DNA of 51,098 bases, taken from NCBI GenBank assembly GCA_012270045.1, contig JAAXJC010000045.1, positions 1 through 51,098 on the forward strand, given 5' to 3'. This stretch comes from Luminiphilus sp. Its GTDB lineage: Bacteria > Pseudomonadota > Gammaproteobacteria > Pseudomonadales > Halieaceae. Of this stretch, positions 1 through 51,098 are shown in pieces (the first letter of the stretch is position 1; every line of letters begins with the position of its first letter). The position numbers were made by a program, and so were the translations under genes. The notes beneath the pieces are model-generated. The model saw only the letters and a program-made list of their open reading frames with translations. It was not told the DNA's origin and did not search any database.

Positions 1-359
1 GGATGCTCGCCAATAATCTGCTGCTGATACTGGTCGTAGTCGACCATGATTTTGGACTCGTGCAAATCCTCAGGGTTTCTCCCGCCCATCAAGATATAGG
101 CGGTATCCGCCCTGTTGGGCGGCGGCACCATGACATGGGCAATATTGAATTCCGGTTCCAGCAAACGCATGGTCGTCTGTATCTGAGTGGGGGTTGCGGG
201 GATGCCGCCCGCCTCCACTTGGTACTTCTCAGGGTAAAACCACTGCATCAGCAGGCGGCTTTCCGCGGCAATGCTGCCGGAGGTCACCTGAAAAACAACG
301 AATATCCCCAGAATAAAGGCGAGCCAACGGTGCAGGGTTTTGATGGTTTTGACGCTCAT
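1..359 (-). CDS. PepSY-associated transmembrane protein, N-terminal part
   Basis: Reading the minus strand from an ATG at 359 gives 119 residues before the window ends, so the C-terminal part is missing. The protein begins MSVKTIKTLHRWLAF and continues into one hydrophobic helix (about residues 12-31), followed by a periplasmic-looking stretch. A short basic start, an HRW motif and then a helix is typical of PepSY_TM/iron-regulated membrane proteins, which often accompany TonB receptors and are thought to assist reduction or transfer of iron-containing ligands at the inner membrane. It lies downstream of the TonB receptor on the same strand, but a terminator hairpin (481-506) separates them, so it may have its own promoter. 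The family call rests only on the N-terminus. Confidence 0.6.
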   Translation of the reverse strand, partial: MSVKTIKTLHRWLAFILGIFVVFQVTSGSIAAESRLLMQWFYPEKYQVEAGGIPATPTQIQTTMRLLEPEFNIAHVMVPPPNRADTAYILMGGRNPEDLHESKIMVDYDQYQQQIIGEH

Positions 360-480
360 GTCCACTTACCCACTGTTAACTGCCCAGATTAAAGACACTC
401 AATAATTCTTTGTTGCCCATACTCGATACCGCCGTATCACCCCCACTCGATGCCACTGGCCGAAACCCATCGAGGTCAAA

Positions 481-506
481 GAAAAAGGCAGCTCGAGAGC
501 TGCCTT
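481..506 (-). terminator. Rho-independent terminator of the first TonB receptor gene
   Basis: Bases 485-494 (AAGGCAGCTC) and 497-506 (GAGCTGCCTT) form a perfect 10-bp inverted repeat with a minimal loop. On the minus strand the hairpin is followed by a run of T residues (complement of 481-486). It sits 53 bases past the stop codon of the receptor gene at 559, so it should end that transcript. Confidence 0.8.
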
Positions 507-558
507 CCGTATTGCTGCCCTGCGGTATGCCGGTCACAACATCCCGCGCGCAGGTCGA

Positions 559-3108
559 TTAGAAGTCGTACCGCACACGGAATCCTAACTCCCGACGATC
601 GCGCATGTGGATGTGCACACTCTCCACGAAAAAGTTATAGGCAAAAGTGGTATCACGGACATACTTACTGGTATCGGCGATGTTGTTACCACCGGTAGGC
701 GCATCCTCGTCCAGCAGGTTGGATACGTATGCTTCCAGACTGATGCCATTGTCCATGCGAACCCCGGCGCGAAGATTGATCTCGGTCGCATCGGGAATTT
801 CGGTCAGGTTGGTGACTTCATCGTAGTAGGACCCAGTGTAGAAGAGCTCACCTCGAGCATAGGAGTCGCCCAGCGGCGTATTGAAGTCATAGGTAGCGAT
901 AAACGATCCGAGCCACTCGGGGTATCGGGCCGCCTGCTGACCCACACAGGACAAACCGGGGCCGAATACATCGTTGTAGTCACCACAGTCGCCATTCTCG
1001 GGGAAATCCGAGATCTCAGCCTTGGTGTAACCGAGGCCCGCCTGCAGCGACAGGCTGTCAAACATTTGATAGCTCAGGTCAATTTCAAAACCATCGATAT
1101 CACTGGACGTGCCGTTGCCGCTGAAAGCGACCGTACAGGTTTCTGTGTTCGGCACGCCATCACCGTCTGAGTCACCCGAACAGGTGACGTCAGCTGGAAT
1201 CACGCCAAACCCGGAGTACACCTGGTCTGATCGCTCCATGTGGAAAATAGCGAGATTCATGGCTAACCGACCATCGTCAGAGGCGTACTTCCAGCCCGCC
1301 TCATAGTTCGTGAGGGTCTCTTCCTGGAAGGTTTCACCAATCCCGGGCGTGTCCGCATTAAAGGTGGCAATCTGCTCCGGGGTGGTCAGCTTGGATGCCA
1401 CTTCGGGGTTAAAGCCACCTGGCAGCGTGCCCTCACTGTAGTTCGCATAGAACATATGGTTGTCGTTCAACTCATACTTGATCACCACGCGGGGCAGGGT
1501 AGACGAGAACTCTGCAGGAGACAGATTTTTGCCCGCCGCCTCATTGACACTCGGGTCATTGATTTCGTCTTCCTGGCGTCGCACTTCCCCAATCAGGGTC
1601 AGACGATCCGTAATCCTGAAATCCACTGAAGCGAAGATGCCGGTGGTATCCGCCTCGATCAGCGATAACGCGGTGGTCGGGTTATAGATATCAGCGAACC
1701 AATATCCCGGCGTGCCACCAAACAAATCGCCGAAGTATTGGTCATAGAAACCGCCGTGGGCCTTGGAAGACATCTCAACCTGCGTTGCACCGATGGACCA
1801 GTCGAAGCGTTCACTAGTGCCTGACAGCCTCACCTCAAAAGTTTCGTCCTCAGTCACTCGCGCATTGTAGGTATGGAAACCAAAGCCACCTGCCGCATCA
1901 AAGTCATGAAACAGCACATAGTCATCTTCGTTCTTGCCGTAGGCAATGTTTAGGTTCAGCGAATCAGTCATATCCCAGGAGACGATCGCGCCAAAGCGCT
2001 CTCCGTCCCCCGCCTTACCAAAACCATTGTGGGAGAGATCATCAAATGAGTGATCGCCAATCGGCGCATAGCCCGGTCCCCCCGAAGCCCCTGCCCAGTT
2101 GCCACTGGCATCTCGCAGCTGATCTGTTGCTTTACTAAAGACATCGGCCGACGAAGAGGCACCTATGCTTGTTGGAATATTGACTTCGCCCTGGTAAGCG
2201 GACTCTAACCCGTTGACAAAAAAGCAACTGAATTGGTTTATCGCCGGGGTCGGCTCGGCACAGAAGTTGTGTTCGGCCAGTCCACCCGCCAATGCGTACG
2301 CACCGGGACCGTCATCATCCTCATACTTGGAGGCGCGGAGCATGATGTTCAGATTATCGGTGGGATTAAAGTCAAGCATGATGCCGTAGGCAAGCGTCTC
2401 CTCGTCTCCGAGCCGCTGGCCCTCCACAAAGGCGTTGTCGTAGTGCCCGTCCTTATCGGTGTAACTAAACGTTGCACGCACCCCCAGCTTGCTTGTAATT
2501 GGGCCCTCAATATAGCCAGTCGTGGCCGCCTTGCTCTTTAGGCCATAATCGAGCTCGATTCCCCCCTTAAACTCGTCACCCGGCCTGCGAGTAATGATAT
2601 TGATGGCGCCGGAGTAGGTGTTCCGACCGAACAACGCCGATTGAGGCCCCTTGACCACCTCAATCCGTTCAACTTGGGTTACCGGTAAACTGTGTAACCC
2701 GGAGGTCACAATCAAGCCATCGACAAACACCGAACTGGTTCTTTGTAAGGGGCTGGTCGCGTCAAAAGTGACCCCACGAAACCTTGGCATCAAAACCGTG
2801 CGGCCGTTTTCGTTATTCATTGACTCAATGAACAGGCCCGGCGCGGTTTTTTGCGCGTCGACGAGCGTCTTAAAAGCACCTGCTTCAATGTCTGCCGCAC
2901 TGATCGCCGTGATCGCTAGCGGCGTTTCCGATAGCGATTCCTCACGACGTCGGGCGGTGACAATCACTTCTTCAATGCTTTCAGCGCCTTCCTGGGCTTT
3001 CACCGGTGCGCCGGTAAAGGTGGCACCAGCCACCGCAACCGCCAGCGCCAGCAGTGGGATGCCGTGCTTTCGCTGTTGAGAATCTGCGCCTGTGCTCTGA
3101 TAGGCCAT
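559..3108 (-). CDS. TonB-dependent outer-membrane receptor
   Basis: This 849-residue protein has a signal peptide (hydrophobic core about residues 17-31, cleavage likely after VKA near 38). A TonB-box-like segment, IEEVIVTARRREES, follows at about 45-58. The plug domain is at about 60-180 and includes VERIEVVKGPQSALFGRNTYSGAINI. The remainder fits a 22-strand barrel and ends in the aromatic terminus RVRYDF, as usual for Omp85-assembled proteins. Such receptors pull scarce or bulky ligands (siderophores, tetrapyrroles, sugars, hydrophobic catabolites) through the outer membrane with TonB energy. The ligand cannot be read from the sequence. It is transcribed divergently from the DUF1838 gene and ends at a clear terminator. 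Confidence 0.93.
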   Translation of the reverse strand: MAYQSTGADSQQRKHGIPLLALAVAVAGATFTGAPVKAQEGAESIEEVIVTARRREESLSETPLAITAISAADIEAGAFKTLVDAQKTAPGLFIESMNNENGRTVLMPRFRGVTFDATSPLQRTSSVFVDGLIVTSGLHSLPVTQVERIEVVKGPQSALFGRNTYSGAINIITRRPGDEFKGGIELDYGLKSKAATTGYIEGPITSKLGVRATFSYTDKDGHYDNAFVEGQRLGDEETLAYGIMLDFNPTDNLNIMLRASKYEDDDGPGAYALAGGLAEHNFCAEPTPAINQFSCFFVNGLESAYQGEVNIPTSIGASSSADVFSKATDQLRDASGNWAGASGGPGYAPIGDHSFDDLSHNGFGKAGDGERFGAIVSWDMTDSLNLNIAYGKNEDDYVLFHDFDAAGGFGFHTYNARVTEDETFEVRLSGTSERFDWSIGATQVEMSSKAHGGFYDQYFGDLFGGTPGYWFADIYNPTTALSLIEADTTGIFASVDFRITDRLTLIGEVRRQEDEINDPSVNEAAGKNLSPAEFSSTLPRVVIKYELNDNHMFYANYSEGTLPGGFNPEVASKLTTPEQIATFNADTPGIGETFQEETLTNYEAGWKYASDDGRLAMNLAIFHMERSDQVYSGFGVIPADVTCSGDSDGDGVPNTETCTVAFSGNGTSSDIDGFEIDLSYQMFDSLSLQAGLGYTKAEISDFPENGDCGDYNDVFGPGLSCVGQQAARYPEWLGSFIATYDFNTPLGDSYARGELFYTGSYYDEVTNLTEIPDATEINLRAGVRMDNGISLEAYVSNLLDEDAPTGGNNIADTSKYVRDTTFAYNFFVESVHIHMRDRRELGFRVRYDF

Positions 3109-3210
3109 GAGTAACTACCCCCCTGGTTGTTGTTATGACTCTTCGACGCGGGCGGCCCCGGGTGGATCGAACAGCATTGGGCGGAAACTGCAGCCAAGAC
3201 GCGTCAATTT

Positions 3211-3236
3211 GTGATAAACATATACCATTAAATGTA
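3211..3236. promoter_or_regulatory. Weak copy of the cluster's AT-rich operator-like element
   Basis: The divergent region between the receptor (start 3108) and the DUF1838 gene (start 3331) contains GTGATAAACATATACC, followed by an AT-rich stretch. It resembles the GTGATATAACA sequence at 8924-8934 with one base deleted, and it shares AAACATA with the sites at 8905 and 21329. It lacks the exact TGTTAT core, so it is the weakest member of the set. Confidence 0.3.
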
Positions 3237-3330
3237 TTGGCATTACCAGACCCAAGATCAGCCGACCGACGGCGGGCTCGAATGGGGGGATTGGAACCGA
3301 CTTTCGTGGTCACACAGGGGGACAGAAAAC

Positions 3331-4233
3331 ATGGGTATCAGAAAAATCATCATCTGGGCGTGCGCAGCATTGGTGGCTGGCTCTGCCCACGCGGAGATCG
3401 ATTTACAGACACCGGAAGGCGTGGTGGCACTGAATCGCAGAATCCACTGCTCCACGGAAGATGGCGCGGAGAAGACCTACCTCTGGCAGGGCCGGGCCTA
3501 TGCCAGGCGCCAGGGTGAGCCGGACAAACTGTTATTCGGCCTGTTGGGAATGAACGTGCGCCAGTGTGTGACGGTTACCAACGACCAGGGGCAGTCGGGT
3601 TACCGGATGGTTTCCCGGGAAATCATGCTGTATCTGGACCCGAAGACCGGGGAAATTCTCAGGGAGTGGGATAACCCGTATACCGGTGACACGGTTGAGG
3701 TCATCCACGTGGCCAACGATCCCGTGAACAGCTGGGCGGCCAACTTTGGTTACGGCCGGGACGGCAAGGTGGCCCGGATGCCCATCGAGCAGGTGGGTGA
3801 TTATTGGCAGATGAACATCGAGGTGCCATTGTTCTACCACAATGTCCTGGCGGGCAATTACCAGAAGTACGTGGGTGGCAGCTATCACGCCACCGAATTG
3901 TTTAACTTCTACGGGCCGCACAAGGACCTGCTTGATGACAGCCTGACCTCCATCAACCCCGGCGTGTCCTGGGTGCGCATCGCCCAGTGGTTGCCCTGGA
4001 TGGAGATGAACGGCCGTGACGGCCTGATGTATTTCAATGCCCAGGGCAGCAAGCTGCAGCAGTGGGATGATCTCCCCGACCTGCTCAGGGAAGAGATAGC
4101 AGCCAGCTATCCCGATTACCGCCATGCCCCGCCAGGGGATGACCAGCGGCCCAACGAAACCTCTTGGACGGTCTTCAAAAAGGCCCTGGACGCACGCGCA
4201 GAGAGCGAGCCCAAGCGCCAGGGGGGCCACTGA
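3331..4233 (+). CDS. DUF1838 family exported protein
   Basis: From the ATG at 3331 the product is 300 residues, with a signal peptide ending at SAHA (about residue 18). The ATG at 3232 would add an unlikely leader and was not chosen. A GGGGGA stretch a few bases upstream can serve as ribosome binding site. The body matches DUF1838 by memory: LLGMNVRQCV, then REIMLYLDPKTGEILREWDNP, then VIHVANDPVNSW. The family has no settled function but is frequent in catabolic clusters of marine and sphingomonad-type bacteria next to TonB receptors. It is first in an operon with an MFS transporter and a CMD-family protein. A periplasmic role in handling the imported substrate is inference. Confidence 0.8.
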   Translation: MGIRKIIIWACAALVAGSAHAEIDLQTPEGVVALNRRIHCSTEDGAEKTYLWQGRAYARRQGEPDKLLFGLLGMNVRQCVTVTNDQGQSGYRMVSREIMLYLDPKTGEILREWDNPYTGDTVEVIHVANDPVNSWAANFGYGRDGKVARMPIEQVGDYWQMNIEVPLFYHNVLAGNYQKYVGGSYHATELFNFYGPHKDLLDDSLTSINPGVSWVRIAQWLPWMEMNGRDGLMYFNAQGSKLQQWDDLPDLLREEIAASYPDYRHAPPGDDQRPNETSWTVFKKALDARAESEPKRQGGH

Positions 4234-4330
4234 GGTTCGACGCTTGTTCCGGCGCGAGATCGGCGGGTGGCGGCCCTGGTCGCTGCCTTACCCTGTACAC
4301 TGATCCCGAACGGGCTGAGGCGTTGGTGCC

Positions 4331-5593
4331 ATGAAATCAGATTTTGTTGAGTTCAAGTATGGCTGGCCGGTGGTGTTGGCGGGCAGCCTGGGCATCTCCC
4401 TGGGGATGTCGCCGCTGCCCTTTTATACCATCGGGGTCTTTGCCCAGCCCCTGAGCCAGGAGTTTGGCTGGGGCATTGACCAGATCATGTACGGACTGGT
4501 GCCGTTCTGCCTGGCCACGGTGATCAGCGCGCCTTTTGCCGGCTACCTATCCGACCGGTTCGGGGTTCGGCAGGTGGCCCTGATATCCATTTTGCTGTTC
4601 GCCCTGGGCATGATGGCCTTTGCCCTCAACAACGGCAGCCTGCCCCTGTACTTTTTCCTCTGGGCGATGCTCTCCTTCGTGGGTGCGGGCACCCTCCCCA
4701 TCACCTATACCAAGGCAATCTCCCGGTGGTTCCAACACAAACGCGGCCTGGCGTTGGGTATGGCCCTGGTGGGCACCGGTATCGGTGGCGCGCTGGCAAA
4801 AATCTACGCCGCGACCCTGATTGACGCGGTTGGCTGGCGAATGGCCTATGTGGGCGTCGGCTTCCTGCCGCTGATAGTCGCCCTGCCGGTCGTTTATCTG
4901 TTGTTCAGGGATGTCGACGATCCCAAGGTGGAGCGCCGGGTCAAGGCGCTGGAGAGTGCCAGACCCCAGGGCGCGGGCAGCAACCAACTCTATGGTTACA
5001 CCTTTGCCCAATGCCTGCGTGAGTGGCGCTTCTGGCTACTGTGCGCGATATTTCTGCCCCTGTCCTTCGCCATTGGCGGACCCATTCCCAATCTGGAAAC
5101 CATGCTGGCCAGCAAGGGTTTTGACCGGGGTGACGCCATCATTCTGGCCAGCTTCCTCGGCTACTCGGTCTATGTCGGGCGGGTGCTCGCGGGCTACCTG
5201 CTGGATTTCGTGTGGGCGCCCATCCTGGCCTGCGTCCTGCAAATGATGCCGGCGATTTCGATGTTTATCTTCGCCACCGCCGACCCCTCCTATGGGCAGA
5301 TGGTCATCGCCATCGTGACCCTGGGGGTGGCCGCCGGGGTGGAATACGACCTGCTCGCCTATCTTGTCGCCCGCTACTTTGGCATGAAAAGCTATGCCCG
5401 GATCTACGGCACCCTCTACGCCTTTTTTGGCCTGGGTGCCGGTTTTGGGCCCGCGATTTTTGGTGCGATTTACGGACGTACCGGCAGCTATGACCTGGCC
5501 ATGAATGTGGCTATGTGGGTGTTCGTTGCCTGCTCCCTGAGTTTTCTGCTGCTGGGGCGCTATCGCGATGACAAGATCAGGGCGATGGTCTGA
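4331..5593 (+). CDS. MFS transporter, organic-acid (OFA/monocarboxylate) type
   Basis: This 420-residue protein has about 12 hydrophobic segments. It opens KYGWPVVLAGSLGISLGMSP and has an MFS motif-A-like loop, GYLSDRFGVRQ, after the second helix (about residues 71-81). ISRWFQHKRGLALGMALVGTG near residues 132-152 is typical of the oxalate/formate and monocarboxylate branch. It probably moves an organic acid or a pathway intermediate across the inner membrane. The gene starts 97 bases after the DUF1838 gene and its stop overlaps the next start (TGATG), so the three genes are likely co-transcribed. Direction and substrate are unknown. Confidence 0.85.
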   Translation: MKSDFVEFKYGWPVVLAGSLGISLGMSPLPFYTIGVFAQPLSQEFGWGIDQIMYGLVPFCLATVISAPFAGYLSDRFGVRQVALISILLFALGMMAFALNNGSLPLYFFLWAMLSFVGAGTLPITYTKAISRWFQHKRGLALGMALVGTGIGGALAKIYAATLIDAVGWRMAYVGVGFLPLIVALPVVYLLFRDVDDPKVERRVKALESARPQGAGSNQLYGYTFAQCLREWRFWLLCAIFLPLSFAIGGPIPNLETMLASKGFDRGDAIILASFLGYSVYVGRVLAGYLLDFVWAPILACVLQMMPAISMFIFATADPSYGQMVIAIVTLGVAAGVEYDLLAYLVARYFGMKSYARIYGTLYAFFGLGAGFGPAIFGAIYGRTGSYDLAMNVAMWVFVACSLSFLLLGRYRDDKIRAMV

Positions 5594-6156
5594 TGCCCGA
5601 GCCCCTGCTGGCCCGAATTCCCCCCGCCGACATGCCGGAGGACTTGCGCAGCGCCTGGTCACAGTCAATGGAACTGCGGGGGGATGCCACTTTTTTCGAG
5701 GTTTTTGCCAACCATCCGGAACTGTACCGCTGGTACATCAGCTCCTTTTACGAAGAGGTTTTCAGGGGCGGGCGGGTCCCACGGCGTTATAAGGAGTTGC
5801 TCAGGCTGCGGTTATCAACATTGCACGGTTGTAAATTCTGCAACCAGGGCAATCGCGAGGACGCCAGGGCTGCGGGTCTGTCCGAGGCTGAGATCAACGC
5901 TCTGGAGGACCCTGACAGTGACGCCCTGTCTGCCCAGGACAGGGCGGTGCTGGCCCTGGGTGAAAGGCTGTCACTGGTGACGGACCAGGGAGCTGTGGAT
6001 GCTGAACTGCACGCCAGGCTGGCCACCTTCTTTGACGATGCCCAGATCCTCGAACTGGGTTTTGTCGGCAGCATGCTGTCTGGGGTGGCCAAATTCCTGT
6101 TCAGCTTCGATCTGGTGGAACGCGAAGACAACTGCCCCTTTCATCCGGCTGCCTAG
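5593..6156 (+). CDS. Carboxymuconolactone decarboxylase / AhpD-like family protein
   Basis: This 187-residue, mainly helical protein carries the CMD-family signature LSTLHGCKFCNQGNRE (about residues 72-87), with a CxxC pair (C79 and C82) followed by charged helix residues. CxxC members act as AhpD-like peroxidases or as decarboxylases and isomerases in aromatic-ring pathways. The length matches peroxidase-related CMD proteins rather than the short 130-residue decarboxylases. Its start overlaps the transporter stop by one base, which indicates translational coupling. The specific reaction cannot be assigned. Confidence 0.82.
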   Translation: MPEPLLARIPPADMPEDLRSAWSQSMELRGDATFFEVFANHPELYRWYISSFYEEVFRGGRVPRRYKELLRLRLSTLHGCKFCNQGNREDARAAGLSEAEINALEDPDSDALSAQDRAVLALGERLSLVTDQGAVDAELHARLATFFDDAQILELGFVGSMLSGVAKFLFSFDLVEREDNCPFHPAA

Positions 6157-6175
6157 CGGCCGGCCAACCCGATGG

Positions 6176-6685
6176 TTACTCCAGCCCGGAGGGCGCGGGC
6201 CAGGTGACGTCCGGGGTGGCCTGGTCGATATCGGCGGCGATTTTCCACTGGCCATCTTCCTTTTTGTACACAAGGAGCGAGCGTCCCGCATCCCGGTAGA
6301 CGGCGCCCGTGGCTTTGTCGGTGGCCTTGAGCCAGTATTTGCTGATGATGTAGGCGATGTCACCTTGGGTTTCCCGCACCTCATACTCCAACTCAAAGGT
6401 GCTCTCGGCTTTGCCCAGGCGCTGGGCAAAATAAGCCCGCACGGCCTCTTTGCCGTAAAGCGCGGGCTGGCCATGCAGGGCAACCACCACGTCGTCCACG
6501 TACAGTGTCATCAGGCCCTGAAGGTCTTCATTTTCATAGTAGCGGGCCCACTTGCCGCCCTCCGCCTCTATGGCGTTGGCCTCGGCGTCCGGCTGGGCTG
6601 GGGCGCTGATCGCCGTGATCGCCAGCACTGTCGAGAGCCCGAGAGCAAGGAACCCCCGCGCCTGCTGCGGTTTGGTCAGCATCAT
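6176..6685 (-). CDS. Exported SnoaL/DUF4440-like protein
   Basis: The 169-residue product starts with a signal peptide (hydrophobic core about residues 11-27, likely cleavage after APA). The mature part reads as an NTF2-like cone fold: helix EGGKWARYYENEDLQGLMTLY, strand VVVALHGQPALYGKEAV, and the late strands SLLVYKKEDGQWKIAADI. This is typical of DUF4440/SnoaL domains, which are small-molecule binding or isomerising scaffolds. Its ATG overlaps the stop of the upstream membrane-protein gene (ATGA). It is the last gene of the methyltransferase operon running from 8813. The signal peptide implies a periplasmic site of action; the ligand is unknown. Confidence 0.8.
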   Translation of the reverse strand: MMLTKPQQARGFLALGLSTVLAITAISAPAQPDAEANAIEAEGGKWARYYENEDLQGLMTLYVDDVVVALHGQPALYGKEAVRAYFAQRLGKAESTFELEYEVRETQGDIAYIISKYWLKATDKATGAVYRDAGRSLLVYKKEDGQWKIAADIDQATPDVTWPAPSGLE

Positions 6686-7332
6686 GGTTTGAAAACCCCA
6701 AGGGCCGCCGCGCCCAGGGCCAGTGCATAAATCATCAGCACCGTGATGTATACGGGCTTCAGTGACCGGGAGTACTGGCTATTGAGAACGGGTTCCTCGG
6801 GGTTATCGGCCAGTGCGGTGAAGAAGCCGACAGCGGGTTTGAAAAACAGATCCAGCAACACCCCGATGACGAAAATGCCACCCACGGCAATGACTTTCCA
6901 GGCCAGCCATGGGGAGGTATCGGTTGCCAGTAGCAGATACAGTCCCGCCCCGGTAACCAGCGGTGCCATGGCCATATTCAGAATCCAGTTGATGATGGCG
7001 CTCTGTTCCTGAACCTTGGGTTCGGTGCTGAGGAAGCCCCGCCAGAGGATGACCAGCCAGACGGCACCCAGTAGCCAGGCCATGGGTATCAGCAAGCCGG
7101 GGGGCTGCATGATCCCCGCTGCTGCCGCCAGATTGAGGCCCGAGGGGATGATGATCGCCAGTGCTGAGCGTGGCAGTCGGTCCAGCACCATGCCCAATTG
7201 CAGCACGATAGCGCGGGTTTCATAGGACAGCTCGGTGCGCTCCGAGTAGCGGGCCGCCAGAAACACGCCCAGGTCGGTGCCGACCCAAAAAACCAGCAGC
7301 AGGATGTGCAGATAGAGCCAAAACTCATACAT
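6682..7332 (-). CDS. Integral membrane protein, paralogue 1 of 3 (LHxxxxVxWxGxD motif)
   Basis: This 216-residue protein has about five or six hydrophobic segments. It opens MYEFWLYLHILLLVFWVGTD, followed by LGVFLAARYSERTELSYETR. The same opening pattern, LH or VH, then VxWxGG(D/E)xGxF and a charged loop, recurs in the proteins at 16508-17152 and 20540-21220. A histidine and W-x-G in the first helix also occur in CopD-, DUF2269- and HemJ-type membrane proteins, so a haem- or quinone-linked role is possible but unproven. It lies 9 bases after the small coiled-coil gene and overlaps the SnoaL-like gene, in one operon with the methyltransferase. Confidence 0.7.
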   Translation of the reverse strand: MYEFWLYLHILLLVFWVGTDLGVFLAARYSERTELSYETRAIVLQLGMVLDRLPRSALAIIIPSGLNLAAAAGIMQPPGLLIPMAWLLGAVWLVILWRGFLSTEPKVQEQSAIINWILNMAMAPLVTGAGLYLLLATDTSPWLAWKVIAVGGIFVIGVLLDLFFKPAVGFFTALADNPEEPVLNSQYSRSLKPVYITVLMIYALALGAAALGVFKP

Positions 7333-7341
7333 GGCGTGGCC

Positions 7342-7632
7342 TCACGGTTCGTCCAGTGGAATGTTGGCGCCCGATTCCAGCACGTCTTTGATTAACTGCA
7401 TGCGGGCCAGCATCCAGGCCTCATCGACATCCTGGTTGGGTTCGAAGGCCTCAATCTGGTCGCTGCTAATGATGCCGGACTGATCGAGCAGGGCTTCTAG
7501 GGTTTTGACCCGTTCTGCCAGCACCGAGTGTTCCGTTAACAGCCGCACAATAATGGCCAGCAGCCGGTCGCTCTCGGGATTGCTGAAGAAAGAGGGTCGA
7601 CCGCCGCGGACCGTTTTATCGTCTGCGCTCAT
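7342..7632 (-). CDS. Small coiled-coil protein paired with methyltransferase, copy 1
   Basis: The 96-residue product has no family I recognise. It has an N-terminal basic segment ending GRPSFFSN, a predicted long helix with heptad-like leucines (about residues 22-50, RLLAIIVRLLTEHSVLAERV), an acidic linker IEAFEPNQDVDE, and a last helix, MQLIKDVL. The protein at 37339-37671 has the same plan: FFDADGVDELLS, then LAERVLAKQGLDISDAIESYEPDD, then RLIQTVL. Each copy lies less than 10 bases downstream of a related methyltransferase gene, so it may be a subunit or chaperone of that enzyme. The partner role is inferred from the repeated gene order. Confidence 0.65.
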   Translation of the reverse strand: MSADDKTVRGGRPSFFSNPESDRLLAIIVRLLTEHSVLAERVKTLEALLDQSGIISSDQIEAFEPNQDVDEAWMLARMQLIKDVLESGANIPLDEP

Positions 7633-7637
7633 GGATC

Positions 7638-8813
7638 CTAGGCCTGTTTCCGGCTGCCGAAGGCGTACCAGGTGATGGTATCCGACAGGCGACCGGTGTC
7701 CTCGTCAAAGCTCGCGGTCTCTCCGACGGCAGCAGCGAAGGTCTGTTCGTCGACGTAGGTATAGCGGGGCAGGGTGGCTTGGAAAAAATCGGCCTCACTG
7801 AACCCGGCGTCGCTGCAAAGCTTGGGGTAGCTCAAATCCCGAAAGCCCTTGTAAAAGGGTTCGTTGTTGTAAAAACAATCCCAGTCCAGGTAGAAGGCAT
7901 CGTAGGGCGCCAGGGCATCATTCGGGGGCAGTTCCATGTGAATCAGCAAGCCCCCCGGTCGCAGCACCCGGAACGCCTCGTTGAAGAACGCCCGAATCAT
8001 GTCGACCGGCAACTCATGCAGGAACATGGAAGAGAAGACCACGTCGACCGAGGCGTCTGCAAAGGGCAAGCGGTCGCAACCCGCCTGTCGGAAGTGGATT
8101 GGGATACCCAAAGCCTCTGCCCGGGCGTGGCCATAGCGCAGGCAGGCTTCGGCGATATCCAGACCATAAACCTCGGCGTCGGGGAAGGCCTGTTTCCAGG
8201 GCAGGGTGTTATGGCCAATGGTGCAGCCGACGTCGACTACCGTGGTCACTGGCATGTCAGGCCATCGCAGCCGCGCAAAATTTGCCATCGAGTGACCGAT
8301 GTCATCCAGTCCTTCACCCATAACGCCAAAGGAGAAAACCTCCAGACCGTTATCGTAGACAGCCCCCGGTGTCAGCCCGGCTTCCGGCCCCTGTCCCTGG
8401 TAGTTGCCCGGCATCAGGTGCACATCCATTTCCTCTGTGTATGCAGGTAGGGGCAGATCGGGATTCAGTTCCAGGCTGCCCTGGCCGCTACCGCCATCGC
8501 TGGCCTGGGACGCCCCGGCGAGGGTACCGGTGTCTGACTGGACGGCACGGAGTGTCGACTGCCACACCAGTTCCTGGGCGGTGCAGCGCAAACTGGAATA
8601 CCACTTGAACAAATCCCGGGATTTCAGGAAAGCATGGACATCCTCGCCGCACCGGTGGCTAACCCCAGCGTCAGCCGCCGCCGAGTCGTAGTCGCTTCGC
8701 ATCTGTGCCGCGAGGTCAACCAGGGTGTAAGCGCGCAGCGCCGAGGTAAACCGCTCCCTGGCACGCTGGTTACTGTCTTTGGCAAGTGCCAGCCCGTGAT
8801 TTAAACCGGCCAT
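7638..8813 (-). CDS. SAM-dependent methyltransferase with unusual N-terminal domain, copy 1
   Basis: This 391-residue protein has a class I methyltransferase domain in its C-terminal half. Motif I is VVDVGCTIGHNT (about 192-203), an acidic strand-2 end is at VYGLDIAEACLRYGHA, and the motif IV/V region reads DVVFSSMFLHELP, then RVLRPGGLL. About 185 residues precede it and match no domain I know. The protein at 37681-38862 aligns along its whole length and shares the residues around GCTIGHNTLPW. The gene leads an operon with a small coiled-coil protein, a membrane protein and a SnoaL-like protein. The substrate is unknown; a carboxyl, hydroxyl or carbon acceptor is equally possible. Confidence 0.85.
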   Translation of the reverse strand: MAGLNHGLALAKDSNQRARERFTSALRAYTLVDLAAQMRSDYDSAAADAGVSHRCGEDVHAFLKSRDLFKWYSSLRCTAQELVWQSTLRAVQSDTGTLAGASQASDGGSGQGSLELNPDLPLPAYTEEMDVHLMPGNYQGQGPEAGLTPGAVYDNGLEVFSFGVMGEGLDDIGHSMANFARLRWPDMPVTTVVDVGCTIGHNTLPWKQAFPDAEVYGLDIAEACLRYGHARAEALGIPIHFRQAGCDRLPFADASVDVVFSSMFLHELPVDMIRAFFNEAFRVLRPGGLLIHMELPPNDALAPYDAFYLDWDCFYNNEPFYKGFRDLSYPKLCSDAGFSEADFFQATLPRYTYVDEQTFAAAVGETASFDEDTGRLSDTITWYAFGSRKQA

Positions 8814-8904
8814 TCAGGCTTTCCCCCCGTCGATCTAAGACTGGATATCGCCCCCGGCGGCGGGCCAACAGTGTGGCTGGGCTCTGGGCTCCGGGTGTTG
8901 CGCC

Positions 8905-8936
8905 AAAACATACTATTGATATAGTGATATAACAAT
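8905..8936. promoter_or_regulatory. AT-rich operator-like element between methyltransferase operon and TonB receptor
   Basis: The divergent region contains AAAACATA, then a 5-bp inverted repeat ACTAT-TGAT-ATAGT (8912-8925), and then TGATATAACAA (8925-8935). The last sequence is the exact reverse complement of TTGTTATATCA at 21341-21351, beside the GntR gene. The site is 57 bases before the receptor start and about 90 from the methyltransferase start, so it could control both. Confidence 0.6.
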
Positions 8937-8991
8937 CAAGTGCGAGCGCGCATAGCTCGCCGACAATAACCAATAATCAGGAGCACTGCCC

Positions 8992-11154
8992 ATGACCGAG
9001 TTCTCTGCAATTCGTCTACCCCGAGTGGCATTGGCTGTCGCCGTTGCTGCAACACTGCCCTACGAGGCGGCCCATGCCCAACTGGAGGAGGTTCTGGTCA
9101 CCGCTGAGCGCCGTGAGGCATCGGTACAGGATGTGCCCTTGGCGGTCAGTGCCTACAACCAGGAATTGATTGAAAACCTGCAGCTGGACGACACCCTGGA
9201 CCTGATCAATGTGGTGCCCAACCTGTTTGGGGGTAACAACACCGGCCTTGGCACCGCCAATATGTATTACATGCGCGCCCAGGGTAACGATGAATCCATC
9301 GCTACTTTTGACCCCCCAGTTGGTACCTATGTGGATGACGTCTATATCACGCGTCAGAATGCCAACAACTTCACCCTCTTTGACGTGGAACGGATCGAGG
9401 TGCTGCGTGGTCCCCAGGGCACGCTGTACGGACGCAACACCACCGGGGGTGCGATTTCCATCATCATGCGTAAGCCGGGCGAGGAGATGTCCGGTTATCT
9501 GGAGGGTGGTGTCGGGCGCTGGGATCGCACCATGATGCGCGGCAGCATTGATGTACCCATCAATGACCGGGTACTGACGAAGTTCTCCTATTACACGGTG
9601 GACGACAACGGCTACCTTGAAAATACCGTCGACGGTGAGACCTACAATGAAGTTGATTCCACGGGCTGGCGGGCCGCGTTCAGGTTCCTGCTAACCGACA
9701 CCCTGACCTGGGATGTGTCAGTGGATGGCGGCGACACCCAGGCCGCCAACGTGCACGGCTATATAGACGGCGACCGCAGGGTGTCCGCTTCAACCATTAC
9801 CAATGGCCTGCCCGACTATCTCGATTTCAAGCAGAAAGCCCAGTACGGCAACCAGGTGGATATGCTCAACATCATCTCCAACCTGGGTTGGGAGGTCGGC
9901 GGCGGCACCGCCAACCTGATTTTGGGCAGTCGCCAGATCGACCAGGAATACACCCTTAATTTCCCCAACGCCCTGTCCGATGATTTTTTCATCATCGACA
10001 ACATCGGTGAGCACGATATGTTCTCCGCCGAATTGAAGTGGGCTGGCAATATCATGAATGACCGCGTCTACCTCACCGGCGGCGTCTACTACATGGATGA
10101 GGAGAACACCACGGACTGGCGCGATTACCTGGATCTCGCGGGTGTCGGCGCCACGCCGTTCACCTTCTTTATCGGTCTCGCAGACCGTGTTATGGAAAAC
10201 ACCACAGAAAGCCTGGCGGTCTATGCCCAGGCGGATATCAAGATTGGGGACAGGGGCACCCTGACGGTGGGGGCCCGGTACACCGATGAAACCAAGGACA
10301 TTGGTTTTACCGGTACCGTCACCTCGCAACAGATGGTCGCCGCGGGTATTCCCCTGGAGCAGAAAGAGTCCGAGGTAACCCCTCGCATCGCCTACTCCCA
10401 TGCCATCAACGACGACATGATGGTTTATGTGTCAGCCACCAACGGCTTCAAGTCAGGTGGCTGGAACGCCCGGGCGAGCAGCGGTGCAGCAGCTTTCCCC
10501 TTCGGTCCGGAGAGCATTTGGGCTTACGAAGCGGGCCTCAGGGCCGACTGGCTTGATGGCCGGCTGCGTACCAACCTGACCGCGTTCTATTCTGACCTTG
10601 ATGATTTACAGACCACCTCGGCCTTGCCGGACGGGACCTTCGCCACCACCAACGCCGGTGGTCTGGAGGTACCTGGCTTCGAGGCTGAAATCACCGCCTT
10701 GCCGACAGAGAACTGGCAGATCTTTGCCACCCTCGGGCTGCAGGACGCCAAGTACGTTGATCTTCCCAGTGGCTGCGTGGTGCCGAACACCAGTTTTGCG
10801 GCCTATGACGAGAACTGCAATGCGGCCAAGCCCAAGCGCAGCCCGGATGAAACCTTCACCATTGGCACTTTTGTCGACTTCGACCTCGGGCCGGTGACGC
10901 TGACTCCCAACGCCATGTTGCGCTACATCGGGGAAAACGTAACCGGTACCCGGGGGCTGGGTGAAAACGGCTCTACCACCATCTATAACCTGGGCTTGCG
11001 AATCTCCAGTGCCAAATCCGACTTCTGGGAGGTCAACCTGGAGTGCAAGAACTGCGGCGACGAGACCTTTACCCAATCGATACTGTTTGTTCCCTACTAC
11101 AACATTCCCGAAACATGGATGGCGTCGGTCAAGTTCCGCTTCGGTAACCGATAG
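8992..11154 (+). CDS. TonB-dependent outer-membrane receptor
   Basis: This 720-residue protein has a signal peptide ending AHA (about residue 29). A TonB-box-like stretch, LEEVLVTAERREAS, follows immediately. The plug domain includes VERIEVLRGPQGTLYGRNTTGGAI at about 127-150. The barrel extends to the C-terminus, which ends ASVKFRFGNR; an F lies near but not at the last position. AGGAG about eight bases before the ATG supports the start. The plug signature is that of the large receptor group expanded in sphingomonads and Halieaceae for uptake of hydrophobic or aromatic compounds. The operator-like element upstream suggests substrate-dependent control. Confidence 0.93.
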   Translation: MTEFSAIRLPRVALAVAVAATLPYEAAHAQLEEVLVTAERREASVQDVPLAVSAYNQELIENLQLDDTLDLINVVPNLFGGNNTGLGTANMYYMRAQGNDESIATFDPPVGTYVDDVYITRQNANNFTLFDVERIEVLRGPQGTLYGRNTTGGAISIIMRKPGEEMSGYLEGGVGRWDRTMMRGSIDVPINDRVLTKFSYYTVDDNGYLENTVDGETYNEVDSTGWRAAFRFLLTDTLTWDVSVDGGDTQAANVHGYIDGDRRVSASTITNGLPDYLDFKQKAQYGNQVDMLNIISNLGWEVGGGTANLILGSRQIDQEYTLNFPNALSDDFFIIDNIGEHDMFSAELKWAGNIMNDRVYLTGGVYYMDEENTTDWRDYLDLAGVGATPFTFFIGLADRVMENTTESLAVYAQADIKIGDRGTLTVGARYTDETKDIGFTGTVTSQQMVAAGIPLEQKESEVTPRIAYSHAINDDMMVYVSATNGFKSGGWNARASSGAAAFPFGPESIWAYEAGLRADWLDGRLRTNLTAFYSDLDDLQTTSALPDGTFATTNAGGLEVPGFEAEITALPTENWQIFATLGLQDAKYVDLPSGCVVPNTSFAAYDENCNAAKPKRSPDETFTIGTFVDFDLGPVTLTPNAMLRYIGENVTGTRGLGENGSTTIYNLGLRISSAKSDFWEVNLECKNCGDETFTQSILFVPYYNIPETWMASVKFRFGNR

Positions 11155-11155
11155 T

Positions 11156-11626
11156 GTGACCGAAGCCGGTCGCAGCCCAAGGGAGTGGGTAGAGGCCCTG
11201 ATGCCGGCGATGCTTTGGCATGAGGGCATCTGGACCGGCAGCTATCGTCATTTGGGCGAAGACAATTCGGTTCTGGACCAGCACCAGAGCCGGGTTGCCT
11301 GCGAGTTTCCAACCGAGGGCGAAGCCGCCTACCGACAAACCAGCAGCTTCAACTGGTCGGACGGCCGCAGTCAGGAACAGACCTTCCTCGGCTATATGCG
11401 CGGGGAGCGTATGTGGTTTGACACCGCCACCTTCGCCGGTTGGGCCTGGCAGACCGGTGACGACATCATCATGCTCAGCCTCGACCGCAAGGATTTGCCC
11501 GGCCAGCGCTTTGTGGAGACCATCCTGATCGGAGAAGAGCGGAACAGGCGCGTCCGCACCTGGCATTGGTTTGACCAGGGCGTCTGCTACAAACGCACCC
11601 TTTGCACCGAGACCCGCGAGGCCTGA
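11156..11626 (+). CDS. Unknown lipocalin/FABP-like protein (possibly DUF3598-related)
   Basis: The frame opens with a GTG at 11156, two bases after the receptor stop, giving 156 residues. An ATG at 11201 is an alternative, with GAGG upstream of it. I do not recognise the family with certainty. It begins MLWHEGIWTGSYRHL and continues with alternating short strands (FLGYMRGERMWFDTATFAGWAWQT). A W-x-G near the N-terminus of a small beta-rich protein suggests a lipocalin or fatty-acid-binding-protein barrel such as DUF3598. It has no signal peptide, so it is probably cytoplasmic. The tight spacing behind the receptor argues for co-transcription, and binding of the imported ligand is a reasonable guess. 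Confidence 0.6.
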   Translation: MTEAGRSPREWVEALMPAMLWHEGIWTGSYRHLGEDNSVLDQHQSRVACEFPTEGEAAYRQTSSFNWSDGRSQEQTFLGYMRGERMWFDTATFAGWAWQTGDDIIMLSLDRKDLPGQRFVETILIGEERNRRVRTWHWFDQGVCYKRTLCTETREA

Positions 11627-11632
11627 CTGGCA

Positions 11633-12463
11633 TCAGTGCATTTCTTCGCCACCGCTGACATTAATTGCTTCGCCGGTGATGAAGCTCGCTTCAGCGGAAG
11701 CGAGAAAAGCGCACAGGGATGCCGTGTCACTGCCCAGTCCAATACGCTTGAGGGGAATCCGTTCTCGCATACCCTCCAGGTACTCCGCTTCGCTGATACC
11801 GAAGAACTTGGAAAAATACGCGTTTTGGGCGCTGCCCAGCCCGGTGGTGACGTGATTGGGGCACACCGCATTGACCGTGATGCCACTGGCACCGTAATCG
11901 ATCGCTGCGGTTCGGGTGAGCCCGATGACACCGTGTTTGGCCGCACAGTAGGGCGCCATATGGGGAAACCCCGACTTGGCCGCCTGACTGGCGATGTTGA
12001 TGATGCGTCCCCCCCAGCCCTGCTTCTCCATGATCCCCGCTGCCGCCTGGCTGCAGTGGAAGACACCGCTGAGGGTGACATCCAGTACTAACTGCCACTC
12101 GGTTGGCGTGACCTCCCGGGAGTGTTTCATGACAAAGCCGATACCGGCGTTATTGACCAAGACGTCCAGCCTGCCGAACCGATCCACGACCTGACCGAAC
12201 AGGGCTGTTACCGACGCCGGGTCCCTGACATCGCAGGTAATTACAGGCACTTCTTCCCCTGTGGTCGCCGCCAGTGTCTGGGCTACCCGTGTCCGGTCGG
12301 CCTCAGCCGACAGATGGCTGCGGTTGGCATCCTCACTGCCGTCTATGTCGGACACGACGACCCGGTAACCGTCCTCGGCGAATCGCTGCAGGATAGCCTC
12401 CCCGAGGCCCCCGGGGCGCCCGGAGCCTGTACACACCACCACTTTGTCTTTGCCGTCATCCAT
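11633..12463 (-). CDS. Short-chain dehydrogenase/reductase (SDR), copy 1
   Basis: This 276-residue protein is a classical SDR. The cofactor loop is TGSGRPGGLG (about 12-21), an acidic residue ends strand 2 (VSDID), NNAG is at 104-107, and the catalytic residues are S159, Y172 and K176 (YCAAK). The GRPGGLG loop is shared with the second SDR at 39301-40104, and both proteins end with GEA(I/L)NVSGGEEMH, so they are paralogues in one regulated cluster. It probably oxidises a hydroxyl or reduces a carbonyl with NAD(P). It is the last gene of the operon aldolase-MFS-VOC-SDR. Confidence 0.92.
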   Translation of the reverse strand: MDDGKDKVVVCTGSGRPGGLGEAILQRFAEDGYRVVVSDIDGSEDANRSHLSAEADRTRVAQTLAATTGEEVPVITCDVRDPASVTALFGQVVDRFGRLDVLVNNAGIGFVMKHSREVTPTEWQLVLDVTLSGVFHCSQAAAGIMEKQGWGGRIINIASQAAKSGFPHMAPYCAAKHGVIGLTRTAAIDYGASGITVNAVCPNHVTTGLGSAQNAYFSKFFGISEAEYLEGMRERIPLKRIGLGSDTASLCAFLASAEASFITGEAINVSGGEEMH

Positions 12464-12477
12464 AGGGTTTACCTGGG

Positions 12478-13509
12478 TTACTCGCGGATTTTGAAAAATT
12501 GCAGGATCCCGCCATCCGGTGAGCGGGTCTGCAACAGATCAACCCACTCGCCGCCGGGCCAGGCCACCTCGGTGAAGCGTTCCAGTGGCAGCTGCCTGTC
12601 CCGGAGTCGTGCTTCGATGGCGTCAATGTCGGGAGCAGGGAAGCGGACAGCGAGAATGCCAAGATGGGGTGCACGGCAGCGCTCACGGTAATCTTCGCCC
12701 CGCAAACCGTGCACCTGAATCATCTCCAGGCGACCGTATTCGCCGGGCGTCGGGTAGACGATACCGGCCTGGTAACCGACCTCGGTGGTCAATGGCGTGG
12801 GGATACCAATGGGGGACAGCACAGGGCTTTGCGCGGTTACCGGCGGGCCTGTGTAGTAGCTGGCAAAACCCAGGACATCAGTAAAAAAGCGATAGGCAGT
12901 GCCGTGATCGGCGACCATTTGCATCACGTTGAACGGGCGGGTCATGCGCTCGAAAGAACCCACGGCCTCGGGCAGCGGTGGCGAGAGCCGTTCATAGCTC
13001 TGTACCTGCAGGCCATCCGGACCCTTGAAAATAACGATGCGCAGATCAGATTTGCCAAACTGTAGTGGCGCAATGGGGGTCTCGGTCCACCAACCCAATT
13101 CGATCGCGTCGGTATAGACAGCCCCTATGTCTTTGACCCGAACCATCAGGCTGAAATAACAGCCGCTGTCCCAGGCCCGGGCTCCCGGGCGCATGGGTGC
13201 CTGCTCACCGGCATCATCGAAATCCACCAGGCGTATCCAGCCATCGGTGCTACCGGTGGGTGCCAGCAGTTGGTAGCTTGCCCTGGCGGCCGGGGGCAAG
13301 CCCCATGCGGCCACTTCGGACGCGGACAGGGTCCCGGAATCACGCAGGCTGTAGCCGCCGATGTTCCTGAAGAAGCGGGCGGTGCGCTCGAGATTGGACA
13401 CGCTGACAACGACCTCCCGCCAGGGGCTGGTGGTCACCGGTGCCGCTGCCTGGGCGGCTGGGGACAGTGCCAGCATCAGCAGCAGGGCACAGACACGAGG
13501 GTGGGTCAT
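12478..13509 (-). CDS. Exported two-domain VOC (glyoxalase/dioxygenase-fold) protein
   Basis: I start this gene at 13509, where ATG overlaps the stop of the upstream transporter gene (ATGA) and a signal peptide begins (MTHPRVCALLLMLALS, cleavage near AQA). This gives 343 residues; the longer reading from 13557 would bury the signal. Two VOC repeats follow. The first starts REVVVSVSNLERTARFFRN and the second starts FNVMQMVADHGTAYRFF. The link PPLP...RMTRPFN resembles that in the cytoplasmic protein at 26714-27652. The fold is used by glyoxalases, extradiol dioxygenases and binding proteins. Export to the periplasm is unusual for it. The reaction is unknown. Confidence 0.8.
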   Translation of the reverse strand: MTHPRVCALLLMLALSPAAQAAAPVTTSPWREVVVSVSNLERTARFFRNIGGYSLRDSGTLSASEVAAWGLPPAARASYQLLAPTGSTDGWIRLVDFDDAGEQAPMRPGARAWDSGCYFSLMVRVKDIGAVYTDAIELGWWTETPIAPLQFGKSDLRIVIFKGPDGLQVQSYERLSPPLPEAVGSFERMTRPFNVMQMVADHGTAYRFFTDVLGFASYYTGPPVTAQSPVLSPIGIPTPLTTEVGYQAGIVYPTPGEYGRLEMIQVHGLRGEDYRERCRAPHLGILAVRFPAPDIDAIEARLRDRQLPLERFTEVAWPGGEWVDLLQTRSPDGGILQFFKIRE

Positions 13510-14696
13510 ACGGACAGGCCTCCCTGTTGGCGTTGCAGTCGTTGGGCCAGCCACCAACTGATGGCAAAGCCCAGTCCGGAGGCCGCCACCACGCCAACCA
13601 CAGATTCCGGCCGACTATCGTAGGCCCAGCTTCCCAGGTATGTAAACGCCGCTGCAATGCACATGCCCCCGGCACTGGAGAGTCCCGCTGCGGCACCGCT
13701 GTATTGGGGCACGGCATTGACTGCTCCTAGCATGGTGCCAGGAGTGAGCAGACCGGACAGGAACATCAGGGGTGCGAGTGTCAGCAGCAGTGTGAACAGC
13801 TGCAAGCCGGCGCCTGCAATTAACGCGGGCGCCATCAGGCAGACCAACGCCAGGGCCAGGACGCAGCGGGTCTGGACACCATGCTGGCCGAACAAGGCAA
13901 AACGGGAGAGCAGGGTAGAGCCGACAATGTAAACACAGGCCAGTGCGCTCCAGATCAGGCTGAAGCGATCAACCCCTATGCCGAACTGCTGCTCAAACAG
14001 CAGAGCCGCGCAGGCCAGCAAAGCAAAAAACATCCCCTGCAGAAAACCGAAGCCCAGGGTGAAGCTCCAGAATACTTTAGAGCCCAGCAGCTGTCGGTAA
14101 CCGGCCAGATAAGTATCCAGACCAACCCGGTCTTTGCGCGCGGTTGTGGCGGGGATCAGCAGCCAGGATCCCGCCAGAACCAGCAGGCCCAGCAGCACCA
14201 AAAGTGCAAAGACCGCCCTGACCGGTGCCACCGTTACCAGATACCCCGCGACCACCGGTGCCACAATGGGCGTAAAGCCCATGGCTGCGGTCAGTGTTGC
14301 GAACGCCCCCAGTGCGGCCCGGGGCGGCAACTGGTCAGTGATCAGGCCCCGCGCAATGACGGTGCCTACCCCCGCGCCCATGGCCTGGAGAAAGCGAAAG
14401 ATCACCAGGGGCCAGAAGCCGTCGCTGAGGGTAAGCCCGAGGCTGGCGAGAACGAAAAAAGTGAACCCCATCAGCAGCACGAGGCGTCGACCCAGGTAGT
14501 CCGAGGCCATCCCGACCAGGGGTTGGGTCACCGCGAGACCCAGAACGTAGGCGGATACCAGGAATTGCAGGTCGGTGATCGGGCGCCCCAGCAGCTTCGC
14601 CAGTGGCGGAATCAGGGGCGCCATGATGGCGACACCGAAGGGGGACAGGCAGCTGATAACGGCCAGGAACCAGATGGGCAGGCTGGTCCGGGTCAC
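13506..14696 (-). CDS. MFS transporter, Bcr/CflA (DHA1) drug-efflux type
   Basis: This 396-residue protein has about 12 transmembrane helices. Motif A is GMASDYLGRRLV (about 62-73), and the motif-C-like helix-5 region reads GFTPIVAPVVAGYL. Its opening, MAPLIPPLAKLLG then LVSAYVLGLAVTQPLVG, is typical of Bcr/CflA exporters. In a catabolic operon it could export toxic intermediates or waste. The stop overlaps the start of the VOC gene. About 90 bases separate it from the aldolase-like gene upstream. Confidence 0.85.
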   Translation of the reverse strand: MTRTSLPIWFLAVISCLSPFGVAIMAPLIPPLAKLLGRPITDLQFLVSAYVLGLAVTQPLVGMASDYLGRRLVLLMGFTFFVLASLGLTLSDGFWPLVIFRFLQAMGAGVGTVIARGLITDQLPPRAALGAFATLTAAMGFTPIVAPVVAGYLVTVAPVRAVFALLVLLGLLVLAGSWLLIPATTARKDRVGLDTYLAGYRQLLGSKVFWSFTLGFGFLQGMFFALLACAALLFEQQFGIGVDRFSLIWSALACVYIVGSTLLSRFALFGQHGVQTRCVLALALVCLMAPALIAGAGLQLFTLLLTLAPLMFLSGLLTPGTMLGAVNAVPQYSGAAAGLSSAGGMCIAAAFTYLGSWAYDSRPESVVGVVAASGLGFAISWWLAQRLQRQQGGLSV

Positions 14697-14789
14697 GGTG
14701 CCAGCCCGGTGGTGGCAGTGGCCCCCGCAGAATCGGTCGCGGCAGCGTAATCGACTGACACCCCGGGTAAGCCCCGGGCAGCACAGCTG

Positions 14790-15551
14790 TCAGCTGGCGT
14801 AGTTACTGCCTTCGTCATCGAGGATGTGCTTGATTTCTTGCAAATGATTTTCGGCCGAGCCCGGGTAATCAGCCAATTCATCCGCCGTCTTCTGAGCTAT
14901 CTCCGGGGACATGATCCGCAGCGGTTGGCCGGTCTGCAGCGCCCGAATGTAGGTCTCAGCTGCCCGTTCAAAGTAGAAAAGCTGAAACAACGTATCCGCC
15001 ACCGTTGGCCCAACCGCCAGTACGCCATGGTTACCCATCACCAAAATGGCGGTGTTGGGGTCCCCGAGCAGGGTCGCACAGCGTGTGCCTTCCTCCTCGA
15101 AGGCCAGACCCCCGAACTGGTCATCGACCACGTGGCGTCCGTAAAACATGGCGGTATTCTGGTCGATGGGTGGCAGTGTGCTGTCGGCCAGCGAAGCCAG
15201 CACAGTGGCGTGGATCGAATGCACGTGCATGACACAGCGGGCATGGGGGCAGTGGCGGTGTATCGAACCGTGCAGACCCCAGGCGGTGGGATCCGGAGCG
15301 TTGGCGGCAGTCATGGTGTCGCTGTCGTGGGCGTCCAGAAGTAGCAGGTCAGAAGCCCGGATACGGCGAAAATGCATCTGGTTGGGATTCATCAGGAACT
15401 GGCTGCCATCGTCGGTGACCGCCAGGCTGAAGTGGTTGGCGACGGCCTCATTCATGCCCAGCCGTTCAATCCAGCGAAAGGCGGCGGCCAGATCCACTCG
15501 CTGCTGCCAGTGGCCCTGGGAACGGCTGATGTCTTTTATCTCCGGTTGCAC
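14790..15551 (-). CDS. Class II aldolase/adducin family protein
   Basis: The 253-residue product has the metal-binding histidines of the family: HVHS (H109, H111) and MGNHG (H175), with a further H94. The usual catalytic glutamate in the SSEWxxH stretch is replaced, since the sequence reads TAWGLH. This is the pattern of bacterial adducin-like members rather than fuculose-phosphate aldolase. It could act as a metal-dependent decarboxylase or lyase on an oxo-acid, or have no aldolase activity. It heads the operon leading to the MFS, VOC and SDR genes. Its upstream region (15552-15748) does not contain the TGTTAT element seen elsewhere. Confidence 0.82.
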   Translation of the reverse strand: MQPEIKDISRSQGHWQQRVDLAAAFRWIERLGMNEAVANHFSLAVTDDGSQFLMNPNQMHFRRIRASDLLLLDAHDSDTMTAANAPDPTAWGLHGSIHRHCPHARCVMHVHSIHATVLASLADSTLPPIDQNTAMFYGRHVVDDQFGGLAFEEEGTRCATLLGDPNTAILVMGNHGVLAVGPTVADTLFQLFYFERAAETYIRALQTGQPLRIMSPEIAQKTADELADYPGSAENHLQEIKHILDDEGSNYAS

Positions 15552-15748
15552 TGCACACCTCTCCCATGAACAGGCATTGGGGTGGACACTCCATCACAGA
15601 TCAGGACCGGGGGGAAGAGCCGATAAGTTGCGCCGCTGACTGTGTCAGCCCGGGAAGTGTCAGGGCTGATTCCCTTTGTGGCGAATGGGGCTTGATGTCC
15701 CAGGGCGTTGGTATTTCACTGTCATGGGATCGGCCCAGGGAGCGCCAT

Positions 15749-16498
15749 ATGCCAACTACTTTGCGGGGAGTCATCAATTACACCAGTAACCAGCCCGATC
15801 GCCTGGGGGCGGACCGGGGGCGAGAGCACTTTGCCATGACCCTCAATGCCGATGGCAGTCGCTCCCTGCGCAGCCATTGCGTGATCCAGGATGCGCCCCT
15901 GGTGGAGCGGGACGTGCAGCTGTCGGTGTCAGCAGATTTTGTCCCCCAGCACGCGCTGGTACGGATTCGGGTTGGTGACCGGGATGAGGGTGCTGCAATA
16001 TTCCGCTTCGACGGCCGCAGGGTACACAGTGCGGGTTACACCCTTGAGGGGGAGCACTATGTCGAAGACCATGAGCTCCCCGTCAGCACCGGATTCTTTG
16101 TGACCCATCCCATACAGGCCGATGCCTGGTTACTGGCGTCGCTGGCGGCGGGGCCCGAGCCGGGCATCTTCCAGGTCGCCAACTTCCCCACCTGCTCCAA
16201 TGATCACCGGGGCGCGTCAGGGCCGCGACTTTGTATCCATGAACCCGCCATTGATATTCACTTCCTTGGCAGGGAGCACATCCATGTTGCCGCTGGTGAC
16301 TTTGACGCACTGCACTTCTGCTACGGAGATCCGGTGGTCAATCCCATGGGTTCCAACCGGGCGGGAGAGCACCCCCGTTATCACGTCTGGACCAGCGCCG
16401 AGGGCCATTATGTATTGCTGCGTGCCCGGGTCGATGGCTACATGCAGACCGAGTATGAGTTGGTAAGCCTGAGTGAGGGGGCAACCGGCGCCGTCTGA
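15749..16498 (+). CDS. Unknown protein, paralogue of the 17186-17914 product
   Basis: The ATG at 15749, preceded by AGGGAG, gives 249 residues that begin MPTTLRGVINYTSNQPDRLG. The frame is open back to 15566, but alignment with the paralogue (MAHRVIRGSIQYTSDQTERAG) fixes the start. Shared blocks are RGRE(H/W)F, then DHRGA(S/T)GP, then YxVWxSAxxxxxLLRAxxxGYMQT(E/R)YEL near the C-terminus. There is no signal peptide or membrane helix. The many short strands suggest a beta-barrel or lipid-binding fold. I do not know the family. It is encoded convergently with a membrane protein gene 9 bases away. Confidence 0.65.
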   Translation: MPTTLRGVINYTSNQPDRLGADRGREHFAMTLNADGSRSLRSHCVIQDAPLVERDVQLSVSADFVPQHALVRIRVGDRDEGAAIFRFDGRRVHSAGYTLEGEHYVEDHELPVSTGFFVTHPIQADAWLLASLAAGPEPGIFQVANFPTCSNDHRGASGPRLCIHEPAIDIHFLGREHIHVAAGDFDALHFCYGDPVVNPMGSNRAGEHPRYHVWTSAEGHYVLLRARVDGYMQTEYELVSLSEGATGAV

Positions 16499-16507
16499 CC
16501 CCGACCC

Positions 16508-17152
16508 TCAGATAGAGAGCAGACGAAGACCCAGGGCGGCATTAATAAAGAGTCCTATCCAGATCAGCCAGACATAGCGGCGGCAATGGGCGAGGTGGCG
16601 CACCATGGCGAGATCAGTCTCCGGACTGGCGCCATCACTGACCATCTTCAGATAGGCCATGGCGAAGGGTCTCAGGGCAAAGCGAACGGCGATGCCACAG
16701 GCCACCAATCCGGCGAAGACCAGCATCTTGAGCGCGACATGGTCAGGCAAGCCCTGTTGCCAGCCGATGACAGCCAGACCGATTACCCCGGCCACAATCC
16801 CATAGCGCAGCACAAGGTCGATCCGGGGCAGAATAGGGTTGGCCCCATGGCTTACATGCTGAGCCCAGACCAGCCCCAGCCAGATCAGTACCACCAGCCA
16901 GACCAGGCCGGGGCTGCCTGCGGGAAACAGTGATGGCCAGTACAGGACGGTCAGGTGAAAACCCGAGCCCAGGGTCAGGGGCATGGCCAGCTTGGGCCCC
17001 AGGTCACATTCCTGGAGAATGGCAAAGGCGGTTTTTCGCGCCTCGACCCCCAGATCACTGCGGGTGATGTAGCGGCTGGCGAGAAACGTCCCAAGGTCGC
17101 CGCCCAGCCAGTACACCAGCGCCAGCACATGGACATAGAGCAGAAAGGTCAT
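16508..17152 (-). CDS. Integral membrane protein, paralogue 2 of 3
   Basis: The 214-residue protein opens MTFLLYVHVLALVYWLGGD, then LGTFLASRYITRSDLGVEAR, matching the proteins at 6682-7332 and 20540-21220 in the first-helix histidine, the W-x-GG-D motif and the arginine-rich loop. Hydrophobic segments suggest about six helices, with HVSHG and conserved basic residues in the loops. Family resemblance to CopD/DUF2269/HemJ-like proteins is suspected from the first helix only. It lies 33 bases downstream of the unknown gene at 17186-17914 and is probably in its operon. Confidence 0.7.
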   Translation of the reverse strand: MTFLLYVHVLALVYWLGGDLGTFLASRYITRSDLGVEARKTAFAILQECDLGPKLAMPLTLGSGFHLTVLYWPSLFPAGSPGLVWLVVLIWLGLVWAQHVSHGANPILPRIDLVLRYGIVAGVIGLAVIGWQQGLPDHVALKMLVFAGLVACGIAVRFALRPFAMAYLKMVSDGASPETDLAMVRHLAHCRRYVWLIWIGLFINAALGLRLLSI

Positions 17153-17185
17153 GGCAATTCTCTCCCAGTGGCTTTTGAGTCCCGA

Positions 17186-17914
17186 TCAGGGGGTTGTCTC
17201 AATCAGCAGCTCAGACAGTTCGTAACGGGTCTGCATATAACCCCCGGCGCTGGCGCGCAGCAGCAGGAAATCGTCATCTGCGCTGCACCAGACGTCATAG
17301 GGCGGATGCTCTTCGGGCAAATTTCCCGCAGTGCCTGTTACCTGGAAATGCCGGGCATCAAAGCGACCGGCGGGCACTTCAACAACCTCGTCTCCCACGT
17401 AGACCAGGTCAAAATTCGTCACGAAAAACTGCGGCCCGGTGGCACCCCGATGATCAGGTGAGGTCAGGTAAATCGTGTCCAACTCGTGTCGCCCTGGGCC
17501 CTGTGCCAGGGGATACAGGCGCATCAGCAGAGCGTCGCCGATGATGGGGTGACTCTGCAGCCAGCCCGGTCGCCGGTCGTAGTCAATGCGTTGGTTTATC
17601 CGGCCGTCCTGCCGGTTCCAGCTTTGGCACTCTGCGTGATCATCGGCAAAGCGCATCCAGCCGGAACCCTCAAACTGCCCCCCTACCGATAACCTGACAC
17701 TGCAATCGATGGGACTGGAATCGGCATGATGCAGGGCAAGGCAGACATCCCGGGTGACCTTGGGCGCGTCGTCGATTTCGCAATGGGCGAGCAGAACATC
17801 AGTACCGTCAGGTTGTTGACTCAGGGTGAACCACTCCCGGCCGCGCAGGGCGCCCGCCCGCTCGGTTTGATCGCTGGTGTACTGGATGCTGCCCCGAATA
17901 ACCCGGTGTGCCAT
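17186..17914 (-). CDS. Unknown protein, paralogue of the 15749-16498 product
   Basis: This 242-residue soluble protein aligns with its neighbour at 15749-16498. Shared stretches include RGSIQYTSDQ at the N-terminus, TSPDHRGATGPQFF in the middle, and YDVWCSADDDFLLLRASAGGYMQTRYEL at about 204-231. I do not recognise the family and see no catalytic signature. It is the first gene after the operator-like inverted repeat at 17955-17974 and is co-directional with a membrane protein gene. A small-molecule binding or transfer role is a guess from its beta-rich character. Confidence 0.65.
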   Translation of the reverse strand: MAHRVIRGSIQYTSDQTERAGALRGREWFTLSQQPDGTDVLLAHCEIDDAPKVTRDVCLALHHADSSPIDCSVRLSVGGQFEGSGWMRFADDHAECQSWNRQDGRINQRIDYDRRPGWLQSHPIIGDALLMRLYPLAQGPGRHELDTIYLTSPDHRGATGPQFFVTNFDLVYVGDEVVEVPAGRFDARHFQVTGTAGNLPEEHPPYDVWCSADDDFLLLRASAGGYMQTRYELSELLIETTP

Positions 17915-17954
17915 GCTTGCCCCTGGAAATCAGCAGGTGAACGCTTTTGTAGTA

Positions 17955-17974
17955 ATGTTATGTTTATATAACAT
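17955..17974. promoter_or_regulatory. Operator-like inverted repeat between unknown gene and amidase operon
   Basis: Perfect 7-bp inverted repeat ATGTTAT-N6-ATAACAT. It lies 33 bases before the amidase start at 18007 and 41 bases from the start at 17914. The left arm continues as ATGTTATGTT, identical to ten bases at 38897-38906. The dyad and the GT...AC ends fit a HutC-type GntR regulator, whose gene is at 21382. Confidence 0.65.
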
Positions 17975-18006
17975 GTCGGTTCCGAGACTCGCAAAGCGGG
18001 GTAGCC

Positions 18007-18669
18007 ATGGAGCAAAGTGATCTGACTGCGCGGGAAATTTATGCGCAGATAAAAAACAACCCCAGCCGCGCCCGTTTCGGTTTTGGGGAACGGGGCATAC
18101 TGGTCAATGTCGACCTCCAGAAGGTGTATACCCGCACCGACCTGTTTAAAACCGCCTACGAAACCGATCCCGACCAGCTGCATCACGTCAATGATCTCGC
18201 CAGAGGGTTTCGCGCCAGGGGCTGGCCAGTGGTGTGGACCCACGTGGCCTATATGGCGTCGGGGGAGGACTGTGGCATCTGGGGCACCCGCACCGACACA
18301 CCGGATTCACTGCAGAATATAAAGTTTGGCTCCGAGCGCTCGGAATTTGATGATCGCCTTGAAATCGATCGGGAACGAGACGTTATTTATTGCAAGAAAA
18401 TGCCCTCGGCCTTCTTTGAGACAGCCCTGCAATCCCTGTGCGTCTGGCATCGGGTAGATACCGTTGTACTGACCGGGGGCTCAACCAGCGGTTGTATCAG
18501 GGCGTCTGCGGTTGACTCCTTGTCCCGGGGCTATCGCACTATCGTCCCCGAGCAATGCGTGGCGGACAAGCACGAGAGCTACCATTACGCCAACCTCACC
18601 GATCTGGCGATCAAATATGCCGACGTGGTCGATGTGGATGAGGTCCTGGACTGGCTGACGGCCGGCTGA
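18007..18669 (+). CDS. Isochorismatase-fold amidase, maleamate/N-carbamoylsarcosine amidase-like
   Basis: This 220-residue cysteine hydrolase has the full triad. Asp36 lies in ILVNVDLQ, a lysine (K130 or K131) in CKKMPSAFFET, and the nucleophile C163 in TGGSTSGCIRASAVDSLSRGY. The late segment, IVPEQCVADKHESYHYANLTDL then KYADVV, is characteristic of the N-carbamoylsarcosine amidase and maleamate amidohydrolase (NicF) branch, which release ammonia from a ureido or half-amide group. It is first in an operon with two PuuE-like ring hydrolases. That points to stepwise opening of a cyclic imide or ureide and then removal of the amide nitrogen. The exact substrate is inferred. Confidence 0.85.
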   Translation: MEQSDLTAREIYAQIKNNPSRARFGFGERGILVNVDLQKVYTRTDLFKTAYETDPDQLHHVNDLARGFRARGWPVVWTHVAYMASGEDCGIWGTRTDTPDSLQNIKFGSERSEFDDRLEIDRERDVIYCKKMPSAFFETALQSLCVWHRVDTVVLTGGSTSGCIRASAVDSLSRGYRTIVPEQCVADKHESYHYANLTDLAIKYADVVDVDEVLDWLTAG

Positions 18670-18685
18670 AGGCGGTAGACCGGCC

Positions 18686-19597
18686 GTGGCGAAAACAGAA
18701 CTCGATCTTTACTCCTACTGGTCCTGGGAGGGCCGGCCGAAAATCACCTGGCCCGGTGACGCGAAGCTGGCGTTTTGGGTGGCGCCCAACATCGAATTTT
18801 ATGAACTCGATCCGCCCGAGAATCCGTTCAGGAAACCCTGGCCCCATCCCTATCCACCGGTGCCCGGTTACAGCATCAGGGACTACGGCAACCGGGTTGG
18901 CCACCATCGACAGATGGCACTGCTCGATAAGTACGGCATCCGCGGCTCCATCAGCCTGTCCGCGGCCCTGTGCGAGCACCACCCGGAAATCGTCTCCCTC
19001 TGCGCCGAGCGCGACTGGGAGTTCTTTAGCCACGGTGTCTACAACACCCGGTACACCTACGGACTGAGCGAGGATGAAGAACGCGCCATGATCGAGGATG
19101 CCATGGCGACCATCGAGGGTGCCGTCGGTAAACGACCGGCGGGTTATCTGGCGCCGGCCCTGTCCCACTCTGACCACACCATCGACCTGTTCGCCGAGGC
19201 CGGCGGCATTTATACCTGTGACCTCTTTCACGATGACCAGCCAACCCCCGTCAGCACCCGTAGCGGTAAGCGCTTTGTCTCCATTCCCTATTCACTGGAG
19301 TTGAACGACACCATTGCCTACGTGGTACAGCGCATGGAACCTCGACGCTACGGTGAGATCATTCGACGGGCCTTCGATGAACTGCTGGCCGAGGGTTCGG
19401 AAAAGGGCACGGTGATGTGCATCCCCACCCACAACTACCAGGTGAGTTGCCCGCACCGGTTGCGCGCTTTCGAGGAGGCGCTGGAGTACATCACGGGGCA
19501 CAGTGATGTCTGGGTCACTACCGGTCGGGAGATCGCGGATTTCTATCTCGAACATTGCTACGACGACGCGCTTGCCGCCATGGGGGCTGCACCATGA
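18686..19597 (+). CDS. PuuE-like polysaccharide-deacetylase-fold amidohydrolase, copy 1
   Basis: The gene starts with GTG at 18686, with AAGGCGG in ribosome-binding position, 16 bases after the amidase stop, and gives 303 residues. It has the NodB-type TIM-barrel order seen in PuuE allantoinases and cyclic imide hydrolases: SIRDYGNRVG (about 63-72), then the ALCEHHPEIVSLCAERDWEF region, then SHG (115-117), and a late CIPTHNYQ. These relatives open cyclic amides such as allantoin or succinimide rather than deacetylating sugars. There is no signal peptide, which fits cytoplasmic small-molecule work. It overlaps the next gene by ATGA. Confidence 0.82.
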   Translation: MAKTELDLYSYWSWEGRPKITWPGDAKLAFWVAPNIEFYELDPPENPFRKPWPHPYPPVPGYSIRDYGNRVGHHRQMALLDKYGIRGSISLSAALCEHHPEIVSLCAERDWEFFSHGVYNTRYTYGLSEDEERAMIEDAMATIEGAVGKRPAGYLAPALSHSDHTIDLFAEAGGIYTCDLFHDDQPTPVSTRSGKRFVSIPYSLELNDTIAYVVQRMEPRRYGEIIRRAFDELLAEGSEKGTVMCIPTHNYQVSCPHRLRAFEEALEYITGHSDVWVTTGREIADFYLEHCYDDALAAMGAAP

Positions 19598-20517
19598 GCA
19601 ACCCACTGCTGACCTATGAGCGGCGCCGCTATGGTATGGATCACGATCGCTACGACTGGTCCATGCTGCAGGACCGGCCCCCTGTGCATTGGCCAGGGGA
19701 CAAGCCACTGGCGCTGTGGATCAATGTCAGCGTGCAGCACTTTCCCCTGTCAGGTCCCAAGCCCAATGTTGCGCCACCTGGCGCGCTCACCATGCCCTAT
19801 CCCGATCTGCGGCATTACACTCTGAGGGATTATGGCAACCGGGTGGGCATTTACCGGGTATTGGCGGCTCTGGAACATGTTGATGCGGTGTTTTCCCTGG
19901 CCGTCTCGGGCCAGTTGGCCCAGCGCTACCCGGCCCTGATGGAACGACTGGCTGGTGTTGGTGGCGAGTGGTTGGGCCACGGCTGGAACATGAACGCCAT
20001 GCATGCCGGTGATGTCCCTGAGGATCAGGAGCGTCAATGGATCGAGCAGACCCTGGCGGCGCTGGCGAAGGCCAGCCCACAACCGATCAGCGGTTGGTTC
20101 AGCCCGGGCCGGTTACAGACACCACGCACACCGGAACTGCTCGCCGAACTGGGCCTTGGATACCACTGTGACTGGGTCAATGACGAACTGCCCTACGCCT
20201 TCAGCACCGCCCATGGCAGTCTGACCTGTCTGCCTTCCTGTTTGGAACTGGATGATGTTTTTGTGCTCACCCAGAACTTGCACAGTGAGGACAGCTACTG
20301 TCAGCAGGTGATAGACGCCGCCGACCTGCTGATTGAGGAGGCTACCCGGTTGCAGTCGGGCCGCCTGCTAAGCCTCAATTTGCACCCCTGGCTACTGGGC
20401 CAGCCCCATCGCGTGCGCACCCTGCGAGAACTGCTGGACGCCCTGTTGGTGCGGCGGGGCGACGCGATCTGGAACGCACAGCCCTCGGACATAATTACCG
20501 CCGCGAGGGCCGCCTAG
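19594..20517 (+). CDS. PuuE-like polysaccharide-deacetylase-fold amidohydrolase, copy 2
   Basis: I place the start at the ATG at 19594, which overlaps the stop of copy 1; an in-frame upstream extension has no support. The 307-residue product is a divergent paralogue of copy 1: WPGDKPLALWINVSVQHF, then LRDYGNRVG, then LGHGWNMNAMHAGDVPEDQE, then LNLHPWLLGQPHR. The HG and the DYGNRVG element persist, whereas the flanking residues differ. The pair may form a hetero-oligomer, or each may hydrolyse a different ring. Its stop is 22 bases from a convergent membrane protein gene. Confidence 0.8.
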   Translation: MSNPLLTYERRRYGMDHDRYDWSMLQDRPPVHWPGDKPLALWINVSVQHFPLSGPKPNVAPPGALTMPYPDLRHYTLRDYGNRVGIYRVLAALEHVDAVFSLAVSGQLAQRYPALMERLAGVGGEWLGHGWNMNAMHAGDVPEDQERQWIEQTLAALAKASPQPISGWFSPGRLQTPRTPELLAELGLGYHCDWVNDELPYAFSTAHGSLTCLPSCLELDDVFVLTQNLHSEDSYCQQVIDAADLLIEEATRLQSGRLLSLNLHPWLLGQPHRVRTLRELLDALLVRRGDAIWNAQPSDIITAARAA

Positions 20518-20539
20518 CCAAGGGGCCGGGAGGCCTGCT

Positions 20540-21220
20540 TCAAACCGCCTTGGTGGCGCCAAAAAAGGCCACGGTGGCGATGGTTACCCAGTACACGTAG
20601 GCCAGGCGCTTGCCCACCACCAGACTGTGTTCAAGACGTGATTCAACCTCACTGTTGGGTCCCTCGGCGAGAACCCTGAACATGGCCGTCCACTCCCGCA
20701 TGATGAAGCGCAGCTTGAGGCCGATCATCAGGGTGCCGCTGTAGAGCAGGATTTTGATTGAGAACCAGTACTGGCCCGGTCCGACGTTGAAGGGCCCGTA
20801 ACCTGCCAGTGATGCCAGCGAGCACAGCAGCAGCGCGGGGATCAGCACGAACCGGACCTTCTCGTCGATCATCGTGAGCTGGATACCGCGGTCTGTCTCG
20901 CGATAAAAATAGGCGGAAATGCAAAGTGCCAGCCAGCACAGGGACAGGGCCCACATGGCCACCAGAAACCAGCCGCCGTAGGGCTGAACGCCCCATATGT
21001 GCCCCATATGAAGACCCAGGGGCAGCAGACTGATAATCCCGATCCGCGCCAGGATGTCGATGTGGTAGGCGGTCTGCATATGGCGCCGCCGCTCATCCAT
21101 GCTCAGGTTCCGATTGATGACATGGGTAGAGGTATTGAACACACCCCATTCACCCCCCAGCCAATACACCATTGCAATGATGTGCAGCCACCTGAGTACC
21201 GCCAGTTCCGTAATGCCCAT
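20540..21220 (-). CDS. Integral membrane protein, paralogue 3 of 3
   Basis: This 226-residue protein opens VLRWLHIIAMVYWLGGEWGVF and continues INRNLSMDERRRH. It keeps the histidine, the W-x-GG-(D/E) motif and the charged loop of its two paralogues, but replaces the SRY/ARY segment with STHV. It has about six hydrophobic segments and extra histidines (LHMGHIW near residues 67-73). It is divergent from the GntR gene, with the operator-like element in between. The role is unknown; a redox-active or haem-associated membrane subunit is one possibility. Confidence 0.7.
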   Translation of the reverse strand: MGITELAVLRWLHIIAMVYWLGGEWGVFNTSTHVINRNLSMDERRRHMQTAYHIDILARIGIISLLPLGLHMGHIWGVQPYGGWFLVAMWALSLCWLALCISAYFYRETDRGIQLTMIDEKVRFVLIPALLLCSLASLAGYGPFNVGPGQYWFSIKILLYSGTLMIGLKLRFIMREWTAMFRVLAEGPNSEVESRLEHSLVVGKRLAYVYWVTIATVAFFGATKAV

Positions 21221-21328
21221 AGCTTCGCTTCCCCCTGAACACCCCTCGGCGAGCAGCCGAGTCAGTCTGTTATTTTATTGGACTGAACAGGCCGTGACAG
21301 CTACTTCGGTCAGATGCCTGTTTGGCTT

Positions 21329-21351
21329 AAAACATATGCTTTGTTATATCA
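21329..21351. promoter_or_regulatory. Operator-like element upstream of the GntR gene
   Basis: AAAACATATG followed by TTGTTATATCA (21341-21351). The 11-mer recurs in reverse orientation at 8925-8935. It ends about 30 bases before the regulator start, so autoregulation is plausible, and it may also serve the divergent membrane protein gene. Confidence 0.6.
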
Positions 21352-21381
21352 TTGTACGTAATCTAAAAAAGGCGTGCATTG

Positions 21382-22155
21382 GTGTTTGACGACCGTTTAT
21401 TTCGCCCCTACGTGGAGGCAACCAGCGCTTCCCGCTCCAGGGCGCCCCTGTATTTCCAGCTGTTCAGCAGCCTCAAGAGCATGATCCTTGAGGGGGTGCT
21501 GGGTTACGGCGAGCAGGTGCCCACAGAGGAGCAACTCGCCAGCCTGTTTTCGGTATCCCGAATCACTTCCAAGCGCGCGCTGGATGAACTGGCCAGCGAG
21601 GGTTTGGTGGAGCGCCGGCGCGGTAAGGGCACCCATGTCATCTATCGCTACAGCCCCCAGCCCGTGCAGGCACCCCTCACCGGCATGCTGCAGGAAATCG
21701 AGAGCATGGCGCGCAACTCCCGGGCCGTAATCCATAACTGTGTCATGGAGGCGCCGCCCAAGGTCGTTCGGGAAGCCATGGGCTTGGCCAAGGGCGAGCA
21801 AGTGCTGCATTTAAACCGGGTGCGGGAGCGGCAGGGCCGTCGCTTCGGCCACTACAGTAGTTGGACCGCGGGTGTGGATATGCCCGACGATCCGGATATC
21901 TTCATCACCACGCCGCGACTGAGTTTTTTCCGCGCCAACGGGCTGGAACTCACCCACGTCACCCAGATACTGAGTGCCAAGGCCGCGGGCCATACCGTGG
22001 CCAAGGCGTTGGGGGTCGAGGTGGGAGCACCCCTGCTGAGTCTGACCCGTCAGTCGTTCCAGAACCGGGGTAGCCAGGAGGTCATGCTCGATTACATGGA
22101 GGTGCTCTACAACCCGGAGCACTTCCAGTATGCGATGGACCTGACCCTGGATTGA
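21382..22155 (+). CDS. GntR-family transcriptional regulator, HutC/FarR subfamily
   Basis: The start is taken as GTG at 21382 (a TTG at 21379 is adjacent), giving 257 residues. The winged helix-turn-helix spans about 24-85: PLYFQLFSSLKSMILEGVLGYGEQVPTE then LASLFSVSRITSKRALDELASEGLVERRRGKGT. A UTRA effector-binding domain follows (about 100-250, with LHLNRVRERQG and a terminal DYMEVLYNPEHFQYAMDL). HutC-type proteins are usually repressors released by a pathway metabolite, and they bind GT-N-AC-type palindromes. It is the only regulator in the cluster, and copies of one AT-rich element lie at its own and at five or six other divergent promoters, so it is the prime candidate for cluster control. 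Confidence 0.9.
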   Translation: MFDDRLFRPYVEATSASRSRAPLYFQLFSSLKSMILEGVLGYGEQVPTEEQLASLFSVSRITSKRALDELASEGLVERRRGKGTHVIYRYSPQPVQAPLTGMLQEIESMARNSRAVIHNCVMEAPPKVVREAMGLAKGEQVLHLNRVRERQGRRFGHYSSWTAGVDMPDDPDIFITTPRLSFFRANGLELTHVTQILSAKAAGHTVAKALGVEVGAPLLSLTRQSFQNRGSQEVMLDYMEVLYNPEHFQYAMDLTLD

Positions 22156-22166
22156 CCCCAGCGCAG

Positions 22167-23228
22167 CTAGATCAGGTCATCCTGGTCCAGTTGCTCAATC
22201 ACCTTTCGCTGCTGGGACAGGAAGTGCTGCCGGTCCGGAACCCTGACCCCGTCCGTCGGGTCCAGGAGGTTGTCAGCGGGGTAACGGTGGTTGCCGCTAT
22301 AGACCCCGGCGAACAGATCCGTCCGTTGCCTGGCCAGCATATTGGTCATGGCGGGTTGGCGCCGGGCCTCACGCAGGCGCTGGATGTCGACAGTGGCGTT
22401 GGCGACCATTGATTCCCCGCAGTAGGCCTCGGCCATCACATTGCCCCGATAGTCCACCACCTGGGAATGTCCCTGGGTCGAATGGGCTGGCACCGGTGAG
22501 CCGGTGATGGCCGAGGTATTGGCGGAAACAACGTAGCACATGTTCTCGTAGGCCCTGGCGCATTTGGCGATATTTTTTGGCGTTGGCTGTGGGCTGCCGA
22601 CCTCGCTGGAGGAATGCAGAATCACCTCCGCCCCTGCAAGGGCATGGGCCCGGGTGATTTCCGGGTAGAGAATCTCTTCCGAGGCGACGCAGGCCAATCG
22701 ACCCAGGGGCGTAGCCACCACCGGAAACAGGCTGTCCTCGCCGTAGGCCTCCCGGTAGCGTGACAGCACGTCATGGGGTGTCGGGGCAAACATCGAGATC
22801 AGGCGTCGATAGCGCAGGATCACATTCCCGGTATCGTCGATGACAAAACTGGTCTGGAAGTAGAGGTCCGGAAAGTGGGGGTCTACCTCGTAAACATTGC
22901 CCGACAGGTAAATGCCGTTGCCCTGGGCGATTTCACCCAGGCGCTGGTATTCCGGCCCGTCCATGGCCAGGCAGGCTTTGTCGCGCCAGGCGGTAATGCT
23001 TTCCCCCATGGGGAAACCCGTCAGCACGTACTCTGGCAGGACCACCAGCCGGACCGGGCTGCCGCTAAAGGTGGCTATGAAAGCCTTGCTGCCCCTGATC
23101 ATGGTGTCAATCCGTGACAGGCTCGCCATCATGGCCTCCGCCACCGCATCCCGTTCGGTCAGGCCATTGACTGCCGCGCAATCCATTTGCAGGGCCAGTG
23201 CGGTGTAGGGGCCCTCCAGCACGGTCAT
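22167..23228 (-). CDS. Nitrilase-superfamily protein with substituted catalytic residues
   Basis: This 353-residue protein follows the carbon-nitrogen hydrolase fold: LVVLPEYVLTGFP with the first catalytic residue E66, then NVILRYRRL where the usual lysine is R142, then GRLACVASEEILYPE. In the last block the residue that aligns with the nucleophilic cysteine is S183, while C180 lies three positions earlier. Two of three catalytic residues are therefore changed. It may be a non-hydrolytic member, or may use C180 or S183 in another way. I recall related proteins with an ASEEILYPE block, so this may be a conserved subfamily rather than decay. It is the last gene of the symporter/oxidase operon and overlaps the DUF1330 gene. 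Confidence 0.82.
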   Translation of the reverse strand: MTVLEGPYTALALQMDCAAVNGLTERDAVAEAMMASLSRIDTMIRGSKAFIATFSGSPVRLVVLPEYVLTGFPMGESITAWRDKACLAMDGPEYQRLGEIAQGNGIYLSGNVYEVDPHFPDLYFQTSFVIDDTGNVILRYRRLISMFAPTPHDVLSRYREAYGEDSLFPVVATPLGRLACVASEEILYPEITRAHALAGAEVILHSSSEVGSPQPTPKNIAKCARAYENMCYVVSANTSAITGSPVPAHSTQGHSQVVDYRGNVMAEAYCGESMVANATVDIQRLREARRQPAMTNMLARQRTDLFAGVYSGNHRYPADNLLDPTDGVRVPDRQHFLSQQRKVIEQLDQDDLI

Positions 23229-23530
23229 TCCAACGTCTCCTGCTGCATGCCATCGACCAGGGTCACACGAAAGGTACCGGTACCGGCCCGCAGGGGTTTG
23301 ATGGCCTGGTATTCCTCACTGTGCCAGAACGCCCGGGCCTGCTCCCGGGACGGCCAGCGATGAATGACAATACGCGCATCACCCCAGTCGCCCTCCAACG
23401 CCTCCTGTTCACCACCCAGCACCAGATATTCGCCCCCATAGCTGGCGACCACCGGCGGTACCGCCCGGGCGTAGGGTGCAAAGTCCTCAGGCCGGGTGAT
23501 GATGGCCTCGACTACGATATAAGCGGGCAT
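23225..23530 (-). CDS. DUF1330 family protein
   Basis: This 101-residue protein forms a single dimeric alpha-beta barrel (ferredoxin-like) domain. It begins MPAYIVVEAIITRPEDFAPY, followed by YGGEYLVLGG and VIHRWPSREQARAFWHSEEYQ, the standard DUF1330 pattern. Members are small and usually uncharacterised; relatives of this fold act as monooxygenases, isomerases or heme-binding proteins. Its stop overlaps the start of the nitrilase-fold gene, and it follows the FAD oxidase gene by about 40 bases. Confidence 0.88.
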   Translation of the reverse strand: MPAYIVVEAIITRPEDFAPYARAVPPVVASYGGEYLVLGGEQEALEGDWGDARIVIHRWPSREQARAFWHSEEYQAIKPLRAGTGTFRVTLVDGMQQETLE

Positions 23531-23569
23531 GTCGTCCCTCCTAGCTGTGAGCGCGTGGGGTCTGTTGGA

Positions 23570-25144
23570 TCAGTTCCCGTGGCCCAGACCGAGAACCCCG
23601 GGGTTGATGATGCCATGGGGATCAAGGGTCTGCTTTATGGCATCCACCAGTTGCGCCGACTCGGGCCGCAGGGCGTTGCGATAGTGATAGGCCCGGCCCA
23701 GTTGGAAATGGGACGCGCCCCGGTCTGAGCACATCGCGCAGATCTCGCCCTTGATTTGGTCGACGGCTTCCCAGGCCCCCGGTGCCGCCTCATGCCGGGC
23801 CAGCCTGGCAAGGTGGTCAGCCTCCAGGCTGTGTTCGTGCAGCACGTTCAGGCTGTCCGGCCAGAAAAAAACCGGTTCGATCAGGGTGATCTGCTGACTG
23901 ACTGTGGTGATGAGATAACCGGTTTCGATACTGAACTTGGTCATGGTTTGCCTGTTTGCCTCGAACACCGCCTCGATCGCCGCCAGTGTCCCGGCTGCAT
24001 CTGAGTGGGGCACCAGGGCGTGGACAGGCAACCAGCGCTCGCCCCCGGCGCCGACCATGTTGTTGACCGGGCCGAAGGGATTGGCGGCCAAAATACGCGG
24101 AATACTGTCGGGCAGGGGCTCGCCCTTGTGGGCCTCGCTGATGCTGCGTATCTCCTCCGCCTGGGCCGCTGCCTCCTGTTCGGTTCGACCCTCGCTGACG
24201 GTGGAAAAAGACCAGCCGACGTCGTCCATGAATCGGCGCCCCGCCATGGCGACCTTGGCACCTGCAACAATTTTTTCCTTCAGTGAACCCTGGGCCTTGA
24301 TGACCCCGGACAACTGGCTGACGTCCGCCGCGAGACTGGCCCGCTGCATGCGCTGTTGCTGCAGGTACGGGTCGAAACCAAAACACTCGCTGGCGAGTGC
24401 GCGTCGGGATATTTCCGACATGGCCGCCATCATTGCTTCGGCATCGGGAAACGCGAAACTGGTGAACGCCTTGGCTGCAGCCACCGGAATCAAAGGTAGG
24501 GTGATGGTGGCCTTGATGCCCAGGGCACCGCAATCGCCGATGAACAGGCCGGTCAGGTCCGGGCCAAAGTAGCGGCTGAAGGCGCTGGCCCGGTGTTGGC
24601 TGGCGCTGCCCGTATGCAAAAGGTCCCCCGTGCCGGTCACAACACTGAAGCCCAGCACCGAATCGCCGGCGGTACCGTGGTAGCCGCTGCCCCAAAAGAC
24701 CCCGTTCTGGGACAGTCCGCCGCCGACGGTCGCGTGACGACCGGACAGGGTGCCCCAGAACGGTGTCCTGAGGCCCAGGGGTGCCAGCGTCTCATGGAGC
24801 GCCGACCAGGTCGTGCCAGCCTCCACAGTGACATGGGCATCGGTGGCGTTGACATCCAGGATGCGATTCATGCTGGACATATCGAGCAGGATGCCGTCGT
24901 CACGGTCCGAGAGATAACCCGCGGTGTAGCTCATGCCCCCGCCCCGGGAAACCAGGGGCGTGCCCCTGTCAGCACACACCTTGACCAGGGCCTGCAGATC
25001 ATCGGTGCTGGCCGGCCGGATGACGGCGCTGGCGGGTTTGCCGGATCCGAAAACGTCATGGGCGTAGAGGTCGAGCAGTTCGGGGTCGGTTTGCACGGCT
25101 GCCGGAGACAGGGATTGCCTAAGAGTATCGATCATTGCGTTCAT
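23570..25144 (-). CDS. FAD-linked oxidase (VAO/GlcD-type)
   Basis: This 524-residue flavoprotein has an N-terminal PCMH-type FAD domain, with VIRPASTDDLQALVKVC then PLVSRGGGMSYTAGYL at about 60-78 and GTLSGRHATVGGGLSQNG near 130-150. A C-terminal substrate domain ends LVDAIKQTLDPHGIINPGVLG. The layout matches vanillyl-alcohol-oxidase/glycolate-oxidase relatives that oxidise hydroxy acids, alcohols or phenols. The gene begins directly after the symporter stop codon (no gap), so uptake and oxidation of one substrate may be linked. The electron acceptor and substrate are unknown. Confidence 0.88.
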   Translation of the reverse strand: MNAMIDTLRQSLSPAAVQTDPELLDLYAHDVFGSGKPASAVIRPASTDDLQALVKVCADRGTPLVSRGGGMSYTAGYLSDRDDGILLDMSSMNRILDVNATDAHVTVEAGTTWSALHETLAPLGLRTPFWGTLSGRHATVGGGLSQNGVFWGSGYHGTAGDSVLGFSVVTGTGDLLHTGSASQHRASAFSRYFGPDLTGLFIGDCGALGIKATITLPLIPVAAAKAFTSFAFPDAEAMMAAMSEISRRALASECFGFDPYLQQQRMQRASLAADVSQLSGVIKAQGSLKEKIVAGAKVAMAGRRFMDDVGWSFSTVSEGRTEQEAAAQAEEIRSISEAHKGEPLPDSIPRILAANPFGPVNNMVGAGGERWLPVHALVPHSDAAGTLAAIEAVFEANRQTMTKFSIETGYLITTVSQQITLIEPVFFWPDSLNVLHEHSLEADHLARLARHEAAPGAWEAVDQIKGEICAMCSDRGASHFQLGRAYHYRNALRPESAQLVDAIKQTLDPHGIINPGVLGLGHGN

Positions 25145-26572
25145 TTACTGTTTCCTCACCAGCGCCAGAAACCCAAGGTGTAGCACAAATGGCAAAATTC
25201 GCTCTGCGATATCACCGGGGGTATTGGGCAGCGTGGACAACAAAACCGCGCTGCCAAAGCCCAACCACAAGCCCATAATCCAATGATCCTGACTGATCCG
25301 CCAGCCCATCACCCGCGCGATCACCATGGGCCCGAAGGCGGCGCCCAGGGCTACCCAGGCAAACAACACCCGACTGAAAATTTGTGCCGGCAGGTAGAGG
25401 GCGATCAGGGTGGCAGCCACGACCACAGCGGCGACCGCAGCCCGCCCGATCAGCACCCGGTACCGGGGCAGGAGTGCGCTAAGACCAAGATCGTGGGCAA
25501 ATAAGCAGGCACAGACCAGTAACTGGCTGTCGGCAGTGGACATAATCGCGGATATCACCGCCGCCACCAGAATGCCGGCCACCACCGCCGGCAACACGGC
25601 GCCGGCGGTGGCAAAAAAGACCTGCTCGGGGTCAGCTACATCGGGCGCCAGCAGCCGCGCCAACAGCCCCAGTACCGCCATGCCAAACCAGACCAGGACG
25701 TACCAGACGGCGGTGATCACTGTCGCCTGAATTCTGGCACGGTCATCCCGCAGGGCCATAAACCGGACCAGCAGATGGGGTTGGCCGAAGGTGGACAGCC
25801 CGGTGGCGAGGCCACCAACGACAATCCCGGCCGCGGTCAGCAGCGGGGCATTGCCGGTGAAACTCATCTGCTCCGGTGTGGAGACACGGGACAGTTCCGA
25901 CCACATCGCTGCCGGGCCGCCGACGGCGTCCAGTGCGACCAGTGGCAGGGCCAGGGATGCCACGACCATCACCAGTCCCTGCAGCGTGTCAGTCAGGCTG
26001 ACCGCCCAGAATCCGCCCAGCCAGGTGTAAACCAGCACAATGGCGGCCCCGATCAGGATGGCGTTGGTAGAGGGCAGATTGAATACCTCCGCAAAGGCGT
26101 TACCTGCGCCCTGGAACTGCGCCGCGATGTAGAACACGAAACAGAACAGGATGATGACCGCCACTGAACGGGTGAGGCGCCAGCGCGCCGTGCCGATCAC
26201 ACCCTCACTGACAAAGTCAGTCAGGGTTAGCAGGTCCCCGGACCGACTCGCAGCCTGTACCGGCTGGGCCAGCAGCAGCCAGGCCAGTACCATCCCGGCC
26301 AGAGCCCCCAGCACCAGCCAGAACACCGACAGTCCCAGGACGAAAGCGGCACCGCTCAGGCCCAGCAGCGTCCAGGCCGAGCAGGCGCTGGCGCTGTAGG
26401 AAATGGCCGCGACCCAGGGACCCAGTTGGCGATCTCCCAGAAAGAAGTCGGCATTGGAGTGGGTTCTGCGTGCGGCCCACAGCCCGACCGCCACCAACAG
26501 GAGTTTGTAGACGACCACTGTGGTGCTGACGCTCGTGGTCGTTGCCCATGGCGGCTCCTGCCCGTGCTCCAC
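25145..26572 (-). CDS. Sodium:solute symporter (SSS family)
   Basis: The 475-residue protein has about 13 hydrophobic helices. Typical SSS elements are NADFFLGDRQLGPWVAAISYSASACSAWTLLG near the N-terminus, IVLVYTWLGGFWAVSLTDTLQG at about 178-199, and FGQPHLLVRFMALRD around 253-267. These resemble PutP- and pantothenate-type carriers. It probably imports a small polar or anionic substrate with Na+. It heads the operon symporter, FAD oxidase, DUF1330 and nitrilase-fold protein, and its promoter region contains an operator-like element. Confidence 0.9.
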   Translation of the reverse strand: MEHGQEPPWATTTSVSTTVVVYKLLLVAVGLWAARRTHSNADFFLGDRQLGPWVAAISYSASACSAWTLLGLSGAAFVLGLSVFWLVLGALAGMVLAWLLLAQPVQAASRSGDLLTLTDFVSEGVIGTARWRLTRSVAVIILFCFVFYIAAQFQGAGNAFAEVFNLPSTNAILIGAAIVLVYTWLGGFWAVSLTDTLQGLVMVVASLALPLVALDAVGGPAAMWSELSRVSTPEQMSFTGNAPLLTAAGIVVGGLATGLSTFGQPHLLVRFMALRDDRARIQATVITAVWYVLVWFGMAVLGLLARLLAPDVADPEQVFFATAGAVLPAVVAGILVAAVISAIMSTADSQLLVCACLFAHDLGLSALLPRYRVLIGRAAVAAVVVAATLIALYLPAQIFSRVLFAWVALGAAFGPMVIARVMGWRISQDHWIMGLWLGFGSAVLLSTLPNTPGDIAERILPFVLHLGFLALVRKQ

Positions 26573-26651
26573 GCACCCCGTGTCGGTTGTGCCCGCCGCG
26601 ACCCCGGCCTCGTGTGGGTGGCTGCGGACGGTCCCTGCTGGGGTTCCCAGA

Positions 26652-26687
26652 ATAACTATAATCCTATAACAATGAGTGTAATATCAC
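26652..26687. promoter_or_regulatory. Operator-like element between the symporter and VOC/LeuCD operons
   Basis: Contains TATAACAATG (26665-26674) and GTAATATCAC (26678-26687). The latter reverse-complements to GTGATATTAC, one base different from GTGATATAAC at 8924-8933. An additional ATAAC lies at 26652. The element is 27 bases before the VOC gene start and about 80 bases from the symporter start. Confidence 0.55.
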
Positions 26688-26713
26688 TGCCATGAATTTC
26701 CGGGGAATCTGAA

Positions 26714-27652
26714 ATGACGCGGCTGGGTTTTACCGAAGTCGTCATGACCACAGCGCATATGCCGCGCCTGGCGGGCTTCTATGGCGCACTCGGTTGGAGC
26801 GACAGCCCCCTGGCCATCACCCCGGACATCGCGGATTATTTTGATTGCAGACCCGGCGATGGCAGGGGTTGTCTGCTCAAACACCCGGTGGCGGATTGCA
26901 CGGTTCGCCTGTTACCCGCACCTGCGGAAACGCCACCATGGCGACCCCTGGACACGGAACTGATCGTCCCCGGTGGCCTGTTCGATATCAATATGCGAAC
27001 CAACGACAGCGACTTCGCGGTCGCTTTCCTGCGCGAGCACGGTTGGTCACCTCTCACCGATCCCGTGCCCTGGCAGTTTGGTGAAAGCTCTGTGAAGGAA
27101 TTCCTGTGCATACAGGACGATGGCATCGTCATGGCGGTGATGCAGCGGATCAGCCCGCCGCTGCCCGGCCCGGCCTTCGATCGCATGAGTGACATCTTCA
27201 ATGCCACCCAGATTGTCCAGGATCATGACCGGAGCCTGGCCTTCCTCCAGGTGTTGGGCTTCCAGCCCTTTGTGGATTTTACCGGTCCACTCCCCGGCGA
27301 GGGGCCCCGGGTGCTGAACCTGCAGGAGCACAGCGATGAAAAGGGCCACATCAGGCTGACCATTTCCCACCCGGAAGCGCTGATGCAGGGCTCGATTGAG
27401 ATGATCAGCACACCCCACCAGCAACGGCCGACCTTGTCCCCCCTCAATGGTGGCCTGCGTGGGCTGACCGCGCTGCGCATACCCTGCGCTGACCTGGAGG
27501 GCGTTTATGCGGGCCTGTTGGCGTCAACCTGGGTTGACCACCTGCACAAGCCGCTGGCGCGACGTGATTTGGGCGATACCGAGCAGCTGTGTTTTTCAGT
27601 GCTCAGCCCCGAGGGCGCACGTTTGGACCTGTTTCAGGCCGAGGGCAGCTAG
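26714..27652 (+). CDS. Two-domain VOC family protein
   Basis: This 312-residue cytoplasmic protein has two VOC repeats. The first begins LGFTEVVMTTAHMPRLAGFYGALGW, and the second begins FNATQIVQDHDRSLAFLQVLGF after the linker PPLPGPAFDRMSDI. That linker is shared with the exported VOC protein at 12478-13509. The fold hosts glyoxalases, methylmalonyl-CoA epimerases and extradiol dioxygenases. The expected metal ligands cannot be assigned by eye. It is first in the operon leading to the LeuC/LeuD-like genes. Confidence 0.8.
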   Translation: MTRLGFTEVVMTTAHMPRLAGFYGALGWSDSPLAITPDIADYFDCRPGDGRGCLLKHPVADCTVRLLPAPAETPPWRPLDTELIVPGGLFDINMRTNDSDFAVAFLREHGWSPLTDPVPWQFGESSVKEFLCIQDDGIVMAVMQRISPPLPGPAFDRMSDIFNATQIVQDHDRSLAFLQVLGFQPFVDFTGPLPGEGPRVLNLQEHSDEKGHIRLTISHPEALMQGSIEMISTPHQQRPTLSPLNGGLRGLTALRIPCADLEGVYAGLLASTWVDHLHKPLARRDLGDTEQLCFSVLSPEGARLDLFQAEGS

Positions 27653-27657
27653 GGCCC

Positions 27658-28530
27658 GTGCTGCAGGCCATCCTCATGGTATGGGTGCTCGCCAGCGACC
27701 CGGAGGCCGCAGCCCAGGCGTACATGGATCATCTCGATTATGTTGCCGGTGAAGCCGGCCGGGTAGCGCCGGAACTGGCCGATGCCCTTGCGCGGCCCGA
27801 GTTGTCCGGGCAGCCCTACACCACTGTGTATCCCGGAGACGGGCATGCCACCGGGGTGCGGTGGGTTAAGGGGGGCGGCCCGAACCATCAGCCCATGCAG
27901 CGGTTGGGCTGGAGCGCCATCGAGCTATTGGTTCAGGACCCGGATGCTCTGGTGCACACGCTGCCGGAGACCGAGTTCACCCGCCTCCACGGACCGGCCT
28001 ATCTGACCGACGTCCAGAATGTCCGTGCCGCCCAGTTGCTGGGTCCGGCCGGGGAGCTCCTGTACGTCACCCGAATACTCGATGCCAGCCGGTCCCTGTT
28101 GCCCGTGGTAAACCCGGATGTTGCTGTAGGGCACCCGTTCATCATGGTGGCGGGCAGCGCAGACCTGTCGGCAACCCGCGCGTTTTTTCGCCAACATTTT
28201 GCCAACCCGGTGACCGAGCCTGTGCCCTTTCGTATAGACGTCCTGTCCCAGGCCTATGGCTTGCCCGGGGATACCCTTCATGATCTGGCCCTGGTCACCT
28301 TCGCCCAGCCCTTTGGGCTGGAGTTTGACCAGTACCCGGACAGTGCCGAGGCACAGCCGTTACCGCCGTCGCGGCGGGGCGGTGTTGTACTGGTCACGGT
28401 ATCGGTCGAAGCTGCTGAACTCCCCGGGGAACTGCCCTGGGTTCTGCGCCATAGCCCAGAGGAGGGTAAGCCTGCGGGGGGCATATTGCGACTGCCCTCG
28501 GGCACGCCCCTGGAGGTCAGGTTCCGGTGA
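27658..28530 (+). CDS. VOC-like protein
   Basis: A GTG at 27658, five bases after the preceding stop, gives 290 residues; an ATG at 27676 is an alternative. Half one, MVWVLASDPEAAAQAYMDHLDYV, and half two, HPFIMVAGSADLSATRAFFRQHFANPV, look like two degenerate VOC repeats, and LVTFAQPFGLEFDQYP resembles a late VOC strand. The similarity is weaker than for the neighbour at 26714, so the fold assignment is tentative. Tight spacing suggests both VOC proteins work together, perhaps as a heteromer. Confidence 0.6.
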   Translation: MLQAILMVWVLASDPEAAAQAYMDHLDYVAGEAGRVAPELADALARPELSGQPYTTVYPGDGHATGVRWVKGGGPNHQPMQRLGWSAIELLVQDPDALVHTLPETEFTRLHGPAYLTDVQNVRAAQLLGPAGELLYVTRILDASRSLLPVVNPDVAVGHPFIMVAGSADLSATRAFFRQHFANPVTEPVPFRIDVLSQAYGLPGDTLHDLALVTFAQPFGLEFDQYPDSAEAQPLPPSRRGGVVLVTVSVEAAELPGELPWVLRHSPEEGKPAGGILRLPSGTPLEVRFR

Positions 28531-28617
28531 TGGCGGCCCGAACTCGAAACGACCGGTTCCGTCCCGGATTCAAGGCACCGGCGGCGCCCGCGTCGCGCCC
28601 ATGGGGGTCTGTCGATC

Positions 28618-30024
28618 ATGCCTGAAACCCTGTTTGATAAACTGTGGCGGGAGCACGAGGTGCGCCGCCTATCGGACAGCCGCTCCCTGATTTATGTCGA
28701 CCGCATTTTTCTCCATGAACGGACCGGCAGTGTGGCGCTGGCCAGCCTGGAGCAGGGGGGGCGCCGTGTTCGCCAGCGGGCCCATACTTTTTGCACCATG
28801 GACCATATTGTCGACACCCTACCGGGCCGGGGCGATGACACGCTTATGCCCGGGGGCAGGGACTTTATTGTCACCACCCGGTCCTCGGCCCGGGCCGCGG
28901 GCATTCAGCTGTTCGATATCAATGACCGGGACCAGGGCATTGTCCACGTGATCTCACCGGAGCTGGGTATTGCTTTGCCCGGTACCACCCTGGTCTGCCC
29001 CGACAGCCACACCTGTACCCTGGGCGGTCTTGGGGCCCTGGCCTGGGGCGTCGGATCAACCGAGGCCGCCCACGCACTCGCCACCAGTACCCTGCGGGTG
29101 CAGCGGCCCCAGAATCATCGCGTGACGTTCCAGGGCCAGTTGTCCCCGGGCACCACAGCCAAGGATATGATTCTGTTCACCATCAGGGAGTTGTCTGCCG
29201 CAGGGGGCGCCGGCCACGCCCTGGAGTTCAGTGGTGAGGCCATTCGTGAGTTGTCCGTTGAGGGGAGGCTGACCCTGTGCAATATGGCCACCGAGTTGTC
29301 GGCCTTCACTGCCTTGATTGCTCCCGACGACAAAGTTATCCGATATCTGGAAGGTCGACCCTTTGCCCCCCGGGGGTCCCTGTGGCAGTCAGCAACGGCT
29401 CATTGGCAAACCCTGGTTTCCGATCCGGATGCCCGTTTTGACGCCGAAACAAGGCTGTCGGTGGCCGGTTTGAAACCCCAGCTCAGTTGGGGCACCAGTC
29501 CCGAGCACAGCATGGACTGGGACGACTCGGTGCCCGACCCGGAACAGGCGCCAACCGGTGCCACCCGGGACGCCTGGCGGCGGGCGCAGGACTACATGGA
29601 TTTGCGGCCGGGAAGTCGTCTTGGGGATTACCCGCTGGATGCAGCCTTCATGGGATCCTGCACCAACAGTCGCCTGTCGGACCTCAGGCTGGCTGCCGAT
29701 TTCCTGGCCCAGTCCGGACAGCGGGTTGCGCCCGGGGTCAAGGCGCTGTGCGTCCCGGGTAGCGGTGGTGTCAAGCGAGCTGCCGAGGCAGAGGGGTTGC
29801 ATCACGTCTTTACCGAGGCGGGCTTCGAGTGGCGTGAACCGGGCTGCTCACTCTGCTTTTATGCCGGGGGCGAGGGTTTTGGACCCGGGTCCAGGGTGGT
29901 GTCCACCACCAACCGGAATTTTGAAGGTCGACAGGGCCCCGGGGTGCGAACCCACCTGGCCAGCCCCCTGAGCGTGGTGGCCAGTGCCTGTGCCGGCCAC
30001 CTGGTGGCGGCGGAGGCTGTTTAA
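28618..30024 (+). CDS. Aconitase-family hydratase large subunit (LeuC-like)
   Basis: At 468 residues this equals the normal LeuC length. It aligns from SRSLIYVDRIFLHE through VCPDSHTCTLGGLGALAWGVGSTE (about 126-149). The three [4Fe-4S] cysteines are C348 (GSCTNSR) and C410/C413 (PGCSLC). LeuC-type pairs isomerise isopropylmalate, but related pairs hydrate maleate, citraconate or dimethylmaleate. Several normal LeuC positions differ here (HTFCTMDHIVDTLPG instead of the usual TVDHNVPT-like stretch). Its place in a catabolic operon with no other leucine genes favours a degradative hydratase. The stop overlaps the small subunit start (TAATG). Confidence 0.88.
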   Translation: MPETLFDKLWREHEVRRLSDSRSLIYVDRIFLHERTGSVALASLEQGGRRVRQRAHTFCTMDHIVDTLPGRGDDTLMPGGRDFIVTTRSSARAAGIQLFDINDRDQGIVHVISPELGIALPGTTLVCPDSHTCTLGGLGALAWGVGSTEAAHALATSTLRVQRPQNHRVTFQGQLSPGTTAKDMILFTIRELSAAGGAGHALEFSGEAIRELSVEGRLTLCNMATELSAFTALIAPDDKVIRYLEGRPFAPRGSLWQSATAHWQTLVSDPDARFDAETRLSVAGLKPQLSWGTSPEHSMDWDDSVPDPEQAPTGATRDAWRRAQDYMDLRPGSRLGDYPLDAAFMGSCTNSRLSDLRLAADFLAQSGQRVAPGVKALCVPGSGGVKRAAEAEGLHHVFTEAGFEWREPGCSLCFYAGGEGFGPGSRVVSTTNRNFEGRQGPGVRTHLASPLSVVASACAGHLVAAEAV

Positions 30025-30659
30025 TGGAGGCGTTTCAGCAGCATACCGGGGTGGCCCTGCCACTGCAGCGGGACAACATTGATACCGATGCCATTATTCC
30101 CTCACGGGAGATGCGTTCGGTATCCAAATCCGGACTGGCCGCCGGCCTGTTTGCCCCCTGGCGCTACCTGCAGGCGGACGAGCGGATTCCCAATCCCGAT
30201 TTTCCCCTCAACCAGTCCCGGTACGAAGGCGCCTCAATTCTGATCGCCGGCAACAACTTTGGTTGTGGTTCATCCCGGGAGCATGCTGTCTGGGCCCTGA
30301 TGGAAGCGGGCTTCAGGGTGATCATTGCGCCGGCGTTCGCGACGATCTTCTTCAACAATGCGCTGCGCAATGGTCTGCTGCCGGTCACCCTGGGACCGGA
30401 TGACTGTACAGCGTTGCTCAGCTTTGGCGCCGATGATCCCCAGCAATGTCAGGTGACGGTTGACCTGCAGGCATGCAGCGTTACCGCAGGGGACCGGGTG
30501 TATGCCTTTGAGATCGCGGCGGACGCCCGCAGGATGCTGCTGGAGGGTTTGGACGAGATTGGCTTGACCGAACTTGATGGAGACCGGGTAGCGGCCTTTG
30601 AGCAGGCTGATCGCCGCCGCCGACCCTGGGTCTACCTCGATCAGGGCGAGTCTTCCTGA
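30024..30659 (+). CDS. Aconitase-family hydratase small subunit (LeuD-like)
   Basis: This 211-residue swivel-domain subunit has LQRDNIDTDAIIPSREMRSVSKSGL near residues 14-38 and GNNFGCGSSREHAVWAL at about 75-91, both diagnostic of LeuD. The substrate-loop region reads PSREMRSVSKSGLA where biosynthetic LeuD usually has a PKQFLK..RTG-like sequence, so the substrate probably differs from isopropylmalate. It is translationally coupled to the large subunit. Its last 19 bases overlap the 3' end of the convergent CoA-transferase gene. Confidence 0.88.
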   Translation: MEAFQQHTGVALPLQRDNIDTDAIIPSREMRSVSKSGLAAGLFAPWRYLQADERIPNPDFPLNQSRYEGASILIAGNNFGCGSSREHAVWALMEAGFRVIIAPAFATIFFNNALRNGLLPVTLGPDDCTALLSFGADDPQQCQVTVDLQACSVTAGDRVYAFEIAADARRMLLEGLDEIGLTELDGDRVAAFEQADRRRRPWVYLDQGESS

Positions 30660-31882
30660 TCGCCGGCGCCTCCGGCGACAATGTGGCGGGCCAGCAAGTC
30701 CTGTAATTCATCATCGACGATACCCAGTTCCGCCAGCACCTCGCTGCTGTGTTCTCCGATAACCGGTAGGCCCAGTGAGTTGCCGGCCCGGTCGCGATCG
30801 AACTGCAGCGGCAGGGCAGGTAGCGCAGCCTGGTGACCCCGTCGTTCGCCATCGGTCAGGCGGACATCCACCAGACCGCCCGATTGCACCAGGTGTGGAT
30901 CATCGAACAGGTCAGCGGGCCGGTTGATGGGGGCGAAGGGCAGCCCCGCCCGCTCCAGGCGCTGGCTGAGTTCGGTTAGGGCAAGGGGCTTGAACAGCGC
31001 CCCTATCGCGGGTAGCAGGGAATCACGGGCTGCCACCCGACCGGCGTTGCCCGCCAGTGTGGTATCGGCTGCCCACACGGGGCATTCGAATTCGACGCAG
31101 AAGCGCTGCCAGAGCTGGTCGCTGACAATACCCACAAACACCTGTTCCCCGGAATCGAGGGTGAAGATGTCGTAAATGGCCCAGGCGGACTGCCGCACGG
31201 GCATGGGCGGCGGCGGTTCACCGCTGACCACCTGCTGTGCCATGTGCTGACCTACCAAAAAGGCTGTGGTTTCGAACAGCGAACTGGTGACATGGCAACC
31301 TCGCCCGGTCGCGTCCCGCTCGCGCAGGGCGGCGAGGATACCAATTACGCCGAACATGCCACCGGTAACGTCTATCACCGAAGAACCCGCCCGCAGGGGA
31401 CGGCCGGGGGGGCCTGTCATATAGGCGAGGCCGCCCATCATCTGGGTGACCTCATCAAGGGCCACACGATCTTCATAGGGACCGGACAGAAAGCCCTTCA
31501 GGGAACAGTAGATGACCTCGGGGTGGCGGGTGGCGATGCTGTCGTAATCAAGGCCGAGTTTGTCCAGGGCGCCGGGGCGGAAGTTTTCCACCAGAATGTC
31601 CGCGTCGGCGATGAGCCTGTGGGCTATCTCCAGACCCTCCGGACTTTTCAGGTCGATGCTGATGGAGCGCTTGTTGCGGTTGTACATCGGGAAATAACCG
31701 GCGCCAGAGCCCTTCAGCTGCCGGGTTTTATCACCGCCAAGGGGCTCAACTTTGGTGACCTGCGCGCCCAGGTCTGCCAGCACCAGTCCCACGGTGGGCC
31801 CCATGACCATGTGGGTGAACTCAACCACCCTGAGACCCGCAAGAGGCTGCCTGTGACCCGCCGTATTGGGCGTGGGCTTCAT
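30641..31882 (-). CDS. CaiB/BaiF-type (family III) CoA-transferase
   Basis: This 413-residue protein has the family III order. It opens PLAGLRVVEFTHMVMGPTVGLVLADLGAQVTKVEP, then has NRNKRSISIDLKSPEG, then ADILVENFRPGALDKLGLDY, and finally ALDEVTQMMGGLAYMTGPPGRP. The Asp in the last segment (about residue 160) aligns with the catalytic aspartate that forms an acyl-anhydride. Such enzymes transfer CoA from a donor (often succinyl-CoA) to a carboxylic acid without ATP. It is divergent from the reductase/lyase operon with only 60 bases between starts, and the operator-like element is inside that gap. It would suit activation of a malate-like diacid before lyase cleavage. Confidence 0.9.
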   Translation of the reverse strand: MKPTPNTAGHRQPLAGLRVVEFTHMVMGPTVGLVLADLGAQVTKVEPLGGDKTRQLKGSGAGYFPMYNRNKRSISIDLKSPEGLEIAHRLIADADILVENFRPGALDKLGLDYDSIATRHPEVIYCSLKGFLSGPYEDRVALDEVTQMMGGLAYMTGPPGRPLRAGSSVIDVTGGMFGVIGILAALRERDATGRGCHVTSSLFETTAFLVGQHMAQQVVSGEPPPPMPVRQSAWAIYDIFTLDSGEQVFVGIVSDQLWQRFCVEFECPVWAADTTLAGNAGRVAARDSLLPAIGALFKPLALTELSQRLERAGLPFAPINRPADLFDDPHLVQSGGLVDVRLTDGERRGHQAALPALPLQFDRDRAGNSLGLPVIGEHSSEVLAELGIVDDELQDLLARHIVAGGAGDQEDSP

Positions 31883-31894
31883 CGTACCGCTCCT

Positions 31895-31932
31895 GGCAAT
31901 TTGTTATTATGTTATGTCAATAAGGCAATTTG
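31895..31932. promoter_or_regulatory. Operator-like element in the CoA-transferase / reductase divergent promoter
   Basis: Two overlapping core copies, TTGTTATTATGTTATGTC (31901-31918), lie between perfect 9-bp direct repeats GGCAATTTG (31895-31903 and 31924-31932). The whole intergenic gap is only 60 bases, so a bound protein would cover both promoters. Confidence 0.6.
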
Positions 31933-31942
31933 AGTCCATGTC

Positions 31943-32968
31943 ATGACGATGCACGGTACGCTCGCCAATGAGGCCGTTTTGCTCCATCACCGGCCCGATG
32001 GCCTCCCCACCCCGGACTGTTTTGAGGCAGTCAGCCAGTCGCTGCCCGCCCTTGGGGATGGCAAGGTGCGCTGCCGCACACACTACATTTCCCTGGACCC
32101 CTACATTCGTTCCGTCATCGCGGGCAATCACATGGGGCATGGCATCGGGCCCGGTGAAGTGGTACCCGGGGAGACCGTTGCCGAGGTGGTGGCAAGCCAT
32201 CATCCCGACTGGCCGGAGGGCACTCAGGTGCGATGCCCCGGAGGTTGGCAGCAATTCAGTGACCATCTTCCAGAGGCACTGCACCGGCTGCCGACGGGAT
32301 TATCCCGACCCTCCCTGGCGCTGTCTGTGCTGGGTATGCCGGGCCTGACGGCCTTTGCCGGTATGCATCGGCTGGGCGAAGTTGCCTCCGGAGACACCGT
32401 GGTCGTGCCGGCAGCGGTCGGTGGCGTGGGTGCCCTCGCCGGCCAATTGGGCCGCCTCGCCGGGGCGCGCACCATTGCCATTACCTCCGGCGAAGAAAAG
32501 TGTCGTATCGCTGTTGAGGAACTTGGCTACAGCGCCTGCATTGACCGCGCTAGGGATGATGTGGCGGCGGCACTATCGGAATTGGCCCCCGACGGCGTGT
32601 CGCTGTATTTTGATTTGGTCGGTGACCCCCTGCTGACGACGGTCAGCCAGCAACTCGCCGTGGGTGGGCGTGTCATCCTGTGCGGTTTGATGGGCGACTA
32701 CAACGGCGCCCAGAAAACTACCGGGCCACCACCGGGGCTGTGGATTGGTAAGCGGGCCACCGTCAAAGGCTTGGTGGTCTATGATTTTGAGCACGAACGT
32801 CTCGAATTTGAGCGCCGTTATACCCCGCTGGTGGAGGACGGTTCGATCAGGGCCAACGAGGAATGCCATCCGGGTTTGTCCTCGGCCCCGGATGCGTTTT
32901 GCCGGCTGATGCGTGGCGAGAATACCGGCAAGGTGGTGGTGGAGTTGGCACAGGCGGCGGCTTCATGA
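31943..32968 (+). CDS. Zinc-independent MDR oxidoreductase (NADP-dependent enoyl/quinone reductase type)
   Basis: This 341-residue medium-chain reductase has the LTD (PTGR/leukotriene dehydrogenase) pattern: HYISLDPYIRSVIAG near residues 48-62, a nucleotide-binding segment VVPAAVGGVGALAGQLGRLAGA at about 154-175, and VDLVG-like FDLVGD. No catalytic zinc ligands are visible. These enzymes reduce alpha,beta-unsaturated ketones or acids with NADPH. Its start is 25 bases from the operator-like element. Its stop overlaps the lyase start (ATGA), the first of three coupled genes. Confidence 0.88.
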   Translation: MTMHGTLANEAVLLHHRPDGLPTPDCFEAVSQSLPALGDGKVRCRTHYISLDPYIRSVIAGNHMGHGIGPGEVVPGETVAEVVASHHPDWPEGTQVRCPGGWQQFSDHLPEALHRLPTGLSRPSLALSVLGMPGLTAFAGMHRLGEVASGDTVVVPAAVGGVGALAGQLGRLAGARTIAITSGEEKCRIAVEELGYSACIDRARDDVAAALSELAPDGVSLYFDLVGDPLLTTVSQQLAVGGRVILCGLMGDYNGAQKTTGPPPGLWIGKRATVKGLVVYDFEHERLEFERRYTPLVEDGSIRANEECHPGLSSAPDAFCRLMRGENTGKVVVELAQAAAS

Positions 32969-33903
32969 ACAGTATTACCGTTAGCGAGGTGGGACCCCGG
33001 GACGGGTTGCAGAGCATCGACAGCCTGATGCCCACGGCGGCCAAGCTGGAGTGGATTGCCCTTGAGCACCGGGCGGGTGTCCGTGAGATCGAAGTGGGTT
33101 CTTTTGTTTCACCAAAGCTGCTGCCGCAGATGGCGGATACCGCAGAAGTGGTCCGGGGCGCCGTGGAACTGCCCGGCCTGACGGTGGCGGTGCTGGTACC
33201 CAACCAGCGGGGTTGCGAGGCGGCCATCGCTGCCGGAGCTCACAAAATCTCCCTGCCCCTGTCGGTCAGTGAAACCCACAGTCTCAAGAACCTGCGCCGG
33301 GACCATGGGGCGATGCTGGATGAAATCCGGGCCTGCCAGGCCCTCGTGGATGCCGAGCCAGCGGAACGGCGACCCCATTTTGAGGTCGGACTGTCAACGG
33401 CGTTCGGCTGTTCCATCGAAGGCCCCGTAGCCCCGGAGCAGGTATTTGGCCTCGCCGCCCGGGTGTTGGATCTTGGGGTTGCAGAGATCGGTCTGTCCGA
33501 TACCACGGGTATGGGTAACCCAGCCCAACTCGAGACCTTGGTCACGGGTATCTGGCGGCGTATGGGTGACGGCGTGCTGACGGGTGTGCACCTGCACAAT
33601 ACCCGGGGCCAGGGGCTGGCCAATGTGCTGAAGGCCGTGGAGTTGGGGATCACCACCATCGACAGCTCCCTGGGCGGACTGGGTGGCTGCCCGTTCGCAC
33701 CGGGTGCCAGTGGCAACATTGTTACCGAGGACCTGGTGTTCCTCCTTGAATCCATGGGTTATTCAACCGGTATCGACCTGGAGGTCCTGTTGCAGGTACG
33801 CCACGCGGTGGCTGATCTGCTGCCCGGGGAAAGTTGGTATGGCTTCGCCGCCGAGGCGGGGCTGCCCAGGGGGTGGCGGCCGGCAGCCGCCTCGGTTGCC
33901 TGA
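32965..33903 (+). CDS. HMG-CoA-lyase-like DRE-TIM lyase
   Basis: Starting at the ATG that overlaps the preceding stop gives 312 residues. It has SEVGPRDGLQ (R12, D13), IEVGSFVSPKLLPQMAD, metal-site histidines H209 and H211 in HLHNTRGQGLAN, and the cysteine loop GGLGGCPFAPGASGN (C242). HMG-CoA lyase proper usually has HCHDT at the histidine motif, so HLHNTR suggests a relative with another 3-hydroxy-3-methylacyl-CoA or 2-alkylmalyl-CoA-type substrate. It would cleave the CoA ester made by the neighbouring CoA-transferase into two smaller units. The middle gene of an operon between the MDR reductase and the aldehyde dehydrogenase. Confidence 0.88.
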   Translation: MNSITVSEVGPRDGLQSIDSLMPTAAKLEWIALEHRAGVREIEVGSFVSPKLLPQMADTAEVVRGAVELPGLTVAVLVPNQRGCEAAIAAGAHKISLPLSVSETHSLKNLRRDHGAMLDEIRACQALVDAEPAERRPHFEVGLSTAFGCSIEGPVAPEQVFGLAARVLDLGVAEIGLSDTTGMGNPAQLETLVTGIWRRMGDGVLTGVHLHNTRGQGLANVLKAVELGITTIDSSLGGLGGCPFAPGASGNIVTEDLVFLLESMGYSTGIDLEVLLQVRHAVADLLPGESWYGFAAEAGLPRGWRPAAASVA

Positions 33904-33904
33904 C

Positions 33905-35347
33905 ATGGCTTCTGGCCCCGGGCGCGTGATACCGGTAAGAAATCCCCGGACCGGTGAGTACGATACCGAGATTCCAGCGGCGGACAGCAGCGCCGTCGCC
34001 GCCTGGGCGGACCAGCTGCGTGCCGCCCAGGGTGCCTGGCTGGCCCGGGGTGCCGCGGGCAGGGCCGCCATCCTGACCCGCTTTGCCGACGAACTGCAGG
34101 CCCAGTTTTCCGATCTCGCTGAACAGCTGTCTGTCGATACCGGTCGGCGCACCTTTGCGCAGTTTGAAGTGGTGCGCGCCATCGAGTTGCTGCGGCACTG
34201 GGCCGAACGGATAGAGACGGAACTGGACGCGATCAATGACTGCGGTCGATCCCAACAGGTGGCGAGCGTCAGTTTCAGCCACGTCGCGATACCCTACGAG
34301 GTGGTCGCCGTCATCAGCCCCTGGAACGTACCGCTGCTGCTGGCGATGATTGACAGCGCACCGGCGCTGGCGGCCGGCTGCAGCGTTTTGTTGAAGCCCT
34401 CTGAAGTGACGCCCCGGTTCATCGCCCCGCTGCAGGCGGCGCTGTCCCGTGTCCCGGAACTGGCGGCGGTTTTCCGTGTTGTCACCGGTGATGCCGAGAC
34501 CGGTCGGGCGATGATTGACCGGGCGGACGCGGTCTGCTTCACCGGCAGTGTGGCAACGGGTCGCCAGGTAGCACGACAGGCCGCCGAGCGCTTCATCCCG
34601 GCCTTTCTGGAACTTGGGGGTAAGGACCCGGCGCTTGTCCTCGCCGACGCCGATCTCGATATCGCCGCCCGGGCAGTGATTCGCAGCGCGGTGGGCATGA
34701 CCGGACAGGCCTGCCAGTCCCTGGAGCGCATCTACTGTCACGCGGACGTCTACGACGCCTTCCTGGCTACACTGCTGGCACAGTTGGACGAACTGTCATT
34801 GACGCTGTCCGAGGACGGCTCGGGGGATATTGCGCCCCTGATCTTCGCCAGTCAGGCGGAGACCATACAGGACCAGGTTGACCAGGCTGTTGCCCGGGGC
34901 GCCAGGGTATTGCGCGGTGGCAACATTATCGAAGCGGGTGGCCTCTGGTATCCACCGACCGTAGTGGTTGATGTCAGCCAGGACATGGCCCTGATGCAGG
35001 AGGAGACCTTTGGTCCGGTGATTCCCGTGCAGCGGTTTGAGGACCTTGACCAGGCCGTGGCGCTGGCTAATGACTCGGTTTTTGGGCTGTCGGGTGCAGT
35101 ATTTTCAAGAAACGCGGACACGGCAGCGTCCGTCGCCAGTCGCCTGCAGGTGGGTGCGGTCAGTATCAACGATGCCTCATTGACCGGCGTTGTGAACGAT
35201 GTCGAGAAGAACAGCTTTCGCTTGTCGGGCATGGGTGGTTCCCGGATGGGACCCGCCGGGCTGACCCGATTTTTGCGCAAGCGCGCGCTGCTGTTCCAGG
35301 AGGGTGAGCCCGCGTCGGTGGGGTTGTTCGCGGATCCGCCGGTCTAG
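33905..35347 (+). CDS. NAD(P)-dependent aldehyde dehydrogenase
   Basis: The 480-residue product starts at the ATG one base after the lyase stop. Key sites are present: VISPWNVPL (oxyanion Asn), LLKPSEVTP (cofactor Lys), FTGSVATG (NAD loop), FLELGGKDP (general-base Glu) and GQACQSLERI (catalytic Cys). ETFGPVIPV and an FGLSGAVFS segment follow. It oxidises an aldehyde to an acid, perhaps a semialdehyde formed in the pathway. Its final four bases overlap the convergent flavoprotein gene. Confidence 0.92.
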   Translation: MASGPGRVIPVRNPRTGEYDTEIPAADSSAVAAWADQLRAAQGAWLARGAAGRAAILTRFADELQAQFSDLAEQLSVDTGRRTFAQFEVVRAIELLRHWAERIETELDAINDCGRSQQVASVSFSHVAIPYEVVAVISPWNVPLLLAMIDSAPALAAGCSVLLKPSEVTPRFIAPLQAALSRVPELAAVFRVVTGDAETGRAMIDRADAVCFTGSVATGRQVARQAAERFIPAFLELGGKDPALVLADADLDIAARAVIRSAVGMTGQACQSLERIYCHADVYDAFLATLLAQLDELSLTLSEDGSGDIAPLIFASQAETIQDQVDQAVARGARVLRGGNIIEAGGLWYPPTVVVDVSQDMALMQEETFGPVIPVQRFEDLDQAVALANDSVFGLSGAVFSRNADTAASVASRLQVGAVSINDASLTGVVNDVEKNSFRLSGMGGSRMGPAGLTRFLRKRALLFQEGEPASVGLFADPPV

Positions 35348-37326
35348 AGTCCTGCGGCGACCCGGTAGGCCTCCCGGGTGGTCGCCAGCAGGGAGCGTGG
35401 TGCCCTGCAGTCACCAATGGTGCGTACGTCCAGGCCCTCATCCTGTAACGGCTTGAGCAGTTGGTCGTTCGGGACTCGACTGCTGGCGTGGGTCAGAGCC
35501 ACCACATCCTGCAACAGGGTCACCTCGCCTGAATAGACATTTCGCACGGCAAGCTCGGCTTGCTCCAGGGGATCCAGGCTGTGGGGCTCAACGTTGCACA
35601 GTAGGGCAATCCCCAGATCGTGCAGCCGCTGGTAAATGCCCTGGCGGTTGATCAGCGACACGTCGTGGGCGATTCGCTCGCGACTGGTAACGATGGTGAC
35701 AGCAGAAAAGCGGGCAGCGAACAGCTCCGCCGCCGCATAAGTCAGTTCGGTGTGATCCTGGTCGACAATAATTAGCCGGCCCTCGGTGATATCGCTGCGA
35801 TTCAGCAACTGGTTCGCCAACTCCCGTATGCCCGGTACCAGACCCGCCTCGGCCCAGTCATCGCCCAGCCAGTGCGGGACAGTCGCACGGGCACCTGTCG
35901 CCAGCAGGGTGATATCGGGCTGGCAAGCCAGAATATCCTGCAGGGTTGCCTGCCGGCCGAGTTCGAAACGGACCCCGAGTCGTGTGGCAGTAAGGTACTG
36001 GTAGTCATAGACGCTGGACAGGTTCTCACCACCGGGTAGTTGGGCATGCAGGCGGGTCTTGCCGCCGGGGTTGTCGTGGTCGCCAAGAACCGTCACCCGG
36101 TGACCCCGGCGGGCTGCGGTCAACGCGGCCTCCAGGGCGGCGACGCCGGTGCCTACAATCGCGACGTGTTTGCTGCTGGCGATTTGTACGGGCTGCCAGT
36201 CGTGTTCATCGACTTCCCCGACCCTTGGATTGTTGTCACATTCCAGCCCGGCGCCATCGATGATGCTGCGCCAGCAGGTATTACAGGACACGCAATAGCG
36301 GATGTCGGCCTCCCGACCCTGCTGGCTTTTGCGGGGAAACGCCGGGTCGGTGATCAGGGGCCGGCCCAGGAAAACCACATCCGCCGACCCGTCGGTGAGC
36401 GCCGTCTCGCACTCGTTCGGGTCGGTCAGGTAGCCGATGGCACCGCTGGCCACGGCCGGAGCAGCTTGGCGCAGTGTTTTGATATGTTCCAGATAGGGAT
36501 GCCGGTCACCGTGGGCATCGGGCAGGTGCTTGTACAGTGAGCGCGCGTGGGCACCCCAGACCCAGGTCCAGCAATCGAACACTCCCTGAAGCTGGCCCAG
36601 GCGGCCGGCGATGTCTTGGGCCATAGGCAGATCGATGCCCCCCGGTACGCCGTCGTCACCGGGCAACTTGAGGCTGATGATAAAGGGCTGCGGGCATTCG
36701 TTACGAATAGCTGCGACCAGTTCCCGCAGGAATCGGGTTCGGCCCTCGAGGTCCCCGCCGTATTCGTCCTGCCGGTGGTTGGACCAGGGCGAGAGAAACT
36801 GGTGAAAAAGGTGTCCGTGGCCGGCCGAAATTTCAACGCCGGCGAAGCCGGCCCGGCTCAGGCGCCCACAGCCCCGGGCCCAGTCTTCGATCATGTCATT
36901 GATTTCAGCGCTGGACAGTACCGAGGGCACGGTCCAGCTCAGATCGTCGGGCAGGGCCGATGCGCCCACCGCGCTGTCGTTGCGACCGACGGCATGACGG
37001 CCGCGACCTGAATCCTGAACCTGCCCCAAAATCTCAGCGCCCTCACGGTTCACTGTTTCAGCAACCCGCTGCAGGGCATCGAATTCCCGGTCGTCCCACA
37101 CCCGCAGTCGCGAGGGAATCCGGTTGTGGGCGGTCATCGCCAGGGGCTCGGTGATGATGGCCGCCGCGCCCCCCGCAGCCCGGGACCGATAGTAGTTCAG
37201 CAGCTTCTCGGTGGGCAGGCCCTGGCTGACGTATTTGGTGACAATGGACGCATGGATAATGCGATTTCTCAGTTGAACACCGCCCAGTTCAATGGGGCTG
37301 AACAGAGTCGGGTAGGTGTCGGTCAC
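35344..37326 (-). CDS. NADH:flavin oxidoreductase, FadH/trimethylamine-dehydrogenase-like
   Basis: This 660-residue three-domain flavoprotein has an old-yellow-enzyme TIM barrel at about 1-340, with the catalytic-type loop GHGHLFHQFLSPWSNHRQDEYGG. A 4Fe-4S site follows, CVSCNTC...C with C-x2-C-x2-C-x11-C spacing, near 345-365. An FAD/NAD-binding part starts VAIVGTGVAALEAALTAARRG. Relatives reduce dienoyl-CoA or enones, or oxidise amines. It is the third gene of the operon starting with the second methyltransferase and may process the methylated product or an unsaturated intermediate. Confidence 0.9.
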   Translation of the reverse strand: MTDTYPTLFSPIELGGVQLRNRIIHASIVTKYVSQGLPTEKLLNYYRSRAAGGAAAIITEPLAMTAHNRIPSRLRVWDDREFDALQRVAETVNREGAEILGQVQDSGRGRHAVGRNDSAVGASALPDDLSWTVPSVLSSAEINDMIEDWARGCGRLSRAGFAGVEISAGHGHLFHQFLSPWSNHRQDEYGGDLEGRTRFLRELVAAIRNECPQPFIISLKLPGDDGVPGGIDLPMAQDIAGRLGQLQGVFDCWTWVWGAHARSLYKHLPDAHGDRHPYLEHIKTLRQAAPAVASGAIGYLTDPNECETALTDGSADVVFLGRPLITDPAFPRKSQQGREADIRYCVSCNTCWRSIIDGAGLECDNNPRVGEVDEHDWQPVQIASSKHVAIVGTGVAALEAALTAARRGHRVTVLGDHDNPGGKTRLHAQLPGGENLSSVYDYQYLTATRLGVRFELGRQATLQDILACQPDITLLATGARATVPHWLGDDWAEAGLVPGIRELANQLLNRSDITEGRLIIVDQDHTELTYAAAELFAARFSAVTIVTSRERIAHDVSLINRQGIYQRLHDLGIALLCNVEPHSLDPLEQAELAVRNVYSGEVTLLQDVVALTHASSRVPNDQLLKPLQDEGLDVRTIGDCRAPRSLLATTREAYRVAAGL

Positions 37327-37338
37327 GGAGTGGTCGGC

Positions 37339-37671
37339 TCAGCCGCCGGTGGCGTCGGAGCCCGGGGGATTTTCATCGGGGATGGGGCTGGCATCCCCGG
37401 CGTTGCCCAGCTGCGCGAGCACTGTTTGGATCAGGCGCTCCCGGCTGGCAGCGAGTTCGGCCTGTTCCCCGTCATCGGGTTCATAGCTTTCAATGGCGTC
37501 GCTGATATCCAGGCCCTGTTTTGCCAATACCCGCTCGGCCAGGTACAGCCGTTCTTTCACCGCAGATATCTCCGCGGTCAGGCGCAACACACAGCTCAGC
37601 AGTTCATCGACCCCGTCAGCATCAAAAAACCGATGCCGTTGGCCGCGGCGTTTTCTGGGAATCTGTCGCAT
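37339..37671 (-). CDS. Small coiled-coil protein paired with methyltransferase, copy 2
   Basis: This 110-residue protein begins with a basic stretch (MRQIPRKRRGQRH), then FFDADGVDELLSCVLRL, a long amphipathic helix with an ERLYLAERVLAKQGLDI segment, an ESYEPDDGEQ linker, and a C-terminal proline-rich acidic tail. It matches the plan of the product at 7342-7632 and, like it, follows a methyltransferase gene (gap 9 bases). No known family is recognised. It may be an obligate partner of the methyltransferase. Confidence 0.65.
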   Translation of the reverse strand: MRQIPRKRRGQRHRFFDADGVDELLSCVLRLTAEISAVKERLYLAERVLAKQGLDISDAIESYEPDDGEQAELAASRERLIQTVLAQLGNAGDASPIPDENPPGSDATGG

Positions 37672-37680
37672 GGCCGGCTC

Positions 37681-38862
37681 CTAGGCCTTCCAGGCGCCAA
37701 AGCCGTACCAGCGGGTTCCTTTGGGGTCCATACGGCCGGTCAGGGTGTCAAAGGTATTGTCGCCGGCGAGGGCGGCTTTGAAGGCCTCCTCTCCAACGAA
37801 GGTATAACGGGGCATCGTCGCTTCGATGAAATCCCCGTCGCGGAAGCCGGCGTCAGTCAGCAACTTGCGATAGTCCTGGCGTCTGAAGGTGCCGTAGTAG
37901 GGCTCGTTGTTGTAGTAGGTATCCCAGTTCATATAGAAATTTTCATAGTCGGGCATGGCGTCCATGGGCGGCAGCTCCATCTGCCACAGCACGCCGCCGG
38001 GCTTGAGCACCCGGTAGGCCTCACGCAGGTAGGCCTGAATATCTTTCAGCGGTAGCTCGTGCATGAACATGGAGGAGAACACCACATCAAACTCGCCGTC
38101 ACCGAATTCCAGCTCCGTTGCGTTCATCTGCCGAAAGTGTACGGGGATACCCATGGACTGGGCCCGGGCATGGCCATAACGCAGCACCGGTGCGGCGACG
38201 TCAATGGCGTGCACCTCGGCGTCGGGGAAGGCCGTCGCCCAGGGCAGGGTGTTGTGGCCAATGGTGCAGCCGCAGTCAAGAATCCGGTCGGGTTTGAATT
38301 CGGGGTAGGCGAGTCGGATGTAATTGGCCAGCGTGCTGCCGATGTCGTTGAGTTCCTGACCGAACTGGCCGAAGGCAAACACCTCGATGGAGTTGTCGTA
38401 TACCGCTCCTGCGCACAAATCCTGGTCCTGGTATTCGGCGTGGTAACTGCCGGGCGCCAGGTGCACGTCGATGCCGGTAACATTGACCGGCAGGTCCAGT
38501 TCGGGGTGGAGGGTCAGTGTGCCGCCGCAGTCCGCCGCCGGGTTGTGCTCATTCAGTGCCTGGCGATTGCGATCGACGGCGTCGCTGACCACATCGAACA
38601 CCATTTCCTGGGCCGCTGTGCGCACGCTGCTGTAGGCCTTGAAAGGAAACTCGCCGCGCAGTGCCCGATGAATCTTCTCGGGCTCGCCCAGTTTATCGCC
38701 CCGTTTGGCGTGTTCCGGTGCGACGGCGCCTTCGAAATGGTCCCGAAGTCCCGCTGACATCTGTTGCAAAACGTGCGAGCGCAGGCTCGATACAAACGCT
38801 CTTCTCGCCCGGTCTTCCTGGGTCAGCGGGATACCCATACCGTGCTCATGGGATCGGTGCAT
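37681..38862 (-). CDS. SAM-dependent methyltransferase with unusual N-terminal domain, copy 2
   Basis: The 393-residue protein is a full-length paralogue of the product at 7638-8813. Motif I is ILDCGCTIGHNTLPW, followed by VHAIDVAAPVLRYGHARAQSMGIPVHFRQ, DVVFSSMFMHELP and YRVLKPGGVLW. The N-terminal 190 residues (with PFKAYSSVRTAAQEMVFDVV matching FKWYSSLRCTAQELVWQST in copy 1) are of unknown fold. The gene is divergent from the HapK-like/SDR pair, with an operator-like element between, and heads the operon MT, small protein, flavoprotein. Retention of two copies suggests two methyl-transfer steps or two substrates. Confidence 0.85.
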   Translation of the reverse strand: MHRSHEHGMGIPLTQEDRARRAFVSSLRSHVLQQMSAGLRDHFEGAVAPEHAKRGDKLGEPEKIHRALRGEFPFKAYSSVRTAAQEMVFDVVSDAVDRNRQALNEHNPAADCGGTLTLHPELDLPVNVTGIDVHLAPGSYHAEYQDQDLCAGAVYDNSIEVFAFGQFGQELNDIGSTLANYIRLAYPEFKPDRILDCGCTIGHNTLPWATAFPDAEVHAIDVAAPVLRYGHARAQSMGIPVHFRQMNATELEFGDGEFDVVFSSMFMHELPLKDIQAYLREAYRVLKPGGVLWQMELPPMDAMPDYENFYMNWDTYYNNEPYYGTFRRQDYRKLLTDAGFRDGDFIEATMPRYTFVGEEAFKAALAGDNTFDTLTGRMDPKGTRWYGFGAWKA

Positions 38863-38896
38863 GCGGCGCTCCTGTCGCTGTGGTCAACAGCCACTC

Positions 38897-38909
38897 ATGT
38901 TATGTTGTC
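38897..38909. promoter_or_regulatory. Operator-like element upstream of the second methyltransferase
   Basis: ATGTTATGTT (38897-38906), identical to the left arm of the inverted repeat at 17955-17964, followed by GTC. It lies about 35 bases from the methyltransferase start and 84 bases from the HapK-like gene start. Confidence 0.5.
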
Positions 38910-38992
38910 GACTCCCGAGTATCGCATAAACTGAAACCGGCTGTTGATGCCCTTCCGGCTCACAACAGCTTCCAGTGGGAGGCCGGTCACTT

Positions 38993-39304
38993 ATGACAAC
39001 AATAGTAGTGCTCTTTAACCTGAAGCCCGAGACCGTACTCGAAGACTATGAGAGCTGGGCACAAACGGTGGATATACCCAATGTGCGCAGGCTGCCCGGA
39101 GTGTCCGGATTCCAGGTGCTCGCCGCCCGGGGTCTGTTGAACGGCGATCCCGAGGTGCCGTACTCCCACGTGGAGCTCATCGAAGTCGATGATATGGAAG
39201 CCTTCAGGGGGGCGGTGGGCACACCTGAAATGCAGGCTGTCGCTGCCCAGTTCCAGGCCTACGCCCTGAACCCCGTCTTTATGGTGACCGAGCCGCTGGC
39301 ATGA
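38993..39304 (+). CDS. Small dimeric alpha/beta-barrel protein, HapK (REDY)-like
   Basis: The ATG at 38993, with GGAGG upstream, gives 103 residues: MTTIVVLFNLKPETVLEDYESWA, then VDIPNVRRLPGVSGFQVL, then YSHVELIEVDDMEAF. This matches by memory the HapK/REDY-like family, a ferredoxin-fold dimer first named from a prodigiosin gene cluster, whose members otherwise have no assigned reaction. A GTG at 38975 is a less likely start. It overlaps the SDR gene (ATGA). Confidence 0.7.
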   Translation: MTTIVVLFNLKPETVLEDYESWAQTVDIPNVRRLPGVSGFQVLAARGLLNGDPEVPYSHVELIEVDDMEAFRGAVGTPEMQAVAAQFQAYALNPVFMVTEPLA

Positions 39305-40104
39305 AGGGCCTGGCGGGCAAAGTCGCCCTGTGCACCGGTTCCGGGCGCCCGGGGGGGCTGGGCCACGGCATACTGACACGCTTGGGCGACGCCGGTTGTC
39401 GGCTGGTGGTCACCGATTTGGCTTCGGTGCTGGCGCCCGATGATGATGGCGCCGCCAATGCCGTTGTTGCTGATCTGCAGGCCAAAGGCTACCCGGTGCT
39501 GTCAGTCCCCTGTGACATCAGCAGCGAAGACTCTGTGGTTGCGGCTGTTGGCACCGTGATGGCTGAGTGGGGTCGGCTCGACATTGTGATCAACAATGCG
39601 GCGATCGGTGATGTCATCTGCCCGCTGCCCGAGCTGGATTTTGCGGACTGGCAGCGGGTGATTGCGGTCAATCTCTCCGGCGCCTTTCTCATGACCCGAG
39701 AGGCGGGCAGGGTGATGTCAGAGGGTGGCAGTGTCATCAATATTGCCAGTCAGGCAGCGAAGACCGGGTTTCGGCAAATGGCGCCCTATGTGGCGTCCAA
39801 GCACGGCATGATCGGTCTGACCCGGACCTCCGCGATCGATCTGGCGCCGCTGGGTATCCGGGTTAATGCGGTATGTCCAAACCACGTCACCACCGCAATG
39901 GGTAAGGCCCAGAGCGAGTATTTTTCTGCCCTGCGCGGCTTGAGTGCCGAGGACTATCGGGCGGGAATCGCGGAGCGTGTGCCCCTTGGCCGGGTGGGGC
40001 AGCCCGGGGATACCGCTGCCGCAGTGGCATTTCTGGCCTCTGACGAGGCGACCTTTATCACCGGCGAGGCGCTCAACGTCAGCGGTGGCGAGGAAATGCA
40101 CTGA
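39301..40104 (+). CDS. Short-chain dehydrogenase/reductase (SDR), copy 2
   Basis: This 267-residue protein has the cofactor loop TGSGRPGGLG (12-21), NNAA at about 98-101 in place of the usual NNAG, and catalytic S150, Y163 and K167 (YVASK). Its C-terminus is EALNVSGGEEMH. It closely resembles the SDR at 11633-12463, including the unusual GRPGGLG loop and end. It is coupled to the HapK-like gene, and its last 26 bases overlap the convergent DUF1643 gene. It is probably the last member of the catabolic regulon. Confidence 0.92.
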   Translation: MKGLAGKVALCTGSGRPGGLGHGILTRLGDAGCRLVVTDLASVLAPDDDGAANAVVADLQAKGYPVLSVPCDISSEDSVVAAVGTVMAEWGRLDIVINNAAIGDVICPLPELDFADWQRVIAVNLSGAFLMTREAGRVMSEGGSVINIASQAAKTGFRQMAPYVASKHGMIGLTRTSAIDLAPLGIRVNAVCPNHVTTAMGKAQSEYFSALRGLSAEDYRAGIAERVPLGRVGQPGDTAAAVAFLASDEATFITGEALNVSGGEEMH

Positions 40105-40549
40105 GTTGGCAGGTCCCCGCCGAGTACAGGGGGTGCCGCGGATGGCCCGCCCGGGTGACATCGATGCACAGGGGCCTGTCGATCATGGCCAGCACAAACT
40201 GGTCCCGGTCCTGATAGCTGCCGTGATTGCCCCAGGCGACGACCACCGGGTCGCCGGACCCGGTAACCCTGCGCAGCCAGTAATTGTTTCTTGGCCCGAT
40301 CGGATCCTCGGCCCGTTTAAGCTCAGCGGGCCGGGGTGTGCGCCAGGCAAACAAATTGACCACCGTGACGGCTCCGAAGCCCCAGTCCCGGGCAAAGCCA
40401 ATGACCCGGCGCAGGGTGGCATCGTCCCTGCGGGCGTCGGCGCTTGAGGGGTTCAAGCCAACCAGCGTCACCCCGGGCAGCGTGCTCCACTGCCGCTTCA
40501 ACCAGTATCGGTAGCCGCCACAGCGGGAAAAGCCGGCACTGCGTTGCAC
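40079..40549 (-). CDS. DUF1643 family protein
   Basis: This 156-residue protein matches the DUF1643 pattern: YRYWLKRQW, TLVGLNPSSADARRDDATLRRVIGFARDWGFGAVTVVNLFAWRTP, then DPIGPRNNYWLRRV and VVVAWGNHG. Members are about 150-170 residues, widespread, and of unknown function. It overlaps the 3' end of the SDR gene by 26 bases on the opposite strand and is not clearly part of the catabolic cluster. Confidence 0.88.
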   Translation of the reverse strand: MQRSAGFSRCGGYRYWLKRQWSTLPGVTLVGLNPSSADARRDDATLRRVIGFARDWGFGAVTVVNLFAWRTPRPAELKRAEDPIGPRNNYWLRRVTGSGDPVVVAWGNHGSYQDRDQFVLAMIDRPLCIDVTRAGHPRHPLYSAGTCQLSAFPRHR

Positions 40550-40676
40550 CCTGGGACTACGCCCCAGATGTCTGACAACGGTTGGCAGGGCGGGCTACAC
40601 TGCCGGGACCAAGGTCCACGGCTCCAGTGGAAACCATCACTGCAAACAGCGCCAAAAGAAGTTTGAGGTCATCGCC

Positions 40677-41138
40677 ATGGAAGCCATTGTCGATCAGTTT
40701 TACACCGCCATTCGCACGGGAGCTACAGAACAGCTGTACAACATCATACATGAGGACTTTGTCCTGACCTGCCCAACCCGGGACCACGTGTTGTCGGGTG
40801 TTTATCAGGGTAAAACCCGTTTTTTCAATGATGTTCTGCCCCACGTATTCGGCTGCGTGGAGTCGACGGCCATGGTCTTCTGCGCTGATCACAGGGTTGT
40901 GTGCCGGGCCGGGGACGTGGTTGTCGCCCTGGCCCAGAATGAGGGCTTTGCCCGTGGGGGTGGCCCCGAATACAACCAGGTCTACGTCCATATCTTCCGT
41001 GTGCTGGATGGACAGGTTCGCAGCCTGGTCGAGGTTTTTGATACGGCGCTGGCGGATAGGGCGCTGTGGGGTGATGTCGCGGATCTGGCACCGGATGAAC
41101 CCTTTTCCCTCGCTGGTCTCGCCGCTCAGGGGTTCTAA
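40677..41138 (+). CDS. SnoaL/NTF2-like protein
   Basis: This 153-residue cytoplasmic protein has the NTF2-like order: helix MEAIVDQFYTAIRTG, TEQLYNIIHEDFVLTCPTRD, GVYQGKTRFFNDVLPHVF, then VYVHIFRVLDGQVRSLVEVFDTALADRALW. The DxxxxxRxLW ending is common in SnoaL-type ketosteroid-isomerase-like proteins. The function may be binding or isomerisation. No operator-like element is visible in its upstream region, and it stands alone between DUF1643 and the oxidoreductase operon. Confidence 0.8.
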   Translation: MEAIVDQFYTAIRTGATEQLYNIIHEDFVLTCPTRDHVLSGVYQGKTRFFNDVLPHVFGCVESTAMVFCADHRVVCRAGDVVVALAQNEGFARGGGPEYNQVYVHIFRVLDGQVRSLVEVFDTALADRALWGDVADLAPDEPFSLAGLAAQGF

Positions 41139-41243
41139 ACCTGCGCTTTTGGGAAAGCCGTCAAAAGATGTGTTTACTCACCTTTTTTTCTGACAGCCAA
41201 TGTGTCAAGTTGTAGTTGGGGGAAGATAAAAAGAAGTAGTGCT

Positions 41244-43052
41244 GTGAAAGCAACCAATACCAACAATCCTGAATACTTCCACAAAGTGGTGGATTGTCAG
41301 TACGCCTGTCCGGCCCACACACCGGTGCCGGAGTACATTCGCCTGATCGCTGCCGGTCGTTACACCGATGCCTACATGGTTAACTGGGAATCCAATGTGT
41401 TCCCCGGCATTTTGGGGCGCACCTGCGATCGTCCCTGCGAGCCGGTCTGCCGCCGTGGTCGGGTCGAGGAGGAAGCGGTCGCCATTTGCCGGCTGAAACG
41501 TGTGGCGGCCGACAACAAGGACGAAGTCTCCCACCTGCTGCCCAAGGCGCCGCTGGAAGGCAACGGTAAACGGGTGGCGCTGATCGGTGCCGGTCCCGCC
41601 TCCCTCACCGTGGCCCGTGACCTCGCGCCCCTGGGTTATCAGTTGGATCTCTATGATGACCAGCCCCTGGGTGGCGGTTTTATGCGCAGTCAGATACCCG
41701 TATTCAGGCTGCCCCCCGAGGTCCTTGATGAAGAGGTGAATTTCATTCTGGACATGGGCATCAAGCAGCACTTCCAGACCTATGTATCCAGTCTCAAATC
41801 TATTCTGCAGCAGGGCTACGACGCGGTTTTCGTAGGCACCGGTGCGCCCAGGGGCAGTGATCTCGATATTCCCGGTCGGGAGGCCTGTGAGAAGTCAATT
41901 CACGTGGGTATTGATTGGCTGGCCTCGGTCGCCTTCGAACACACGGCGAAAATAGGCAAACGTGTGCTGGTGCTGGGTGGGGGTAACACCGCCATGGATT
42001 GCTGTCGCACCGCCCGCCGTCTCGGTGGCGACGATGTCAAGGTCGTGGTCCGATCCGAGTTTGCCCGGATGAAAGCGTCGCCCTGGGAGATCGAGGACGC
42101 GGTGGCGGAAGATATTCCGATTATCAACAACCACGTGCCGAAAGAGTTTGTGCATGAGGATGGTGTCCTCAAGGGCATGCGGTTCACGGTTGTTAACGTG
42201 GTCTATGACGCCGACGGTAAGCGGGAACTGGTGCCCACGGGGGAGGAGGTTTTCTTCGAGGCCGATGAGGTCATCATAGCCATTGGCCAGGACAATGCCT
42301 TTCCCTGGATTGAGCGGGATCTGGGCATTGAGTTCGGCAAGTGGGACATGCCGGTGGTCGACAAGACTACGTTCCAGAGTTCCCTGAAAAAGGTGTTCTT
42401 CGGTGGTGATGCCGCCTTCGGACCCGAAAATATTATTACCGCCGTGGCCCATGGCCACCAGGCGGCCATTTCCATTGACCTGTTCCTGAAGGAGGGTCGG
42501 GTGGACCAGCGACCCGCTCCAGGCGTCACCCTGGTCAGCCAGAAAATGGGTGTGCACGAGTGGAGCTACGACAGCGAGGTGTCTACCGACGACCGCTACC
42601 CAGTACCCCATGTCAGCAAAGAGAAAGCCCTCAAAGACCGCAAAGTAGAGGTTGAACTGGGTTTTGATCCCTCGGTGGCTTACCAGGAAGCGGAGCGCTG
42701 TCTGAACTGTGACGTGCAGACGGTGTTTACCACCTCCAAATGCATAGAGTGCGATGGCTGCGTCGATATTTGCCCAACGGACTGTATCAACTTTATTGAT
42801 AACAACGATGAACCGGCACTGCGTGAGTCCTTGCGCCGACCGGCACGCAATCAGGACCAGGATCTGTATGTGTCCACAGCCTTACCCCAGACCCAACGGG
42901 TGATGGTCAAGGATGAGAATGTCTGCCTGCACTGTGGCCTGTGCGCCGAACGCTGCCCCACGGGTGCCTGGGACATGCAACGATTCTTCTACAGCGTCAC
43001 CAAGGCTGGAAGCCCATGCAAGCAAAGCAGTCCATTAATGACTTCGTCATAA
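41244..43052 (+). CDS. NADPH-dependent glutamate-synthase-small-chain-like oxidoreductase with fused ferredoxin domain
   Basis: A GTG at 41244 gives 602 residues, close to where related proteins start (NNPEYF); the frame is open to 41202. N-terminal cysteines (CQYACPAHT and CDRPCEPVC) bind Fe-S as in GltD. Two nucleotide folds follow (VALIGAGPASLTVA and VLVLGGGNTAMDCCRTARRLGG). The C-terminus has two 4Fe-4S ferredoxin motifs, CIECDGCVDICPTDC and CLHCGLCAERCP. It would shuttle electrons between NAD(P)H and the ferredoxin centres of the 2-oxoacid oxidoreductase encoded next. The next gene starts 37 bases before its stop. Confidence 0.9.
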   Translation: MKATNTNNPEYFHKVVDCQYACPAHTPVPEYIRLIAAGRYTDAYMVNWESNVFPGILGRTCDRPCEPVCRRGRVEEEAVAICRLKRVAADNKDEVSHLLPKAPLEGNGKRVALIGAGPASLTVARDLAPLGYQLDLYDDQPLGGGFMRSQIPVFRLPPEVLDEEVNFILDMGIKQHFQTYVSSLKSILQQGYDAVFVGTGAPRGSDLDIPGREACEKSIHVGIDWLASVAFEHTAKIGKRVLVLGGGNTAMDCCRTARRLGGDDVKVVVRSEFARMKASPWEIEDAVAEDIPIINNHVPKEFVHEDGVLKGMRFTVVNVVYDADGKRELVPTGEEVFFEADEVIIAIGQDNAFPWIERDLGIEFGKWDMPVVDKTTFQSSLKKVFFGGDAAFGPENIITAVAHGHQAAISIDLFLKEGRVDQRPAPGVTLVSQKMGVHEWSYDSEVSTDDRYPVPHVSKEKALKDRKVEVELGFDPSVAYQEAERCLNCDVQTVFTTSKCIECDGCVDICPTDCINFIDNNDEPALRESLRRPARNQDQDLYVSTALPQTQRVMVKDENVCLHCGLCAERCPTGAWDMQRFFYSVTKAGSPCKQSSPLMTSS

Positions 43053-44896
43053 AGTTTGCCAACGTGAATGGCACTGGCTCGGCCAGCGCCAACAGTATGT
43101 TTGCCAAGGCCATCTTCCGGATGGGTATCCCCGTCAGCCCAAGAAATATCTTTCCTTCCAATATCCAGGGCATGCCCACGTGGTATGAGGTTCGCGTCAG
43201 CCAGGACGGTTACCTTGGGCGCCGCGGGGGCACCGACATCATGGTCTGCGTCAATCCGCAGAGCATCAAACGTGACGTGGCCGAGGTCGAGTCCGGGGGT
43301 TATTTTATCTATGACTCCACCAAGCCACTGGACCTGAGGCTGGTGCGTGAGGATGTCAATTACATCGGCATACCGTTCACTGATATTTGCCTGCGGGAAT
43401 ACACCGATGCCCGCCAGCGCCTGCTGTTCAAGAATGTCATCTATGTGGGTGCGCTGTCGGCGCTGATGAACATAGATTTCAACGTGCTCAAGGATCTGGT
43501 GGCTGACCAGTTCAAGGGCAAGGAAAAGCTGATTACCCCCAATATCTATGCGCTGGAGTTGGGTCACCAGTACGCCAGTACCCATTTTGACTGCCCCATT
43601 GGTATCCACCTCGAACGTGGACATCGCGTGGCGAAGCACATTGAGGACTTCGACAACATCCTGATGGACGGCAACACAGCGGCCGCACTGGGCGCCGTTT
43701 ACGCCGGGGCGACCGTGGCCGCCTGGTACCCCATTACCCCATCAACGTCCGTGGTTGATGCCTTCGATAAATATTGTCGTCGGCTGCGTATTGACCCGGG
43801 CACTGGCAAGAAAAATTACGCGATTATCCAGGCGGAGGACGAGTTGTCTGCCCTGGGTATGGTGATCGGTGCCAATTGGAACGGTGCCAGGGCGTTCACC
43901 GCAACCAGCGGTCCCGGGGTGTCCCTGATGAGCGAGTTTCTCGGTCTGGCCTATTTCGCCGAGGTGCCCACCGTGCTGATCGACGTACAGCGTGCGGGGC
44001 CCTCCACGGGGATGCCCACGCGCACCCAGCAGTCCGATGTCCTGATGGCGGCCTATGCCTCCCACGGCGACACCAAGCACGTGCTGCTGTTCCCCGCGAC
44101 CCCGGCGGAGTGCTTCAGCATGACGGTCGAGGCCTTTGACCTGGCTGAGCGCCTGCAGACCCCCATTATCATCATGAGCGACCTCGACCTGGGGATGAAC
44201 GAGTGGATGTCGCCGCCCCTGGAGTTCGATGACAACTTCCGCTACGACAGGGGTAAAGTACTGAGCGCCGAAGATCTCGATCGAATGGAGGAGCGCTTTG
44301 GTCGCTACAAGGATGTAGACGGTGACGGCATACCCTATCGAACCTATCCGGGGGCCCACCCTGAGAAAGGAGCGTATTTCACCCGGGGCTCCTCCCGTGA
44401 CGAATACGCCGCCTATACCGAAGACGGTGCCGAATATGTGCGCAACATGGATCGGCTACTGAAGAAATTTGAAACCGCCAAGTCACTGGTGCCCGAGCCG
44501 AAAATAAAGCAGTCCGAGATGGAGACCCGTCACGGTGCCGTGTTCTTTGGCACCACGGCCTCCCCCGCGTACGAGGCCATTGAGATCCTTGAAAAAGAGG
44601 GGATTGACCTGGACACCATGCGCATACGGTCCTTCCCTTTCAATATGGATGTCGAAAAATTCATCCGGGAACACGACCGGATATTTGTCATTGAGCAGAA
44701 CCGGGACGGCCAGATGCGCCGACTGATGCTCAACGAGACCAGTGCCGAGGCCAAGGAAAAGCTCATCCCCATTCTGGAATATGACGGCTTGCCGGTCACC
44801 GCGCGGAAAATCGCCGGCATGATCCGCAACTACATTACCCACGGCAACGTCACGCCCCTGACACGGCGCGCCGCAGTCGAGGAGGAAACAGCATGA
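43016..44896 (+). CDS. 2-oxoacid:ferredoxin oxidoreductase, fused gamma-alpha subunit (KorA-type)
   Basis: I choose the ATG at 43016, inside the end of the previous gene, giving 626 residues. The N-terminal gamma domain starts FVIKFANVNGTGSASANSMFAKAIFRMG and carries MPTWYEVRVSQDGYLGRRGGTDIMV. The alpha domain starts near NTAAALGAVYAGATVAAWYPITPSTS (about 220) and includes AEDELSALGMVIGANWNGARAFTATSGPG. This is the layout of 2-oxoglutarate- or 2-oxoacid-type enzymes with fused gamma and alpha chains. It oxidatively decarboxylates a 2-oxoacid to acyl-CoA with reduction of ferredoxin. Its stop overlaps the beta-subunit start (ATGA). Confidence 0.9.
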   Translation: MQAKQSINDFVIKFANVNGTGSASANSMFAKAIFRMGIPVSPRNIFPSNIQGMPTWYEVRVSQDGYLGRRGGTDIMVCVNPQSIKRDVAEVESGGYFIYDSTKPLDLRLVREDVNYIGIPFTDICLREYTDARQRLLFKNVIYVGALSALMNIDFNVLKDLVADQFKGKEKLITPNIYALELGHQYASTHFDCPIGIHLERGHRVAKHIEDFDNILMDGNTAAALGAVYAGATVAAWYPITPSTSVVDAFDKYCRRLRIDPGTGKKNYAIIQAEDELSALGMVIGANWNGARAFTATSGPGVSLMSEFLGLAYFAEVPTVLIDVQRAGPSTGMPTRTQQSDVLMAAYASHGDTKHVLLFPATPAECFSMTVEAFDLAERLQTPIIIMSDLDLGMNEWMSPPLEFDDNFRYDRGKVLSAEDLDRMEERFGRYKDVDGDGIPYRTYPGAHPEKGAYFTRGSSRDEYAAYTEDGAEYVRNMDRLLKKFETAKSLVPEPKIKQSEMETRHGAVFFGTTASPAYEAIEILEKEGIDLDTMRIRSFPFNMDVEKFIREHDRIFVIEQNRDGQMRRLMLNETSAEAKEKLIPILEYDGLPVTARKIAGMIRNYITHGNVTPLTRRAAVEEETA

Positions 44897-45942
44897 CCTA
44901 CGTCAAACCCAGCTTCAGGCACCCCGAGGCTCCGATCAATGATTTGGGCCGGACACGGCAGGACTACGAGGGTGGGCTTTCGACTTTGTGCGCCGGTTGT
45001 GGTCATGACTCGATCAGCGCTGCAATCATAGATGCCTGCTTCGAGCTGAATATCGAGCCCCATAAAGTGGCCAAGTTGTCCGGGATTGGCTGTTCTTCCA
45101 AGACACCGGCTTATTTTCTTTCCGGTTCCCACAGCTTCAACAGCGTGCATGGCCGCATGCCGTCGGTGGCAACGGGGGCCAACCTGGCCAACCGGGACCT
45201 GATTTACATCGGAATCTCCGGCGACGGTGATACCGCCTCAATCGGCCTCGGCCAGTTTGCCCATGTGGTTCGGCGTAATCTCAATATGACCTACATCGTC
45301 GAAAATAACGGCTGTTACGGGCTGACCAAGGGGCAGGATTCGGCCACCATGGACACGGGCTCCCCCAACAAAAAGGGGGATATCAATATGTACTCCCCCA
45401 TCGATCTGGCCCGCTTGGCCATCGAAATTGGCGCCACCTTCGTCGGTCGCAGTTTTTCAGGGGACAAGCAGCAGTTGATCCCGCTTATCAAGGCCGCCAT
45501 CAGTCACCGGGGCTTTGCCCTGCTGGACGTCGTATCGCCCTGTGTCACCTTCAATAACCACAGCGAGTCGACCAAGAGTTATGAGTACGTGCGGGGAGCC
45601 AACTCGGGTATGCCTGTGGATTTCGTGCCCATGCGCCAGGAGATCACGGCCACCTACGATTCCGGCGCCACCTGTGAAGTCTGCATGCACGATGGCTCTG
45701 TGGTTCGCCTGTACAAGCAGGACAACGATTACGACATAGAGGACCGTCAGTCCGCTCTGGAAGCCACCAGTCACTATGCTCGCGAGGGCAAGATCCTGAC
45801 AGGCCTGCTCTATATCCAGCGCGACAGCGAAGAATTACACGATGTGCTCGGGACCGCGCGTCGGCCCCTGAACTCGATGACCGAGCAGCAGTTGTGTCCC
45901 GGCTCTCGGTTTCTCGACTCAATTAATGCCGGGTTGCGCTGA
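44893..45942 (+). CDS. 2-oxoacid:ferredoxin oxidoreductase, beta subunit (KorB-type)
   Basis: This 349-residue thiamine-diphosphate subunit has CAGCGHDSISAAI (Fe-S or TPP region), ISGDGDTASIGLGQFAHVVRRNLNMTYIVENNG (the GDGD...N TPP-binding motif) and LLDVVSPCVTFNN. It pairs with the preceding gamma-alpha chain to form the catalytic dimer. The operon is a complete unit with its NADPH-linked electron carrier. It may feed on pyruvate or 2-oxoglutarate. No operator-like element lies upstream, so it is probably core metabolism. Confidence 0.92.
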   Translation: MTYVKPSFRHPEAPINDLGRTRQDYEGGLSTLCAGCGHDSISAAIIDACFELNIEPHKVAKLSGIGCSSKTPAYFLSGSHSFNSVHGRMPSVATGANLANRDLIYIGISGDGDTASIGLGQFAHVVRRNLNMTYIVENNGCYGLTKGQDSATMDTGSPNKKGDINMYSPIDLARLAIEIGATFVGRSFSGDKQQLIPLIKAAISHRGFALLDVVSPCVTFNNHSESTKSYEYVRGANSGMPVDFVPMRQEITATYDSGATCEVCMHDGSVVRLYKQDNDYDIEDRQSALEATSHYAREGKILTGLLYIQRDSEELHDVLGTARRPLNSMTEQQLCPGSRFLDSINAGLR

Positions 45943-45966
45943 ACCCTTGGTTTGACCGGATAGCTT

Positions 45967-46350
45967 GTGGCAAGCCCCGTTAGGAAGCGTATCAGCGATG
46001 TACTGGCCTGGGTGGGCTTCTCGGCCCTGTTGTTCAGCCTGCTCTCCTTTGTCGTGCCAATCGTGGATGTGTCCGGTGTCGTTGGACAGGTAATCGATAC
46101 CTATGACGAAGTCAGTAACTGTGCTTCCCAGCGCTGCGAGGCGAGCCTGAACATTGAAGGCCTGCCGGAGCGGGAAGGGTGGTTGGGGCGGGTACAGGGA
46201 TTTCTCGCTACCTGGCGCTCGGACGCCTTTCTGCTGTGGCTGGGCATTGGCATCTTCCAGACCTTCTTTATCAGGGCTTTTCGCTTGCTGCCCTGGCGGC
46301 CTGTGGTGGTTCGTGTTGTAACCCGCGTGCCCCTGGACGACATGCAGTAA
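45967..46350 (+). CDS. Small two-helix membrane protein of unknown function
   Basis: The GTG at 45967 gives 127 residues with a hydrophobic helix near residues 12-32 and another near 85-105, and a hydrophilic stretch between them containing CASQRCEASLNIEG. The two cysteines (about 52 and 57) could form a periplasmic disulfide. No family is recognised. It follows the KorB gene by 24 bases and may be in the same transcript. Confidence 0.55.
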   Translation: MASPVRKRISDVLAWVGFSALLFSLLSFVVPIVDVSGVVGQVIDTYDEVSNCASQRCEASLNIEGLPEREGWLGRVQGFLATWRSDAFLLWLGIGIFQTFFIRAFRLLPWRPVVVRVVTRVPLDDMQ

Positions 46351-46370
46351 ACCGCAGTCCCTGGGATACC

Positions 46371-46402
46371 GCCACCCAAGTCATGGGCTTCTGTGGGTGG
46401 GC
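46371..46402. terminator. Possible bidirectional stem-loop between convergent genes
   Basis: CCACCCA (46372-46378) can pair with TGGGTGG (46394-46400). It lies between the stops of two convergent genes, but no U-tract follows on either strand, so it may be a weak or Rho-aided terminator only. Confidence 0.3.
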
Positions 46403-48648
46403 TAGCTCTCCACTCGCTCCAGGCGTACCGCCACCGACTTGTGAAATGGCGTGCCGGCAAATTTATCCCGATGCCCGGGGCTGGTGAGTTCGTTCACCGC
46501 GACACCTGAGCGCTCGCCATTGGCATTATCCAGCCCAAAACCGTTCGGCAGGGACAGGTGTCCGGGCATCATCCGGTCGCTGATCTGGACACAGGTGATC
46601 GCCGTCCCTGCCTCGGACGTCACACGCAGTTGCTCATTGTCCTGGACTCCCAGGGATCTGGCGTCCTCGGGATTGATGCGCAAAGCGCCCGTGCGGTCTT
46701 TGCGGCGCCACTCGGGTCCGCGGTAGATGGTATTGGCCGAGTAGTCCCGGCGTTCCCCGGCGGAGAGCACAAAGGGATACTGGCTGCTGGTCATTGTTTC
46801 AGGGCCCTTGGACAAGCCCTCCAGCTCAGCCAGCAACGGGGGGATAACCAGATTGATAGGCCGATCTGGCCCCAGTCGGCGCCAGGAATCCTGCTCGGTA
46901 TCCCGGGCAAACACCACGCCCGAGTGTTGCTTGGTCATCGCGTCGAACAGCGCAAGGGCCTGACTGACTGGATCCCCCGCATAGCCCGCCCGGGCCAGTG
47001 ACTCGCTTTCCCTTCCGGCAAACTGCAGGGCCAAGGGCAGTAACACAGCAGCTTCCCTGGCGTTGTCGGGCAGCAGAGGGCCCAGTGACCGATACAGCAG
47101 ATAGCTGGCCATACGGGCAACCGAGCTGTCCTGGCCCATTTCTCCCAGCAGCGCTTCCATCACCCCCTGGGGTCCATCGCTTTCGGCGACCTGTTTCAGC
47201 TTTGCCACCAGTGCGACCGGTGCATCGGCTGAGGCCTCGATCAGGCGTGCGTGAATTTCGGCCTCGGGCAGGCTGTCCCCCAATGCGGCAAACAGGGGCT
47301 TGCGCAGATGAAAGTAGTTGGCGTGTAGCTCGAAGTTAAAAAACGTGGCCTCCCATTTCTCATATTGGGTTGCCGCGGGCAGGACATAATCCGCCTCCGA
47401 GGCGGTCTCGGTCATTGCGATATCGATGACCACTGTCAAATCAAGGCTGCGCAGCGCCTTCCTGAAATGGTCACTGCCAGCCAGGGAATGAACCGGATTG
47501 GCCGCCTCGATCAATATGGCCCGAAATCGGTCGGGATGATCGTTGAGGATTTCCTCAGCAATCACATTGCAGGGCACCAGACCGCTGATAATCGGAGCCT
47601 GGGTCACTGGCGTAGCACCGCTGACCCGTCCACTGCCCGCCACATTCTGTAATTGCGCCGGAATGTTCTGACCGCCGGGAACGCCGAAATGGCCCAGTAG
47701 CACCCACAGCAGTTTCTCAAGGTAACTGTTCAGGGAGGAGTGGCGGTTCATCTGCACGCCCAGGTCCTCAAAAACGGCCAGCCCCCTGGCCGACTTGAGC
47801 AGGGCCAGTGTTTCAGCCAGCTGTGTTTCCGAAATGCCCGCCATGGCGGCATAGGCGACCGCGTCCACGCCCAGGAAATACTCCCGCAACTGCTCCAGCC
47901 CCTCGGTATGGTCCTGCAACCAGCTGTCATCCAGGTTGCCGCTCTGGATGAGCTGGGCTACCAGTGCCGTGAGCAGCCAGGCGTCGGTGCCGGGTCGGAC
48001 CCGAAGGTGGATGTCAGCCAGTTTGGCGGTCTCGGTCAGTACCGGATCCACCACAATCATGTGGCGCTTTGGATCCTTGTGCAGATCCTTCAGAAAGGCC
48101 CGGGCCCTGGGCACGCCGTGGCTTTGCCAGGGGTTCTTGCCAATGAAAAAGGCGACATCACAGTGCTCAAAATCACCCCGTACCTGATGACCGAACATCT
48201 GTGCGTTGACCCAGAATTCGCCGGTTTTTTCCTGCGCCAGGGCATTGGAGCGATAGCGGCTGCCCAGAATCGCGCGGGTTGCAACGGCAAAAGCGCCGGG
48301 CAGGTGATTGCCCTGGCCGCCGCCGCCGTAATAAAAAATCTTGTCCCCGCCGTGCTGGTCCCGAATGGCGGTGAAGCGATCCATGATCTCCCGGCAGGCC
48401 TGATCCCATGGAATGGGCGCAAAGCTGCCATCGGCCTGCCGCTTCAGGGGTGTGGTTATCCGATCCCGGCCGTTCTGGTAGTGGTTCAGGCCCGACGCTT
48501 TTTGACAGAGGTAGCCCGCTGATGCCGGGTGCTCTTCGTCACCCCGTATTCGCACTATTTCCCGGCCTTGCTCGCCCCCGAGTTGAACTTTTATACCGCA
48601 GTTGTTTTCACACAGTATGCAGGCGCTGCTGTGCCAGTTGTTGTCCAT
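46402..48648 (-). CDS. Molybdopterin-dependent oxidoreductase (formate-dehydrogenase-alpha-like)
   Basis: This 748-residue protein has an N-terminal 4Fe-4S site, C10-x2-C13-x3-C17 and C48 (GYLCQKA), then the molybdopterin fold (FYYGGGGQGNHLPGAFAVATRAILGS, then HMIVVDPVLTETAKLADIHLRVRPGTDAWLLTAL) and a C-terminal molybdopterin dinucleotide-binding domain (LRINPEDARSLGVQDNEQLRVTSEAG). It has no Tat signal, so it is probably cytoplasmic. No electron-transfer subunit lies beside it. The oxidised or reduced substrate cannot be read; formate dehydrogenase and BisC-like reductases are possible relatives. Confidence 0.9.
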   Translation of the reverse strand: MDNNWHSSACILCENNCGIKVQLGGEQGREIVRIRGDEEHPASAGYLCQKASGLNHYQNGRDRITTPLKRQADGSFAPIPWDQACREIMDRFTAIRDQHGGDKIFYYGGGGQGNHLPGAFAVATRAILGSRYRSNALAQEKTGEFWVNAQMFGHQVRGDFEHCDVAFFIGKNPWQSHGVPRARAFLKDLHKDPKRHMIVVDPVLTETAKLADIHLRVRPGTDAWLLTALVAQLIQSGNLDDSWLQDHTEGLEQLREYFLGVDAVAYAAMAGISETQLAETLALLKSARGLAVFEDLGVQMNRHSSLNSYLEKLLWVLLGHFGVPGGQNIPAQLQNVAGSGRVSGATPVTQAPIISGLVPCNVIAEEILNDHPDRFRAILIEAANPVHSLAGSDHFRKALRSLDLTVVIDIAMTETASEADYVLPAATQYEKWEATFFNFELHANYFHLRKPLFAALGDSLPEAEIHARLIEASADAPVALVAKLKQVAESDGPQGVMEALLGEMGQDSSVARMASYLLYRSLGPLLPDNAREAAVLLPLALQFAGRESESLARAGYAGDPVSQALALFDAMTKQHSGVVFARDTEQDSWRRLGPDRPINLVIPPLLAELEGLSKGPETMTSSQYPFVLSAGERRDYSANTIYRGPEWRRKDRTGALRINPEDARSLGVQDNEQLRVTSEAGTAITCVQISDRMMPGHLSLPNGFGLDNANGERSGVAVNELTSPGHRDKFAGTPFHKSVAVRLERVES

Positions 48649-48681
48649 AGCGGTTGCCTCAGGTCAAAGTTGTAGCCACCC

Positions 48682-49122
48682 TCACCGACGAAATCGGTGT
48701 TTGAGCCTCATCATGTCAGAGTGGGAAACGTAGATCAGGTCGGCGACTTTGCGAATCAAATGCTCTTCGTATTTGTCGAGCTGACCATCTGCGTAGGCCA
48801 CCTGCCACATCAGTCCGATCAGTTCACAGCGCTCTTCAGCGGTACTGTTGTCGACTATTTGCCGGGTAAATTCATGCAGTGACACGGCCTCATCCGACCG
48901 TTGCGCGGCCAGCACTTCGAGTTCCGCCAAGGACGTTGGGTCCAGTGCAAAGGTATGGCCCAGCAGGTTTAGCAGCGCATCACGTTCATCGTCACTGAAG
49001 CTGGCATCTGCCTTGGCAACTTCGATCAACAGGGCCGCAGAGGCCAACTGCCTGCGATCGTCGCCGGAGGTGGCTGCAGCAACCTCCTCACTGGCGAACA
49101 TGGCCAAAATCCTTCCGATCAC
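48682..49122 (-). CDS. TerB-like (tellurite resistance TerB family) protein
   Basis: This all-helical 146-residue protein reads AALLIEVAKADASFSDDERDALLNLL near the N-terminus and LIGLMWQVAYADGQLDKYEEHLIRKVADL near the C-terminus. These are the paired acidic metal-binding-type helices of TerB/DjlA domains (A-K/Y-A-D-G/A). Chromosomal TerB-like genes are common and their role is not settled. It follows the cysteine synthase gene at about 15 bases and may be co-transcribed with it. Confidence 0.85.
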   Translation of the reverse strand: MIGRILAMFASEEVAAATSGDDRRQLASAALLIEVAKADASFSDDERDALLNLLGHTFALDPTSLAELEVLAAQRSDEAVSLHEFTRQIVDNSTAEERCELIGLMWQVAYADGQLDKYEEHLIRKVADLIYVSHSDMMRLKHRFRR

Positions 49123-49137
49123 GAAGGCAATACCAAA

Positions 49138-50190
49138 TTAAGAGTCCGCAAGGGCCTGTTCCTCGGGGGTCATTTCTGCGGGAATGGATTCAAACAGCGG
49201 CGTTGAAAGGTAGCGCTCACCCGTATCGGGCAGCATAACCAGCATCACGCTGCCGGCTTCAGCCTGTTCCGCCACCTCCATAGCCGTGGCCAGGGTTGAA
49301 CCGCCCGAAACACCGGTCAGTATGCCTTCCTCCCGGGCCAGTCGCTGGGCCCAGGCCATGCCGTCCTGGCCGTCGACGGGCATGACTTTATCGAAGCCGT
49401 TGTGGTCGATGCCCTCCTGCAGAACCAGCGGGATAAAGTCCGGTGTCCAGCCCTGGATGAGGTGGGGCTCCCAGGCCGGGTGGCTGCCATCGGGTGAACC
49501 GTCGTCGTTCCGTGCCTGGGCTTCACCGGAACCCAGCAGTGCGGCATTGTGGGGCTCGGAAAGAATGATCCTGCACTCGGGTCGCTCCCTGCGCAGCGCC
49601 CGGGCAACCCCTGTTACGGTACCGCCGGTACCGTAGCCAGTTACCCAATAGTCCAATCGCGAGTCGCTGAAATCGGCGAGGATTTCCCTGGCCGTGGTCG
49701 CTTCGTGGATATCAGCGTTGGCCTCGGATTCAAACTGGGCGGCAAAAAACCAGCCGTTGTCCGCGGCGAGCTGACGGGCCTTGCGGTACATCCCAATGCC
49801 TTTTTCAGCCCGGGGTGTCAGTACTACCTTGGCGCCAAGGAAGCGCATCAGCCTTCGTCGTTCAATGGAAAAGCTGTCCGCCATGGTGATGACCAGCGGG
49901 TAGCCCCGGGCTGCACACACCATGGCCAGGCCGATGCCGGTATTGCCCGATGTGGCTTCGACGACGGTCTGCCCCGGCTGCAATTTACCGCTGCGCTCCG
50001 CCGCCTCTATGATGTTCAGCGCCAGGCGATCCTTGACCGAGCTGAGGGGGTTGAAGGACTCGACCTTAACGTAAACGTCCACGTGGTCCGGGGCGATACG
50101 GTTCAGCCTGACACAGGGCGTATCCCCCACGGTCCTGGTGATATCACTGTACAGTTGGCCTCGGCCCGAGGTGGTGTAGGTTCCTGTCAC
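49138..50190 (-). CDS. cysK: Cysteine synthase, O-acetylserine sulfhydrylase type
   Basis: This 350-residue fold-type II PLP enzyme has the lysine K53 in NPLSSVKDRLAL, the substrate loop EATSGNTGIGLAM (about 78-90), and the phosphate-binding glycine loop GYGTGGTVTGVARAL. VSGGSTLATAMEVA and LPDTGERYLSTPLFE close the fold. It makes cysteine from O-acetylserine and sulfide in the cytoplasm. It is somewhat longer than E. coli CysK (about 323) through a mid-protein insertion (ARNDDGSPDGSHPAWE). A cystathionine-beta-synthase-type activity cannot be excluded. Confidence 0.9.
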   Translation of the reverse strand: MTGTYTTSGRGQLYSDITRTVGDTPCVRLNRIAPDHVDVYVKVESFNPLSSVKDRLALNIIEAAERSGKLQPGQTVVEATSGNTGIGLAMVCAARGYPLVITMADSFSIERRRLMRFLGAKVVLTPRAEKGIGMYRKARQLAADNGWFFAAQFESEANADIHEATTAREILADFSDSRLDYWVTGYGTGGTVTGVARALRRERPECRIILSEPHNAALLGSGEAQARNDDGSPDGSHPAWEPHLIQGWTPDFIPLVLQEGIDHNGFDKVMPVDGQDGMAWAQRLAREEGILTGVSGGSTLATAMEVAEQAEAGSVMLVMLPDTGERYLSTPLFESIPAEMTPEEQALADS

Positions 50191-50380
50191 GCTAAACGCT
50201 CCCTTTATTGAATTACTTGCAAGCCCTTACCTTAGCAAAGGTTGTGCCCTGGGTAGCAGTCCCCGGTCACACTGGGCGAAGCGCTGAGGGGCCGACCCCA
50301 TTCGTTGTTATTTCCCGGTGAGGGGAGCCTCTATGGATTACAACGCCGGATTGATCATCTGGCCGGGTCGAAAGCCAATT

Positions 50381-50749
50381 TCAGAACAGCAACAGCGCCA
50401 TGTTGACCATGACGGCTACCGACAATATCCACACCAGCGAGCGAATAATCGGTGTGCCCAGGACATACAGCAGCAGATACACCCCGCGCAATGACAGCCA
50501 GTAGAGCGCCAGGCTGCCACTATCCACACCCTCGATCTTCAACAGCAGCGCGATGGCCAAAAATGCCGGCAGGGATTCCATGTAGTTGGCAGCGGCACGT
50601 TTAGCTCTAAGGGTCAGCAGGGATAATTCCACCGTTTCGTCCCGGGCCCCCAGCAACCATTTGGCATGGGCCAGGCTGAAGGCCATGGGCACCAGCCACA
50701 CATGCACTGCAAGCAGCACCAGGGCGAGGATGATTTCCGTGTTCATCAT
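50381..50749 (-). CDS. MAPEG family membrane protein
   Basis: This 122-residue protein with about four hydrophobic helices contains LRAKRAAANYMESLPAFLAIALLL, the hallmark MAPEG region (RA-x-RA-x-x-N-x-x-E-x-x-P). Bacterial members are membrane proteins of the eicosanoid and glutathione metabolism superfamily, usually without assigned substrate. The length and motif fit the short bacterial type. It is divergent from the ABM-domain gene at 50935. Confidence 0.88.
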   Translation of the reverse strand: MMNTEIILALVLLAVHVWLVPMAFSLAHAKWLLGARDETVELSLLTLRAKRAAANYMESLPAFLAIALLLKIEGVDSGSLALYWLSLRGVYLLLYVLGTPIIRSLVWILSVAVMVNMALLLF

Positions 50750-50934
50750 GGTGTCGTTTCCTTGTTATGGTTAGGGCAGAAGGCGTCACGCTAGCACCAA
50801 AAGACATTGTCGGACAGTTCGACATTAAGGGCTTTTCCCGGGGCTGCAGCACCTTCCCCTTGAGCCACGCTTGCCGGTGACGATACTAGCCGGGTGGCGT
50901 TTAATTTTGGTCAGCAAGAAACGGGAATAACAAT

Positions 50935-51098
50935 ATGAAATATCTGGTCTGTGTCGATTTCAAATGCAAGGAGGGTGCTGCCCAGGCGGTGGGGGATATG
51001 TTACGTGGGGCGTTGCCCGGTACCCGCAGTTACGCTGGTTGCCAGAGTGTCGATGTGTATTTTGATGAGACGACCAACACCTACTCGGCGCTTGAGGT
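50935..51098 (+). CDS. ABM-type (antibiotic biosynthesis monooxygenase fold) protein, N-terminal part
   Basis: An ATG at 50935 opens a frame of 54 codons that runs out of the window: MKYLVCVDFKCKEGAA, then a helix AVGDMLRG, then TRSYAGCQSVDVYFDE. A leading strand, helix and the pattern GC-x-S-x-(D/E) fit the dimeric ABM/DUF1330-like ferredoxin fold of putative quinol monooxygenases. The C-terminal half is missing, so the family call is provisional. Confidence 0.6.
   Translation, partial: MKYLVCVDFKCKEGAAQAVGDMLRGALPGTRSYAGCQSVDVYFDETTNTYSALE

Follow-up and report, generated by a model that had tools for sequence, protein, structure and literature searches.

Class I methyltransferases such as UbiE, BioC and the ArsM-like enzymes (Methyltransf_25/11) have in common with the methyltransferase-like protein described here (MT) a C-terminal Rossmann domain, the SAM motif I, an acidic motif II and a post-IV region. 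Unlike them, this MT carries an N-terminal domain of about 190 residues with a DxHxxPG motif, and its gene is linked to that of a small helical partner (SM). The MT is also similar to DnrK, RdmB and TamK, which combine a helical N-terminal part with a Rossmann C-terminal part; the top VIA-align match (Z 16.7) spans both parts, and the DnrK alignments cover MT residues 13-393, with Z scores tied with those of matches confined to the catalytic domain. However, these three proteins share only 12-16% identity with the MT, there is no significant Methyltransf_2 match, and we know of no small partner gene for any of them. With respect to two-subunit enzymes, the Trm112-activated methyltransferases need a partner subunit. 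METTL3-METTL14 is likewise a methyltransferase with an essential partner subunit (PMC5023411). The likeness of the MT-SM pair to these systems is one of working principle only, in that a non-catalytic partner would be needed for the catalytic MT to be active or stable. Unlike those partners, the SM is modelled as a helical hairpin with no match to any of them, the dependence on it is a hypothesis, and the genomic context is that of small-molecule catabolism and not of RNA modification.

The window, i.e. the whole stretch of DNA that was analysed, comprises 51,098 nucleotides from Luminiphilus sp. (Halieaceae). Among public sequences, its nearest relatives are MAGs of Halieaceae (Luminiphilus). 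A preliminary description of it had reported two loci in which an MT gene is followed within 10 bases by an SM gene. This arrangement was recovered at both loci, with all four open reading frames on the minus strand and with the following surroundings:

37681..38862, minus strand: copy 1 MT, 393 aa; helical N-terminal domain at residues 1 to about 190, class I SAM methyltransferase domain at about 191-393
37339..37671, minus strand: copy 1 SM, small helical partner, 110 aa; starts 9 nt past the MT stop
35344..37326, minus strand: OYE-type FMN/FAD oxidoreductase, next gene of the copy 1 operon
38975..39304, plus strand: HapK/REDY-like small protein, divergent from the copy 1 MT
39301..40104, plus strand: SDR oxidoreductase, downstream of HapK
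7638..8813, minus strand: copy 2 MT, 391 aa; 47% identity to the copy 1 MT
7342..7632, minus strand: copy 2 SM, small helical partner, 96 aa; starts 5 nt past the MT stop
6682..7332, minus strand: multi-helix membrane protein, 216 aa, downstream of copy 2; no Pfam match
6176..6685, minus strand: SnoaL/DUF4440-like protein, closing gene of the copy 2 operon
8992..11154, plus strand: TonB-dependent receptor, divergent from the copy 2 MT

At both MT-SM junctions there is a plausible ribosome-binding sequence (TAGGAG in copy 1, TAGGA in copy 2). Both protein pairs are paralogous, as had been claimed: the two MTs can be aligned over 389 residues (E = 5e-130), and the two SMs are 34% identical over 85 residues (E = 1e-13). 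The genes beyond the SM differ, copy 1 continuing into the OYE-like flavoenzyme and copy 2 into the membrane protein and the SnoaL-like protein. The two window proteins were placed in separate, well-supported groups of a tree built from 114 non-redundant MTs, each group containing orthologues from other genomes. Since each copy groups with its own orthologues, the two are old paralogues, and a local tandem duplication is ruled out on the same grounds. Another genome (G062) also has both copies 29 kb apart.

The pairing extends far beyond the window. Within the Halieaceae, the MT family was detected in 35 of the 140 sampled genomes and the SM profile in 36, with 34 genomes common to both lists; the three mismatches are contig-edge truncations (G090 with the MT only, G088 and G082 with the SM only), and in G088 the MT C-terminus is visible at the contig end. 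In the broader occurrence search, for which only the MT N-terminal domain served as the query, the class sample of 369 genomes yielded 8 with a match and the phylum sample of 398 yielded 4. In the class around genome G773, 385 genomes were sampled and 25 of them carried the MT family, which was also detected on Novosphingobium, Sphingobium and Sphingomonas plasmids. In the first survey, 71 of 76 MT matches had an SM encoded in the same orientation and no more than 300 bp away (66 downstream, 4 upstream and one apparent fusion), the commonest spacing being a 4-nt overlap. The apparent fusion (L073, 480 aa) proved to be an artefact, as comparison with L069-L072 placed a frameshift in the MT C-terminus that runs into the SM frame. 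For the other five matches, inspection showed an SM adjacent to the MT in L065, a broken MT with the SM downstream in L075, the edge of the locus in L128, and an SM within the same locus in L114 and L119. The gene order was reversed in L118, L128 and L074, which implies that the MT-SM linkage survives rearrangement. Thus, the co-occurrence suspected from the two window loci is conserved, with tight spacing, across Gamma- and Alphaproteobacteria.

The pairing, the co-divergence of the two proteins, the conservation of the MT motifs and the catabolic type of the gene context were all established by computation. On balance, we lean towards reading each locus as encoding a two-subunit, SAM-dependent class I enzyme that acts in catabolism, with the SM docked on the N-terminal helices of the MT.

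The preliminary description had called the two-component enzyme obligate. The pairing and the co-divergence support the two components, and in the clade that holds both window copies 21 of 21 MTs are paired, members from family f281 included (f281 being placed in the Alphaproteobacteria by inference, as G773 shares its class with the sphingomonad-like matches). Outside f281, an SM is strictly adjacent to 59 of 75 non-redundant MTs, 4 more of the 75 gain a weak adjacent match with an iterated SM profile, and about 7 have an SM elsewhere in the locus, so that about 70 of the 75 have an SM at the locus and about 5 do not. In f281 itself, however, most MTs stand alone. The genomes G968, G1083, G1244 and G1173, which are 2.2-4.0 Mb in size, contain 42, 42, 65 and 16 MT copies, whereas the SM profile detected only 7, 7, 8 and 5 SMs, respectively. 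Most of the f281 MTs that were inspected had no SM within several kb. The MT loci of these four genomes (L204-L217 and L223-L243) include some tandem arrays (L226, L229 and L242). In addition, an MT was found in genome G899, where no SM could be detected. With 16-65 MTs and 5-8 SMs per f281 genome, "obligate" is too strong a word, and the shortage of SMs means that some MTs, at the least, function without an SM or have one in common with others, and such an SM might act in trans. MTs without the small gene, which the preliminary description had named as counter-evidence, thus occur in one part of the family, but not in the part that includes the window copies. Paralogue-rich families of catabolic enzymes have been described in SAR202 bacteria (PMC6946804, PMC10444878), and f281 is like them in that each genome carries numerous paralogues from an enzyme family with a catabolic context; unlike SAR202, it concerns a SAM methyltransferase family in Alphaproteobacteria, and the likeness is one of evolutionary pattern only.

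The existence of numerous stand-alone f281 MTs that keep the same catalytic motifs is also what would be expected if the MT were catalytically complete alone and the SM were a co-transcribed accessory, e.g. a dedicated chaperone, a regulator or a link to another pathway enzyme. The SM sequence is indeed far less conserved than that of the MT, with no invariant column among 51-56 sequences. However, across changing neighbourhoods the SM tracks the MT and no single other pathway gene, and the divergence of the two proteins is closely matched. The correlation of the MT and SM distance matrices (mirror-tree) was r = 0.88 for 43 non-redundant pairs, and none of 2000 permutations gave a value as high. 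Because neighbouring genes share the history of the locus they co-diverge too, and therefore controls were computed on the same loci; the correlation with the MT was 0.67 for SDR, 0.73 for HapK and 0.88 for TonB. The partial MT-SM correlation remained high after removal of the divergence of SDR (0.86), HapK (0.93) or TonB (0.74), and was only 0.40 given the membrane protein, for which 8 loci were available. The MT-SM co-divergence is thus mostly independent of the neighbours and exceeds what they explain. An accessory role of the SM therefore appears rather improbable to us, and the two-subunit enzyme remains our preferred reading.

The SM had been described as a coiled-coil protein, which agrees with the AlphaFold2 model (pLDDT 80): two long helices, at residues 21-51 and 67-91, form a helical hairpin, consistent with a coiled coil or hairpin. 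The SM has no Pfam or NCBIfam match above threshold; when 56 SM members were compared with Pfam, Trm112 was not matched and for no family was the E-value lower than 0.0039, and the model had no Foldseek match in the PDB below E = 1. The best PDB profile match, the alpha subunit of nitrile hydratase, was discarded as not significant (E = 0.04). With respect to contact sites, MT residues 54-110 were involved in 21 of the 60 MT-SM position pairs with the highest mutual information, where about 11 would be expected; as this calculation used about 73 effective sequences and no phylogenetic correction, it gives a weak hint that the enriched region may be the docking surface for the SM.

The MT itself gave significant Pfam and PDB matches to class I methyltransferases. 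The two window copies scored 84.5 and 80.8 bits against the class I methyltransferase domain Methyltransf_25 (cut-off 27). These Pfam matches begin at about residue 192, and residues 1 to about 190 match no family in Pfam or NCBIfam, in agreement with the description of this domain as unrecognised. The MTs stay below the NCBIfam equivalog cut-offs of CpaM (61 of 180 bits), BioC (52 of 185) and UbiE (51 of 158), and below the Pfam gathering threshold of CMAS (cyclopropane fatty acid synthase; 14.2 and 16.5 bits, threshold 27). The Methyltransf_2 threshold (PF00891, 22.3) was not reached either, with 11.2 bits for P0003 and no match listed for P0001. The structure model of the MT is confident (pLDDT 93.3, pTM 0.93) and consists of helices at residues 15-53, 61-68 and 72-98, followed by the Rossmann domain. 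Its catalytic half matches solved class I methyltransferases (Foldseek, VIA-align), and searches with the whole MT returned only matches driven by the catalytic domain, so that the fold of the N-terminal domain was not identified by these two programs. Among 106 non-redundant MT relatives, paired or not, P125, H134, G202, H268, E269 and R284 occur without exception, and G198, D221 and D259 are nearly invariant; the SAM motif I (D196-x-G198-C199-x-x-G202) and the acidic D221 are conserved in nearly all of them. H134 belongs to the DxHxxPG motif at residues 132-138 in the N-terminal domain and, since it is conserved there, this domain probably contributes to the active site.

The invariance of H134, H268 and E269 could alternatively indicate that SAM is used without methylation by an enzyme of the RdmB or TamK kind, for example a hydroxylase, a decarboxylase or an isomerase, with DxHxxPG and the His-Glu pair forming a metal or acid-base site. 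A methyltransferase inside a degradative cluster is unusual, and the structural matches include RdmB and TamK (Z about 15.5). However, when the whole MT model was compared by VIA-align, DnrK, RdmB and many other methyltransferase structures were tied at Z 15.5-16.7, RdmB and TamK being no better than ordinary O-, N- and C-methyltransferases, and the sequence profile is nearest to ordinary methyltransferases. We therefore consider a non-methylating enzyme distinctly unlikely.

From the observations above we infer an MT-SM complex, its docking site, methyl transfer and a class of substrate. In the two-subunit enzyme that we favour, most likely a methyltransferase, SAM and the substrate would be held in the large subunit between its two parts, the helical N-terminal domain and the Rossmann SAM domain at the C-terminus. 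DxHxxPG, through H134, would probably make up part of the substrate site, as would His268-Glu269 in the catalytic domain. The helical hairpin of the SM probably docks on the N-terminal helices of the MT, at about residues 61-98, and by bracing them it may stabilise the enzyme or shape the substrate pocket.

The loci that carry the pair differ in their neighbouring genes, yet these are all of one kind: TonB receptors, SDRs, zinc ADHs, ALDHs, CoA-transferases, hydantoinase A/B, NtaA-type monooxygenases, OYE or fumarate-reductase-like flavoenzymes, DUF1838 proteins and MFS transporters. TonB receptors (41 surveyed loci) and SDRs (35) are among the most frequent. In the Halieaceae the order MT-SM-OYE is kept in L004-L008 and L042-L048, and the OYE gene of copy 1 resembles mycofactocin OYE_2, BaiCD and bilirubin-reductase, all below the cut-off. 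The DUF1838 gene, on which there is hardly any literature (a single mention in the papers searched), lies beside the pair in about 10 loci (at 3232-4233 in the window, and in L064-L066, L077, L117, L121, L125 and L128). The membrane protein next to copy 2 is one of three paralogous multi-helix proteins of about 215 aa in the window (6682-7332, 16508-17152 and 20540-21220, all on the minus strand), with almost no Pfam signal, and the family is present in 22 surveyed MT loci. Elsewhere in the window (41202-45942 and 46402-48648), genes similar to pyruvate/indolepyruvate:ferredoxin oxidoreductase occur with an Fe-S flavoprotein, and beside them, in this marine gammaproteobacterium, a molybdopterin oxidoreductase.

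The window from about 11 to 40 kb (11000-40100) is homologous to the 2.5-45 kb region of plasmid pJE1, with identities of 66% for the isochorismatase, 60% for the LeuC-like protein, 58% for the CoA-transferase and 58% for the HMG-CoA-lyase-like protein. pJE1 (L123) has the same divergent SDR-HapK / MT-SM core as copy 1 of the window, and plasmid b of TomTYG65 (pTomTYG65b, L126) carries this core in the same gene order; one of the sphingomonad plasmids with the SDR-HapK / MT core comes from a tomato-soil isolate. The presence of the core on sphingomonad plasmids is evidence of horizontal spread. The island at 11000-40100 also contains two polysaccharide-deacetylase-like hydrolases, a LeuCD-like hydratase, a DUF3108-like protein, an MFS transporter and a TonB receptor. 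Judged by its gene profile, the island is a predicted mobile degradative pathway. The intermediates suggested by its isochorismatase, two deacetylase-like hydrolases, LeuCD-like hydratases and its lyases are ring-opened amides or imides and substituted maleates. As a speculation based in part on the HMG-CoA-lyase-like and hydantoinase-type genes, the starting compound is perhaps an N-heterocycle or bilin-like. The small-molecule substrate of the MT-SM enzyme would lie within such a pathway, with uptake by TonB and MFS proteins followed by SDR, OYE, ALDH, CoA-transferase and hydratase steps, and the two window copies, as members of different old subfamilies, would probably each take a different intermediate of this one island as substrate. 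That the MT and the SM merely co-travel in such islands as an inherited operon habit, without interacting, would fit the mobility of the islands on sphingomonad plasmids and the equal co-divergence of the TonB gene of the same locus with the MT, but we regard it as very unlikely, because the linkage persists in two proteobacterial classes, in loci with reversed gene order and in neighbourhoods of many types, and because the Halieaceae genomes with the SM are those with the MT.

The claim that no described family has this pairing was borne out, as nothing was found for the pair, the SM or the MT N-terminal domain, and the literature searched contained no description of an MT-SM pair. While the catalytic domain is that of an ordinary class I methyltransferase, the N-terminal domain, the SM, their fixed pairing and the many-copy radiation are new among the libraries and literature searched. 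Methylation usually serves in biosynthesis or in the modification of molecules. As a more tentative proposal, which we hold to be possible but doubtful, the pair may found a large new family of two-subunit SAM-dependent catabolic enzymes, in which the SM was shared or lost during a radiation to as many as 65 copies in one alphaproteobacterial genome, and which would perform a methylation (or methylation-fold) step that is standard yet unrecognised in the degradation of complex natural compounds. The conserved pair offers a direct handle on this proposal, as two small genes can be co-expressed and the enzymes of the cluster constrain the substrate, and the family provides a natural test of helper dependence, with similar catalytic subunits with and without an SM. 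If true, this would point to an overlooked type of reaction in the breakdown of complex organic matter in the sea and in soil.
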